From: Mesostigma viride
Taxonomy: Eukaryota > Streptophyta > Mesostigmatophyceae > Mesostigmatales > Mesostigmataceae
Direction: 5' to 3'
Assembly (NCBI GenBank): GCA_009746045.1
Contig: RPFO01000436.1
Coordinates: forward strand, 1,365,772-1,429,771
DNA length: 64,000 nt
The notes below the pieces were generated by a model. The model did no database searches and was not told the DNA's origin. It worked only from the letters and a program-made list of their open reading frames with translations. The stretch's first letter is position 1. Every line of letters begins with the position of its first letter. Shown piece after piece: positions 1-64,000 of the stretch. A program made the translations under genes and the position numbers.

Positions 1-93
1 AGTACTGTACCGGACTTGCATCCGTCACCGTGCGCATGCAATGCAGCCAATTTATTGAGGAAGACATGGCGGCGCATGCTTTATCAGTTTTTC

Positions 94-570
94 AAGCTCC
101 GAGTGGGGGACGTGGCACTGCGTGGCGACCGTCGCCTGGGGCAGCGGGGACTGGGCGCGCTTCTTCTGCGGGATCCCAAGACAGCCAAGGGGGGTGCACA
201 GGCGGTGGTGGTGCAGGATCCCCTCTCGCTGTACGTGCTCGAGCGCCTGTGCGCTGGGCGGGAGCCCGAGGAGCCCTTGTTTGGGAGCCTCAACTACAGC
301 CAGTTCTCTCGTCGGTGGCACGCGGCGTGGGATGTTCTGGGCCTGCGGGGGATGTTTCCGCCCTACTCCATGCGACATGGTGGGGCAACGTACGACTACC
401 TGCAGGGCGTTTCACTCCCAGACATCCAGAAGCGCGGGCGTTGGCGCCAGTTCAAGTCGGTGGACCACTACGTGGGCCTGCACCGTGCTCTAGCGGTGCA
501 AGTGCCGCGGTGGGTGTGGTTGCTGGCTGAGGAGTTCCCCCCCGCTCAGTGGAGTTCACACTGGCCATAG
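94..570 (+). pseudogene. tyrosine recombinase, C-terminal part, of E0
   Basis: This is the C-terminal part of the DIRS YR. It starts inside the first catalytic block (FKLRVGDV, after the lost R-x-x-E) and runs to a TAG at 568-570. Visible catalytic features are the Lys of DPKTAKG, the Arg of YSMRHGGAT, the GRW block and the nucleophile Tyr in VDHYVG. The upstream fusion to A-repeat sequence stays open in this frame, but the protein lacks box I and all of RT/RNase H, so it should be inactive. It is about 97% identical by eye to the YR of E1 at 11104-11580. Confidence 0.8.
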
Positions 571-659
571 CAAGTGTGGGGATGCGCCTGCCCCGGTCTA
601 GGCCGGGGGGCGCAGTATAAAACGATGCAGCTCCGTTGGAGGAGTCGGCAGGGCGCACT

Positions 660-848
660 CCAGCGGACACGCTGGGGCCCTGCTGGTTTTGGGCGTCACG
701 CCATCATCCTGATTTCCGGTTTGGCTCAACTTTGACTGTATCCTGCCTTGGACAGAGCCGGCGGGGCGCACTCTAGTGGATACACTAGGGCTCTGCGGGT
801 ACCTGCGTTGACAGGTGCAGGGGAGGCGCACTCTAGCAGCCACGCTAG
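660..848 (+). ncRNA. three covarying hairpins in E0 3' region
   Basis: Three copies of a short hairpin lie at 660-675 (CCAGCG-GACA-CGCTGG), 773-788 (CTAGTG-GATA-CACTAG) and 833-848 (CTAGCA..CGCTAG, with one mismatch). Each follows GCGCACT and precedes GGGCY. Stem changes are compensatory between copies and between elements (see E1 and E2). This suggests a selected RNA structure in the 3' UTR rather than random repeats. Function is unknown. Confidence 0.5.
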
Positions 849-905
849 GGCTTCCCCCTCTACAACCATTCCAGATGCGGCCGGGGACGGCCAGGTTGGA
901 GATGC

Positions 906-1059
906 GGGTGTTATATGGTGGCAGCCGCCTGGGACTTGCGCACAATTTGCCAGTCTCTCGGTCTACCAAGGCCTGCAAGCGGCTTAAGCATATAATTTTG
1001 CAATAAACAAGTTCTGGTGCCTTCTCAAACAAAGTGAACCTGAAAGCATGCACAGAGGA
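906..1059 (+). repeat. E0 split repeat B1
   Basis: 154-bp repeat, repeated as B2 at 1584-1737. It ends in ...CACAGAGGA and includes an AATAAA (in GCAATAAACAAG), which probably serves as the poly(A) signal. Confidence 0.85.
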
Positions 1060-1534
1060 TGGTTGATCTTACGATCTGGATTCCCTGATTTGCGACTAAG
1101 GGGAGCGGAGTGCGAGTCGGTGCCGCTGCCTCATGGCTGATCTGCGAGAAATGCTCATGGAAAGGGCGAAAGTCCCTGCAAATGACCTCTGGACTGCTTC
1201 CAAGTACTTGGATGTAGTTCAAAGTACTTCATTGGTACTACAGGGTAGTACAATCTACTTCAAACTAGTTCAAACTAGCTCAGGCTAGTAAAGATTCGTT
1301 CAGGTGTAGCACAACCTGCCTAGGAGGTGGTATGACCACCTGGGTTGAAGTAGACAGTGACTAAACGTAGTACAATGTCGAAAGAATCAGTACAAATGGG
1401 TTCTTTGTAGTACAACTGTTCAGTGGCACCTGGGCGCCGCGCCAGTACTGTACCGGACTTGCATCCGTCACCGTGCGCATGCAATGCAGCCAATTTATTG
1501 AGGAAGACATGGCGGCGCATGCTTTATCAGTTTT
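1060..1534 (+). repeat. E0 split repeat A2
   Basis: Starts TGGTTGATCTTACGATCTGG and ends ...TTATCAGTTTT. It is the second copy of the element's 5' terminal A repeat (end of A1 at 1-90). The middle is rich in GTTCAAACTAG/GTAGTACAA-type short repeats. Confidence 0.85.
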
Positions 1535-1583
1535 CCCCACCCACCCACCCTCTTTTGTTTGTTTGTTTGTTTGTTGTCTCTGG

Positions 1584-1737
1584 GGGTGTTATATGGTGGC
1601 AGCCGCCTGGGACTTGCGCACAATTTGCCAGTCTCTCGGTCTACCAAGGCCTGCAAGCGGCTTAAGCATATAATTTTGCAATAAACAAGTTCTGGTGCCT
1701 TCTCAAACAAAGTGAACCTAAAAGCATGCACAGAGGA
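1584..1737 (+). repeat. E0 split repeat B2 (right terminus)
   Basis: Second copy of B1. It is separated from A2 by a 49-bp CCCACC/TTTG-rich linker (1535-1583). The element ends at ...ACAGAGGA and E1 coding sequence resumes at 1738. Confidence 0.85.
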
Positions 1738-2095
1738 CCAGCAGAAGGAGGGGACGGGACTTGGGTGGGCATCCAAGGAGAGGATGGAGCTGGCCCAGAA
1801 CCTGTGCCACGTCTGGGATACGCTTAACAAGGAGCTCATTCCCAACGTGTGCAGCGAGCTGGCGGGCGTGGAGTACCTGGCGCTCTGCGTGGAGGCTCTC
1901 CTGCTGGTGGAGACCAGCGGGTCTTGGAACGCGTCCGGGTACATGCTGCCCTACCGGCCGGCAGGGGGTGTCCGCACGCGGGCGGCCCGACGAGCGCTGC
2001 GGGCACACAAGAAGGAGCGCGATGCGTTGGCGTCGGCGCGAGGAAAGGAGGACAAGGCGGAGGGAGGAGTGGCGGGCTCTTCCCAGAAGAAGTGA
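1738..2095 (+). pseudogene. ORF1 (gag-like) C-terminal fragment of E1
   Basis: Conserved C-terminal block of the DIRS gag-like protein, cut at its 5' side by E0. The pattern LNKELIPNVCSELAGVEYLA followed by EALLLVETSGSWN aligns with E2 ORF1 residues ~415-470 and with E3 ORF1 (LFKELGPAAGELAGVEYLM). It has a Lys/Ala/Glu-rich tail and a TGA at 2093-2095. Pol lies in the -1 frame and overlaps this end. Molecular function of the block is unknown; oligomerisation or RNA binding would be usual for a gag. Confidence 0.7.
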
Positions 2096-3060
2096 GAGGG
2101 CGAGGTGTATTCCCCCTCCCAGAGGTGGCCATCAAGCCCCTCGACCGCGCGCGCCTACGGTCCCGACGTAGGTATCAGCGGGCCATGCGGCGGCGGGCCC
2201 TGCTCCTGCGCAGCGCGCGAATCGTGGATGGCCTCAACTGGTTGTGGAGGGGAGCACAGGAACCGCCTGAAACGGGTCCTGTTGGTGGCATGCGGATGGC
2301 TTTGCCCGCACCTGTTGCCCAGGAGCCCGCGGGTTGCGGTACCAGCGGGGTGTCCTTAGTGACTCCCTGCACTGCGGCCCAGCAGGCGGCCCTACAAGGG
2401 CTGGAGATTGCCGCCCAGGTCCATGAGCGCCGGCTGAGAGCCGTAGCGGCAGAGGACCTGGTGCATGACGTTGAGTCTGGGCCCTATGGGCCCGACGGGC
2501 AATATGAAATAATTGCCCCGGAGAGACTTGCGCTGCCCGCGGGCGGAGTGGCGGGCAGCGTGCCGCTGATGGACTGCCTCCCCCCCCAGTGGAGGGAGGT
2601 ATATGGCAATATAAAAAATATTTTGAGGGAAGAGGTAGCGCAGCCAGGGCGTCCACGGCGAGTAACGCATGGCTGTGCGAGCGACACGGAGTACGCGCGC
2701 CTGAGCGTGCGGCTGGCGGAGACCGGGATGACAGAGTACAGCGAGGAGGAACCACCGGTCACCAACGGCCTGTTCGGCGTGCCCAAGCGCGATCCAGGGG
2801 TGGTTGACCCGTCAGCCCAGCGCCAGCGACTCATCTGCAACATGGTGCAGAGCAACGACAAGTTCCTCACCCCTGGCAGCTGTTACCTGCCAGATGTGGG
2901 GGCGGTGGCCGAGATGGCAGGGGGCGCGCCCAGCTACTCGAGCAAAACGGACCTGGAGACGTACTACTACCGCTTCTCCGTGCCAACGGAGTGGCGGAAG
3001 TGGTTCGCGCTGCCCCCAGTCTGGTCGGACGAGGTCGGTCAACCAGGGGAGCGCCGCCGT
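2096..3060 (+). pseudogene. pol 5' part (N-terminal region and RT fingers/palm motif A) of E1
   Basis: Open in the -1 frame relative to ORF1, from within ORF1 (frame open from about 1849). Residues read VRGRGVFPLPEV just after the ORF1 stop, then an Arg-rich stretch and GLNWLW. RT begins with NGLFGVPKRDPGVV and RLICNM. Motif A is SSKTDLETYYYRF (catalytic Asp), followed by PPVWSDEVG. E2 is inserted after codon CGT 3058-3060, and the frame resumes at GAG-CTC (9394-9399) as ELYPRFRVLVMGWSHS, so the original sequence was uninterrupted. Confidence 0.8.
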
Positions 3061-3577
3061 GATTGATCTTACGATCGGGATTCCCTGATTTTGCCTGGGG
3101 GAGCGGAGGGATGGAGGTGCGCCGCTACCTTGGAGGCGCTACACCGTTGCCCAGTGGTGCAAGTCGACATGCGGGAGCCAAACGGGGTGGCCACGCCCTC
3201 TCTGGAGGGTCTGACAGCCTTGGATGGGCCTCAGATGTAGTTCGAACTAGTTCAAAGTTAGTACAGGTAGTACAAACTAGTTCAAACGAGTTCAAACGAG
3301 TTCAATCTACTTCAACTAGTATCCAGGGACCCTCAAGATATGCCAGGTGGTTGCTGAACGGTTCTGGCATGACAGAACATGTGTGACATCATAAAAATGT
3401 AGTACAATGTTGAAAAAAGTAGTATCAGGGTCCTAGATCTAGTACAGTAGTATTCTGAGGTCATTCTTACATGGAGCGCCGCGCCAGCGGGGCGCCGCAC
3501 TTGCGTGTGTCACGGATGCAACGTTGATGCGATGTATTTCAAGGTGGTGATGGCTGCCAAGCCAGCTTATCAGTTTT
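3061..3577 (+). repeat. E2 terminal repeat A1
   Basis: Identical by eye to A2 (8697-9214). Starts GATTGATCTTACGATCGGGA, contains tandem GTTCAAACGA/GTAGTACAA motifs, and ends GCTTATCAGTTTT. Probably contains the promoter and the left recombination site. Confidence 0.9.
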
Positions 3578-3819
3578 CAACACAACTAGAGCAATACTTC
3601 ACCGTTTTTGACAAAGTTGGTGTCAAACTAATCGTGAGACAATAGCCGACAACATTTTGACGGTTTTCGCACCAAGTTTTGACGGGTTTGCGCAACGGGA
3701 GTAAAAGTCCGCAAGGTAGAACTGAGTGACAAATTTTCAGTCCGAAATTTTTCTCAGTCTCCAAGATTGCGGAATATTGAGCCTAGTTGTGAGAAATTTC
3801 TTCATCTTTGAATTCTATA

Positions 3820-4530
3820 ATGGCTAGTGATCACGAAGACACCACCCTTGAGGCAGTAGACCGAGATTTCTTATTAAATGTGAAAAAATCGTATTTTCAG
3901 GGGGGCAAGGAGCTGTTAACGACTTTGAAGTTCTTGACTGAGTATCTCGGTCCAAACTGGGCCCAAAGGCTTACTACTATGTCTGAGGGTCGTTTGACAT
4001 CCTTGGGACAGTTTCTCAAGACTGCAGGGCTCCAGATTAGTGAGGGGTCAAGTGATTCCGACATGGGTTCCATGTTGTGCAAGGCCATTACTCTAGAGAT
4101 GAAGAAGCCCCCAGTGGCCACTGGGGGCAAGGGGAAGACTGGTCCAGCCAGGGGCGAAAGGACCCGAAAGGATCCTCCCAGCAACGGCACCGACGAGGAA
4201 GAGGAGGACGCGACGAGCTCTGAGGATTTTTTGGACGCGCGCGAGCAGCTGGCCCCTGCTGCTGCTCGCGCCAAGGGAAAGAAGTCTCAGGGCAGGAACC
4301 GAAAGCTGGCAGAGAATGCTGCCCTTCTGGCGGGCGTCCGCGAGCTCATCGGAGCGGAGTTGCAAGCCCTGGCGCGGGGGAAGAGGAGGGACGCGAGGAA
4401 AGGGAAGAGCCAGCGCGAGGACAAGGGGGGCAAGGGCCATCCGAAGAGCAAGCGCCAGGAGAAGAGACGCGCGCGGCGCGGGAGCAGCCCAGGCTCGACA
4501 GACACCAGCAGTGGGAGCGACGAGAGTCGC

Positions 4531-4584
<54 letters not shown>

Positions 4585-5325
4585 TCCGACAGCGAGAGCA
4601 GAGGCCGTGGCAGGGGCAGGGGTGGCGCTCGGTCGCGCCGCGACAAGTCCCGGGAGCGACGTGGGCATGGCAGGGGCCGTTCTGCGGAGCCCAAGGGGCG
4701 TCGGGATCGCTCCCGCGAGCGTCGCAAGGAGCGGCAGCGGTCCAGCAGCCGGAGCACGAGTCGGGACTCCTCCCAGCGGAGCTCGCGTCGATCGCGGGAG
4801 CGTGTGAGGGAGAGAGACCTGCGCCGAACCACCAAGGGGGTGCGTCTCCCCCGGCGAGCTTTCAAAGTGGCCTGGCGCCTGTTGGTCAAGGACCGCGACG
4901 ACAGGGTGCTGCCGCTGCAGGTGCTGGATGCGCGCCAGGTCGCGCACGGGAGCCTGCAGGCCCGCTTGGCCCTTCGCAAGGAGCAGGAGGGCGTTGGGGC
5001 TGCACCGGGAGCCCCCCGCGGGTGGAAGAACAGCACGCACCATCTGGTGTGCAACAACCTGACCTACATTCTGGATGTGGCCATCCAAGAGCTGGGGGAG
5101 GATGTGGTGACGGAGCTGGCCTGCTTCGAGTACCTGGCGCGTGTGGTCGAGGCGTTCCTCATGGTGGAGAAGACCAGCGGCTGGAACAACGGGGCGATGC
5201 ACCTGCTGCCACTGGTGGAGGGCAGTACTATTGGAAGCGCAGCAGCCCGGGCAGCGCGGAAGGCGGCTCGCCAGGAGGCGGAGCTGGCATCGGCGGCGGC
5301 GGCGGCGGCCAAAAAGGACAAGTGA
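3820..5325 (+). CDS. ORF1, gag-like protein with SR-rich domain (E2)
   Basis: 501-residue ORF with an ATG at 3820; an in-frame TTG at 3808 is a less likely start. N-terminal ~90 residues (FLLNVKKSYFQGGKELLTTL) are probably helical. Next comes an acidic TDEEEEDATSSED stretch, a basic segment, and a 15-Ser run encoded by (AGC)n at about 4532-4577. Then ~90 residues of RS/RE/RD dipeptides resemble SR splicing-factor domains. The C-terminal ~150 residues (from GVRLPRRAFKVAWRLL) are conserved in E1 and E3. No CCHC knuckle is visible. It is expected to package the RNA; the SR-like tract suggests nuclear or RNA-processing interactions, which is inference. A 433-aa minus-strand ORF here is only the Ala-rich shadow of the Ser/Arg codons. 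Confidence 0.85.
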
Positions 5326-7487
5326 GGGGCAGGGGTGTGCTCCCGCTGCCAGTGAAGATGGTCCCCCGCTCGACCGCAGCCGCCTGCGATCCAACCGCAG
5401 GCTGCAGCGCGCTCTGCGTGCCAGAGCAAGGCTGCGGTGTCAAGAGCGGGCCACAAGGGGCCTGAACTGGCTGTGGGGCAGGACCCGGGAACGGTCCGGT
5501 GGACCGGCGGTGCAGCAGCAGGCTATTACTGCGAGCCCCTGCACCGTCGCCCAAAGGGCCGCCCTACAAGGGATGGAGGATGCTGCCCGCGTCTACAACC
5601 GCCGGCTTACCGCCGTAGCGGAGGCGACAGACACGGGGGACGCAGAGCCCGCGCCATACGGGCCGGGCGGTCAATACGAAATTATTGACCCGGAGAGGCT
5701 GGCACTGCCAAAAGGAGGAGCTGCAGGTAGTGTCAAGCTGCTGGACTGCCTGCCGGAGGCATGGCAGAGGACGTATGAGGACATAAACAACATTCTACAA
5801 AGATGCGACGCGGAGGCGGGGGCGTGGATGCGGCGGGGCCGGGTGTCTCATGGTTGTGCAAGCGATGCGGCGTACGCACGACTGAGCATCAGGCTGGCGG
5901 AGACGCGGATGATCGAGTACAGTGAGGAGGCGCCCCTGTGGTGAACGGCTGTTTTGCCGTCCCCAAGAAAGACCCCGGGGTTGTGGAGCCCAGCGAACGA
6001 CGGCAGCGGTTTATAGGGAATATGGTGCCGTGCAACCGGCGCTTCCTCAAGCCGCCTACCTGTTACCTGCCTAACTTGGGCGAGGTCGCTGAGCTGAGTG
6101 TGGGGGCGCCATGCTATTCGGGCAAGACAGACCTTGACACCTACTATTACCGGTTCGAGGTACCTGAGAGCTGGCGCCCCTATTTCTCGCTGCCCCCCGT
6201 GTGGTCCGATGAGGTCGGCCAGCTGGGACGACGGCGAAAGTTGTACCCCAGGTTCCGGGTCCTTGTCATGGGCTGGAGCCACTCGGTGGTCCTTGCACAG
6301 GTTGCCCACCTGCACTGTCTCTACGGGGCGGGGTGCTCGATGCCAAGAGAGGGCTGTCATATCCCATGCACTTGATGGGGGTGCGCACAGTGCGCGGGGA
6401 TGGCATGGACCGGCTGGAGTTGGTGGAGAGCGCAGCCAGTGCAGCGTGGCGGCTGCTGCCGGAGGATCCCCCACATCCCGCTCAGCTGGTCATGATCGAT
6501 GATCTGGGGGTCACCCATGGGCGGAGCGCGGAGGAGACCAACGCCGTGCTCACCAAGGCGTGCGAGGAGAGCTACGGTCCCAAGGGGTTGGTGGTCAACG
6601 AGAAGAAGGTGGAGAGAGCTGAGGAGGGGCGCCCGGTGGAAATCTTGGGGATTGAGTTCTGCCAGGACGGGTCCATGCGGCCGAGCGCGGCCCGGATGGC
6701 GGCCTTGGTGCGCGACACGCAGGCAATGCTGGGGCGTGGACGGGCCACTTACCACCAACTGGCCTCGTTGCTGGGACGGTGGGTGTGGGTCCACTTGCTG
6801 CGTCGGGGTCTACTGTCCATCTGGTTTCACGCCTACCGCTTGCTGCAGCAAGTCCTGGTGCACAAGCGGGGCTGGAGCTATCGGCTGTGGGGTAGTGTAA
6901 GGGAAGAGCTCCAGGCTGCAATGGACTTGGCCCCGCTGGTGCATGCGCAGCGCGACCAGCCCCTGAGCTGCACCGTGGTGGCCACTGATGCGTCAACCCA
7001 CGGTTCTGGGGTGGTGTACAGCCGGTGGGAGGCGCCTGCGGTGCGTGGCCTGTCCAACTGTCGGGAGCGGAAGGGCTGGAAGACGCTCTGTGTGGACTCT
7101 GAGACGGCCAGCGTGGAGCGCACAGGGGAGATTGAGCACCGAGCCATGGCAGCGGCGCAGTGGAGGACCGCTCTTGCCCACCGGTGGCTCGATCCCTCGG
7201 CCCACATCAACGAGAAGGAGATTCGTGCGGCTGTGCAAGGGATCGAGTGGGGCCTGCGCTCACAGGTTCACTGGCAGCAACGTCACGTGCGGCTGGTGGA
7301 CAATTCGGCAGTTGTCGGTGCGCTCGTCAAAGGGCGTTCGTCGTCCTACCGGCTGAACGCCTGGTGCCGCCGGGCGATCGCGCTAGGGCTGGCCAGCAAC
7401 ACCCGCTACCACTGGGTGTATGTGAGGTCGGAGCGCAACCCGGCCGACGCGCCCAGTCGTGGTCGATGGGTGCGCAACCTCACTGCG

Positions 7488-7517
7488 GATGGCGACGTGG
7501 AGAGCAATCCGGGGCCA
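7488..7517 (+). other. 2A-like ribosome-skipping motif (E2)
   Basis: Encodes DGDVESNPGP, preceded by RNLTA. It matches the D-x-E-x-N-P-G-P consensus of 2A peptides, where the ribosome fails to join the final Gly and Pro and then continues. It lies immediately after the last RNase H Asp block and before the YR, so skipping would release RT-RNase H and a YR starting with Pro. Activity is inferred from the motif only. Confidence 0.8.
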
Positions 7518-8445
7518 CATGGGCGGCAGGAATTGCTGGAGGCCACTGTGCAGCCCAGCACGCTAGCTGCATATCACCGAGCGCTGAGGGCGTACGTGGA
7601 GTATGGTCAACCCCTCGCTCCCGTGGCCAAGACGGAGGCGGAAGGCGTCTTTTGTGAGTGGCTGGTCAGCGTGTATGAGGAAGGGGGAAGCCGGACCATG
7701 GTTGTGCGCGCATTATGCGGGCTGCAGCTGTACTTCCCCAACGAGATTAAGGGGTGGTACGAGGCGCGTCGCTTGCTGGCCGGCTGGGCGCGACGAGTTC
7801 CCGTGCAGAGCCCTCACCCCGTCCCGTGGCAGCTACTGTACCTCGTGGCAAACATTCTTCGTGCACAAGGCTCGATATTAGCTGCCTGCTGCTGCATCAT
7901 TGTTTTTCAGCAATACTTGCGCATCGGAGAAGCGTTCAAGCTTCGCGTGGGGGACGTGGCTCTGCGCGGGGACTTCCGCCTGGGGCCCAGTAACCAGGGT
8001 GCGCTGCTGCTACGCGACCCCAAGACAGCCAAGGGCCAGGCCCAGGCAGTGGTGGTTGTTGAGCCCCTTTCACTCACGTTGCTTGGCGCCCTGTGTGCTG
8101 GGCGGGCGCACGAGGAGCTGCTCTTTGGCGCACTCAGCTACAGCCGTTTCTTGCGGCGGTGGCACGCCGCCTGGGACCTCCTTGGCTTGCGGGGGATGTT
8201 TTCACCCTACAGCATGCGCCACGGGGGGGCCACCCATGACTACCTGCGCGGGGTACCAATCGCGGACATCCAAAAGCGTGGCCGGTGGCGCCAGTTTTCG
8301 TCCGTGGACCATTACGTGGGGCTCCACCGCGCCCTGCAGGTGCGGGTGCCCCAGGTGGTGTGGGACCTCGCGGGCAGACTGCCCCCCGTGACTGGCGTCG
8401 TCACTTTGGGCCGTAGATTTCGGCCATACTTCGGTGAGGCGCACT

Positions 8446-8461
8446 CTAGCGGACACGCTAG
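8446..8461 (+). ncRNA. covarying hairpin in E2
   Basis: CTAGCG-GACA-CGCTAG, preceded by GCGCACT and followed by GGGCT. It is the counterpart of the E0/E1 hairpins with a C-G pair where they have U-A. Here it overlaps the last codons of the YR frame. Confidence 0.5.
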
Positions 8462-8550
8462 GGCTTCACCAGCTGGAGGGTAAGGATGTGCCCTCCCATG
8501 GCTCCTGACGCGGTTTCCAGATGTACGGCCTGCGGCCAGGTTGGAGATGC

Positions 8551-8696
8551 GGGTCAAGTGGAAGCGGCGGCCAGGGACTGCCAAAAAATATTTTATGTCT
8601 CTCTGTCTACTAAGTCCGGTCGGCTTCAACATATAGTGTAATAAACAAGTTCTGGTGCCCTTCAACCAGAAGTGGACCTAGGCAATGCACAGTGGA
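8551..8696 (+). repeat. E2 split repeat B1
   Basis: 146 bp, starting GGGTCAAGTGGAAGCGG and ending GCACAGTGGA. Contains AATAAA (GTAATAAACAAG). Repeated as B2 with about one difference. Confidence 0.9.
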
Positions 8697-9214
8697 TGAT
8701 TGATCTTACGATCGGGATTCCCTGATTTTGCCTGGGGGAGCGGAGGGATGGAGGTGCGCCGCTACCTTGGAGGCGCTACACCGTTGCCCAGTGGTGCAAG
8801 TCGACATGCGGGAGCCAAACGGGGTGGCCACGCCCTCTCTGGAGGGTCTGACAGCCTTGGATGGGCCTCAGATGTAGTTCGAACTAGTTCAAAGTTAGTA
8901 CAGGTAGTACAAACTAGTTCAAACGAGTTCAAACGAGTTCAATCTACTTCAACTAGTATCCAGGGACCCTCAAGATATGCCAGGTGGTTGCTGAACGGTT
9001 CTGGCATGACAGAACATGTGTGACATCATAAAAATGTAGTACAATGTTGAAAAAAGTAGTATCAGGGTCCTAGATCTAGTACAGTAGTATTCTGAGGTCA
9101 TTCTTACATGGAGCGCCGCGCCAGCGGGGCGCCGCACTTGCGTGTGTCACGGATGCAACGTTGATGCGATGTATTTCAAGGTGGTGATGGCTGCCAAGCC
9201 AGCTTATCAGTTTT
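8697..9214 (+). repeat. E2 split repeat A2
   Basis: Second copy of A1, directly joined to B1. The B1/A2 join presumably records the junction of a circular intermediate (inference from the PAT-like model). Confidence 0.9.
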
Positions 9215-9249
9215 CCCCACCCACCCACCCTTTTCTGTTTTGTCTTGGG

Positions 9250-9395
9250 GGGTCAAGTGGAAGCGGCGGCCAGGGACTGCCAAAAAATATTTTATGTCTC
9301 TCAGTCTACTAAGTCCGGTCGGCTTCAACATATAGTGTAATAAACAAGTTCTGGTGCCCTTCAACCAGAAGTGGACCTAGGCAATGCACAGTGGA
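9250..9395 (+). repeat. E2 split repeat B2 (right terminus)
   Basis: Second copy of B1 after a CCCACC-rich 35-bp linker. Ends GCACAGTGGA; the last GA is also the first two bases of the E1 codon GAG that resumes at 9394. Confidence 0.9.
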
Positions 9396-11580
9396 GCTCT
9401 ATCCCAGGTTCCGTGTTCTGGTGATGGGGTGGTCCCACTCGGTCCTGCTGGCGCAGGTGGCGCACATGCAGACCCTGTTGGGGCCGGGGAAGCTGAACCC
9501 CGGGCTGAGTGTGAGCGTCCCGATGCATCAGCTCGGGGTGCGCACAGTGCGTGAGGGAGGACGGGAGTGGATGGAGTTGGTGGGGGCCGCCGAGCTTGAC
9601 TGGCAGCTGCTGCCCGAGGACCCTCCTCGCCCGGCACAGTTGGTCATGATCGACGATCTGGGTACCACACACGCGTGCAGCGCAGCGGAGGCGAAAGCGC
9701 TGCTGGACCGCGCATGCACCGAGTGCTACGCGCCAGCTGGCCTGGTGGTGAATGAGAAAAAGGTCGAGCGGGCGCGGGAGGGCCAAGCTGTGGAGATCCT
9801 GGGCATCGAGTTTCACCAAGATGGGAGCTTGTGGCCATCGGCGAAGCGACTGGCCCTCCTGGTCCACGACACCGAGGCGGTGCTGGCCCGGGGACGAGCA
9901 AGCATGAGCTACCATGAGCTGGCCTCCCTACTGGGACGCTGGGTATGGATCCAGCTGCTTCGCAGGAGTCTGCTAAGCATCTGGTTCCATGCCTACAGGA
10001 TGCTCCACCAAGTGCTGGCCCTCCGCAAGGGAGGACGCTTCCAACTCTGGGCAAGTGTGCGCCGGGAGCTCTGGGCGGCTGTCTGCCTGGCTCCCTTGGT
10101 GCATGCGCAGCGCAACCAGCCGCTGGACACCACCGTCGTGGCCAGTGACGCGTCGAGCCGGGGCTCCGGTGTGGTGTACGCCCGTCTGGCAGAGGCAGAC
10201 GTGAAGGCTTTGTCCAACTGCCGTGAGATAAAGGGGTGGAAGACTCTGTGTGTCGGGTCGGAAGAGGTCGGTGTGGAGCGCACGGGGGAGAGGGAACATC
10301 GGGCGGTGGCGACCGCCCGCTGGCGTGTGGCGGTGAAACACCGGTGGAGGGACGCGGGGGCGCACATCAATGAGAAAGAGGCGCGCGCAGCCGTGCAGAG
10401 CCTGGAGTGGGGGCTGCGCACGCGGGCCCGGTGGGGGCGACGGCACGTACGGCTGGTGGATAGCTCCGCCGTTCTAAGCTCACTGGTGAAGGGGCGGTCA
10501 TCACCTTACCGCCTCAACACGTGGTGCCGCCGCGCTGCCGCCCTGGGCTGTGCCAGCAACACCAGGTACCACTGGGTGTACATCCGCTCGGAGCGAAACC
10601 CCGCTGACGCGCCCAGCCGGGGCCGGTGGGTGCGGGACCTTACCGCCGATGGCGATGTGGAGAGTAACCCGGGGCCGGGAGGGCGGCAGGAGCTACTGGA
10701 GAGCACCGTGCTGCCCGCGACCCTGCGCAGCTACCATCGCGCAGTGATCGCGTACCTTCTTTGGGCTGAGCCCTATGGTGCTGTACCGCCGGAGGAAGCG
10801 GAGAGCGTGTTCTGCGAGTGGCTCGTGTCTGTCTACGAGGATGGAGGGGGAGCAGGGCGTTCCATGTGCATGAGGGCGCTGTGTGGGCTGCAACTGTACT
10901 ACCCCAGCCAAGTGCAGGGGTGGCGCGAGGCCCGCCGGCTCCTGTACGGGTGGCAGCGACGCGTGCAAACGCATAGCCCCAATCCGGTGCCGTGGGAGCT
11001 GCTCTAACTGGTGGTGCAGATCCTCCGCTGGCAGGGGGCGCCCATGGCAGCAGCCGTGTGCGTCATCACTTTCCAGCAATACCTGCGCATCGGGGAGGCC
11101 TTCAAGCTCCGAGTGGGGGACGTGGCGCTGCGCGGCGACCGTCGCCTGGGGCAGCGAGGACTGGGCGCGCTTCTTCTGCGGGATCCCAAGACAGCCAAGG
11201 GGGGTGCACAGGCGGTGGTGGTGCAGGACCCCCTCTCGCTGTACGTGCTGGAGCGCCTGTGCGCTGGGCGGGAGCCCGAGGAGCCCTTGCTTGGGAGCCT
11301 CAACTACAGCCAGTTCTCTCGTCGGTGGCACGCGGCGTGGGATGTTCTGGGCCTGCGGGGGATGTTTACGCCCTACTCCATGCGACATGGTGGGGCAACG
11401 TACGACTACCTGCAGGGCGTTTCACTCCCAGACATCCAGAAGCGCGGGCGTTGGCGCCAGTTCAAGTCGGTGGACCACTACGTGGGCCTGCACCGTGCTC
11501 TAGCGGTGCAAGTGCCGCGGTGGGTGTGGTTGCTGGCTGAGGAGTTCCCCCCCGCTCAGTGGAGTTCACACTGGCAGTAG
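9396..11580 (+). pseudogene. pol 3' part of E1: RT palm - RNase H - 2A motif - tyrosine recombinase
   Basis: Continues the E1 pol frame after the E2 insertion. RT motif C is VMIDDLGTTHA. RNase H residues are SDASSRGSG, INEKEARAAV, VDSSAVL and NPADAPSRG. The 2A motif is at 10648-10677, and the YR follows. A single nonsense codon TAA at 11005-11007 lies where E2 has a Tyr codon (VPWQLLYLV). The same frame then continues to a TAG at 11578-11580 with box I QQYLRIGEAFKLRV, DPKTAKG, YSMRHGGATYDYL, GRW and VDHYVG. The otherwise intact sequence implies a young element inactivated by E0, E2 and this one substitution. Confidence 0.85.
10648..10677 (+). other. 2A-like ribosome-skipping motif (E1)
   Basis: Encodes DGDVESNPGP after RDLTA. 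The peptide is identical to E2, while its codons differ at the third position (GAT/GAC, AGT/AGC, AAC/AAT, CCG/CCA). That supports selection on the peptide. Confidence 0.8.
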
Positions 11581-11669
11581 CAAGTGTGGGGATGCGCCTG
11601 CCCCGGTCTAGGCCGGGGGGCGCAGTATAAAACGAAGCAGCTCCGTTGGAGGAGTCGGCAGGACGCACT

Positions 11670-11858
11670 CCAGTGGACACGCTGGGGCCCTGCTGGTTTT
11701 GGGCGTCGCGCCATCATCCTGATTTCCGTTTTGGCTCACCTTCGACCGTATCCTGCCTTGGACAGAGCCGGCGGGGCGCACTCTAGTGGATACACTAGGG
11801 CTCTGCGGGTACCTGCGTTGACAGGTGCAGGGGAGGCGCACTCTAGCAGCCACGCTAG
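11670..11858 (+). ncRNA. three covarying hairpins in E1 3' region
   Basis: Hairpins at 11670-11685 (CCAGTG-GACA-CGCTGG, with a U-G wobble where E0 has C-G), 11783-11798 (CTAGTG-GATA-CACTAG) and 11843-11858. Spacing is the same as in E0. Confidence 0.5.
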
Positions 11859-11915
11859 GGCTTCCCCCTCTACAACCACTCCAGATGCGGCCGGGGACGG
11901 CCAGGTTGGAGATGC

Positions 11916-12069
11916 GGGTGTTATATGGTGGCAGCCGCCTGGGACTTGCGCACAATTTGCCAGTCTCTCGGTCTACCAAGGCCTGCAAGCGGCTTAAGCA
12001 TATAATTTTGCAATAAACAAGTTCTGGTGCCTTCTCAAACAAAGTGAACCTGAAAGCATGCACAGAGGA
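11916..12069 (+). repeat. E1 split repeat B1
   Basis: 154-bp repeat ending CACAGAGGA, with an AATAAA signal. Nearly identical to E0 B1. Confidence 0.85.
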
Positions 12070-12731
12070 TGGTTGATCTTACGATCTGGATTCCCTGATT
12101 TGCGACTAAGGGGAGCAGAGTGCGAGTCGGTGCCGCTGCCTCATGGCTGATCTGCGAGAAATGCTCCTAGAAAGGATGAAAGTCCCTGCAAATGACCTCT
12201 GGACTGCTTCCAAGTACTTGGATGTAGTTAAAAGTACTTCATTGGTACTACAGGGTTGGTTGATCTTACGATCTGGATTCCCTGATTTGCGACCAAGGGG
12301 AGCGGAGTGCGAGTCGGTGCCGCTGCCTCATGGCTGATCTGCGAGAAATGCTCCTGGAAAGGGTGAAAGTCCCTGCAAATGACCTCTGGACTGCTTCCAA
12401 GTACTTGGATGTAGTTCAAAGTACTTCATTGGTACTACAGGGTAGTACAATCTACTTCAAACTAGTTCAAACTAGCTCAGGCTAGTAAAGATTCGTTCAG
12501 GTGTAGCACAACCTGCCTAGGAGGTGGTATGACCACCTGGGTTGAAGTAGACAGTGACTTAACGTAGTACAATGTCGAAAGAATCAGTACAAATGGGTTC
12601 TTTGTAGTACAACTGTTCAGTGGCACCTGGGCGCCGCGCCAGTACTGTACCGGACTTGCATTCGTCACCGTGCGCATGCAATGCAGCCAATTTATTGAGG
12701 AAGACATGGCGGCGCATGCTTTATCAGTTTT
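12070..12731 (+). repeat. E1 split repeat A2 with internal tandem duplication
   Basis: Starts TGGTTGATCTTACGATCTGG. The first ~187 bp (12070-12256) are repeated in tandem at 12257-12442 with a few differences. E0's A2 has the unit once. Ends TTATCAGTTTT. Confidence 0.85.
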
Positions 12732-12780
12732 CCCCACCTACCCACCCTCTTTTGTTTGTTTGTTCGTTTGTTGTCTCTGG

Positions 12781-12934
12781 GGGTGTTGTATGGTGGCAGC
12801 CGCCTGGGACTTGCGCACAATTTGCCAGTCTCTCGGTCTACCAAGGCCTGCAAGCGGCTTAAGCATATAATTTTGCAATAAACAAGTTCTGGTGCCTTCT
12901 CAAACAAAGTGAACCTAAAAGCATGCACAGAGGA
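12781..12934 (+). repeat. E1 split repeat B2 (right terminus)
   Basis: Second copy of B1 following a CCCACC/TTTG linker. The element ends ...CACAGAGGA and flanking DNA starts AAACGAGTGCC. Confidence 0.85.
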
Positions 12935-13128
12935 AAACGAGTGCCTTTTAGTCTCCACCTTCCCTGCCTGCCCTGCCACGGAGGCAGGTGGTCACTATAA
13001 CTCGCGGTTCCATCGTACGGTTACGGATACGGTCCATGACAACTCCTCGTACAGTGCGTGAAATCCCTCGTACGGGCGACAAAATTCCTTCATACGGTCC
13101 ATGACAACATCCTAGAGTTTCGGTTCTT
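12935..13128. other. non-coding flank with possible terminus of another element (GTGGTCACTATAAC)
   Basis: No gene is seen. GTGGTCACTATAAC near 12987-13000 recurs at 22015-22029. Both are followed by GTAC/CGTACGG-rich sequence and an AAAAATATA tract. This suggests the end of a shared element family with unknown other end. Confidence 0.3.
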
Positions 13129-14267
13129 TCAGTTTCCGTTACGCGATTTTAGGTACCGCGCTGTGGTTCGACGGTACTTGGGGACCGAAAAGGACTGAAC
13201 CGGTCGCGAAAAATATACCCTCAAACACAGCCATTTTCGATGAGTGTGGTGGGGTATTGCTATGGGCTGGTCGAAGTGCTTGACGATGACATTGTGGCTG
13301 CGCTGGGTGATGTCGGCCTCCTCGCGAAGGTCGAGGGCTTGTTGCTTGAGTTGTGCCGCGATGGTGGAGGTGGTGGAGGTCACTGGTGTGATGCTTAAGC
13401 AACTCAAGTCCGCCCAGGTGGAGGGAGCATCACCGGCCGGGCCAGCAGGTGCCGGCTGGGCAGCGATGTCCTTCACCGCCTGGGCGGTGAGGCCGGCGGT
13501 GTCATGCAAGCACTCAAGGGCGGTGGCGGTGGCTTGAAGGTGCTGGTCGAGGTCGAGGAGCTGGGCTTTGATGTCGGCAGTGGAGGCGGAAATGGCAGTG
13601 GTGGTGGAGGCGGCGGTGGTGGAAAGGTGAGGAAGTTCAGTAGCCAGCGTGCCGCCCATTGCTCCCAAATCGGCGGCAAGGGGGGTCACGTGTGCTGCTG
13701 AAAGGCTTCCGTAAGGATGGAACGTTCGAAGTGTGGGGGCGGAGATGGATGGAGCCCAGATCTCGCCGTCAGAGCGCATGAGAAGGGTCCGAGTTGAGGA
13801 CGGCATGCTGGAGTTGCGGGCGGGGGCACCCGAACAGCTGGCTGATGTTGTGCCAGCGGCCGCCGTTCGTGCAGATGAGGCGATTGATGTCGTGGAGATG
13901 GAGGCACAGGTCGTAAAGCGAGGCGTAGTCCCCGAAGAAGATGCAGTGCATAGCATCGCCCGGAGATATGTTGGTCCAGTCCGACCAGTCGTGATCATCG
14001 ACCTGGAAAGGTTGGGGCCGAAAGCGCGGTTCGGAGGGCGTGAAGACCCTCCTGTTTTGTCGGCTGAGCGGGTGCGTTTAGGGTCAGGCGCGATGCCGAT
14101 GGCGAGGCTTGGAGCCCGGGAGGTTGCTGGGCGACCACCAGTGCACGACTAGTGTCACTGCTGCCTGCCGGACCTGAGGGCGAAGCTGCAGCCGGAGCTG
14201 CATACGTATTTTCATGGCCGAGCGCATCCGCCAAACTGCGTTGCGTCGAGGAGCGTTTGCTCGTCAT
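13129..14267 (-). pseudogene. degraded gene of unknown function, minus strand
   Basis: Coding-like minus-strand sequence spread over more than one frame. It starts near 14267 (MTSKRSSTQRSLADALGHEN). In another frame it continues VFTPSEPRFRPQPFQVDDHD, then ISPGDAMHCIFFGDYASLYD and NGGRWHNISQLFGC. It shifts again near 13770 to a Ser/Thr/Ala-rich, probably coiled-coil stretch (STADIKAQLLDLDQHLQATA) down to about 13200. Shifts could be indels or short introns. I do not recognise the family. It may be the gene of the element whose end is at ~12987. Confidence 0.4.
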
Positions 14268-14747
14268 ATATTGCGTAATAGATTCGGAAAATTATATCAG
14301 CATGTGCGTCTTAGAAAGACGAAGCGATAGTGATATTCACAGCTGAATTCGGGGCTCAAACGTGAAAGTTATGAGCTCCGCCGTCAGCCATGTCTACCTT
14401 GTGGCTCTGGTGCATTATATATCCAAAATTAGCGCGAGAGTGACGCGTGACAGCAGAATCATGTAACTAGTTTGTGTTTAATCAAGGTGCAACTTTTTAC
14501 AGCCAGCCTGCAGATGTTGCAAGTAAAGTGTTTGCTTACTTCCACATTAATCTGAGCTCATTTGCATTGTTGTTGGGTCCATCCATAAAATGCTCCAAAT
14601 GATTGTATTTGTGACGGTTGACAGCATAATTTCTGGCGATCCCATCTCTATTAGGGATGCAACTTGGTACTTGAGCTGCATATGTTATATTTAATGTGGA
14701 TCTGCCCATTTCCAGGTCAAAACGACACGTGTTGTTTGTGGAATTAA
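14268..14747. other. AT-rich spacer, no gene seen
   Basis: No ORF with coding character and no repeat shared with the rest of the window was found here. Confidence 0.5.
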
Positions 14748-14851
14748 TTATTAATAAAACTGGCAATTTTGGCATTTTTAATGCTTTTGGGCGTCACCAT
14801 TCTGTGAGCACCAAGTGGCCAACCAAGGTGTGACTTTGCACAGTAAATCTG
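14748..14851 (+). repeat. ~104-bp direct repeat, copy 1
   Basis: TTATTAATAAAACTGGCAAT...AAATCTGG is repeated at 17558-17661, just outside the right end of N5, with essentially no differences. It points to a duplication or a nested insertion at this border. Confidence 0.8.
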
Positions 14852-15831
14852 GAAAGGAAGGTGAGAGTGGTTCTTTTGCCGGCCATACTGCATGAGTGGC
14901 ATTGCATTAGATAGGTGTTTCCATTGCTTTCCTTGAGCTATAACCATTAAGACCTCCCTGCTATGTGTGCAGCAAGGCAAGCTGGATAGGATGTGAATGA
15001 TTGGCAGACAACATGTATGATTTGCTGCCAAGTTTGCAGGCTGCAGTTGCCTCTATTGCTTGGGCAGTCTTTCTAAGGTTTTTACACGTATACTTGCTGA
15101 GTTCTTGGCATAAATTTACATGGTAACCTTGGGCTGAGCATAGTGTATGCTCTCTTGGTGCGTGTATGCCTAGCGATGGTGTTGCTATGCGCACGCTGGC
15201 AAGGCTGGCCATGCTGAGGGCAGGGTAGGGCAGATGAGGTGCCCAGCCTTTTCTTATGTTGTGTGATCGAGTTGGGCATGTTTTTTGGCTTCTTGGATGG
15301 AAAACATGATGTCTAGGTGGCCTTATACACAGAAAAACCTCATTTAGCGTATGTTCAGGTTTTAGCACGCAAAACCTTATAACTTGAGCTAGACCTGTCG
15401 GAATGACCTGGGACTTGGACCACTGCTGTCCCCCTGTTAGCCGGATTTTCGCTTGATTTTGTGGCCTTATTTGAAGTGTTTATGATAAATTTATTCCCAA
15501 TGTCCGGTAAAAAAAGACCTGTTTTGCGGGAAAATTAATAACCGTTCAAGGTTTTGCCATTTCCATGATGTAAATAGCTCAGCAAGCTACACACTCAGGG
15601 AACTACAAATGGTTGATTTTTGGTTGCCAACAAATGTGTGCATTGGCTGGGGCATACCCAGCCCTAATTAGCGTCTTTTTCTATTTATAGCGCAATATTG
15701 GCGTATACTTGGGGGTAGTACCCCCAACAAGTGCATGGACAACTCACAAGAGATGTTATTTAGTGCCCGCAATCATATTTCAGCATTGTGCAAATGAATT
15801 TCAAGTGTTATTACCATAGTTCAATTTTTAA

Positions 15832-17529
15832 CCCCTCATTGGTCCCATTTAAAGCCGAAAAATCGGCTGCAAAATGCTAAATTTGCAAACCACCCCACAG
15901 CCAACCTACCAACATCCAAGGGCTGTCCTTGGGGGTAAAGCATGTCCATGAGTTGCCCTTCGGGGTGAGCTATCACAACCTAACATATCTGCAGGGTAGG
16001 CCATAGAAAACTACCGCCAAAGTTAGGGGGGTCGAGACGCGCGTTTTCATTTTTGGTAGAATGTGCATTTTGAATTATGTTATAACACCTAGGCACCTAC
16101 CACTTCACGGATGATAAACAATTAGTTGCTGAACAGTTTGAGCCATTGGGGTCATCATTTGGGTGGGTATACCAGCAGTTACACCCAGTACAGCCCATAG
16201 GGGTACCGTTGGTAAAAAGCAACCAAGGGGGTAGGGGTGGGCATACTACCTACTAATACCTACTAATATGGCCCCCAACCATGCCAAACAATACATTTCC
16301 CTTCCACAATGATGGGGAAACATAACTGCATCATCACACTGCCCTTACATGGCACCTATGTGCAGGTGCCACCTTGTCCATGCACGTAGGTAACGTGGTA
16401 CGGATACCCTACGCAAGGCATACATTATAGGAGGCAGCCACCAACAAACTAGTGACGTTGAGCCTATTTCAGCCTGCCCTAGCAAGGATAAACTAGGCCT
16501 AAGCTGATATAGCTTGCCAGGTGATGGCCAGCACACCTGGTGGCACATGCTGTCAATGGGAAGCTTTTACTCACCAGTTACGTGTTGATGATGCCACAGA
16601 GACCAGCCAACTGCCTCACAATCATGCAATATGTGTATGGGAAATGTATAACAAAGATATATGGAGGTATTCAAACCCATATAGCATCTAAAACTTATCA
16701 CCATCACACTGTGGCAGGTCAACTGACTGAGGGAAGCATCTAAGAAGGGTGTTTTAGAAAGGGGCCAGGCCAGGGTCAAGAAAGAGCATGAATAATGCAA
16801 AAAGAATGTGCTACACAAGCTAGAACGTATATATAAACGTCAAACATCGATAGGAAAACGATGCTGAAGCTTTACCAGGCATGGATGGCGTTACCTTGGC
16901 CCAGGCGGTGGCCGCAAAATGGCGCATTTCGGCACACCAAAGTTGTGCAGCATGGTCGCTAGATTCGGCGATTTCTTGCCACCCTTGCACGTTTACGACT
17001 ACTATGTATCATAATAAGTTCAAAGAAACCAATATATCCTTTAAAATACGCCGTAAAGGTATTGCTGTCAACGTTTCTATCGTCCGGCCTGATCGCAGTT
17101 TTTTCCAGCAAGAACGCTGCCGACACCTATCAAATGGCATTCCCGCGAACCAAAAATTGGCCTGTGTGATCTTTAGGACGTATAAAATCAATTTCCTAAG
17201 TTTGGCCAGAAAATTCGAACGCAAACATAAATTCCATGCGTGGGCGCAAGCCGCCATGGCCAGGTCGTCGTTTTCCGGAATGCACGCTTTACGTGAAAAA
17301 GTACCCTGACCCCTTGTACTTTGACCGGCCAGAACACCTCTATAACTTTGTCAGAAGTATGCGAACCCTAGTACCATGCTGTGAGGAAAATTATAAACTT
17401 TCGATCTTCTCAGCTAAACTTTTCCTAATTCTCAATAGTTTTCGCGCAATTTGGTCCCCCGCGGAGCAGCCGATGCATCGGCTGCAAGTCGATTTTTGGC
17501 GGAAAATCGGCTGCAAGACCAATGAGGGG
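15832..17529 (+). mobile_element. pB1: non-autonomous piggyBac-like element, 1.7 kb
   Basis: Terminal inverted repeats CCCCTCATTGGTC...GACCAATGAGGGG are flanked on both sides by TTAA (15828-15831, 17530-17533). The related N4 copy at 30146-30165 shows the site without insertion. TTAA targets and CCC-starting ends are hallmarks of piggyBac. Subterminal GCCGA..TCGGC motifs occur near both ends. ORFs inside (such as 16881-17309) are not preserved in pB2, so no transposase is encoded. Confidence 0.75.
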
Positions 17530-17557
17530 TTAAGGGTTTTGGGGTGCCACCTCCCCT

Positions 17558-17661
17558 TATTAATAAAACTGGCAATTTTGGCATTTTTAATGCTTTTGGG
17601 CGTCACCATTCTGTGAGCACCAAGTGGCCAACCAAGGTGTGACTTTGCACAGTAAATCTGG
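17558..17661 (+). repeat. ~104-bp direct repeat, copy 2
   Basis: See copy 1 at 14748-14851. Followed by unrelated GGTACCATGGGG. Confidence 0.8.
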
Positions 17662-18602
17662 GTACCATGGGGAAGCCAGCCACCGAGATTGACCATCATC
17701 CGAATATTAGTGCAGCTAGGAGGAATAAGAATGTCTTTTTTAAGCACTTTCAGACCGTTGTGGGCCCCTGTCACTCGCTCTCACTCGCACCGTGGCTGGT
17801 GTGTTATTCCGCCACACCCGGGCCGACTTTGTCGCGACCCATGCGGTCTAGATCCCTCCCACGCCTGGTGGGCCGGCAGCGATGTTGATGCGTGTTGTAG
17901 TTTTGTGATGTAGTTAGTTGTACCTTGTGCAGCTGCCGTGATCCTTGCTGAATGCCCGTGTCAAATTACTATTATTTTCTTTAGGGTTCTTCTTCTTTTG
18001 GGGTTTTTCCTTTGCATGCCGATCATCACCTCGGTAATTTATCATTCTCAATGAATATATATTTAAAAAAATATAATTACTTACAGCACAGTATAAAATG
18101 AACATATATTCCCCCGGCTCTTGGGCCGGAACGAACGTCTCCGTGGGTTGAACGCCGTGTTGGTTAGTACGGCACCTCGGGTATGAAAATACGCCGTATT
18201 CCACGGTACTGACGCTTTCGACCGCGTACGCCGTACGATTTTCACTGTTTTTCACTTTGGACTTGGCCGATTTCGGAGGTCGCGGACGTGTCACGCGGTA
18301 GGGAGAGGCCCAGACCTGTCAGGGGTACTGAAATTGCTGAAATTGCAGCGAGTGCATAGCTTACTTGCTAGTACACGCGTGACGGTGTGCCTTTCTACAT
18401 TTTTTGACAGGATTTTTTACTGTGCGGGAGAAAAGCTGTAAGGGGACAGACAGCATATGTATGCATGGCAGAATCATAAGGTTTAGGGACGGGTGCACTT
18501 CCAGAAAGACGCAGATGAGTGAAGACGCAATAAAAGCAAATAGAGGGTGCCGGATGCGCCGGTTCATGTATTGTGCGCTAGGCAATCCTAAAAGAGGCGA
18601 CC
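17662..18602. other. spacer, no gene assigned
   Basis: Holds short ORFs without recognisable features and a CGTACGCCGTACG-type GTAC-rich patch at about 18160-18250, similar in style to 13000-13100. It may include the upstream region of the BED/hAT gene at 18603. Confidence 0.4.
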
Positions 18603-18868
18603 ATGCCTAGAGTTCCAGTCGTCAAGAGGGGAGAGGAGTATCAATACCTCCACCTGATTGACGAGGTGGAAAAGACCGTGAGTGGGGAAGACGTGGTATT
18701 CGGCCAGAGGTGGCCAGGCGTGCAAGCTGTGCGATTACAAGTTCGGCAGGCCTGGCAACTTTAGCAAGGATCGCGCTGTCGGCCATCTCGGCCACATCCC
18801 CAACAAGGGAGCCACATTTTGCCAGCAGTCTAGGAATGTAGAAGGCCTGATCGGGAGGCTTCAGGCGG
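18603..18868 (+). pseudogene. BED-finger N-terminal part of a hAT-like transposase gene, split by the 14.8 kb insertion
   Basis: Starts ATG at 18603 (MPRVPVVKRGEEYQYLHLID) and after a one-base frame change near 18710 reads GGQACKLCDYKFG, then KDRAVGHLGHIPNKGATFC. This gives the C-x2-C and HL...C spacing typical of BED fingers in DUF659/hAT transposases. It stops at the left TIR of the large element. The continuation (33673-33998) has the matching DUF659-type block on the same strand. BED fingers bind transposon ends or DNA sites. Confidence 0.55.
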
Positions 18869-18897
18869 CTGACCCTAAGCACACCTGGATTTGTACT
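18869..18897 (+). repeat. left terminal inverted repeat of the 14.8 kb element
   Basis: CTGACCCTAAGCACACCTGG + 9 more bases, perfectly complementary to 33644-33672. Weaker similarity continues ~35 bp inward. Confidence 0.8.
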
Positions 18898-19385
18898 CCA
18901 CCACTAGTACAAATTGACTTTTTTTCAACTTTGTTATTTTGTACCTCTCTTAGGTCCAAAGGTAGGAGGTAAGTGTCTCATCATGTTTTGACACCGTTGC
19001 ACCGTTGCACCGTTGCACCGTTGCACCGTTGCACCGTTGCACCATAAAACTACCATTTTATGATTTTGTATGGTGTCACGAGGTAACCTAACGTCCAATA
19101 CTAATGTTATAATGTCCACAAGCACTGCCCAACGTGGGGTGCCACTGTGCCACCGTTGCACCGTTGCACCGTTGCACCGTTGCACCGTTGCACCGTTGCA
19201 CCGTTGCACCATAAAACTACCATTTTATGATGCTGTATGGTGTCACGAGGTAACCTAACGTCCAATACTAATGTTATATTGCCCACAAGCACTGCCCAAC
19301 GTGGGGTGCCACTGTGCCACCGTTGCACCGTTGCACCGTTGCACCGTTGCACCGTTGCACCGTTGCACCGTTGCACCGTGCCACC
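18898..19385 (+). repeat. left subterminal octamer satellite (CACCGTTG)n with ~165-bp higher-order unit
   Basis: Three blocks of the octamer (near 18991-19043, 19153-19208, 19318-19380) alternate with a ~110-bp unit containing GGTGTCACGAGGTAACCTAACG. Octamers have no stop in any frame, so the many ORFs here (CNGATVQR repeats) are artefacts. Sub-terminal repeats of this kind often serve as transposase binding sites. Confidence 0.75.
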
Positions 19386-19643
19386 GTGACATGTCTTGAC
19401 ACATCATTTTTTGACTTTTCCTACGCAAGTAATGCAAGCACATGGCAAAATAAAATATTGATGATTACTTGAGACAAATATTAATTGATTATCAGCATTG
19501 TCTCCAATGTCTCCTACATGTAACATATGGAGAAGCAAGTACTACGTGATCGCAACCACAATTCCTTTGTTCGCCAACTAATACATCACAGCATGAAAAA
19601 GCTGAATAAATGGCTGAAAACTGACAAAGAGGTGCAAACACGA

Positions 19644-22600
19644 TCAATATGAACATGAACCATAATAAACTGGTTCCCCTCGCTCATTTGCATCTTGCGA
19701 GTACGGCTGATGCCTTTTCCGCGATGGAGGGGCGGGGGGCGGGGGGCGGGGGGCGCTGCGAGCACGCATGCGTTCATCATCAAAGTTGCTGTGAGTCGTG
19801 AGACGAGTATGCTGAGTTGCTGCATAATGTCCCTCAGCATAATGTGGCCTATCTGGCTCCCTCATGGCGGCATAACGGTAAGCGCCCTGCAAGGGCTCAC
19901 CGTGGGCCATATAATAGGAGTCATAAGGCTCGTACAGGCCATGCGATTCATCTTGCCAATCCAGCTTCCTTGCCTCATCGATCGCGGGTGCGCGCGTGCG
20001 CGGCTCTGGCTCATCTTGCCAATCCAGCTTCCTTGCCCCATCGATCGCGGGTGCGCGCTTGCGCGGCTCTGGCTCACGGCGTGCCGGCTGCCATTCTGCC
20101 CCCTGCATGCCGGTGAAGCCTTCACGTTGCCGCAATGTGGGAGGCGCAGCAGGAATGGTCGGCCGGTGAATCTCCGTGCCGCGGCTTGAGGTTGGAGCAC
20201 ATTCAACAGGCGTGCATGGCACTCGTTCCCTTTCCAAAGCATCAACCCTCTCCGTCAGGGATTTGACCTGTTCCTTCAGCTTCGCAGTCGCGGGGTTCTC
20301 TGGGGCGGCAGCCGGCTTTGCACGCGCTGCCAATGATGATTGGCACTTGGAAACCTTTGCATTCAAATCAGCGATCTGCATAGCCACAGACGGCGGCGCC
20401 TTCTTCCTCCCTTGCTTCGCTTGAAACCCCACCCAGTCCTTCAGCTCTGCGATTGCTGCCTGTGCTGCTTGCAACCCCTGAGTAAGGGGCGCTAGCCACT
20501 TTGCCGGGGGAGCTGCCGGGGGAGCTGCCGGGGGAGCTGCTGGCATCGCACTGTCGGACGGTGCTGACTTTGCTGCGCGAGGCGGCAGTGCCTTCCCGCC
20601 CTGGTATTCAAGCTGGCGTGCAGGGCGCAAGCTCCGCTGGCCCCCCCCCCCGCCGCCGTCGAGGCGCGCTTCTTGGGCTTGACGGGTGATGTTTGTTCCT
20701 CGCTGCCATCGTCACCCCCCCTTCCCCATCATTGTGCTCCTCCTCCACCTCCTCTTCATCCTCCAGGTCATAGCTGGCATCGCCCCCGCTTTCATCTTCA
20801 TCTTCATCTTCATCGGATGGAGCAGGCGGGACGACAGCGAGCACCTGAATTGTAAACATGCACGCATACAGAGATTGACATTTTACATCAACAATAATTA
20901 ATGTTTTATGGTGCTTACAAATAGAGTGCTCCTGATGGTGTCTTCTAGTATGCACATTGATCATATGCGCCAGTGTGGTTTGCGCTCGGCTGCGGTTGGA
21001 TTGCGCATGGCATGTTCTAGCATATGAATGTCAACAATGCAAAACCGATCTGAGATACTTACAAGATAGCCCTGCCCGGTGGTCTTGTTGGTCGCGCTCC
21101 TTAACTGGTTGATGCGCGACTCCTGGCGGGTAAACACTGACGTGATGTCCGCCATGGCATCCGCCAAGGTAGTACTCGAATGGCAATGCAATTCGGCGGT
21201 GGCGGCAGGGTCAACCGTCAAGTTATATGGTCGGCACCACGCTACACGGATTTCACCGGAGGCGAATGAGGTAACCGTCCATTCTCCTTCCCCGCAGCTG
21301 TAAATGGGACGCACCAACGCCACAAAGGACTGGTACTCATGGCCAGTGCTGGCTGCCCTCACACAAGCGAGTCCGAGGATGACAAGCCGCACAACGGTGT
21401 TGCCCGTGGGAGTGGCACGCAGGTCACGCATTAGCTCAGGATCCGCATGACTGCAGATGTCACCGATGGAGAACGACGTCACCTTGGCGGTGCTACGAGA
21501 GCCAGCCTTTTTGCACGAAACATACAGCGGAGGCCAGTCACTCTTGGTGTCTAGTTGGGCCAGGGAATCCTTTTCATCAGACAGCGTGTAGAAGTTGTGA
21601 GCTCGTGTGATGTTGTGCTCTGGAACGGTTATCTGAGGAATACCGTTGATGAACCTGCTGTTGGTTGGAAAACCCTTGCCCACGTCGAGCATGTGAAGCA
21701 CAACTGGCTTGGCCGCAGTAGCACCCCGGGATGCAATCGAGAGGCTGCCGGCTCCCTTCACGAGCACCCCCAAATATCCCAGATACTTGACGAGGCACTT
21801 GTGCGCAGCTGGGTCCTGCGATGCTGCCTGTTGCAATTCAACAGCAATAGCACAAGCAATGTCATGATTCCAAACGCCAAGAACTGCACTTAGTAATATT
21901 CCTTTGGTAAAATGCAATTCAAGAGCAATAGCACAAGCAATGTCATGATTCCAAACGCCAAGACTGTTAATCATCCCACGGTCCTAAATTTAGGACTTTG
22001 TCCTAAATCGTCCTAGTGGTCACTATAACCGAGGTACCGGGGGGGGGGGGTCACTATATGGACCGTACCCCATGTGGACCGTACCCGGCATGATGTACCC
22101 GACCCGTGGTACCGGCACATGGTACCCGGATTCCGTACCCGGGTACCGGGTATAATGGCGGGAAAGTAGGTACCTCGACCAAAAATATAACCGATTTTGG
22201 AGCGAAAAAGTGGGTGCGGGAATGAAGTGAGGTGGATATGGCGACCTGACAATGGTGGCCGGCGTTTTCACGTGCGTTTATCATTTCGGGCGCCCAGTAG
22301 CAAAAACGAAAGGTTGTTAGTTATGCTTAAAGGCTGTGAATATTTTCTGCGCAAGTTTTTATGTGTAGCGCTGTATCACAGCGGCACAACACAAATGGGT
22401 CGCAGATCGCCTGCTCGCGGAGGGTCGATTTTGGCACAAACATGTTAGTGTATTAGCAATGGTGGTGCGAATCAAGCCAGGAAATTTTTGTGGACGATTT
22501 TTATTATAGTCTGGAGTTTAGAAACGGAGTATTTGACATGGGAGCGCCTGGGCCGTGATATTCTTGCCCGATTTCCATTGTCGACCATGTTTTAGGGACG

Positions 22601-24172
22601 TTCAGGCTGGGCAGCGAGCGCACCTTATAGGTCTTCACTTTCGGTATTTCTTGGACCTAGAACGCAGCACAAGCGTGGTTTATATCATTGTCGAACCGGT
22701 TGGCCAGCTTTGGTGCGCTCAGCTCTCGGAAAGCTGACCTCGCTGCGGATTTCAGCGACTTTTTTGCAACCATCTGGAATGAGGCGACGTAAGTAGCAGG
22801 TAAGTGCCGGGTTGTCCTAGATCATGAGTGTAACTGGCAACGCTGTCGTGGTGTTTTGAGTCAGCCAGCTATGCCTAAAAAGAGGGGACGCTCTCTGTGC
22901 ACATAACTGTCACACATAGTTGGTTTACGTCATACAATTTTTTACGTCTCTATCTTCGTCGTCCGCTGCAGCTAAAACACACATGCGTAAGAGCAGTTTT
23001 ACTCATGTGTTAGTTATAAACCATGGTCCTATGGCCTGCAGTCGTTCAGGGTGTTCTCAGACAGTATATACAGTATGGTTTACGTGTTACATGCACCCTG
23101 AATTCGCTCACAAAGCGTTGCATGTTAGCACAACGTTGTTTTGTAACTTGATTTGGCTGCATTCATGTGTTAGTTGCAATGCAAATGCAATGTTTTTTCA
23201 TCGCTGGGTGGTGGCCAGCATGTCCGTGATGTCAAAGAAGGTTTGGCATATGCTTAGAGAAAGTTTACCGCAAGGGGTGGGCCATGTTCAAGCCGGGCAA
23301 CCTCAGCAACCATGCAACCCTATATTGCATTACCTGCACCATCTGTGACACCGTTGATCACGCGTATATATAGAGGCAGCCACAGCAGGGTATGGCCTTG
23401 TTATACGCTGCCCCGCCATCCCAAGGCCTCGTAGGGTCCCCTAGCGCTTGTAAGATGCTCAAGGGACCGTGTGGATAGCATGGTCATGCGTTGACAATAA
23501 TTGGTCCTAATGGTCCTAAAACCCACATTTTGGCCAAATTCGCGCTTTGAGGTCTGGCAGGTGGCAGGGCCCATTCATGCACTAAATGTAATTATTTGAC
23601 CCCAGGTTTTTGATAGAAACTAAAAAAGTGTGTTATCTGTCATGGGCACGAATGCCAGGGTCAAATTTTAATGTTTGCATATATATTTTTTAATTCCACT
23701 TGGTCCTAAATTTAGGACTTTTACTGGGAAGATGGACACAAGAACTGCACTTATTGTAATATTCCTTTGGTAAAATGCAATTCAAGAGCAATAGCACAAG
23801 CAATGTCATGATTCCAAACGCCAAGAACTGCACTTATTGTAATATTCCTTTGGTAAAATAACAACCGGATTTCCCCTGTCATAAATTTACCTGAGATTTC
23901 CCATCCGTTTTGGCTGTTTGCTCGGTTTCCTCATCCGAAGCACCGGAGGCATTCATTCTATGAAGTTCATTGACTGCTCCCCTGACGTACACGTTTGATG
24001 CCCTTTGCTTCTGTACTTCATCACCTACAGCGCCCACTGATACAGGGCCTGTATCCACTGTGTTCTCTTGCCCCGGTGGTGCTACTGCGTCCTGTTCACT
24101 GGCATGCTCCACATGTCCGGCATCCCCGCCATTGTTTTCAATACCTGCATGCGGCTGCACGCCGCTAGCCAT
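19644..24172 (-). CDS. three-exon gene of unknown function inside the 14.8 kb element
   Basis: Exon 1 is 24172-23891 (MASGVQPHAGIENNGGDAGH, 94 codons, donor CAG|GTAAAT). Exon 2 is 21827-21063 (AASQDPAAHKCLVKYLGYLG, 255 codons, donor CTT|GTAAGT). Exon 3 is 20844-19644 (acceptor TTCAG|GTGCTC; VLAVVPPAPSDEDEDEDESG). All joins are phase 0. Exon 3 has an acidic stretch, a basic PKKR-like patch, a predicted coiled coil (ATAKLKEQVKSLTERVDALE) and an Arg/Pro-rich tail with a 2-copy repeat APAID.ARKLDWQDE. Frame is lost at two G runs (G7 near 20720, G10 near 20645), probably indels. No known domain is seen. Divergent to the DDE-like gene, so possibly an accessory DNA-binding or assembly protein. Confidence 0.5.
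21828..23890 (-). other. intron 1 of the minus-strand gene, carrying repeats and an insertion
   Basis: ~72-bp units with GCAATAGCACAAGCAATGTC occur at ~21835-21966 (two copies, the first overlapping the exon 2 border) and again at ~23755-23865. Between them, 21968-23720 is bounded by GGTCCTAAATTTAGGAC palindromes. It contains GTGGTCACTATAAC, a G12 run (22040) and GTACC-rich sequence. No coding sequence is recognised. Probably an insertion of unknown class inside the intron. Confidence 0.4.
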
Positions 24173-24333
24173 TCTCAGCTATCCGGATTTCCGAACTACG
24201 CCAATACCTGGCCAGAACGGCTGAAAATTTCCACGAAATGCATCCAAGTGCACGAATTATTGAGTCGGTGGTGGTACCATGGCACGGAGTACAAATGGGT
24301 GGTGGCACGCCGTGCCACCGGTGGTGGTGGCAC

Positions 24334-24580
24334 GGTGCAACGGTGCAACGGTGCAACGGTGCAACGGTGCAACGGTGCAACGGCCAGTGATTGGCCCGTA
24401 GTTGATTTTGTGATATGCGCCTGGTAAAAATTGGCCGCAAATCTTGTGCCCACGTACGACCGGACGAATTTGCGGCCAATTTTTACTAGGCTGCATGTCA
24501 GCAAATCAAGAACGGGCCAATCACTGGCCGTTGCACCGTTGCACCGTTGCACCGTTGCACCGTTGCACCGTTGCACCACC
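24334..24580. repeat. octamer-capped foldback (MITE-like) hairpin
   Basis: (GGTGCAAC)n at 24334-24380 and its complement at 24529-24578 flank inverted arms (CGGCCAGTGATTGGCCC / GGGCCAATCACTGGCCG, and AAAAATTGGCCGCAAAT / ATTTGCGGCCAATTTTT). The whole segment can fold back. The same octamer forms the arrays at both ends of the 14.8 kb element. Confidence 0.75.
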
Positions 24581-24629
24581 AAATTTTACTCCAGAATGCC
24601 CTGTCTTTGCATGTAAAGGATAATTATGA

Positions 24630-24838
24630 TAATGAACCAGCGATGGAAGCAAGGGGATAATGAACCAGCGATGGAAGCAAGGGGATAATGAACCAGCGAT
24701 GGAAGCACCAGCGATGGAAGCGATGGAAGCGATGGAAGCTGGAGGGGGAGGGGGAGGGGGAGGGGAGGGGGAGGGGGCGGCCGTATAATATTACGCAGTT
24801 CCTAAAGCCATGTATTATTACGCAGTTCCTAAAGCCAT
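24630..24838 (+). repeat. minisatellites upstream of the DDE-like gene
   Basis: AATGAACCAGCGATGGAAGC units (three, then shorter GATGGAAGC units), a GGAGGG-rich tract (~24740-24778), and a 27-bp duplication TATTACGCAGTTCCTAAAGC (24787 and 24811) that includes the candidate start codon. This may be the promoter/5' UTR region. Confidence 0.7.
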
Positions 24839-25829
24839 GAAGGGCCTGGGCATTATGGAGCCCGATGCGGGGGCGCAGGTTTTTGGAATGCTATTCTCGC
24901 TGCTTGTCCTGGTGGTCGTGTTGCTCGTCATGGCGAGACGAGGGCTCCGTCTTAGCGCTGCCGCCGTCTTAGCAAAATGCACCACGGATGCGTCCTGTGC
25001 TGCGGCACTTAGCAGGGACTGGGACTGTGGGTGTGGCCGCCATTGTTTGCGAAGCGTGCATTTCGAGGAGATAAGAGCGATGAGGACCGACATGTGGTCT
25101 AAGAAGCCTGCGGATCGGAAAGAGTTTATAAAGAACCAGCTTTTTCAGGCCGGCCAGCGAGAAACTGAAATTCCGGGGAGCTTGCGTCACAAACGCAGTC
25201 GAGACGAGGGCTTCCTTTTCGCAGTGGATGGCTACGTTACTTACCCAGCTGACAGGCATCAGCCAGAGTCGGCAACCCCGTTTCGGCATCGCATGTGTGA
25301 AGCCGCTTTCCGCCGTGCTTTGTATATCAACCCCAATATGTGGCACGCGGCTGTCAAGGAGACAACCCGCCCTCGACCTTTGCCTGGCGATCGTGATTTG
25401 GAGTCCGGCTTGGGTAGCACTGCTGGACGGCGCATTGGGGTATCCCGGTCATTGTCCGGCCAAGATTGGGGAGGCCAAGGCGCTTTGTGAGCTGTGGATT
25501 CGGCGTTGGTTCTGCCCAGCAGTTGAGAAGGATCCCCGGGATGGCGCCAGCATCATTGAGCAACCGTGCAAGAAGACTTTATACTCGGACTACACTGCAG
25601 AGCAGCAGGACTACGGAACACCTGTAGTTAGCATTTCGCTTTTCAGGACAATTTTTGAAGCAGTGAGAGTAAGCATGCGAGTCCGGATTGAGAAATATCG
25701 CACGAAAATTATGGGTGAGTGCTCCCGCTGCCGGAAGTTAAAGGATGCCATCTTGTCTTATCGGACCACTGACCGGACCCGGTGGGAGGCTTTCAAAGAG
25801 AAGTTAGCTGATCACACCGACTTCTTTAA
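24810..25829 (+). pseudogene. 5' part of GHTH-D-D-Q (DUF7869-type) gene, interrupted by N4
   Basis: Likely start ATG 24810 or 24837. A hydrophobic stretch (GMLFSLLVLVVVLLVMA) near residues 30-47 is unusual for a transposase. Then come a Cys-rich block DCGCGRHCLRS, EIRAMRTDMW and MCEAAFRRALYINPN. One base too many near 25441 shifts the frame, after which it reads PGHCPAKIGEAKALCELWIR and ECSRCRKLKDAIL (a C-x2-C pair). These blocks and their order match DUF7869-type proteins of algae and invertebrates, as I recall the family. Coding stops at the N4 insertion in TTAA (25826-25829) and resumes at 30180. Confidence 0.6.
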
Positions 25830-26955
25830 GGGGACGTGGCGCGCCGAATATTTTCCGCGCGAAAAAATTCGCGGCACCGGCCGTACCGTGAAAAGTGGGT
25901 GCTCCGTGCGCGCACCACTTGCGGAAGTGGCCATGGCGACTGCGTCTAGGCGAAACTAGCAATGTAGGGCTAGAGAAATGCAAAAAAAATGCTTGGATGT
26001 TGAAGACGATGATTTAATGATGTAGGGTTGCGGCGGCAAGTGGCTGGTTTACAATATCGCTGCTTTCTTTTACTGCCATCGGCATGGGGGGTAATCTGCA
26101 TTTTTTGGTGGCGCGGAATAAAATAGAATTCGTGATTGCGGCAGTAAATTCTCAGTTTTGGGGGTCTTTTTGACCGTGAAGGATGCATTCATATCGGTAG
26201 CATCGAATTCTAAACCGAACGGGTGCTTTTTGCTACATTTTCGGCCATTCTCGGTAAGTATTTCTTGAGGCCTGCGCAGTGCATGTCGGAACCTTCCATG
26301 GAAGAACGGCAGTTGTTGCGCGCCTGGGCGAGGGATCTACGAGGGCAAGGTATAGATTTGTGGCGACTGTTATCTACTATCAGTTCTTTCTTCGAAGAGC
26401 TCATCGTTCGAAGTTTTTTGCGTTCGTTTTGGTCAGTTTCCGCCAGTTAACTCTCCGTTGCTCGCCGTCGTGTTGACGAATACCTTGCAGCTTTAGCTTG
26501 TTTTCGTTGATGTCTTGATCAAATCCGCTTCAGTCTCAACCGATAGATCCTAGGGAAGGCGTAAGGGATTTCATAGCACGTGTTCTGGCAAGGATGTTGT
26601 GCGTATGGACGCTTCTTGTTGTGTGATAGTGACGCACCCTTTCCTCGCAGCGGCATCACAGCGGTCAGAAGCTGAACGGCCGCCACTGGTTTCTTTGCAT
26701 TTTATCGTGCAGGGAAGGAAGTTTTTTTATCGACGATCATGTTGGAGATATTGCATTTGTGTGACTGCATGTAGATAGCTGCCATCATTGGTTTGCTTGA
26801 GCTTTCCTTGTTATGATGATGTGACAAGACAGCAATGTGCTGAGCCAACCATGGTTAACATGGTTGACTGCATGCAAGCTTTGTATGCCATGATCTCCTT
26901 GGTTCCTTGCCCTCCATAGTTCCAGTTTGTTGCCCATGTAGGGTAGGGCAGTTAA

Positions 26956-28654
26956 CCCCTAAATGGTCTTGCTGCCGATTTTCCGCCAAAAAGTGACTTA
27001 CAGCCGATTTGTCGGCACCTACTCGGGGGACCAGTTTGCGAGAATACTATTGGGAATTAGGAAACGTTTAGCTGAGAAGAATGAAAGTTTATAAGTTTCT
27101 CCAGAACATGATACTAGGGTTTGCTATATTTTGACCAAGTTTAACAGGTGTTCCAGACCGTCAAAGTACAAGGGGTCAGGGTACTTTTTCACGTACAACG
27201 TGCATTCCGGAAAACGACGACCTGGCCATGGCGGCTTGCGCCCACGCATGGCATTTACGTTTGCGTTCGAATTTTCTGGCCAAACTTAGGATATTGATTT
27301 TATACGTCCTAAAGATCATACAGGCCAATTTTTAGTTCGCGGGAATGCCATTTGATAGGTGTCGGCAGCGTTCTTGCTGGAAAAAACTGCGATCAGGCCG
27401 GACGATAGAAACGTTGACAGCAATACCTTTCCGGCGTATTTTAAAGGATATATCGGTTTCTTTGTACTTTTTATGATACATATTAGTCGTAAACGTGCAA
27501 GGGTGGCCAGAAATCGCCGAATCCAGCGACCATGCTGCACAACTTTGGTGTGCCGAAATGCGCCATTTTGCGGCCACCGCCTGGGCCAAGGTAACGCCAT
27601 CCATGCCTGGTAAAGCTTAAGCATCGTTTTCCTATCGATGTTTGACGTTTATATATACGTTCTAGCTTGTGTAGCACATTCTTTTTGCATTATTCATGCT
27701 CTTTCTTGACCCTGGCCTGGCCCCTTTCTAAAACACCCTTCTTAGATGCTTCCCTCAGTCAGTTGACCTGCCACAGGGTGATGGTGATAAGTTTTAGAGG
27801 CTATATGGGTTTGAATACCTCCATATATGTTTGTTATACATTTCCCACACACATATTGCATGAGTGTGAGGCAGTTGGCTGGTCTGTGTGGCATCATCAA
27901 GCATGTAAGCGGTGAGTAGAAGCTTCCCATTGTCAGCATGTGCCACCAGGTGTGCTGGCCATCACCTGGAAAGCTATAGCAGCTTAGGCCTAGTTTATCC
28001 TTGCTAGGGCAGGCTGAAATAGGCTTAAAATCACTAGTTTGTTGGTGGCTGCCTCCTAGAATGCATGCCTTGCGTAGGGTATCCGTACCACGTTACCTAC
28101 GTGCATGGACAAGGTGGCACCTGCACATAGGTGCCATGTAAGGGCAGTGTGATGATGCAGTTATGTTTCCCCATCATTGTGGAAGGGAAATGTATTGTTT
28201 GGCATGGTTGGGGGCCATATTAGTAGGTATTAGTAGGTAGTATGCCCACTCCTACCCCCTTGGTTGCTTTTTACCAACGGTACCCCTATGGGCTGTACTG
28301 GGTGTAACTGCTGGTATACCCACCCAAATGATGACCCCAATGGCTCAAACTGTTCAGCAACTAATTGTTTATCATCCCTGAAGTGGTAGGTGCCTAGCTC
28401 TTACAACATAATTCAAAATGCACATTCTACCAAAAATGAAAACGCTCGTCTTGACCCCCCTGACTTTGACGGCAGTTATACATGGCCTACGATGAATATA
28501 TGTGAGGTTGTGATATATCATGGCTTAGGGCAACTCATGGACATGCTTGCCCCCCAAGGACAGCCATTGGATATTGCTAGGTTGTACAGGGGCTGGTTTA
28601 CAAAATAGGTGAGTTACTGCCGATTTATCGGCAGCATTTCCGCCCATTTAGGGG
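26956..28654 (-). mobile_element. pB2: non-autonomous piggyBac-like element, inverted relative to pB1
   Basis: Ends CCCCTAAATGG...CCATTTAGGGG, flanked by TTAA (26952-26955, 28655-28658), 1699 bp. Along its length it is the reverse complement of pB1 with scattered differences (compare 28310-28395 with 16090-16175). The ORF equivalent to 16881-17309 is cut by a stop here, so I regard both as non-coding. Confidence 0.75.
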
Positions 28655-29372
28655 TTAAGGAGTTGTTGCTGTGTTGGTAAGCTTGGTTGGCATAACCCTT
28701 ACACTCTAACCTGGGAGAAACATAGAGAATGCTGGTAATGCATGTTAGTGCCATCATCATAATTGCTATTCACGTACTTATAAGTCTGGCCATGCTCGAG
28801 GGACGGTGAAGGAGTATGAGGTGCGTGGCCACCCCTTTGTACTTCATAACATATTCTGACAGCATGGATTTGATCCATGTTGATGGCATGTAAAGTGTGA
28901 TTGTGTTTACTTGCTTTCTGAGTGGTCCTTAGCGCCTTGTCAGGTGGTGAGTGGTCGTCTAGGAAACCCATCAGTGCGTGCCACAGTGACCCCCAACCTT
29001 GAGCATGTGTCGTCATCAGTGTGCTAGAGTTAATTATATGTGCTTTTGATCATAGATTTGCTGAGTTCTTGGCATAAAGTTTACAAGGTAACCTTGGGTA
29101 GAGTATAGTGTATGCTCTCTTGGCATGTATGCCTAGCAATCGTGTTGCTATGCTTGCGCTGGCAAGGTTGGCCATGCCGAGGGCAGGTGAGGGCAGATGT
29201 GGTGCCTAGCCGTTTGCTTATGTTTTGTGATCGAGTGGGGATGCTTTCTGGCTTTTTGGATGGAAAACATCATGCCTAAGTGGCCATGTATACAAAGAAA
29301 AACCCCCTTAAGCTTATGTTCAGGTTTTAGCACGCATAACCTTATTACTTGAGCTAGACTTGTCGGAATGAC

Positions 29373-29703
29373 CTGTTTTAAGGGTGGCTGCCACGACGTG
29401 ATGCAAAGGGAGGGGCAGGGGGACGATGGGGAAGGTAGTAGTGATGATGAGAATGATGTGATGATATTCCTTGCCTTGCATGTGCGTCCCCCGATGAAAT
29501 TGACGGTGTCCCTTTCCTGCTGTGCAGCACATTCGGGTGCAAGGGAGGACTGCATGGGTGCTGCGCTGACCCCCCGTTGACTAAGAAGCCCAAGGGGGAT
29601 TGGTTTTGCCCTGCCTGCCTTGTGCAGGATGCTTACAAGGGCTGATATAGTGACATTTTCTGTTTTAGCGGGCATTTTTCTGAAAACACGTCTGACGCAA
29701 TAA
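29373..29703 (+). other. captured segment in N4, bordered by a duplication
   Basis: Absent from the equivalent position in N5 (15400). It is bordered on both sides by ACTTGAGCTAGA..CTTGTCGGAATGACCT (29347-29374 and 29703-29732). It contains the PHD-finger fragment. Confidence 0.6.
29463..29645 (+). pseudogene. PHD-finger fragment captured by N4
   Basis: In one frame with no start codon: DDIPCLACASPDEIDG, then LLCSTFGCKGGLHGCC, then KGDWFCPACLVQ, ending TGA at 29643-29645. Spacing C-x2-C, C-x4-C, H-x2-C, C-x2-C with the Trp two residues before the last pair is that of a C4HC3 PHD finger, a histone-tail reader. An in-frame stop lies just upstream, so only one exon or part of one was acquired. 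The source gene is not in the window. Confidence 0.65.
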
Positions 29704-30179
29704 CTTGAGCTAGATCGACTTGTCGGAATGACCTGGGACTTGGAACACTGCTGTCCCCCTGTTAGCCGGAATTTTTGTTGATTTTGTGGCCTTATCGGAA
29801 GTGTTTATGACATGTTTATTCCCAATGTCCGGTAAAAAATGACCTGTTTTGCGGGAAAATTAATAAATGTTCAAGGTTTTGCCATTTCCATGATGTAAAT
29901 AGCTCAGCAAGCTACAAACTCAGGGAACTATATGACCTTGATTTTTGGTAGCCAACAAATAAGTGAATTGGCTGGGGCATACCCAGCCCTAATTAGCGTC
30001 TTTTGCTATTTATAGCGCATTATTGGCGTATATATGGGGGTAGTACCCCCAACAAGTGCATGGACAACTCACTAGAGATGTTATTTAGTGCCCCCAATCA
30101 TAATTCAGCATTGTGCAAATGAATTTCAAGTGATATTAGCATGGGTCAAATTTTAAGGTTTTTGGGGTGCCACCTCCCC

Positions 30180-32680
30180 TTAATGGGGAACGGATGGCTT
30201 ACCTGCAACGAAGGTTTGAGGGCGCCAAGCACTATTTTGTTTCCATAGTCATCGATGGTCTGGCGAAAATGAAGACGGCGGTTCCAACCAGGGGCAGCGC
30301 CTCGAAAGAGTGGCTTAGCAGCCGCAAGCTACATATACCCTACCAGCTGGTTTGCTCGATTTTGCACGGAGTGAGGACGTACTTCTGGGTGATTATGCCT
30401 TGGGTAGCCAATTCTGAGGTTTCTGGTAATTCAGGGCGTGTCACTGCGACGCTGCTCACACACCAATTGTTGGAAGTGGTGGTTGAGCGACCATGGGAAA
30501 GGTCCCACAATCCTGAGATCCGCGAGTTTGGCCTTGCCACGACACTCGTCCTTCAAGTGGACGGGGGTGGGGACAACATGAATAGCGAGCTATTGGGCTT
30601 TCTAGCGGTTCTCATTAACCGCCGTCTCTTTTCTCGCATCACGGTGTGCCGCCTGCCCCCGGGGCACACCCATAATGACGCTGATCAGAGATTTGGTTGG
30701 TTTATCCGGTGGTACAACGGGATGAAGAACCGCGTGTCAGATCTCGCACCGGTGCTCATGCTGACATTTCAAGATGTGTTGCAAGGGCTGACGCGTGCCT
30801 TTGCACACTTCCACGAGCAAGGCCCATCCGGGAGCATGGCGACAATAAACCCACTGCCGCCATCTGCCAAGGTTGGTTTTCTTTAAAATACTATGAATTT
30901 CTTCCGGCTTCTTCTTGTTTTCCATATGTAGCATGCCATAGTTAACCAATAATCACCTTGCTTACTCGCCTCTTATTGCAACTGTTTGTTCTATGCTTGT
31001 TGCTTGCAGCTCGTCAATGCAGCGCTGGACTTCACAACGTGGCTTCGAGGCTGCATAGACCCAGATCTTGGGCGTTGGGTCAAGTCTGCTGACGTGGTTA
31101 TGGACGCGTCAACCAACCAACCTGTGGTGGAGCATCGGCCGGTCAGCAAGATATTTGATATCGAGCTATTCGGCCATCACGATGAAGGTGCAGGGGCGGA
31201 CGTTGGTGATGACTGCTTTTTGCGCTACCGACTTGCCACGGCAGAGGCGTTAGCTGATGTGCCCGCCAACTATTGGAGGCCTCTTGGGCCGAACGAGGAG
31301 CCATGCGACATGGTTACTGTCTCTTCGAAGCGTGTGAGTGATGGCAAAGAGCTCCGCGGCGTGCTAGTCATGGAGGCGACCAAGGCGCCCAAGGGCAGCC
31401 CAGGTGTTGCCGCGTTTGCGGATTGGGATGGCGATCGCGCAATCCGCCGTCATTGCTCCAAACTCAACCGAGTGTTTCCAGACATCATGACGGATGCAAA
31501 GCAAGCAGAGCTCAACGAGGAGATCCGCGGCTTCCCCGCTGAGCCGGAGCAAGTGGAAGAAGAAGCGTCGGTGTCTGACCGCATGATCCAAGCTCTGACG
31601 GAGTGCAGGGAGCAGCAAAAACACAAGCCCCTCCCTTTTTGCCTCCACAGTGCAGGGGATCAGGCGGTGATGCGGGCTGCCCGTGCTTTGGAAGCGCCGC
31701 TGCACCCAATTATCAGCCATGCAGGCAACCGCCGGCACGAGGTGCAAACTGCCATTCACCGGGCGCGACGCGAGGCTGAGCGCCTGCCGGCCGCATCTGC
31801 CACGCCTGCCACGCTTGCCTCCAATCCTCCTACTGGAGTTGCCTCCAATGAGCCTGCGGATGCCACCGGTGGTGCACGGACCATTGCGACTGCGGATCAT
31901 ATTTTTTCCGTAAATCCCGGCATTATCTCCCGTGGAGACTTTCTCATCATCAAGAGACCTGCGGTGACGTGCGGGGAAGGCATGCCCTGGCCAGAGGAGC
32001 TCTTGGTGAAGGTCATGGATGCGTCTACTGTTCGTTCACGCGGGACTCTGACTGTTTCCGTGTTTTACTCACCCTCCTGGGAAGGGCAGTTTAACAAGCT
32101 CTTGCTCGCAGGCGGTGGGCCGGGCCTGACGGTGTCGGCATCGGAAATCATCGTTCAACACTGGACAGTTGGTGCATCAGGGCAGGCTGTCCACACTCCG
32201 TCGCTGACAGCAGCACGTAAGCTATCTCGTGCAACCCTCCAGGCCTTAGATGACCATCCACACGTGCACTTTGCTGGTTTTCAAACACAGCAAGCTGCTG
32301 CAGCGACGTCAAAAGCTGCATGTGCGGCACACTTTGTTGAGCACGGGCTGCACGCGCTGAAAGGGAGAAGGCTGTGCGCCTTGTGGGGTGCTGCCAAGAC
32401 CCGTTTTCACGGGTGGGTCACAGAAGTACATGAGAATGGCGGGGCTTTGAAGATCGAGACGGTTTGGTCCGACGGCAAGGGAGCGACGTACACCACGTTG
32501 GAGGAAGTCTTAAAGTTCATCTGCGGGTGCCCTCATGCGGCTAATGCCTTTGGCCGCGAAAAGTTTTTTCAGGATGGTGCCGCGGCCGACGCTGAGACGG
32601 GGGCGGAAGAGCCCCAACTTTCTTTTGTTTGTGAGAGTAGCGAGAGTAGCGATGATGATGAGGAGGAAGCATGGGAATGA
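30180..32680 (+). CDS. 3' part of GHTH-D-D-Q (DUF7869-type) DDE-like gene, two exons
   Basis: Exon to 30871, phase-0 intron 30872-31009 (AAG|GTTGGT ... TTGCAG|CTC), exon 31010-32680. Core motifs in order: VSIVIDGLAKMKTAVP (Asp 1), LVLQVDGGGDNMNSELLGFL (Asp 2, Asn), then CRLPPGHTHNDADQRFGWF (His/Asp/Asp). These invariant acidic blocks on predicted beta strands resemble an RNase H-fold DDE nuclease, so transposase is the best guess; the family is officially of unknown function. C-terminal ~560 residues are less conserved and end in an acidic tail ESSESSDDDEEEAWE. The gene is separated from its 5' part by N4 and is presently non-functional unless N4 is spliced out. Confidence 0.65.
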
Positions 32681-32967
32681 TGGGGAATGTGTGAAAGCTT
32701 CGATAGGAGTGAAGGCGTCTCTTTGTCCTGTCAAGCATGCTAGTCTTGTTGCAAGAATGAAGCCCAACATGCCAACTGTCCATGCATGGTCATGTTGCAT
32801 AATGGTGGGCATAAGATACATGTGTTTGCTAGTGGCCATGTTTAATTACACGGAAATGGATTTACGTTCAGTATGTGATTCAATGACATGTGATTATTTT
32901 GGTTGATGCATGCAATATACCCCATGATAACCAATGCACGTGCAAAGATGTGTGTTTATATGCAATT
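32681..32967. other. 3' flank of the DDE-like gene
   Basis: AT-richer, no gene. The last ~70 bp (CAATGCACGTGCAAAG..TTATATGCAATTTGAG) are the first, partial copy of the right subterminal unit. Confidence 0.5.
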
Positions 32968-33550
32968 TGAGGTGCAACGGTGCAACGGTGCAACGGTGCA
33001 ACGGTGCAACGGTGCAACGGTGCAACGGTGCAACGGTGCAACGGTGCAACGGTGCAACGGTGCAACGGTGTCATGAGCATCTAGGTAACCCTTGCATGAC
33101 CCATCCACCTACATAAAACCCATGGATAACAATTGCATGTGCAAAGGTGTGTGTTTATATGCAATTTGAGGTGCAACGGTGCAACGGTGCAACGGTGCAA
33201 CGGTGCCACGGTGCCAAGGTGGCACGGTGGCACGATGCAACGATGCAACGGTGTCATGAGCATGTCTAGGTAACCCTTGCATGACCCATTACCCTAGATA
33301 GATCCCAATGGATAACCATTGTATGTGCAAAGGTGTGTGTTTATATGCAATTTGAGGTGCAACGGTGCAACGGTGCAACGGTGCAACGGCGCCACGGTGG
33401 CACGGTGTCATGAGCATCTAGGTAACCCTTGCATGACCCATCCACCTACATAAATCCCATGGATAACCATTGCATGTGCAAAGGTGTGTGCATATATGCA
33501 ATTTGAGGTGCAACGGTGCAACGGTGCAACGGTGCAACGGTGCAACGGCC
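32968..33550 (+). repeat. right subterminal octamer satellite (GGTGCAAC)n with ~157-bp higher-order unit
   Basis: Octamer blocks at about 32970-33070, 33173-33250, 33357-33405 and 33509-33549 alternate with a ~105-bp unit containing GGTGTCATGAGCATCTAGGT. Orientation is opposite to the left array, and the GGTGTCA..AGGTAACC core is shared, so the element is symmetrical at both ends. Confidence 0.75.
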
Positions 33551-33643
33551 GCCGACGAACTTTTTTTTCCTCAAAGACTTTAGTTGACCCTTTAAATGCA
33601 TGAAAATGCAACTTTCAAAAATGAAGTACAATTTGAAAAATGT

Positions 33644-33672
33644 AGTACAAATCCAGGTGTGCTTAGGGTCAG
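33644..33672 (-). repeat. right terminal inverted repeat of the 14.8 kb element
   Basis: Perfect reverse complement of 18869-18897; ends ..GTGCTTAGGGTCAG. The flanking hexamer AGGCAG may be the target duplication. Confidence 0.8.
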
Positions 33673-33998
33673 AGGCAGCCCGGTTGGAAAAGAAGGAGCG
33701 AAAGGCAGTGCTCGGTGCCCGCGTTGCCAAGAAGGCCCTTCTGCCTGCCGCTGCCCCGGGTGCTGGCCCTTGTGGCTCTGGCAAGGCAGTGCAGAAGACG
33801 ATTCCACAGTGCTTTTCCAATGCGCAGCTCCAGGAAGTCCGCCTTGCCCAGGCCTCTTTCTTTTACGAGAATGGCATTCCGTTTCACGTCGCCGCCAGCG
33901 CCTCGTACAAGAACATGATCGCGGCAGTGGCAAAGTATGGACCTGCCGCAGCAGTGAAGGTCAATTCTGGGTTGATTGCCAATTATTTTATTTTTTAG
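33673..33998 (+). pseudogene. DUF659/hAT transposase fragment, downstream half of the split gene
   Basis: Reads EAARLEKKERKAVLGARVAK, then AQASFFYENGIPFHVAASAS and YKNMIAAVAKYGP. This is the A-x-F-F-Y-x-x-G-I-P-F...F-x-x-M pattern that opens the DUF659 region of BED/hAT transposases. Coding character is lost after ~33960, where an intron donor AAG|GTCAAT is possible. Upstream bases to 33600 in the same ORF belong to the large element's terminus, not to this gene. It matches the BED half at 18603-18868. Confidence 0.6.
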
Positions 33999-34447
33999 GG
34001 ATTCGTGGCATGCACTTGTTGTCATTGTGCAGCGAAGCTGCCATCTATAGTGCTATGACATCCTCTGCATCGAGGCTGCCAGAGCTCTGGGTGCATTATA
34101 CCATTCAATAATGTATTATGTTGTCAATGACGCATTGTAATAAAAGAGACCGGTGTTAGATGGTCAATAGTTTGCAAGTCCACAATATACAAATGTACTT
34201 GAAGGATGTATTGCAATATCGATCTAAGTGTGGCAGGTGGCAAGTCACCGCCATTATGCTCATTAATGAATAGCAGAGAGCATAGTACATAGTAACATTT
34301 GTTGGCTGCAGGGCCACACATCCTTAGAATACCCCGTACTTTAAGCCTTGGCCTCAATAATACCCCGTACTTTTTTACCACAATTTCAAAAATACCCCGT
34401 ATGCCGTACTGCGTACTTTTTCGCGTACTTTTGACCCCTCGCAAAAA
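33999..34447. other. spacer with ATACCCCGTACTT short repeats
   Basis: No gene seen. Several copies of AATACCCCGTACTT-like sequence occur at 34325-34430. Similar CCGTACTGCCGTAC sequence lies just right of E3 (40655-40680), so this is probably the interrupted target of E3. Confidence 0.45.
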
Positions 34448-34826
34448 TCGGGGTTCTCTGAACATAGTTTCTTTATAGTGATACGGAAGGGGAGCCGCTG
34501 ATGCTAGGTGAAATAGAGCTGGGTGATGTGATCGTAATAAGGTTGATTAGGCTTCTAGTGTACGAGTATTACGGATGATATGGCCTAATTGTTGCGGCCC
34601 ATACCTTGACGGTGTGCTGAGTACCTTGACGACGGATTTTTGCGTCTAGGTTCTCCTAGCAGATCTGTGATTGCGGACGGGTTTGCAACAAGCAATATCT
34701 GAAGTAAAACTTGACGGCTAAAACTGTTTAGAGGCCGTTGCCGGATCTGGCCGTTGGTAGAGAGCCGTTGGCCTTGAAACACGATAAAAGCTTGCTCACC
34801 TAGCTCATGGCGGTCTCTTTTGTTTT
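34448..34826 (+). repeat. E3 terminal repeat A1
   Basis: 379 bp, TCGGGGTTCTCTGAACATAG...CTTTTGTTTT; one difference seen from A2. Confidence 0.9.
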
Positions 34827-34897
34827 AACGAAGGCGGCGACAGGGGTCAGGGGCAGCGTAGCTGACGCCCGGAATTCCTTTCTGCAAAGCGGCTGGG

Positions 34898-35956
34898 ATG
34901 CCGAAGCCCGGGCGGAAGCCAGGTTCGACAGGTGCTGGGAAGCAATTACCGAAAGCTAATCCCGAGGTGCCGACAGCTACTAAACAGACGGGAAAGGGCC
35001 GACTAGGCTGGCCGACGCAGAAGAAAAGGCTCCATCAGGAGCTCTCCACTTGCTCGGGCCTGCCTGAAGTGTGCGCTGCCTTTGAGGCGGTCCTCGGGAC
35101 CGACTGGGTAACTACTGTCAGCCGGTGGTCTGCGGCCCAGCTGGAGTCCGTCGTTGGACTGCTGGTCGACCACGTGGACGGGCCTGAAATTCTGGCAGCA
35201 GCGGACCCAAACGAAGCGCTAGTGGCAGCCCTCCAAAGCGCCCGGGACTTGGCGGACTCGGACGAAGAGGAGATGCAGCCACCACGCCGGCCCACGAAAG
35301 GGGCGAAAAAGGGGACGAAAAAAGTCGGAAGCCCAGCCCCGAGCAAGGGAAAGGCCGCGGGGGATGTGAGGGAGCAGCTCTTGGAGCTGGCGGCTATTAT
35401 TGGCAAGCAGGGGCAGGCGGGCAAAGAAGAGGAGGAGGAGGAGGAGTCCGAGGAAGAGGATTTCCTGACGAAATTGAAGGATGCGCTGGCCGGGGCAGAT
35501 GGGGCTTCCAGGAAGCCGAAAAAGACCAAAGGGGTGACGCTGCCCACTCGAGCACAAGTGGTGAATTGGAGGGTGCAAGAGAGAGTGCTCCCCGAGGTGC
35601 TCGAGGATGCCAACGACAATGGAGGGGGGATAAAGAGTTGGATCATGGCTACTCGCCAAGGGGGGTGGAGGAACCAGGAAAGCAGGAAGGTGGTCATGAA
35701 CATCGCCCTGGCCATGGACACACTCTTCAAGGAGTTGGGGCCGGCAGCCGGGGAGTTGGCTGGGGTAGAGTATCTCATGAGGGTGGTGGCAGCCATGCTC
35801 CTAGTGGAGAGCCAGGGGTCAGGAGGGTGGAAGGTGGCTGGCCACCTCCTTGCTCTCAAGGAAGATGCCTCCTTGGTGAGCAACCCGGCCATGAAGATGG
35901 CCCTGCAAAGCGCCACGATGATGGAGAAGCTGGGCAAGGCCCAGCAAACCAAGTAA
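34898..35956 (+). CDS. ORF1, gag-like protein (E3)
   Basis: 352 residues from the ATG at 34898 (MPKPGRKPGSTGAGKQLPKA). N-terminal basic region, acidic EEEEEEESEEEDFLTK near residue 180, and a conserved C-terminal block GVTLPTRAQVVNWRVQERVL followed by LFKELGPAAGELAGVEYLM shared with E1 and E2. It lacks the SR-rich tract of E2. Stop TAA at 35954-35956. Pol is in the -1 frame and that frame is already open ~390 nt upstream of this stop. Confidence 0.85.
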   Translation: MPKPGRKPGSTGAGKQLPKANPEVPTATKQTGKGRLGWPTQKKRLHQELSTCSGLPEVCAAFEAVLGTDWVTTVSRWSAAQLESVVGLLVDHVDGPEILAAADPNEALVAALQSARDLADSDEEEMQPPRRPTKGAKKGTKKVGSPAPSKGKAAGDVREQLLELAAIIGKQGQAGKEEEEEEESEEEDFLTKLKDALAGADGASRKPKKTKGVTLPTRAQVVNWRVQERVLPEVLEDANDNGGGIKSWIMATRQGGWRNQESRKVVMNIALAMDTLFKELGPAAGELAGVEYLMRVVAAMLLVESQGSGGWKVAGHLLALKEDASLVSNPAMKMALQSATMMEKLGKAQQTK

Positions 35957-38900
35957 ACACCGAAAGGGTAAACCGCTCCCCCTTCCCACTGCCTCTTCCT
36001 ACAATGCCTCTAAGCACTACGTGGGGGAGAGTGAGGTCAGCACGCAGACGCCAGCGTGCAACTCGCCGCCGCCGGACCTTCACTCTACAACACAAGGTGA
36101 TTACGTGGTTGAATTGGCTATGGCACGGGGGGGCAGACCCTCCGCCTAAATCTGGAGGCGCGTGCTCCAGAGGAACGGCGGAGGCCCTGAAAAGGGTCAA
36201 GAAGCACTGCGAGTGGTACAGTCGCCGCGTAACCGGCGTTGCGACAGGCCCCGCAGAAGGAAGTGATCTAATCTATGGGAAATGTAATAAGTATGAACAA
36301 CTTGTGGCGGAGCGGGTGAGTCTGCCGAAGCGCGAGGTGGCAGGAAAGGCGAAGCTGCTGGATTTGCTGGCGCTACGACCTAGTTGGCGAGAGGTGTACG
36401 CGAGCGAAGCCAACTGCATCAAGCCGGAGGTGGCTGCCAGTGCGAGGTATTGGAATGTACCTGCCCCCAGCCGAGGGTGCACCATGGCGGAGTGGGGCAA
36501 GTTGATGGGGAGGGCAGCGGACGTGGGGATGGTGGAGTTCCGAGAGACGCGGCCAAAGTGGGTAGACGGATGTTTTGGGGTGGCCAAAGGAGTGGGGGAG
36601 TTAAGGCTCATTGTGAATAAGAAGTTGGGGAACGCACTGTGGGTGGACCCCCCTAAGACGGTGTTACCCCACCTGGGCATATACTCGGAGGTCTATATCA
36701 AGGGTCGGTGCTACACGGCCAAGAGCGATCTGGTCTCGTATTACTATACCATCCAAGTGCCGGAGTGGTGGTGGGATTATCAAGGGCTACCTGATGTGTG
36801 GTCCACCGATGTCGGGCTGCCGGGGCGGCGGAGGAGGGTGTGGCCAGTGCTGAAAGTGCTGGCCATGGGGCACTCCCACGCTGTAGCGCTAGGGGAAGCC
36901 ATCCATGAGATGGTCCTCTATGCCACGGGCGCTTTGGATCCTAGACGGCAGGTGAACCGCCTCACAAGTGTAGGGGAGCTGACCGTGCTTCGGAATGCAT
37001 GGGGTAACCCAACCGCCCTAGCCATCGAGTACAAGGAGGAGAGCACGAGGGAGATGCAAATCGACCTTGAGGACCCCCCTGCCCCTATGGTATCCATCAC
37101 TATTGATGACCTGGTGGTCAGCAATGGGCGCACGTGCGAGGCGGTGAATCGCTTAATCGCGAGTGCTATTGAAGACGGGTACGCGCCTAACAACCTTGTG
37201 CCCTCCAAGGACAAGACGATCATGGCTAGCCCGGAGGGGGAGGACGAGCTAGAAGCTCTGGGTGTTGTTCACCGGCGGGATGGGGTGTTGGAGCCGACAG
37301 CTAAGCAGCTCACCCTTGTGGTTGCGCACACTCGTGTACTCCTCGAGAGGGGACGCGCTACCGCTGAGGCGCTGGCGGCCGTCGTGGGCCGGTGGGTGTG
37401 GCTGCAGATGCTCAGCCGCACTTGCTTGTCCATATGGCAGCAGAGTTTTAAGTTCATCAACCTCAAGGGGTGGGGCCAGCGAACGCGACCTTTGTGGCAA
37501 GGTGTGCGCGATGAGCTCGAGTGTGCCATGGCGTTGGCCCCCATGCTCCGTGTGGACCGGGGGGCTGCCCTGGCTCCGGTGGTGGTGGCCTCGGATGCGT
37601 CTAGTTTTGGGCAGGGGGTTGTCTACGCTGAGATGGCCCCAGCTGAGGTGACGGAATTAGCTCGGGCCCGGGAGGTGCGGGGTTACCCAACCCTCCTCAC
37701 CCCAGGTGAGGCCATGTATGCCGGGCCTAGACCCTTGACCAAGGCCGCGGAAAAAGCCATCATCCACGGGCGATGGCGCGTCGGGATCAAGAGTCGCTGG
37801 CGCGATTCGACCATGCACATCAACGAGAAGGAAGTGCGGGCCGCTGTGAAGGGGGTGGAGCGCTCGGCCCGGAACCTCGGAACATGGGGTAAGCGGGTGG
37901 TGAGGTTAGTGGACTCCACTGCCGCTTTGGGCTGCTTGGCTAAAGGGCGTTCCTCTTCTTACCGGTTAAACAAGCAATGCCGCCGGTTGTGCGCTCTTAC
38001 GTTGGTCACCGGCAGCCGCTCACAATGGGTCTGGACGCCAAGTGAGCTTCAGCCTGCGGATGGGCCTTCGCGGGGGCTTTCCATGGCTGCCTCGGTGGCC
38101 GGGTGGGTCCGCGATTTGACTCGCGAGGGTGTTCATCCCAATCCCGGGCCTCGGCTTGGCGCTAGCTACTTGACCCTTCTTGAGGGCAAGGTGAAGCCGG
38201 CTACTTTGATGGTTTACCATCGGGGTCTTAGGTCCTTTTTCGCATGGTGGGCGAGCCGGCGGGGTCGGGTTGGCAGCTTGTTGCGCGGCTTGACGATAGA
38301 GGAATACTATTGCGAGTATGTCGCTTGGGCGCACTCACGGTGTTACAGCCGCCAGTTGTGTGTCAATGCGCTTATGGGCCTGAATTTGTACTTCCCCGGG
38401 AGGTGCGGGATTGGGCCTTGGCACGAAGTGTTTTGGCTGGCTGGCGCACGTTGGCACCCCCTCGTGCCCCCCCCCCATTCCATGGGAGGCTGCGTTTGCG
38501 CTTGCTTGTACTATGGTGCTCCAGCGGCAGCCTCGTGCGGCTATGATGGTCATCGTTATTTTCCAACAATACCTGCGGGTATCGGAGGCGCTCAACCTGT
38601 TGGTCGGCCATGTGCGCTTGCAGCCTGATGTTCGGTTGCGGGGTTCGCAGCGGGGCGCCTTGTTGTTGATGTCAGCTAAGACGGCTAAGGGGGAGGTGCA
38701 GTCTGTGGTGATCGAGGATGTCATGACTGAGACCCTCTTGCGGGCTTGTATGCGTGGCAAGGCGGCCTGGGAGCGGGTGTTCCCTTACGATTATGCCCAG
38801 TTCAGCCGGGTTTGGCATCAGGCCACGCAAGCTTTGGGGGTCGACACGGTGTTTACCATTCACGGGCTGCGGCATGGGGGGGCTACCTATGATTTTTTGC

Positions 38901-39079
38901 GGCAGCGCAGCATGGCTGATATTCAGCATCGGGGTCGCTGGCGCAGCAGCAAAACTGTCGCCCACTATGTGGGATTGCACCGGAGCTTGGCCCTCACCCT
39001 TCCTGACGCCCTGGTTCGGGCTATCGCCGCCTGCCCCCCGCGCATTTGGCGGAGCGTCTTTTCTCTGCCTTCCTCTTAA
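35957..39079 (+). pseudogene. pol of E3: RT - RNase H - degenerate 2A - tyrosine recombinase
   Basis: RT has GCFGVAKGVGELRLIVN, motif A AKSDLVSYYYTIQVP and motif C ITIDDLVVSNG. RNase H has SDASSFGQG, INEKEVRAAV, VDSTAALG and QPADGPSRG. A degenerate 2A (GVHPNPGP) is at 38128-38151. The YR has QQYLRVSEALNLLV (R-x-x-E), SAKTAKG, HGLRHGGATYDFL (H-x-x-R intact, unlike E1/E2), GRW and VAHYVG. The frame is continuous from 35566 to ~38467, then shifts in a run of ten C's. The recombinase continues in the other frame to a TAA at 39077-39079. Translation start of pol is unclear: an ATG at 36004 or the -1 overlap with ORF1. Confidence 0.85.
38125..38151 (+). other. degenerate 2A-like motif (E3)
   Basis: Encodes EGVHPNPGP at the same position as the 2A of E1/E2 (after RDLTR). 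NPGP is kept, but the Asp and Glu of D-x-E-x are Gly and His. Skipping is probably weak or lost. Confidence 0.5.
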
Positions 39080-39155
39080 GTTCCCTTCATTCTTGTCTTA
39101 TGCGTCCACCGGTTTTTGTTTTGCCCCTGGCTTGGGTCGCCAGGGAGGGATGTAA

Positions 39156-39289
39156 GGGTAAGGCTAGCCTTTTTGGACATAAAGTGTTCCCATGGGTAAG
39201 GATGGCCAGTTGAGGGCCACTTCCCGATGTGCTCTACTTATTGTTTTAATAAAGAGTCTGGTTACCCTGGAGTTCCACGGTTAATAGAA
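39156..39289 (+). repeat. E3 split repeat B1
   Basis: 134 bp, GGGTAAGGCTAGCC...CGGTTAATAGAA, with AATAAA (TTAATAAAGAGTC). Confidence 0.85.
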
Positions 39290-39668
39290 TCGGGGTTCTC
39301 TGAACATAGTTTCTTTATAGTGATACGGAAGGGGAGCCGCTGATGCTAGGTGAAATAGAGCTGGGTGATGTGATCGTAATAAGGTTGATTAGGCTTCTAG
39401 TGTACGAGTATTACGGAAGATATGGCCTAATTGTTGCGGCCCATACCTTGACGGTGTGCTGAGTACCTTGACGACGGATTTTTGCGTCTAGGTTCTCCTA
39501 GCAGATCTGTGATTGCGGACGGGTTTGCAACAAGCAATATCTGAAGTAAAACTTGACGGCTAAAACTGTTTAGAGGCCGTTGCCGGATCTGGCCGTTGGT
39601 AGAGAGCCGTTGGCCTTGAAACACGATAAAAGCTTGCTCACCTAGCTCATGGCGGTCTCTTTTGTTTT
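39290..39668 (+). repeat. E3 split repeat A2
   Basis: Second copy of A1 (379 bp), joined directly to B1. Confidence 0.9.
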
Positions 39669-39701
39669 CCCACCCGCCCTCCCTGTGTGTTGCCTGTTTG
39701 G

Positions 39702-40619
39702 GGGTAAGGCTAGCCTTTTTGGACATTAAGTGTTCCCATGGGTAAGGATGGCCACATTACAATTCGTTCAAGTGGCCCGCCGGAGCGGCTGTACAATTTT
39801 TCCCAGTGAGCGCGCTGCCAAGTGTACTTGTGGGCAAATTTTTAGGTGCCCCGTCACTTCGAGGTACTAAAAATTAGGCTACGGTACGAATTCAGCGAAT
39901 TTCAGCGAATTTTCAGTCGAACCAAAGGAAGTGACGCCAACTACCAAAAAGTTTCCGTTACGAATTTTCAGCCCAACACTCGCGCAAAATGAAGTGACGG
40001 CAACTACCAAAACTTTTCCGTTACGAATTTTCACTCCCACACGTTTGCACAAAAGACTTGACGGCAACTACCAAAAAGTTTCCGTTACGAATTTTCAGTC
40101 CCACACTTCGCGCAAATTTTAGTAGGGCTGCACGCAAGCTACCTTTCAAAATTTTGCGCTAGTATGGAACGCATTTCATTCGTCTGGAGGAACGCTGCCC
40201 GCCAACTACCCCCGTTCAGAAAGTTCCGCCGAAATTTACCCGAGATTTGGAAATCTGAACGTCCGCGCAAATTTTAGTAGGGCTGCACGCAAGCTACCTT
40301 TCAAAATTTTGCGCAAGTATGGAACGCAATTCATTCGTCCGGAGGAATGCTGCTCGTCAACTGCCCCCGTTCAGAAAGTTGCGCCGAACTTTACTTGAGA
40401 TTTGGAAATCTGAACGTGCGGTTGGAGTTTCGCGGGGAAACCCAAGTTCCCAAGTAATTCACCAATGACGCGCTTCGAACACTTGTCCGCTAAAACCTAA
40501 GCAGCCGCTCCGGCTGGCCACTTAAACGAAACTTGATGGTTGAGGGCCACTTCCCGATGTGCTCTACTTATTGTTTTAATAAAGAGTCTGGTTACCTTGG
40601 AGTTCCACGGTTAATAGAA
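39702..40619 (+). repeat. E3 split repeat B2, interrupted
   Basis: Copies of the B1 halves are at 39702-39754 and ~40539-40619, separated by a 784-bp insertion. The right terminus is ...GGTTAATAGAA. Confidence 0.85.
39755..40538. mobile_element. 784-bp inverted-repeat element inside E3 B2, with internal tandem repeats
   Basis: Ends TTCGTTCAAGTGGCCCGCCG...CGGCTGGCCACTTAAACGAA are inverted repeats (about 27 of 29 match). Inside are three ~65-70-bp tandem units with TTTCCGTTACGAATTTTCA (39950-40100) and two ~140-bp units starting CGCGCAAATTTTAGTAGGGC (40108, 40264). Exact borders are uncertain by a few bases and no clear target duplication is seen. No ORF. Confidence 0.7.
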
Positions 40620-40676
40620 TACCTGTATTTTTACAGTACGCAAGGGTTTTACCGAGTACCCCGTACTGCCGTACAG

Positions 40677-41935
40677 ACCAACACGGGTTGAACGTCCTCG
40701 GCGTTCTGGTCGGCGACCCCGATTTTGTCATCGACGCCCTGCGGGCAGCCATTGAGGAGCGCACCGCCGAGGTCTTGCCATGGATTGATCGCCTTCATGA
40801 TTCGCTGACCAAACAAAGGGCTGCTCCTCTGGTTTTGCGCGTCGTTTATTGGCTCTGGGGCGCCCTCCCCGCAGGAGGGGGGACATCCCCCCCTAAAATC
40901 GTACATATGAGCGTACTCCAGAGTTTGGCCTACCGCGCCGCCCGGCGCCAGCCAAAGTGAAAAGTGCTGGAGTGCACTCAGTCAGTCAAAAGCTGCGCCG
41001 GACCGACTTGGGAGTGTGCTACGTGCTACGTGGCTTGTACGACACGTGGCACTTTTTGTAGAATCTCTTAGTAGAAGCTCTTAGTAAGCGATAGTATTAG
41101 CATATTCTCCAAGTAGAAGAATGACGTCAAGCCGGCGGAAATTCGATGCCTCTTGCCTGACGCCAGGTCCAGTGTCAGAATCAACAACAACAACCTGACG
41201 CCTGCCTGAAAGTTGATACGTCTTCCTAGAATCAACCAATACTTGGTAAGTTCTCAGCGTAAGTTGTAAGTACAGCAGGGCCAAAGCGGACTCCTGCCTG
41301 CACTTAAAATCAAACGCCTGACCTAGCTAGCGGGATCACCAGAGCGCACTCCTTTCCTAAAACCAGGCGCCGGACCGCCAAAAGGAGTTAGCTCCACAAA
41401 ACTTTTCTTCGCGCCGCCCTAAAATTTTTGACTGGAGTACACTCCGTCGCAAAAATTCTGCCGCCGGACACATTTTTGGAGTCCGCTCCACGTTTGGAGG
41501 TGCCGCGCCGGACACACGAGTGAGTGTGCTGCATGTTTTGGCTGGATGTCCCCCCTCCTCTCCCCGCCCAGGTCCGGCTCGCCGCCGAGGGCCACGACGA
41601 ACGTATCCAGTCGTCCTTGGCGCAGCTGGTTCCCGGCCCTGATCTCCCGGCTCATTCTCTCCGCATCGCTTCCCTACCCGGCCGGATGGGCGGTTGCGGT
41701 CTGACCCCGGCTGTCCTCGGCGGCGTTTTTGGACTCTGTCGCTCAGTCGTGGGCGGAAATCTGTCGGCTCCTTCCCCTTTTGGTTACGGCGGCGCCTGAC
41801 CTCTTGGACCCCACCATGCATGCAGCCCCTACCCTTTCATCACCGCCATCAAGGATGCTTATGCTGAGATCCAGCAGGCCTGCATGCACTACAGGGGCAG
41901 CTCACGTAGGTGGGACAGTGTCCCAACTCCGGTAG
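40677..41935 (+). pseudogene. fragments of a non-LTR-type reverse transcriptase C-terminal region
   Basis: 40688-40850 reads LNVLGVLVGDPDFVIDALRA and DRLHDSLTKQRAAPLVLRV. 41570-41800 reads RLAAEGHDERIQSSLAQLVP, then RIASLPGRMGGCGLTPAVLG, and in another frame LDSVAQSWAEICRLLPLL. These are the LG.P.G...FV and HD..I...L...LP...GG.GL blocks that follow the RT core in many algal and protist non-LTR elements. ~40960-41520 between them is unrelated and full of GCGCCGGAC/GGAGTGCGCTCC-type motifs, probably an insertion. Broken and inactive. Confidence 0.5.
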
Positions 41936-42135
41936 GTGGGACAAATTCAGCAAACTGGGACATGTTCAGGTGTCCCACCTAACTGAAATTATGTCCCACC
42001 TTGTCGAATTTGGAAAAACATGGTGTCCCACCTACTGGCATTTGTGATACAGGTCTGTCTCACCTACCCGAACTTGAAGCTGTGTCCCACCTAACTGTAT
42101 GTTTCTATGTGTCCCACCTTTCTGAATGTATAGTG
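41900..42135. repeat. degenerate GTCCCACCT minisatellite
   Basis: About eight copies of TGTCCCACCT or its complement AGGTGGGACA, spaced 25-40 bp apart with variable spacers. The spacing is irregular and repeats are on both strands, so it is not a CRISPR array. Confidence 0.7.
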
Positions 42136-42374
42136 GCTACGCGCATATGGGCTCTATGTGTCATACTCCTACATATGTTATACATACATGTCCCTATTAC
42201 TCCTATGGCGCATGCTACCTATTCTGCACGTTTGCTCATGGCGTAGGGACACTTGATCTGTGTGCAACCGATAATACGCTGGAAATTAAATCAATCAAGT
42301 GCAAATATGGTAGTTCTTGCAGATTTGTATGACAACATTGTTATTGTTATATGGTGCATGGGGGTGTAAGGTGA

Positions 42375-42558
42375 TGGGGGTGGGGTTAGAACCCCCCACC
42401 CCCACCCCACTTCACCGCACTTCACCCCACTTCACCCCACTTCACCCCACTTCCCACCCCCCACCCCCACCCCCACCCCCACCCCCACCCCCACCCCCAC
42501 CCCACCCCCACCCCACCCCCCCCACCCCCACCCCCCCCCCACCCCCACCCCCCCATAT
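42375..42558. repeat. (CCCCA)n-type simple repeat
   Basis: CCCCACTTCACC units pass into CCCCCA repeats. The minus strand is G-rich and could form G-quadruplexes. Not a plant or algal telomere motif. Confidence 0.85.
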
Positions 42559-43500
42559 AACAACAACATAACAACACCACGATAAGAAATGACATCGTGG
42601 TGCAGTCGCCACCGCCATCATCAAGGAGACAACCTGCGCAGGCCAGAAATCGGGAGAATCCGGGCAATCATGTACAAGACAACAGGCTCCAGGTCAGTCA
42701 AGCGCTCGTACGTGAGAAACTTGATGACTGGGTCTGCAATCGCCATAATCCAAGTGATGCACATGTACAACCACGTCATAACTCGGAAGCTTTGGATTAG
42801 GATCATAAAAGATTGACTCAAACAATTATCGTGCTAGCAAGCTGTGGGCAAGAGAATGCATCCATGGTTGTTGTAATGGTGTAAAAAGGGTGCCAGATTT
42901 TCAAGTAAGGAATCATGAATAACCATGCCGCACCTCATGGCCATGCATATACATGGTGGCAAAAAATTTCACATCATCCACACGGCCATGTGTGTGCCTG
43001 CACGTGTATGGTTGTGAAAATTGACAGCATTATTATTATGCACACGCCCACGTATGCATGATTGCCTACGACGTCCACGCAGGCATTAAAATTCACAAGG
43101 CCTCGCATTCGATTGTGCTTGCAAAAAACTGTCCATCAACACAATGCGCCTAGCCTGCAGCCTGCATGTAGTGCATGGTTGCACAAAACAGAACTACATG
43201 AACACAATGATGAATGAATGCGCAAACTTTGTGCCCACACTTGGAATTGCCCCAAACTGAACAACGCGGTTATAATGCACATGGCCTCACATTTACTCAT
43301 GCGAAAACCCTTTAAGCATCAGCACAATGGCCATCATGGGGAACCCAGCAACGGGATTCGTAATTGGAAGGATTCTGAATCACGCACCTATGTTCAGTCA
43401 TATTTTTTGCAAAGAACCGACATCGGGTTGACCTGAGCTGACGTCTGGTTCGCCCACGGACCACCCTTCGTCACTGGAATTCCCTTCATTATCCTCAGAA
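42559..43500. other. AT-richer spacer, no gene seen
   Basis: Short ORFs only. CATGCATATACATGG-like and CACACGGCCATGTGTG-like palindromic patches occur, with no recognised element. Confidence 0.4.
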
Positions 43501-43501
43501 C

Positions 43502-43927
43502 TTAATTGGGCTCAGAGCTTGAACAGGCTGCGACGTGTAGAAACTGCCCCGGCTGCTTGGTCAGTAAGAAAATGCATTTCTGGGTGCGCACCAGCTTCCA
43601 AAACTTCTCCGAATCCCCGGAATCTGAAGACCCCCCGGAATCTGTTCTTGCCAAAACGGCCTCCGCTTCATTCCCTTGCCGGTTGTGAGTCTCAGAAGCC
43701 AAGGATGCAGAAGCTGGTTGTTCTTCCTGGATCACTGTAAGACCTGAAGGCGATGCCTTGGTACTCATGTCCTCATCATTTGTAGAGGACGCTAGGTCTG
43801 GGGTGGAGTTCAACTCCTCATCAACATCAACGCTGGGCTGGACCTTCACCGGTGTAGAGGCCCCGGAAGCTGCCTCATAAGCAGCTTCCGAATCTGCCTC
43901 TGAACCATGATGAAGCGCTTCATCCAT
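43502..43927 (-). CDS. hypothetical acidic Ser-rich protein
   Basis: 141-codon ORF starting MDEALHHGSEADSEAAYEAA, rich in Ser, Glu, Asp and Ala in its first 110 residues, then SEKFWKLVRTQKCIFLLTKQ. Composition looks coding rather than shadow. No domain is recognised and no partner gene is visible. It could be an exon of a longer gene or of an element. Confidence 0.35.
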   Translation of the reverse strand: MDEALHHGSEADSEAAYEAASGASTPVKVQPSVDVDEELNSTPDLASSTNDEDMSTKASPSGLTVIQEEQPASASLASETHNRQGNEAEAVLARTDSGGSSDSGDSEKFWKLVRTQKCIFLLTKQPGQFLHVAACSSSEPN

Positions 43928-44129
43928 CGTTTCAAGAAGAAAAACAAGCTATATGTACCGCTGCTCACGTAGTGTAAGTATTTATGCAGTTAACGATACT
44001 TGATAATAAAGCCACGTCGAATTATATACAATACGTATGTGCGGTGTAGTGAAATATTGGTCTTGGTAGTGATATGTGACCACTTGTGTGTGTACACAGT
44101 ACAGTACACCGCCTCACGGGTACGTGGGC

Positions 44130-44480
44130 TGTTCCCGCACCACGTGGAAGTGGGACGTTTGCGTACTACGTAGCCGTGAAAGTGGGACGGTTCGCGTACC
44201 ACTTAGCCGTGAAAGTGGGACGGTTCGCGTACCACGTAGCCGTGGAAGTGGGCTGTATGCGCCTGTGGGACGGTCTCAACCACAATCTGAGTACATGTAC
44301 GTGGAACAGGTGCCCCACCTTGCCGCGTAGGTGGGACAGTCCCATCCAAAATCTGAGTACGTGGAACATGTGCCCCACCTTGCTGCGTAGGTGGAACAGT
44401 CCCATCCAAAATCTGAGTAAGTAATCTTACGTGGAACAGGTGCCCCACCTTGCTGCGTTGGGTTGCTGCGTTGGTGGGAC
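44130..44480. repeat. minisatellites (GTGGGACGGTTCGCGTACCAC and GTGCCCCACCTTGC units)
   Basis: Three ~32-bp units AGCCGTG(A/G)AAGTGGG at 44168-44255, then three to four ~65-bp units with TGGAACAGGTGCCCCACCTT and CCCATCCAAAATCTGAGTA. The second unit is the insertion site of the MITE at 44503. Confidence 0.7.
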
Positions 44481-44502
44481 TGGCTCTTCCAAAATCTGAG
44501 TA

Positions 44503-44963
44503 CACCGTCCGCATTAGTAGTTTTAAATAAATAATTAGCTTCTGGAAAATGTTCTGGCTGAAAACCAGGAAACAAACAAAAGAAAATTAATTAATTAACT
44601 CCGGGGGCTGAGGACTGGACTCAACAAACAAATAAACAAAATTAAATTATTGTGGGCTCTGGGTATCACTGACCTCCACTGACTCTAGCCTATGGCCGGC
44701 GAAGGGGGGCCTCCGGGCCGGATTGCCGGCTGAATTGCCGGGGACGGCGTGTACGATATCTACCAAACAAACAAAAGAAATTTAATTAAATAAGTACCCA
44801 CGTGCCTTGAACGGCTGCAGGACAAACAAACAAACAAAAGGTTTTGATTAAATAATAAAGAACCCGGGACTCTAACTGGCTCCCAACAAACAATCCAGGG
44901 TTATTCGTAATGCAAATACGGCAAAAATTGACCCATATATATAAACTACTAATGCGGACGGTG
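44503..44963. mobile_element. 461-bp MITE with TA target duplication
   Basis: Inverted ends CACCGTCCGCATTAGTAGTT / AACTACTAATGCGGACGGTG, flanked by TA (44501-44502, 44964-44965). The sister repeat at 44356 shows the empty site CTGAGTACGTGG. TA duplication suggests Tc1/mariner mobilisation. The interior has AACAAACAAAAGAAATTAAT-like repeats and no ORF. Confidence 0.8.
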
Positions 44964-46190
44964 TACGTGGAACAGGTGGCCGACCTTGCTGCGTTGGTTG
45001 GTGGGCTGTCGCATCCACAATAAACGTACATCAGTATACGTGGCACTGTAGGCGCCCCACCTTATGAATTCCCCTTATGCCGGCGTAAATGGTGTAAGGA
45101 GGTGAGAGAGGTACACGCTGGCTACGTACGTTTGCACGTGACTTTTGTTAGAGAGTGCTAGTCAGCTGCATCAGTTAAGGGGACGGTCCCGGCGCGAATA
45201 TTTTGGCGACGAAAAATTCGCGGTACCCGTCCGTACCGTGAAAAAGTGGTGCACGGGGCGCGCACCCCTACCGGAGCTGGCCATGGCGACGTGCTTTCAG
45301 ACAGAGTAGAAAAAGATAGCTCGCGGAATGCAGAGAAACTGAGCGAATCTTAAAGACGATGAGTAAATGATACTACTTCGTAGCGGAGTTCGCGTTTTTT
45401 GCAGTGTCGATGATTTTATTGATGACCATCGCCACGGGGGTCCAATCTGATGTTTTCGTCGAGAGGAATAAAATAGAATGCACGCTGGCGGCGGTGATTG
45501 TCAGGTTTTATGGGCTTTACCTAGCCTCAAGGATGCGTTTAAATTGTTATTGGTAAAGCTTTAAAAAATTTGCTGGGTTTCGGCAAGATTTCCGTCATGA
45601 TCGGTAAGACACTCTCCAAGCTCGCGGGATGCGCGTCTTATTATTCCATGGAAGGTTGTTCTTTCTTGCGCCGCAGGGCGAAGGACAATTCCGGTAATGG
45701 TACGATCCTGTGATCAACGTGACCCTATGAATGTTTCGCTTCCTTTATGGGTTATCAACGCAAGTTTTCGGCTTCTTTCCGTGCAGTTAGCGCCAGGTAT
45801 AATGCCATTCCGTGCTGCGCATCGCCAGATTCCTGGCACCTTTCAGTGGTTTTTATGTACGTTGCATGGCTGGGACGTGTCAAAGCGTGACCGTGGCATA
45901 TCGTCAAGTTGTCAGGGATTTGCTGAGTGGTTTCTTGGAAGGAGATTGCTAACAGCACTCAGTTTTGTGTGAATATTGACGCGGCCTTTCTTAGCAGAGG
46001 CTTCATTGTGGTTAGAGGCTCACAAGCTTGAGTTTGTTACTCGGCAAACAATTGCGCTGGAAAGAAAGGTGGCAGTGGTTTTTCTGAGGGGCATACTGCA
46101 TGGGTGGAACTGCACGTAGGTAGGGATTATCGTTGTCTTGTTGGCCTTTCTCCCACTAAAATGGGATAGCCCTAATTCATGCTAGCAAGG

Positions 46191-46890
46191 TGTTTTGTTT
46201 TATGATCCTTCCTTGCAGATCACAGGTCAAGATCAAGGCTGAGGAAGTGAGAGACTGAGAGACAAAATGTTCACGCAGAAAACTGGCAGCTTGAGATGCC
46301 CTTGCTGCCTTTGTTCATTTCATTATATAGGCAATTAGGTGGCAAAGGTAGAACTGCCACATGTCAAGCAAGGGTTGCAACACTTCTAGATTCCTAGAAT
46401 ATTTGTTGTGTGATTGCCAGATGGCATTTGCTGAAATACAACATAAGGAATGATTGCCATCTGTCAACATGCAAATAACCATAATATGGAACTGCCATCT
46501 GTCAATAAACTAAGCAATGTGCTCTACTAGGCATTCGCCACATGTCCATGGAATAAAGTATCTAGAATCCTTGTCAGGAATCAAGAAACACTGACGTAAG
46601 ATCTGACACAACAGTAGTCACTGTACCATGAATCTATACCTCATGAACTAGCAACATGTTCAGGCCAGTTGGCATGCCAGTTGTCAGCACAATTGTCACG
46701 TGATATGCTGACACACTAGTCTACTTGGCAAGACCATAGTGCATATAACTTTGGAAGGCCGTATCTCAGCCATTCGTAGTCCAAATCGAGTAGGAAAAAG
46801 TGCTACAAGTCCAGCTATTAAATCTCTATCAAGCTGACTATATACAAGCACAATGTGGGCAGGGCAGGTGGATACACTAATATCCAGACA
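46191..46890 (-). repeat. 3' LTR of copia-1
   Basis: 700 bp. On the minus strand it starts TGTCTGGATATTAG and ends ACAAAACA. TATATAA lies near 46322-46328. Preceded by a polypurine tract. Confidence 0.95.
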
Positions 46891-46900
46891 CCCCCCTTAG
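46891..46900 (-). promoter_or_regulatory. polypurine tract of copia-1
   Basis: CTAAGGGGGG on the minus strand, directly adjoining the 3' LTR; it primes plus-strand DNA synthesis. The same tract is in copia-2. Confidence 0.85.
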
Positions 46901-46924
46901 TCCAATGACGTGCCCACTAACAGC

Positions 46925-49900
46925 TCAAGTCACACAGGAATGCAGGAGCCGTCCTCGAAGCAGCTCGAAGCGTGGTCGCGGAAGTGCCTTGGTCAGGATA
47001 TCCGCCACCATCTCCTCCCCGGGGCAATGTTGGACATTGATGTCACCATCCTCCACCTTCTCACGAATGAAGTGGAAACGCACGTCAATGTGTTTTGTGC
47101 GCTTGGGGTGAACCGGGTCCTTGGAGAGTGCCACAGCACCGGTGTTGTCGCAGTAGACCGGAGTAGGTGCAGCCGTAGTAGAGCCCGTCAGCTCCATCAA
47201 GATCCTCCGCAGGGGGAGCACCGACTGCAGCAAGGTGCCCGCAGCGATGTACTCGGCCTCGCATGAAGAAAGAGCGGTCACCGTTTGGCGGCGGCTTGCC
47301 CAATCAATAGGGGCACCAGCGTACATGACCAGGTTGCCGCTGACAGACCGCCTGGTCTTGACGTCATTTGCCCAGTCCGCATCTGACCAGCCTTCAAGGC
47401 TCCCGCCAGTGAAGCGGAGACCGAGGCCGTGGGTTGCCAGCAGGTAGCGGATGACCCGCTTGGCAGCCTGCATATCACCTAGCGTGGGTGATTGCATCTG
47501 TTGCGCTAGGCGGTTGACAGCGAATGCCACGTCTGGCCGCGTCCATTGGGTGACGTAGATGAGCGCCCCCACTATTTGCTGGAACACCTCCCGTTGCGAT
47601 TGGTCACACTGTCCCCCCTCGCTCAACACGGCACCCGGGACAACCGGGGTGGGAACACCACGACTCTCACCTAGCCCAAAGCGGGCAGCAATTTCTATGA
47701 TGTAGGGAGACTGGTGCAGGGCAAGGGAACGGGTGACGCTGTCAATAGAAAGACACACACCTAGAAACAAGGAAGGGTGGTCCGAATCGGACAGCTGAAA
47801 ACGTGTACCAAGGCGAGAAACCCAGGCGGCTACCCAAGGGGCAGAGGGGCTGGCAACGATCATGTCATCAACATGTACAAACACAAAGCCCCTGGCACTG
47901 GGATAAAGGTAAAGACATGTGTCTGTAGCGCTAGGCACTGCACCATCCGACACGAGATGAGAACGGAAGGTGCGATGCCAATTGCGCGGAGCCTGACGTG
48001 TGCCATACAGGCTGCGATGAAGCTTCCATACAAGAAGCTCGCCAGAGGCGTCATACTCCTCATAGCCCAGGGGTGGACGTACATAGACATCCTCCTCTAA
48101 AGGAGCATACAAGAACGCAGTGCGGACGTCTAATTGATGCAGAGTATAGCCATGCGTGACTGCAAAAGCAAGAGCCAAACGCACTGTGGAGGAACGAACA
48201 GTGGGGCTAAAGATGTCCTGAAAATCAACACCCTCACGCTGGGCATAGCCCTTGCATACAAAACGTGCTTTCTCACGTCCATCCGACTTACGTGCATACA
48301 CCCAACGGGAAGGAAGGGCCGAAGTGCCACGAGGAAGAGATGACCTACTCACCAAAGAAAAAACCTTGTGAGAACGAATAGAAGCCATCTCGCTATCCAT
48401 GGCGGACTGCCACGCAGGAAGAGAACGAGCTTGTTGCCAAGACTTAGGGACGTCCAGGTCGACACTAGTGGCATATACATCCTCGACCACATCACGAATA
48501 GCAGCGTAATTTGGGCAAAAACGGGCCCACTTAGGAGAAGCAAGACGTTGAGAAGAGGAGGTCCAACCATAGGCGCCATATGTGTCACTAGAGGGACAGT
48601 AGCCATCGCCAACATTTTCCTCAATCGTTGCAGCAGCTATCACCGAATCCGCCCCTGCCTGGTTGCTGGGCGCTGAAGATGAAGGTCGCTGCAGTGCGTG
48701 GATGGCTTGCTGCAAAGCCGTTGCACTCGAAATTTGAGGCGCAGGCGCAGGCGAGGGCGCAGGAATTCCTTGCGCAACTTGGTTGCCGGCGTCCGGCACC
48801 GCATCAGAAATTTCAGAGTCAGGAGCAGCACCCGGACCAGGATGCTCAGCGTTGCCACTGCCGTCTGCACCGGTGACAGTGCCCAGCTGTTGGCGAGCCT
48901 TGGCCCTGGTGACCGGACCATCAGGTACCGAGTCAGGCACAGCAGTGACAGGCGGCAGCACTGCAGGCTCAGTGGGTGCAGGCAAAGGTACCAGCGCCAC
49001 GCCAGATTCCGAGGCAGACTCAGGTGCCGGCAGCTGGAAGTTGACATCTGGACTCGCGACGTGCAGGGGAGCAGAATTTGCTCGCCAAGTCTCATCGAAT
49101 GACACATGGAGCCTGCGAATAACGTCACGTGAGCCTGGGCGGAGAATCAGGTAAGCAGGCGACTCCAAGTCATAGCCCACAAAGATTCCAGCCTGGGCTT
49201 TGTCCTCCAGCTTGCCACGTGGCCCTTCTACACGAAAGTAGGCAGGGCAGCCGAAAATGCGCAAGTGCGACAGGTCGGCATCAACGCCTTGAAAAAGGCG
49301 ATGAGGGCTAGCAGAGTCTGCATTGGCCTCGCATGGCAGCCGATTGAGCAGGTAGACAGCACACGCAAAAGCTAGGGCCCAGAAAGTCTTGGGCAGGGTA
49401 GCATAATGCAGCATGCACAGTGTCATTCCCATCGCCAAACCCCACATGCGTTCCGCAACTCCGTTTTGCTGCGGACAGTAGGGGCTGGAAAATTCTTGGT
49501 GAACTCGATGGCGAGCACAGAGGGAGCGGAAGTCCTCGGAAAGAAATACTGCGTCATTGTCGGTCCTTAGAAGCACAGAACCGTCGTAGTAGGGCCTGAT
49601 ATCCCTTGACAGCAGTCGGTCGAAGTGCAGTGGCACCTCACTCTTCTGGCGCATAGGAAAAGACCAACGCCACCTTGTAGCGTCGTCAGTGATGCCCAGA
49701 ATGTACTGGGAACCGCCCAGTGATGGCTGCATCGGCCCCATGATGTCCCCATGCAGCTTGGCACGAGGCACGGTCGAGCGTGGTTGCCCAGCAGCGAAGG
49801 AGCGTCGCCTAATCATGCCAGCAGGGCACGACGGGCAGCCTGGCGCACCTGGAGCCCGCATGGTAATGTTCGATGCAGGTATGGCCGCCAGCTTGCGAAT

Positions 49901-51203
49901 GCGCTCAGCACCTGCATGTCCAAGTCGCCAGTGCCACAATAGTGCAGCAGGGTTGTCTGTGGTGTGGTGGGCAGCAGGGGTAGTCACAGTCTGTGATTCT
50001 TGCAAACCGTAGACGTTGTTCTGCACCTTGATAGGTACCTTGCTGCCTGCAAAGCATGCCACGCCCTGCAGTAGGTTCACCTCGTGTCCCTGCTGATGCA
50101 GCTGGGCCACGGAAAGAAGCCTTGCACCCAGAGAGGGCACGTGCAGAGCATGAGGCAGATGCACCACCTTGTTGGCGACTCGTAGCTTGAGCGTCCCCGT
50201 CCCCACAGCCTTCAGCCGGCCTCCGGAGCCCTGGATGGCCAGGTTGGTTGGCTGAACCTTGATAAAGTCAGCCTCCTCAGGGCTCATGTGGCTGGATGCA
50301 GCAGAGTCCAGAATCCAGAAAGGTACGCCCGGCACTAGGCGCGTAGTTGCAAACGCGTAGTCCACGGGAAGCTCAGGAGCCTCCACCGTGTTGTTCGCTG
50401 TCGCAGCCTGCTTCTTCTTCTGGTTCTTGCGCTTTGGCCTCTGCTGGCCCTTCTTCCTGCTGAGATGTGGGTACTTGGTATAGCACGTCTCCTCCGCATG
50501 TCCTTCCTTTCCGCAGAATGTGCAAGTCGGCCTCCCCGGCTTGGTTGGTTGGCCTGTGCTGTATGCTTGGCCTTGGGCAGCTGCTGGCTCAGGCTTGACC
50601 GTGGTGGTGGAGCGCGTCCCCACAAGCAGGTCATCTGCTTCAAGCATGGCCTTCTTCACCTCCAGCAGCGACATGTCCTCATCGAACCTGGTTGAAACGA
50701 GGGCAGGCCTATACGCATCAGGTAAACCACCTTTCAGCGCAGCGGCAAAATCATTGTCTGCCAACACCCCCCCCACATCCCTGTACTCACTCAGAAGCAG
50801 TTCTGAAGCGGTAAGATAGTCCATCATGGACTGGTTGGGCTGCTTGGTCAGCCTCATTAGGGATGTCCTCAGGTCGTGCTTGTTGCTCTTGGTCAGTTTA
50901 GGCTGCTCAAACACCTCCACCAACTTAGCAAAAAGCAAACTGCCCTTTCTCTCACCAATGGTCTTTGCAATCTGGGCTGCTCTGCCAGTGAGGCACGCCA
51001 GCAAGGCTGTGTAAACAACCTTCTCTTGCTTGGGTGTAGCCTCCTCAGGCTTGGTAATGACCCCCTCCAGATCATAGGCCTCCAGGTGGGCTTGGAAAAG
51101 CTCCTTGGTCTCTCCCCATTTTGGCAGGGAAGAACCATCAAACTTGGGAATTGCCTTGGAACATGCTGGAATAAAAAGAGGTACTTGTTTTCCAAAGCAG
51201 CAG
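46925..51203 (-). pseudogene. gag-pol polyprotein of copia-1
   Basis: The main frame is open from about 51178 to 46925; first Met-numbered residue at 51004 (1359 aa). The gag start MAAAAAALENKY (51203) is in another frame, joined by a 1-nt indel in a T run near 51180 (IPKFDGSSLPKW follows). Residues from 51004: CCHC knuckle CTFCGKEGHAEETC 161-174, protease ILDSAASSHMS (Asp 233), integrase H-x-H...C-x2-C 358-393, DDE at ~420 (LHGDIMG), 482 (RTDNDAVF) and 518 (QQNGVAER). RT has the FVHVDDMIVA Asp pair. RNase H has SDADW, CEAEY, CDNTGA and HIDVRFHF. All catalytic residues are present. Gag is the only broken part. Confidence 0.9.
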
Positions 51204-51238
51204 CAGCAGCAGCCATGTTGTCAAAGAGAAGCCTCACT

Positions 51239-51250
51239 CCTCCGATACCA
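51239..51250 (-). promoter_or_regulatory. primer-binding site of copia-1
   Basis: TGGTATCGGAGG on the minus strand, directly after the 5' LTR. It fits the 3' end of initiator Met tRNA, as in most plant copia elements. Confidence 0.85.
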
Positions 51251-53838
51251 TGTTTTGTTTTATGATCCTTCCTTGCAGATCACAGGTCAAGATCAAGGCT
51301 GAGGAAGTGAGAGACTGAGAGACAAAATGTTCACGCAGAAAACTGGCAGCTTGAGATGCCCTTGCTGCCTTTGTTCATTTCATTATATAGGCAATTAGGT
51401 GGCAAAGGTAGAACTGCCACATGTCAAGCAAGGGTTGCAACACTTCTAGATTCCTAGAATATTTGTTGTGTGATTGCCAGATGGCATTTGCTGAAATACA
51501 ACATAAGGAATGATTGCCATCTGTCAACATGCAAATAACCATAATATGGAACTGCCATCTGTCAATAAACTAAGCAATGTGCTCTAGGCATTCGCCACAT
51601 GTCCATGGAATAAAGTATCTAGAATCCTTGTCAGGAATCAAGAAACACTGACGTAAGATCTGACACAACAGTAGTCACTGTACCATGAATCTACCTCATG
51701 AACTAGCAACATGTTCAGGCCAGTTGGCATGCCAGTTGTCAGCACAATTGTCACGTGATATGCTGACACACTAGTCTACTTGGCAAGACCATAGTGCATA
51801 TAACTTTGGAAGGCCGTATCTCAGCCATTCGTAGTCCAAATCGAGTAGGAAAAAGTGCTACAAGTCCAGCTATTAAGGGGACATGACACCCCAAAAGGGC
51901 ACTTTTCTGGAAACCATACCTAGGCATGTGATAAAAATCCAGTTATTATGGGGGACCATAAATATGATAAAAAAAAAATTTTCCAACCACTTGGGGGTGT
52001 ACTACCCCCCACCATGTGACCGTTATGTGCTAAAAATAGAAAAAGACGCTATTTTTGGCCGATTTTCCCTAGGACAATGGGCAAACCCATTGTGGCCAAA
52101 TCATATATTCCCATCTAATTGCAACCCTTGCCAGTAATTCCAGCTAGTTTGCAGGTCAGAATAAGCATGTTTAGACACATTGAAATAGTTTACCCCAAAA
52201 CACGTATTTTTTGGTGCCTAAAAAAATATATCAAATCATAGACACATGCAATGGGGTCAAATCATATAATCAAAATTGGCCCAGGGTTGCAATCACACAG
52301 CCCCAAAGTTTCAGCTCATTCTGACCACGTTTACTCACATTGAAATATGGTCATGTGCAAAAAAAAAATGATCGCTTTTTGTGGTTTGGAGCTCAAACAC
52401 CACCACAAAGACACCCTTGCCCACCACAAACTGGGCCAAAACAACAGCCACTAGTTTATTTATGATGTTAGGAAGCTTGCCACCAAATTACAGGTCATTC
52501 TGACCTAGTTTGCCCATATTACATCTTGTTATAGCTGCCAGCCTGCATGCTTGGTGCACCATGACATGAGGCAATACCATGAGCACATTCCTAAGCTTGC
52601 CCCCTGCAAATGGGGCAGAACCACGAAAAACAAATGCTAGATGCTTGAAGAAAACAACCACCAACTCTTTAACCATTATGAGCAGGTATGACCGCTTACG
52701 GGAATCACTCATAGCCAACACCATGTCATGACGCTTATGGGTAAAAGGTGCATCCTTCATAGCCATAACGACCTGATCCCTGTCATCTAGGAAGTACAAG
52801 CCATGTGTAATGGAGGCTAAACAGGTGGGGATGTGATAAGTAAATCACATATTCTCACCTTCCATACAACAACCTTGTTTTCCAGCAGGCTGAAGAGCCA
52901 TGACAGGCGTTTATGAGCTCGCCAGCTCCTTGCAACGGTGATGCCGCTCCCAGGCAGCTAGGGTCCTTGACTACGCAATATAGAATGTCTACCGTGTGAA
53001 AACCTCCATACAGGAAGCGTAGCAAAGCCAGATAACTGCCCGATCAAGTCTGGGTAGCTTTAGGAAGCATGGCATACGCAGCGTAAGGAAAACCATTGAA
53101 AGCTGCGGAAAATCTGATAGCACAACTGCAACAAGTGGAGAACAAAATAGCAAGAAGAACCCAGAAACGGCGCCAAAAGTTTCATGCCAGGTTCATTAAG
53201 AGCGCAAACAGACTGGGCGGTGACATGCGGCAAATCAACGTACCACGGCCGGCATTATTTCCTACCCAGGCGCGCAAGAAAAGCCAGCCAGCCATGGATG
53301 GATTAACCGCGGATCGCGCAGGCCTGAACGAAATCATTTTAGAAATGACAGGAAATGGCCGCAGATCGAAGACGCTTAGGTTATTTTCATGGTGTCCGTT
53401 ACTAAACGGCTCTTACTGCATCAATACAACCCACGAATATCGAGTTCTACCGTCGCAGGCACGCATGCTAGATTATTCATCGCGGCCAAATTGTTGGATG
53501 AGACCCCCGTGCAAATCTGTACCAACAAAGGCAGCGAATTTGCAAATAGTGCAGATCTGGCTATGAAACATCATAATAGAACATCACTTTTAACCATCGG
53601 CTTAATTTTTCGGCCTGTCGCCCGCCGGATTAGCCATATCTTAACGCAACGCACGTCGCCATGGCCACCTCCGCACGGTGCGCGCACTGTGCACCACAAT
53701 TTCACGGTCCGTCGGTACCGTCCCGACTTTTTTGGCGCCAAAAAAGTCCCGGGTGTCATGTCCCCTTAAATCTCTATCAAGCTGACTATATACAAGCACA
53801 ATGTGGGCAGGGCAGGTGGATACACTAATATCCAGACA
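51251..53838 (-). repeat. 5' LTR of copia-1, split by N2
   Basis: LTR parts are 51251-51876 and 53770-53838. Compared with the 3' LTR it lacks 3 bp (near 51585) and 2 bp (near 51693). N2 occupies the TTAA that is intact in the 3' LTR (46813-46816), deep in U3, so promoter function may be altered. Confidence 0.9.
51877..53765 (-). mobile_element. N2: 1.9 kb TTAA-flanked element in copia-1 5' LTR
   Basis: Perfect inverted ends GGGGACATGACACCC / GGGTGTCATGTCCCC with TTAA at 51873-51876 and 53766-53769. The 3' LTR supplies the exact empty site CTATTAAATCTC. Its right end in reverse (GTCCCGAC..TTTTTTGGCGCC..CGGTACCG..GTGCGCGCAC..GGCCATGGCGACGTGC) resembles the left end of N1 and N4. A 156-codon ORF at 53096-53566 shows no known domain. 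Non-autonomous. Confidence 0.85.
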
Positions 53839-54722
53839 CAAGGCAAGGTAACCATGGTGAGAAGCCTTGGCAATCAGCATGTATGATAATTCTGCTTTCT
53901 CTGTGGACTGTCTGTTGTTACCCTTGTTGGGCAATTAGTGGATATGGCTTTCTAGGGTGTGTTTGAGCTTGGTTTTGGGATGATGCCCACACCATAAACC
54001 TGGAATATGCTTTAGAAGTGTTGGCTAGGCATGTAGAGCTACCTGCCTGATTGTTGTGCACACACACAACAGGTTGCCCGTGTCGAGGTAAGGCAAGGGC
54101 ACATGACGTGCCCAGCCACCTCCTTGTACATTGTGGTTGAATTGGGCATGGTCAGGAGCCTTTTGGATGGCATAGGAAGTGGTAGTGTGCCTTAATACTC
54201 ACTAATGCCTCCCTTAGCGTCTGCACAGGTGGCCAACTGCCAAATTTAATAACTGCTACAGCTGAGCTCAGAATGCCACCAAACTTTGACAGTGCCTTCT
54301 ATGGTCATGACAGAATTTGACTTGTGCTTTTTAGGCCTAATTGATGTGTTATGAGTGTGTATGGGGACGCCCCGCCTAAAAAAGCGTATTTTTGGCCCAA
54401 AAATTAATAACTCAAAGGGATGTGCTGATTTTGTTGATCCAATTAGGTAGAAACCATGTCCCATGACATTTTTATATGGGGTGTGCTTTTTTCATGCAAC
54501 TGGTTCTCCCACTGTTCTGGGCAAGATGTGCCCCGGACAGCGTTTTTTTCTATTTTTAGCTCATAGCCGGTGTATGGCTGGGGGTAGTACCCCCAACAAG
54601 TGGTGGTATGCATGCCCAAACATCATGTTTATGGTCCCCAAACATCATTCAGTGGTTGTCAGTTGCATTTCTGTAGTTATTAGGGGGGCTCAGTTTTGAT
54701 ACATTTCCATGGGACCCTCCCC

Positions 54723-54737
54723 TTAATGATCAATTAA
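54723..54737. other. 15-bp spacer between head-to-head N1 and N3
   Basis: TTAATGATCAATTAA: a TTAA from each element and a TGATCA palindrome between. It is the centre of a large inverted repeat (N1/N3). Confidence 0.8.
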
Positions 54738-55045
54738 GGGGAGGGTCCCATAGAAATATATCAAAACTTACCCCCCCTAATAACTACAGAAATGCAACTG
54801 ACAACCACTGAATGATGTTTGGGGACCATAAACATGATGTTTGGGCATGCATACCACCACTTGTTGGGGGTACTACCCCCAGCCATACACCGGCTATGAG
54901 CTAAAAATAGAAAAAAACGCTGTCCGGGGCACATCTTGCCCAGAACAGTGGGAGAACCAGTTGCATGAAAAAAGCACACCCCATATAAAAATGTCATGGG
55001 ACATGGTTTCTACCTAATTGGATCAACAAAATCAGCACATCCCTT

Positions 55046-55646
55046 AGTTAGGTTAATATTGTGCGGAAACCTTTTTGCCGCTTGGGCTTCTCAGGTTCCG
55101 CACAATATTACCGGCGATAACCACTCGCCGGACACTCAAGTTCACGCCGGCGTGAACTTGAGTGTCCGGCGAGTGGTTATCGCCGGTAATATTGTGCGGA
55201 ACCTGAGAAGCCCAAGCGGCAAAAAGGTTTCCGCACAATATTAACCTAACTAAAACCTAGCCTCTTGGGGCGAGGACGAATCACTAGGCTCGGAACACCC
55301 GTAGATATGAATATGATCGAATATGAGCGCCGGTTCGCGCGAATATCGATATGACTATGATTGAATATGAGCATCTCCTTGGTGCGCATATGATTAGAGC
55401 CGGGTGCCAAATCGGAACGAATTATTCCCCCAAATAATCCGCTTCCGAGTGGATTCGAACCTGCGCCCCGCAAGGATCCAGGTCTTAGTTAGGTTAATAT
55501 TGTGCGGAAACCTTGTTGCCACTTGGGCTTCTCAGGTTCCGCCGGCGTGAACTTGAGTGTCCGGCGAGTGGTTATCGCCGGTAATATTGTGCGGAACCTG
55601 AGAAGCCCAAGTGGCAAAAAGGTTTCCGCACAATATTAACCTAACT
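55046..55646. mobile_element. composite palindromic MITE (two foldback units around a 235-bp core)
   Basis: The unit at 55046-55251 is a practically perfect 206-bp palindrome (both strands translate to the same peptide). The unit at 55487-55646 is the same with ~45 bp lost from one arm. Each begins AGTTAGGTTAATATTGTGCG. Only the outer ends are flanked by a 5-bp duplication CCCTT (55041-55045, 55647-55651), and N1 shows the empty site. This suggests the whole moved as one unit. The core includes a Pol III B-box match (GGTTCGAATCC, minus strand, 55451-55461). Confidence 0.8.
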
Positions 55647-56872
55647 CCCTTTGAGTTATTAATTTTTGGGCCAAAAATACGCTTTTTTAGGCGGGGCGTC
55701 CCCATACACACTCATAACACATCAATTAGGCCTGAAAAGCACAAGTCAAATTCTGTCATGACCATAGAAGGCACTGTCAAAGTTTGGTGGCATTCTGAGC
55801 TCAGCTGTAGCAGTTATTAAATTTGGCAGTTGGCCACCTGTGCAGATGCTAAGGAAGGCATTAGTGAGTATTAAGGCACACTACCACTTCCTATGCCATC
55901 CAAAAGGCTCCTGACCATGCCCAATTCGACCACAATGTACAAGGAGGTGGCTGGGCACGTCATGTGCCCTTGCCTTACCTCGACACGGGCAACCTGTTGC
56001 GTGTGTGCACAACAATCAGGCAGGTAGCTCTACATACCTAGCCAACACTTCTAAAGCATATTCCAGGTTTATGGTGTGGGCATCATCCCAAAACCAAGCT
56101 CAATTACACCCTAGAAAGCCATATCCACTAATTGCCCAACAAGGGTAACAACAGACAGTCCACAGAGAAAGCAGAATTATCATACATGCTGCTTGCCAAG
56201 GCTTCTTACCATGGTTACCTTGCCTTGCTAGCATGAATTAGGGCTATCCCATTTTAGTGGGAGAAAGGCCAACAAGACAACGATAACCCCTACCTACGTG
56301 CAGTTCCACCCATGCAGTATGCCCCTCAGAAAAACCACTGCCACCTTTCTTTCCAGCGCAATTGTTTGCCGAGTAACAAACTCAAGCTTGTGAGCCTCTA
56401 ACCACAATGAAGCCTCTGCTAAGAAAGGCCGCGTCAATATTCACACAAAACTGAGTGCTGTTAGCAATCTCCTTCCAAGAAACCACTCAGCAAATCCCTG
56501 ACAACTTGACGATATGCCACGGTCACGCTTTGACACATCCCAGCCATGCAACGTACATAAAAACCACTGAAAGGTGCCAGGAATCTGGCGATGCGCAGCA
56601 CGGAATGGCATTATACCTGGCGCTAACTGCACGGAAAGAAGCCGAAAACTTGCGTTGATAACCCATAAAGGAAGCGAAACATTCATAGGGTCACGTTGAT
56701 CACAGGATCGTACCATTACCGGAATTGTCCTTCGCCCTGCGGCGCAAGAAAGAACAACCTTCCATGGAATAATAAGACGCGCATCCCGCGAGCCTGGAGA
56801 GTGTCTTACCGATCATGACAGAAATCTTGCCGAAACCCAGCAAATTTTTTAAAGCTTTACCAATAATGATTT

Positions 56873-57650
56873 TGTTGGGGATCATATACCCACCTGCCCA
56901 CACTATATTCCAGCCTGACTTTATTCTTCTTTGTTTTACTTCACAAGGGCTGAGAATTTGATAGATTTGATAAGTTAGATGAATTGCTCTCAATGAGCTG
57001 ATCAATGTTCATGTGCCATAGTCCTATATTTGGCCATAGATCTCTTGTACCTGAGTTGGTCTAGTAGCATCACTTCCATGCTTGACAAGTGGTGTACTTC
57101 TTTGGTAGACAAGTGTCCATTCCATGAGCTGACATGTGTTGGAAGCTCATAGTGACAAGTGTTGCATTCCATTGACTGACAAGTGGATAGACTCATTGGA
57201 TTACACTTGTCATTCCAAGTAGAAACCATGTGTCACTTTATTAAGCATTAGATGTGGCACATTGTTCAGAGGACATTTGGCAATCAACTGTCATGCCAGC
57301 TCATTAGAACCTTTCTAGAATGACCTTGGAATGTTCTAGGAATATGCCAGGAATATTCCTGGAATATACTGAGAATATGCTGGGAATATGCTTAGATGTT
57401 TCTACAAGCTTCTATGATGACATCAGCATCTGATGTCATCCTTCCTAGCTAGAAAGGTATAAAAAGAAACTGGCTCCTAAGGCCAGGTACCTCTTTTCCT
57501 AACCTCTCAGCCTAAGAAATAAAACTCTTTTTCTGGTCTCTCTTCCATTGTCTTCAAGCTCAGTCTTTCATCACCTGCAAGGTGCAAGGGTAACAAGGCC
57601 AAGCACAAGGCATTGTGTAAAACCCATTAGTTTCCTCTACCTTTCCAACA
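56873..57650 (+). repeat. 5' LTR of copia-2
   Basis: TGTTGGGG...CCAACA. Contains the palindrome GATGACATCAG-CAT-CTGATGTCATC (57416-57440), TATAAAAA at 57458-57465 and AATAAA at 57518-57523. Confidence 0.95.
57416..57465 (+). promoter_or_regulatory. LTR promoter: 25-bp palindrome plus TATA box
   Basis: An 11-bp-arm inverted repeat around CAT contains TGACATCA (a bZIP-site-like octamer) and lies 17 bp before TATAAAAA. It probably controls transcription, with the same arrangement at 62584-62633 in the 3' LTR. Several AATATGC/GGAATAT repeats lie just upstream. Confidence 0.55.
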
Positions 57651-57662
57651 TGGTATCGGAGG
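57651..57662 (+). promoter_or_regulatory. primer-binding site of copia-2
   Basis: TGGTATCGGAGG right after the 5' LTR. Identical to copia-1; initiator Met tRNA type. Confidence 0.85.
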
Positions 57663-57669
57663 AATCTTC

Positions 57670-58218
57670 ATGAGCTCCAAGAAGACCACCAAGAAACCCA
57701 GCCCAGCTACAAGCTCCATGGCAAGCGACGTCGACTACACTCCTATGCTGAATGTGTGCTCCAAGATGGTGCTGAAATTCGATGGCACAAGCCTACGTGG
57801 CTGGGAGGAGACCAAGACATCTCTTGAGGGTTTCTGTTCCTTCTATGAGGTTAAGGACGTCCTGCTGGGCACCAGGCAGGACCGCAAGGCTGACCAAGCT
57901 GTTGGCCTTGTCATCTCAGCTGCACTTGTGGGAGAAGCGAGGCGCATCCTATCGCTCGTGCCAGACCAATCTGGCAGCAAGCTCTACAAGACGCTGAGGG
58001 AGGTCTACGAGCAACAAAAGCTCACCAAGAGTCACCGCATGGACCTCAGGATTCAGCTTCACCGGCTGCAAATGAAGCCTGGGGAGACCATGGGGCAGTA
58101 TATCCTACGTGGATTGCTGCTGCTGGCGGACTACCGTGCGGTGGGAGGCGTCATGAGCGACCAAGATTTTGCGGCTATCTCAAGAGCGGCCTGCCTGACC
58201 GATATCGCCCTGCCCTGA
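57670..58218 (+). pseudogene. gag N-terminal part of copia-2 (frameshifted)
   Basis: ATG at 57670, 20 bp after the LTR (MSSKKTTKKPSPATSSMASD). Typical copia gag: KFDGTSLRGWEETKTSLEGF, KLYKTLREVYEQQKLTKSHR and ADYRAVGGVMSDQDFAA. One missing base near 58170 sends it to a TGA at 58216-58218. In the -1 frame it continues YLKSGLPDRYRPALIS into the pol frame. The same position in copia-1 is intact (DFAAALKGGLPDAYRPAL). Confidence 0.85.
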
Positions 58219-61200
58219 TTTCAGCGCACTTCAAAGAGGAGGACAGCTTGGAGGAGGTCAAGGCTGCGCTGCTGGAGGCGGAGGACATGCTGCTGGGAGG
58301 ACGGCCTTCTCAAGCTACCAAGGAGGAGCCAGCCCAAGGTCAAGCTTTCCACACTGCCAACAAGGGTGGTGAGAGGAAGCACTGCGCCTACTGCAACAGG
58401 AGTGGGCATGCGGAGACCCAGTGCTGGCAAAAGAACTCCCAGCTCAAGCCACGAAGCAAGAACCAAGGACGGCGGGGCAACCAGCGCAGGAGGGGCAACC
58501 AAGCGACCAAGAAGGAGTCCTCACCTGGCGGAAGCGTGGCCAACAACACCCAGGAGGCCGCGGAGCTGCCGGAGGGCTTCGTCTTCACCACCATCGCCGA
58601 GTCGGCGCCGTCGCAGGAGGCTGCTGCACTCACGCAGTATAGCCCCAAGCCCCCTGCCTGGGTTCTGGACTCCGCTGCAAGCAGCCACATGTCCCCATGC
58701 CGCACTGACTTTGTGTCCCTCACCCCCACCACTAGGAACATCGTCGGATCAGGAGGACGTCTTCGCGCGACGGGAGTGGGCACGATTCGGCTCAAACTGC
58801 CCAACCAGCATGTGCACCTGAATGGTGCGCTCTTCGTGCCCGGCTTGAGCGCCCGACTGCTATCAGCTGGGCAGCTCGCCAAGGACGGCCACAAAGTCGA
58901 CCTCACCGAGCAGACAGTGGTGCTGGACAACGAGACGCACAAGATTGCGCTGCAGAACAACATCTACGTGTTACCTGCGGAGCGCGACGAGGCGGCAATG
59001 GCTGCCACGGCCATCGAGCGGCCGGCGAGCCTGCTCTGGCACTGGCGTCTTGGGCATGCTGGCGAAGATCGGATCAAGAGGCTGGCCGCCATTCCGGAGT
59101 CTAACCTTTTTTCGAGGCGCCTGTCATCGCCTGGCTGCCCATCCTGCCCTGCTGGCTTCATCAAGAGGCGCTCATTTTCGCCTGGACAGCTCCGATCGAC
59201 TGTTCCCCGAGCCAAGCTTCACAGCGACATTCTCGGGCCGATGCAGCCAGCAATTGGAGGCGCCCGCTACATGCTCGGCTTCACCGACGATGCTACCCGC
59301 TGGCGATGGTGCTTTCCGCTTCGACACAAGGACGAGGCTGTTGACGCCCTACAGCAGCTGCTCGCGCGCGAAATTCGCCCCTTCTACAACGGTTCGATTC
59401 TTCTCCGGACCGACAACGACGCAGTCTTCACTGGGCAGGCGTGGCGGGCCGTCTGCGCTGAACACCGAGTGCACCAGGAGTTCTCCAGCCCCTACACTCC
59501 TGAGCAGAACGGAGTGGCGGAGCGGCTGTGGGGTCTGGCCATGGGCATGACACTGGCAATGCTCACGCATGCCGGTTTGCCCAAAGGATTCTGGGCACTA
59601 GCCTTCAATTGCGCGGTTTATATACTTAACCGCCTGCCGTCTAGCTCGAATCCTGGAGGTGCCACGCCACACTTCCTGCTCACCGGTCGCAATGCGGATC
59701 TCTCGAATCTTCGAATTTTCGGCTGCCCTGCCTTCTATCGGGTGGAGGGCCCACGTGGCAAGCTGGAGGCCAAGGCTCTGCCTGGAATCTTCGTCGGCTA
59801 TGATCTGGAATCGCCGGCGTACCTCATTTACCGTCCAGAATCCAAGGATGTCATTCGCCGCCTGCATGTCACCTTCAATGAGGCCTGGCGCAATGGGGCC
59901 ATGCCAACTCCTGCGCCGCTTCTGGAAAGTTCTGCCGCACTGGAGGAAACTTCACCAACTGATCTTCCGGCTGTAGCAGAAGTTCAGCCAAATTCTCTGG
60001 CCGAACCTAGCGGACCGGTCACCCGGTCTCAGGCGAGGTTTCTGGACGCCACCAGAAGGGATATTCCTGAGGAGCTTCGCCACGAGGGAGCGGACGCACC
60101 AAGTCCTGATGCAGTCAACGTCCCAAGTCCTAGACCAGTTCCGGAGGCGCTCGACGGTGCTCCAAACTTTTCACAGCCCGTCCTAACTACTGACGACGTC
60201 TCCCCAAGTGACGCACGGGAGCTGTCTGCTGGTCCACCGGTCACTGCCACTTCAAGTGCTGCTCGACTGCAAAGTACAATCTCTGCGCTGCGACGTAACC
60301 CAGCTGGTAATGTCGCCATGGCAACTGCTGATGAGCTGATGTTTTGCGGTAGCACCCGTGAACCCCTCGCGATGGAGATTACTACCTATGCTCCCCCTGT
60401 CACGGTGTCGCCTAAATGGGCTCGTTTTTTTCCGCATTACCAGTCAGTTCGTGATCTTTTTGACACAGTGCATTTTACTGGCAGTGACGTTTCCCTTCCC
60501 GTCTCCTTTACTGAGGCTAACAACAGTCCAGAGTGGCGGGCTGCGATGTTGAGCGAAATTAATAGCATTCGTGATCATGCAGTATACTCGCTTGTGAGCC
60601 CGCGTACTTTGCCCGCCGGTGCCAAGGTCCTCCCTTCCCGGTGGGTATTTGCTGTCAAGTCCGACGGCCGTCACAAGGCCAGGTTTGTCGTGAAAGGTTT
60701 TGCCCAACGTGAAGGTATCGACTTTAATGAAGTCTTTTCCCCCACTGTTCGTGCGTCCACCGTGCGACTTGCTCTTGCTTTAGCTGTCACGTCTGGCTTT
60801 ACTGTCAAGCAGCTCGATGTCCGAACCGCTTTTCTCTATGCTCCCCTACAGGAGGATGTCTTTGTGCGTCCCCCTACTGGCTTTGAAGAGCGGGATGCCA
60901 ATGGCGATGTGCTTGTGTGGAAGCTGCACCGCAGCTTGTATGGCATCAAGCAAGCGCCACGCAATTGGCATAAAACGTTCCGTGCACACCTTCTTTCTGA
61001 CGGCGCCATCCAAAGCCAAATTGATGCGTGCCTGTATTACTACCCTTCGTCTCGTGGTTTCGTGTTCGTGCACGTCGATGACATTCTTGCTGCTCATCCT
61101 TCCCCTTCCTGGCTGGCATCCTGGTCTCGCCGTTTGGCTAATACTTTTCAAATCACTGAGTCGGACAATCCCTCTCTTTTCCTCGGTGTTTCCCTTACTA

Positions 61201-62012
61201 TCGACCCTGCGTCTCGTTCCCTTACCATGCACCAACGGCCCTACATTGAAGCTATTGCTGCCCGTTTTGGGCTTTCTACCCCTCACCCTGTGCACACCCC
61301 TATAGTGCCTGGTAGTCCCCGTCGCGAGGGGGGAATGTGTGATGCCCCAAACCATCAACTCTTTCAGCAGATTGTTGGTGCTCTCATGTACGCCGCGACA
61401 TGGACGCGCCCAGACATTGCTTTTGCTGTCAACCAGCTGGCCCAATGCATGCAGGCACCCACGGAGGGCGACTTGGAGCTGGCCAAGCGAGTGGTGCGCT
61501 ACCTTGTCCACACCAAGGACTTGGGACTGCGCTATGGTGGCCAAGGGGGGCTGGAGGGGTGGACGGATGCCGATTGGGGGAACTGCCCTGAGACACGCAG
61601 ATCTGTCTCTGGCAATGTAGTGATGTTCAGGGGGGCCGCAGTCGAGTGGTGCAGCCGCAAGCAGCACGTTACCGCCCTGTCTTCCTGCGAGGCGGAGTAC
61701 ATTGCTGCTAGCAGCGTAACCCAGCTAGTGCTTCCACTGAGGCACATGTTGGGGGAGCTGGGGCATCCAGTTCAGGGGCCCACGCCTGTCTTCTGCGACA
61801 ACACAGGCGCCGTGGCACTCGCTCGTGACCCTGTTCATCCCAAGCGCACGAAGCACATTGACGTGCGTTTCCATTTCATCCGGGAGAAGGTGGAGGGGGG
61901 ACTCATCGCCATGAAGCATTGTCCTGGGGAGGACATGCTTGCTGATCTTCTGACGAAGGCACTTTCACGTGCCAGGTTCACTGCCCTGCGTGGCAAACTC
62001 ATGTCAACTTAG
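58171..62012 (+). CDS. gag C-terminus and pol (PR-IN-RT-RH) of copia-2
   Basis: Frame open through to the TAG at 62010-62012; numbering from GAG/Met at 58248 gives 1254 residues. CCHC knuckle CAYCNRSGHAETQC 46-59, protease VLDSAASSHMSP (Asp 141), integrase HHCC 266-300, DDE at 327, 389 and 425 (EQNGVAER), the chromatin-exposed linker 540-740, then RT with FVHVDDILAA and RNase H with TDADW, CEAEY, CDNTGA and HIDVRFHF. No stop and no missing catalytic residue, so this half could still be functional. About 60% similar to copia-1, a separate family. Confidence 0.9.
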
Positions 62013-62030
62013 TCCTTTGTGTTCAGCTGG

Positions 62031-62040
62031 CTAAGGGGGG
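62031..62040 (+). promoter_or_regulatory. polypurine tract of copia-2
   Basis: CTAAGGGGGG immediately before the 3' LTR. Confidence 0.85.
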
Positions 62041-62818
62041 TGTTGGGGATCATATACCCACCTGCCCACACTATATTCCAGCCTGACTTTATTCTTCTTT
62101 GTTTTACTTCACAAGGGCTGAGAATTTGATAGATTTGATAAGTTAGATGAATTGCTCTCAATGAGCTGATCAATGTTCATGTGCCATAGTCCTATATTTG
62201 GCCATAGATCTCTTGTACCTGAGTTGGTCTAGTAGCATCACTTCCATGCTTGACAAGTGGTGTACTTCTTTGGTAGACAAGTGTCCATTCCATGAGCTGA
62301 CATGTGTTGGAAGCTCATAGTGACAAGTGTTGCATTCCATTGACTGACAAGTGGATAGACTCATTGGATTACACTTGTCATTCCAAGTAGAAACCATGTG
62401 TCACTTTATTAAGCATTAGATGTGGCACATTGTTCAGAGGACATTTGGCAATCAACTGTCATGCCAGCTCATTAGAACCTTTCTAGAATGACCTTGGAAT
62501 GTTCTAGGAATATGCCAGGAATATTCCTGGAATATACTGAGAATATGCTGGGAATATGCTTAGATGTTTCTACAAGCTTCTATGATGACATCAGCATCTG
62601 ATGTCATCCTTCCTAGCTAGAAAGGTATAAAAAGAAACTGGCTCCTAAGGCCAGGTACCTCTTTTCCTAACCTCTCAGCCTAAGAAATAAAACTCTTTTT
62701 CTGGTCTCTCTTCCATTGTCTTCAAGCTCAGTCTTTCATCACCTGCAAGGTGCAAGGGTAACAAGGCCAAGCACAAGGCATTGTGTAAAACCCATTAGTT
62801 TCCTCTACCTTTCCAACA
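62041..62818 (+). repeat. 3' LTR of copia-2
   Basis: 778 bp, identical by eye to the 5' LTR; supplies the poly(A) signal AATAAA. Confidence 0.95.
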
Positions 62819-62894
62819 GATTTAAACGCATCCTTGAGGCTAGGTAAAGCCCATAAAACCTGACAATCACCGCCGCCAGCGTGCATTCTAATTT

Positions 62895-63023
62895 ATTCAT
62901 GTCCCACGTAGCTCCCACAAAAACCAGCATCTTCATTAAAACAATAAGTGGAAGCATACATGTGACACTAATTGACATGCCCGGAGGCACGCCGTTCAAG
63001 GCCCTTCATGAAGTACGTTGCCC
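62895..63023 (+). repeat. 129-bp direct repeat, copy 1
   Basis: ATTCATGTCCCACGTAGCTC...AAGTACGTTGCCC, identical to 63474-63602. Its start coincides with the point where N3 is truncated. 450 bp between the copies has no gene. The pair could be terminal repeats of a small (TRIM-like) element, but no TSD or TG..CA ends are evident. Confidence 0.8.
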
Positions 63024-63473
63024 TAGAGGCAACCAAGACAAGGGTGGGTGGGTGGGGAGCAAAGAAAGAGGCCGACAAAACCAGCCAGAGCGGCTTTTAG
63101 TCGCAAAACCTCCCTTATCCCTAGCTAACTGACGTCATTAAACCCTTATGTTCAGTGATGCTAGTAAGACGCTAACCGTACAGACCGGGGGTAGAATATC
63201 CCGAATCTGCACGGCTAGTATTAAATAATGCGTAGGTTGTTCTTTTCAGGGGCACTGCACCTCACGCCCCGTTACGCCCGGGTATAATCAACCCAAGCGC
63301 GGAACGCACATTTTATTTAAGTCATTTTTCAACCATGCACTATATTGCATCTACTAATCACAAAAGCTCTAGCCAAACAGCTACGAGAAAACACTACGAC
63401 CTATAAGCCGCTCATCCAGCGGCCTCTTGTTCCCGCATTCACGTATAGAAGAAACTCCGTTCAAAGAACCCCG
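63024..63473. other. spacer between the 129-bp repeats, no gene seen
   Basis: Contains CAAGGGTGGGTGGGTGGGG near 63040 and otherwise unremarkable sequence. Confidence 0.4.
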
Positions 63474-63602
63474 ATTCATGTCCCACGTAGCTCCCACAAA
63501 AACCAGCATCTTCATTAAAACAATAAGTGGAAGCATACATGTGACACTAATTGACATGCCCGGAGGCACGCCGTTCAAGGCCCTTCATGAAGTACGTTGC
63601 CC
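63474..63602 (+). repeat. 129-bp direct repeat, copy 2
   Basis: See copy 1 at 62895-63023. Confidence 0.8.
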
Positions 63603-64000
63603 AATCACCCCCGCCCTGGCTTTCCCTTGAAGCCGCACTCCACCTTGCTCGTTGTCACAAGTGACCGCCCTGCCGCAAAACGGGAGCCCCCCCACATCGG
63701 GAGGCGTGTGCCCGGCGGCTGTGGATGCATGGCCAGGCCCAAAAAGGCCCAGCGCATTTGCACTGCGATTGCGCACGGCCAGCCTATCATGACCCCTCTC
63801 GGGGCCCCGAGTCGGTACCGCTATGGCCGTCTCCCCATAGACCCGGGGTGCTTCGAGAAAAAACGTGGACCTAGCCCAGGCCCCGCCAACCCGGATGCCC
63901 GAGGCCACAGCCCCAGGCACCTGGCTGAACGAGAGTCCGTTCAGCCAAGACCGCATTCCCCCCCGAGGTTTCTATGCGTGGGGAAAAAATTTCTAGCTTA
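63603..64000. other. GC-rich end of window, minus ORF of uncertain status
   Basis: A 123-codon minus-strand ORF (63956-63585: MRSWLNGLSFSQVPGAVASG) spans most of it but extends into the 129-bp repeat. It has no recognisable domain, so I do not call it a gene. Confidence 0.3.

Follow-up and report, generated by a model that had tools for sequence, protein, structure and literature searches.

Does a retrotransposon that encodes its reverse transcriptase (RT), RNase H, and tyrosine recombinase (YR) in one frame free the recombinase by 2A (StopGo) ribosome skipping? The question is raised by a 64,000-nucleotide stretch of Mesostigma viride DNA (contig RPFO01000436.1, positions 1,365,772 to 1,429,771; hereafter the window, whose own coordinates are used throughout), in which a peptide resembling the 2A consensus lies between the RNase H and YR regions of such an element. 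The original prediction had read this peptide as a possible new way of expressing a free recombinase. We evaluated it through the element copies present in the window, the sequence, position, and conservation of the peptide, and its likeness to published viral 2A motifs. On this evidence, we put the probability that the block is a StopGo recoding element separating RT-RNase H from a free YR at roughly 78%.

Tyrosine recombinase retrotransposons in the window

The window holds three YR retrotransposon copies that cover the RNase H-YR border (E1, E2, and E3), together with a fragment of a fourth (Table 1). Their coding order is a first ORF (Gag by position; E1 retains its end alone), RT, RNase H, and YR. 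Split direct repeats in the PAT/Ngaro-type order A1 ... B1 A2 B2 form complete sets in E2 and E3 and a partial set in E1 (11924 to 12069 and 12789 to 12934; 99.3% identity), and in E2 B1 directly adjoins A2. Repeat identity of 99 to 100% suggests that E2 and E3 are recent insertions. E2 sits within the pol of E1 (1828 to 11580), a nested insertion involving two members of the same element family; residues 303 to 546 of the E3 pol match 2218 to 3048 and residues 551 to 1125 match 9397 to 11085, i.e., both flanks of E2. What remains of the further copy, in 1 to 1737, is the YR end only (85 to 558), the RNase H-YR border being absent, and the repeats in this region resemble the terminal repeats of E1 at 98 to 99%.

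Searches for inverted repeat pairs returned none in 1 to 13000 (at least 40 nt) and none in 33000 to 41500 (at least 30 nt). A methyltransferase domain after RNase H, which is a DIRS1-like trait, was likewise not found: the gap between RNase H and YR consists of the 2A block and short linkers, and Pfam gave no methyltransferase match. For the element initially described as DIRS type, the DIRS1-like type is therefore rejected; E1, E2, and E3, which have split direct repeats and for which inverted repeats were not reported, are of the PAT/Ngaro type within the DIRS order.

Table 1. Features of the three element copies, in window coordinates
Feature	Position	Strand	Remarks
E1 pol, 5' part	1828..3059	+	Interrupted by E2
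E1 pol-YR, 3' part	9396..11580	+	In-frame stop 11005-11007 inside YR
E1 2A block	10627..10677	+	WVRDLTADGDVESNPG followed by P; skip point before Pro codon 10675-10677
E2 element	3060..9395	+	Nested in E1; A1/B1/A2/B2 split direct repeats
E2 repeats A1 and A2	3060-3578 and 8697-9215		519 nt, 100% identity
E2 repeats B1 and B2	8551-8696 and 9250-9395		146 nt, 99.3% identity
E2 first ORF	3793..5325	+	Gag by position only; no Pfam family
E2 pol-YR	5111..8483	+	Broken in RT part; uninterrupted from 6213 to 8483
E2 RNase H region	6978..7463	+	Catalytic motifs VATDAS, NEKE, LVDNSA, PADAPSRG (first to last; read by eye)
E2 2A block	7467..7517	+	WVRNLTADGDVESNPG followed by P; skip point before Pro codon 7515-7517
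E2 tyrosine recombinase	7515..8483	+	PF00589, E 1.2e-07, above cut-off; motifs; predicted second product starting with Pro
E3 element	34446..40620	+	A1/B1/A2/B2 split direct repeats
E3 repeats A1 and A2	34446-34826 and 39288-39668		381 nt, 99.7% identity
E3 repeats B1 and B2	39209-39290 and 40539-40620		82 nt, 98.8% identity
E3 first ORF	34862..35956	+	Gag by position and likeness to E2 first ORF (E 3.4e-13)
E3 pol frame	35188..38628	+	First in-frame ATG 36004; spans RNase H and 2A, into YR
E3 2A block	38104..38151	+	WVRDLTREGVHPNPG followed by P; skip point before Pro codon 38149-38151
E3 YR remainder	38384..39079	+	Other frame; PF00589, E 6e-07

No copy is intact, each being affected by frame changes, interruption, or a stop; in all three, the frame is uninterrupted from RNase H across the 2A block into YR. 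The E2 copy is broken in its RT part by two frame changes, one near 5941 and the other between 6348 and 6462, and the frame of E3 changes between 38427 and 38435. The E2 pol has no ATG before 5573, and the first in-frame ATG of the E3 pol lies 48 nt past the end of the first ORF. The E3 pol frame also stays open for >750 bases inside the first ORF (35188 to 35956), a stretch for which the GC-rich sequence makes a chance open frame likely.

The Pfam recombinase profile PF00589 exceeds its cut-off in E2 and E3 and falls just short of it in E1 (26.3 of 27.1 bits). PF00336 gives a weak match, under its cut-off, at the RNase H end, and no Pfam RT match was recovered in the elements at E values of 1 or less. 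Motifs of RT and RNase H were located by eye in all three copies (IDDL; VA(S/T)DAS; NEKE; LVD; PAD(A/G)PSRG). The segment LLE..V.P.TL..YHR, which follows the 2A block, we read as the probable start of the first domain of the recombinase. Farther downstream, E2 (8208 to 8231) and E1 (11374 to 11397) have YSMRHGGA versus HGLRHGGA in E3 (38861 to 38884), the usual first His of this recombinase motif being replaced in two of the three copies. A PDB sequence search gave a single match (E 0.58), which we took as chance, and an AlphaFold2 model of the E2 RNase H-2A-YR segment, built on a six-row alignment, had a mean pLDDT of 39.2, too low for a fold search or for evidence on separate folding of the two products.

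Outside the YR elements, the window encodes Copia-type polyproteins at 46925 to 51220 (minus strand, 1431 aa) and 57894 to 62012 (plus strand, 1372 aa), both with RVT_2, rve, and Pol_BBD domains and neither containing NPGP. It further contains a plus-strand ORF with a DUF7869 domain (30140 to 30886; E 2.7e-12), which is followed by a 575-aa ORF without a Pfam match (30953 to 32680), and blocks of an 8-base tandem repeat (AACGGTGC) at 33000 to 33556 that recur at a larger spacing. Rfam searches at the gathering score and a tRNA scan each returned no matches in the window.

A 2A-type block at the RNase H-YR border

The complete blocks read WVRNLTADGDVESNPGP in E2, WVRDLTADGDVESNPGP in E1, and WVRDLTREGVHPNPGP in E3. 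The peptide GDVESNPGP, originally singled out in E2 as an exact match to the 2A consensus at a domain border, is encoded there at 7491 to 7517 (core DVESNPGP, 7494 to 7517) in the ORF 6213 to 8483, and both claims were borne out, with RNase H motifs upstream of the block and YR motifs downstream of it in all three copies. The interval first proposed for it, 7479 to 7530, does include the motif and ends 13 bases beyond it. E1 carries the same nine residues at 10651 to 10677, as had been claimed. E3, correctly reported to keep NPGP at the same border (38140 to 38151), has GVHP where E1 and E2 have DVES; it retains not merely NPGP and belongs to a second published form with His at p14 (see below). 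Accordingly, the StopGo core (D/G/C/N)(V/I)ExNPGP is present in frame and exact in two of the three copies (E1 and E2), E3 deviating at p14. E1 and E2 have 1 residue between the last RNase H motif and the W of the block and 5 between the last P and LLE..V.P.TL..YHR; the corresponding numbers for E3 are 9 and 8.

Six-frame translation of the window yields four NPGP occurrences, three of which are those of E1, E2, and E3; the fourth is on the minus strand at 52288, with stop codons nearby. Taken alone, NPGP as a DNA pattern is not significant (4 occurrences versus 1.63 expected, with at least 4 in 7 of 100 shuffles). The expected number of D(V/I)ExNPGP matches, from residue frequencies, is 9e-5, and a 38-base degenerate pattern allowing up to three mismatches matched E1 and E2 and nothing in 100 shuffles. 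The three blocks do not constitute independent evidence, because the copies share ancestry.

Upstream residues match two registers of viral 2A peptides

Six upstream StopGo motifs have been derived from viral sequences, of which motifs 1 and 4 have WV(R/K)DLTx[acidic]G in common, offset by one residue relative to the core; the residues at p12 and p15 are described as D and S alongside motif 4 and as G and P alongside motif 1 (Li et al. 2026, PMC12846837). According to the same source, activity was almost completely lost in nearly every case when the characteristic upstream residues were altered, and His at p14 is a rare variant that was >95% active in its own natural context. The E1 block, WVRDLTADG-DVESNPGP, has the motif 4 form with D12/S15, and the E3 block, WVRDLTREG-VHPNPGP, has the motif 1 form, which is one residue shorter, with G12/P15 and His at p14. 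E2 has the motif 4 form with D12/S15 but with Asn in place of the Asp of DLT that is typical of the class.

We compared these contexts with a profile of the nine upstream residues, core left out, made from 23 viral peptides of the DLT class that were selected by eye among those in Table 1 of Luke et al. 2024 (PMC11512398). Among the 94,175 stop-free nine-mers in the six frames of the window, E1 (29.8), E3 (29.3), and E2 (22.0) rank first to third, with the fourth-best nine-mer scoring 11.1. The training peptides themselves score 23.7 to 31.8, so that E1 and E3 fall inside their range and E2 under the lowest of them; judged by its sequence, E2, with Asn for Asp, is the weakest of the three blocks. 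A chance origin of the block was rejected on the 38-base pattern, the D(V/I)ExNPGP expectation, and these profile ranks.

The closest individual likeness is to aalivirus B1 2A3 (PMC11512398), which agrees with E1 at 16 of 17 residues and with E2 at 15 of 17; the viral peptides nearest to E3 share 13 of 16 residues with it. Aalivirus B1 2A3 is reported to have left no uncleaved product in lysate, and the same source reports that other peptides of this class (Wuhan carp picornavirus 2A1-3, potamipivirus B1, kunsagivirus C1 2A1, and limnipivirus B1 2A1) yielded the upstream product with the downstream one scarce or absent (PMC11512398). GDVESNPGP is tabulated in several iflaviruses and picornaviruses (PMC8623073), and the string WVRDLT was found, among the literature matches listed, in a picornavirus paper only.

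Conservation of the block

Of the 17 block codons, W through the final P, 8 are the same in E1 and E2, 8 differ synonymously, and 1 differs nonsynonymously (Asn in E2, Asp in E1), in keeping with the earlier claim that the peptide is shared by E1 while its codons vary. This 8-to-1 ratio counts in favor of the 2A reading, but the block does not stand out within pol: 61 of 613 17-codon windows are equally conserved, and Fisher's test of block against rest gives P = 0.084. Between E1 and E2, the NG86 method gives dN 0.24 and dS 1.62 for RT-RNase H and dN 0.26 and dS 1.32 for YR, the dS values of 1.3 to 1.6 being near saturation; the protein has been kept throughout. E3 retains 11 of the 17 block residues at 40% identity to E2 in the aligned pol, with flanking linkers of different length. 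It makes the better conservation argument, its one-residue change of register falling on the other published motif. All of this conservation evidence comes from three related, nonintact copies in one 64-kb window. Pattern searches of viral contigs matched 9, 39, 72, and 6 stretches, and one of prokaryote genome contigs matched 32, with no confirmed relative among them; two exact 2A DNA patterns had no matches in viral contigs.

Proposed mechanism and its alternatives

An in-frame 2A-type signal at the RNase H/YR border implies that YR is probably made as a free protein. In the scheme that we favor, RNase H and YR are encoded in one frame with no stop between them. With ...WVRDLTxDGDVExNPG synthesized, the nascent peptide within the exit tunnel would perturb the peptidyl-transferase center, and the ester bond to the tRNA would be hydrolyzed, releasing RT-RNase H with a C-terminal 2A tail. 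The ribosome would then continue from Pro and make a separate YR protein beginning with that residue. Skipping would in this way substitute for a protease as well as for the YR ORF, separate or overlapping, of other DIRS-order members; YR retrotransposons are described as being without an aspartic protease (PMC3783388), and 2A is reported to function in algae, plants, fungi, amoebae, and animals (PMC11512398). The stalling, release, restart, and efficiency assumed here are carried over from published work on viral 2A and would hold for these elements by analogy. What E1 to E3 themselves display is the sequence with its core, the open frame, the position, the match to the upstream motifs, and the persistence in three copies, and on these grounds the original proposal of a 2A that frees the recombinase from RT-RNase H is supported.

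Skipping could also be partial by design, with both free YR and an RT-RNase H-YR fusion being needed, which is a variant of the favored explanation and not exclusive of it. A precedent is the leader of a sea urchin NLR protein, where a partially active 2A is described as giving two differently targeted forms (PMC4981915), and the deviations of E2 and E3 from the usual residues would suit such an arrangement. We nevertheless consider it unlikely, as the viral peptide nearest to E1 left no uncleaved product.

Rather improbable, in our assessment, is a decayed 2A, in which the ancestor skipped and the block, above all that of E2, is now weak or dead and leaves an RT-RNase H-YR fusion. The E1 and E3 scores inside the range of tested viral peptides, and the excess of synonymous over nonsynonymous change between E1 and E2, speak against decay, whereas the Asn and low profile score of E2, the frame changes or stop elsewhere in all three copies, and a block conservation no higher than that of the best tenth of pol are what it would predict.

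Separate initiation of YR at an internal ATG, with 2A playing no part, is very improbable. E1 and E2 lack Met in the 103 residues preceding the skip point, and their first Met after it (residues 64 and 62, respectively, with Pro as 1) lies inside the presumed first domain of the recombinase; E3, whose first downstream Met is residue 21, does have a Met 22 residues upstream of the skip point that could serve as a YR start. Finally, an ordinary interdomain linker resembling 2A by chance or for protein-structural reasons is scarcely credible, for while the bare NPGP DNA pattern is within chance, the core-free upstream residues head the ranking of the window's nine-mers, and the difference between E1 and E3 coincides with two published registers.

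Comparison with known systems

StopGo is described as only rarely used in cellular genes (Li et al. 2026, PMC12846837), the nonviral carriers named being non-LTR retrotransposons and NLR proteins (PMC4981915). Among the literature matches listed, no title or abstract reports a 2A in a YR retrotransposon; the survey of viral and cellular proteomes by Rao et al. 2025 (Cell Rep 44:115822), whose class B resembles motifs 1 and 4 according to PMC12846837, may include such cases. If the StopGo reading is true, it would add to the YR order another way of expressing the recombinase, freed without a protease. It would likewise provide a natural set of DLT-type 2As for probing how motifs 1 and 4 came to differ in register by one residue, and material for asking whether viral 2As derive from mobile elements or the reverse.

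Within the DIRS order, E1 to E3 are most readily compared with the following. (i) PAT-like elements of chlorophytes, nematodes, and other lineages are described as sharing with them split direct repeats, RT/RNase H, and YR (PMC3266345, PMC8226300); the PAT YR can be inverted (PMC3266345), whereas that of E1 to E3 is in the pol frame, joined by the 2A block. (ii) Ngaro elements are like them in the arrangement A1-[ORFs]-B1A2B2, the order Gag-RT/RNase H-YR, and the lack of a methyltransferase (PMC8547959, PMC3266345), but their YR is given as a separate ORF3 (PMC8547959), in contrast to the in-frame fusion with pol seen here. (iii) DIRS1-like elements are described as having YR in its own ORF, overlapping pol (PMC3266345). 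The kinetoplastid TATE elements have a single ORF in two Bodo saltans copies and three ORFs elsewhere, and the available text of that source mentions no 2A (PMC6681497), as against the 2A of E1 to E3. Non-LTR retrotransposons (L1Tc and the APE type) resemble E1 to E3 in having 2A in frame with retrotransposon proteins, a likeness drawn from their published description; they differ in being non-LTR elements, whereas E1 to E3 carry YR and split direct repeats.

A further resemblance is to the DLT-class viral StopGo/2A peptides, which E1 to E3 match in the core, the upstream residues, and the presence of two registers one residue apart. The two registers mirror viral motifs 1 and 4, which therefore points either to shared origin or to convergence, driven by the ribosome tunnel, on nearly the same 16 to 17 residues; the 2As of different virus families are held to be homoplasic (Luke et al. 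2008, PMC2885027), and convergence is therefore a real alternative to shared origin. On balance, we lean slightly toward the broader view that StopGo, and not an overlapping or separate ORF, is how one lineage of YR retrotransposons produces its recombinase, with registers of one or the other of these two origins. Apart from the Asn of E2 and the His at p14 of E3, what distinguishes E1 to E3 from the viral DLT class is the setting of the block, which belongs to a retrotransposon and lies where RNase H gives way to YR.
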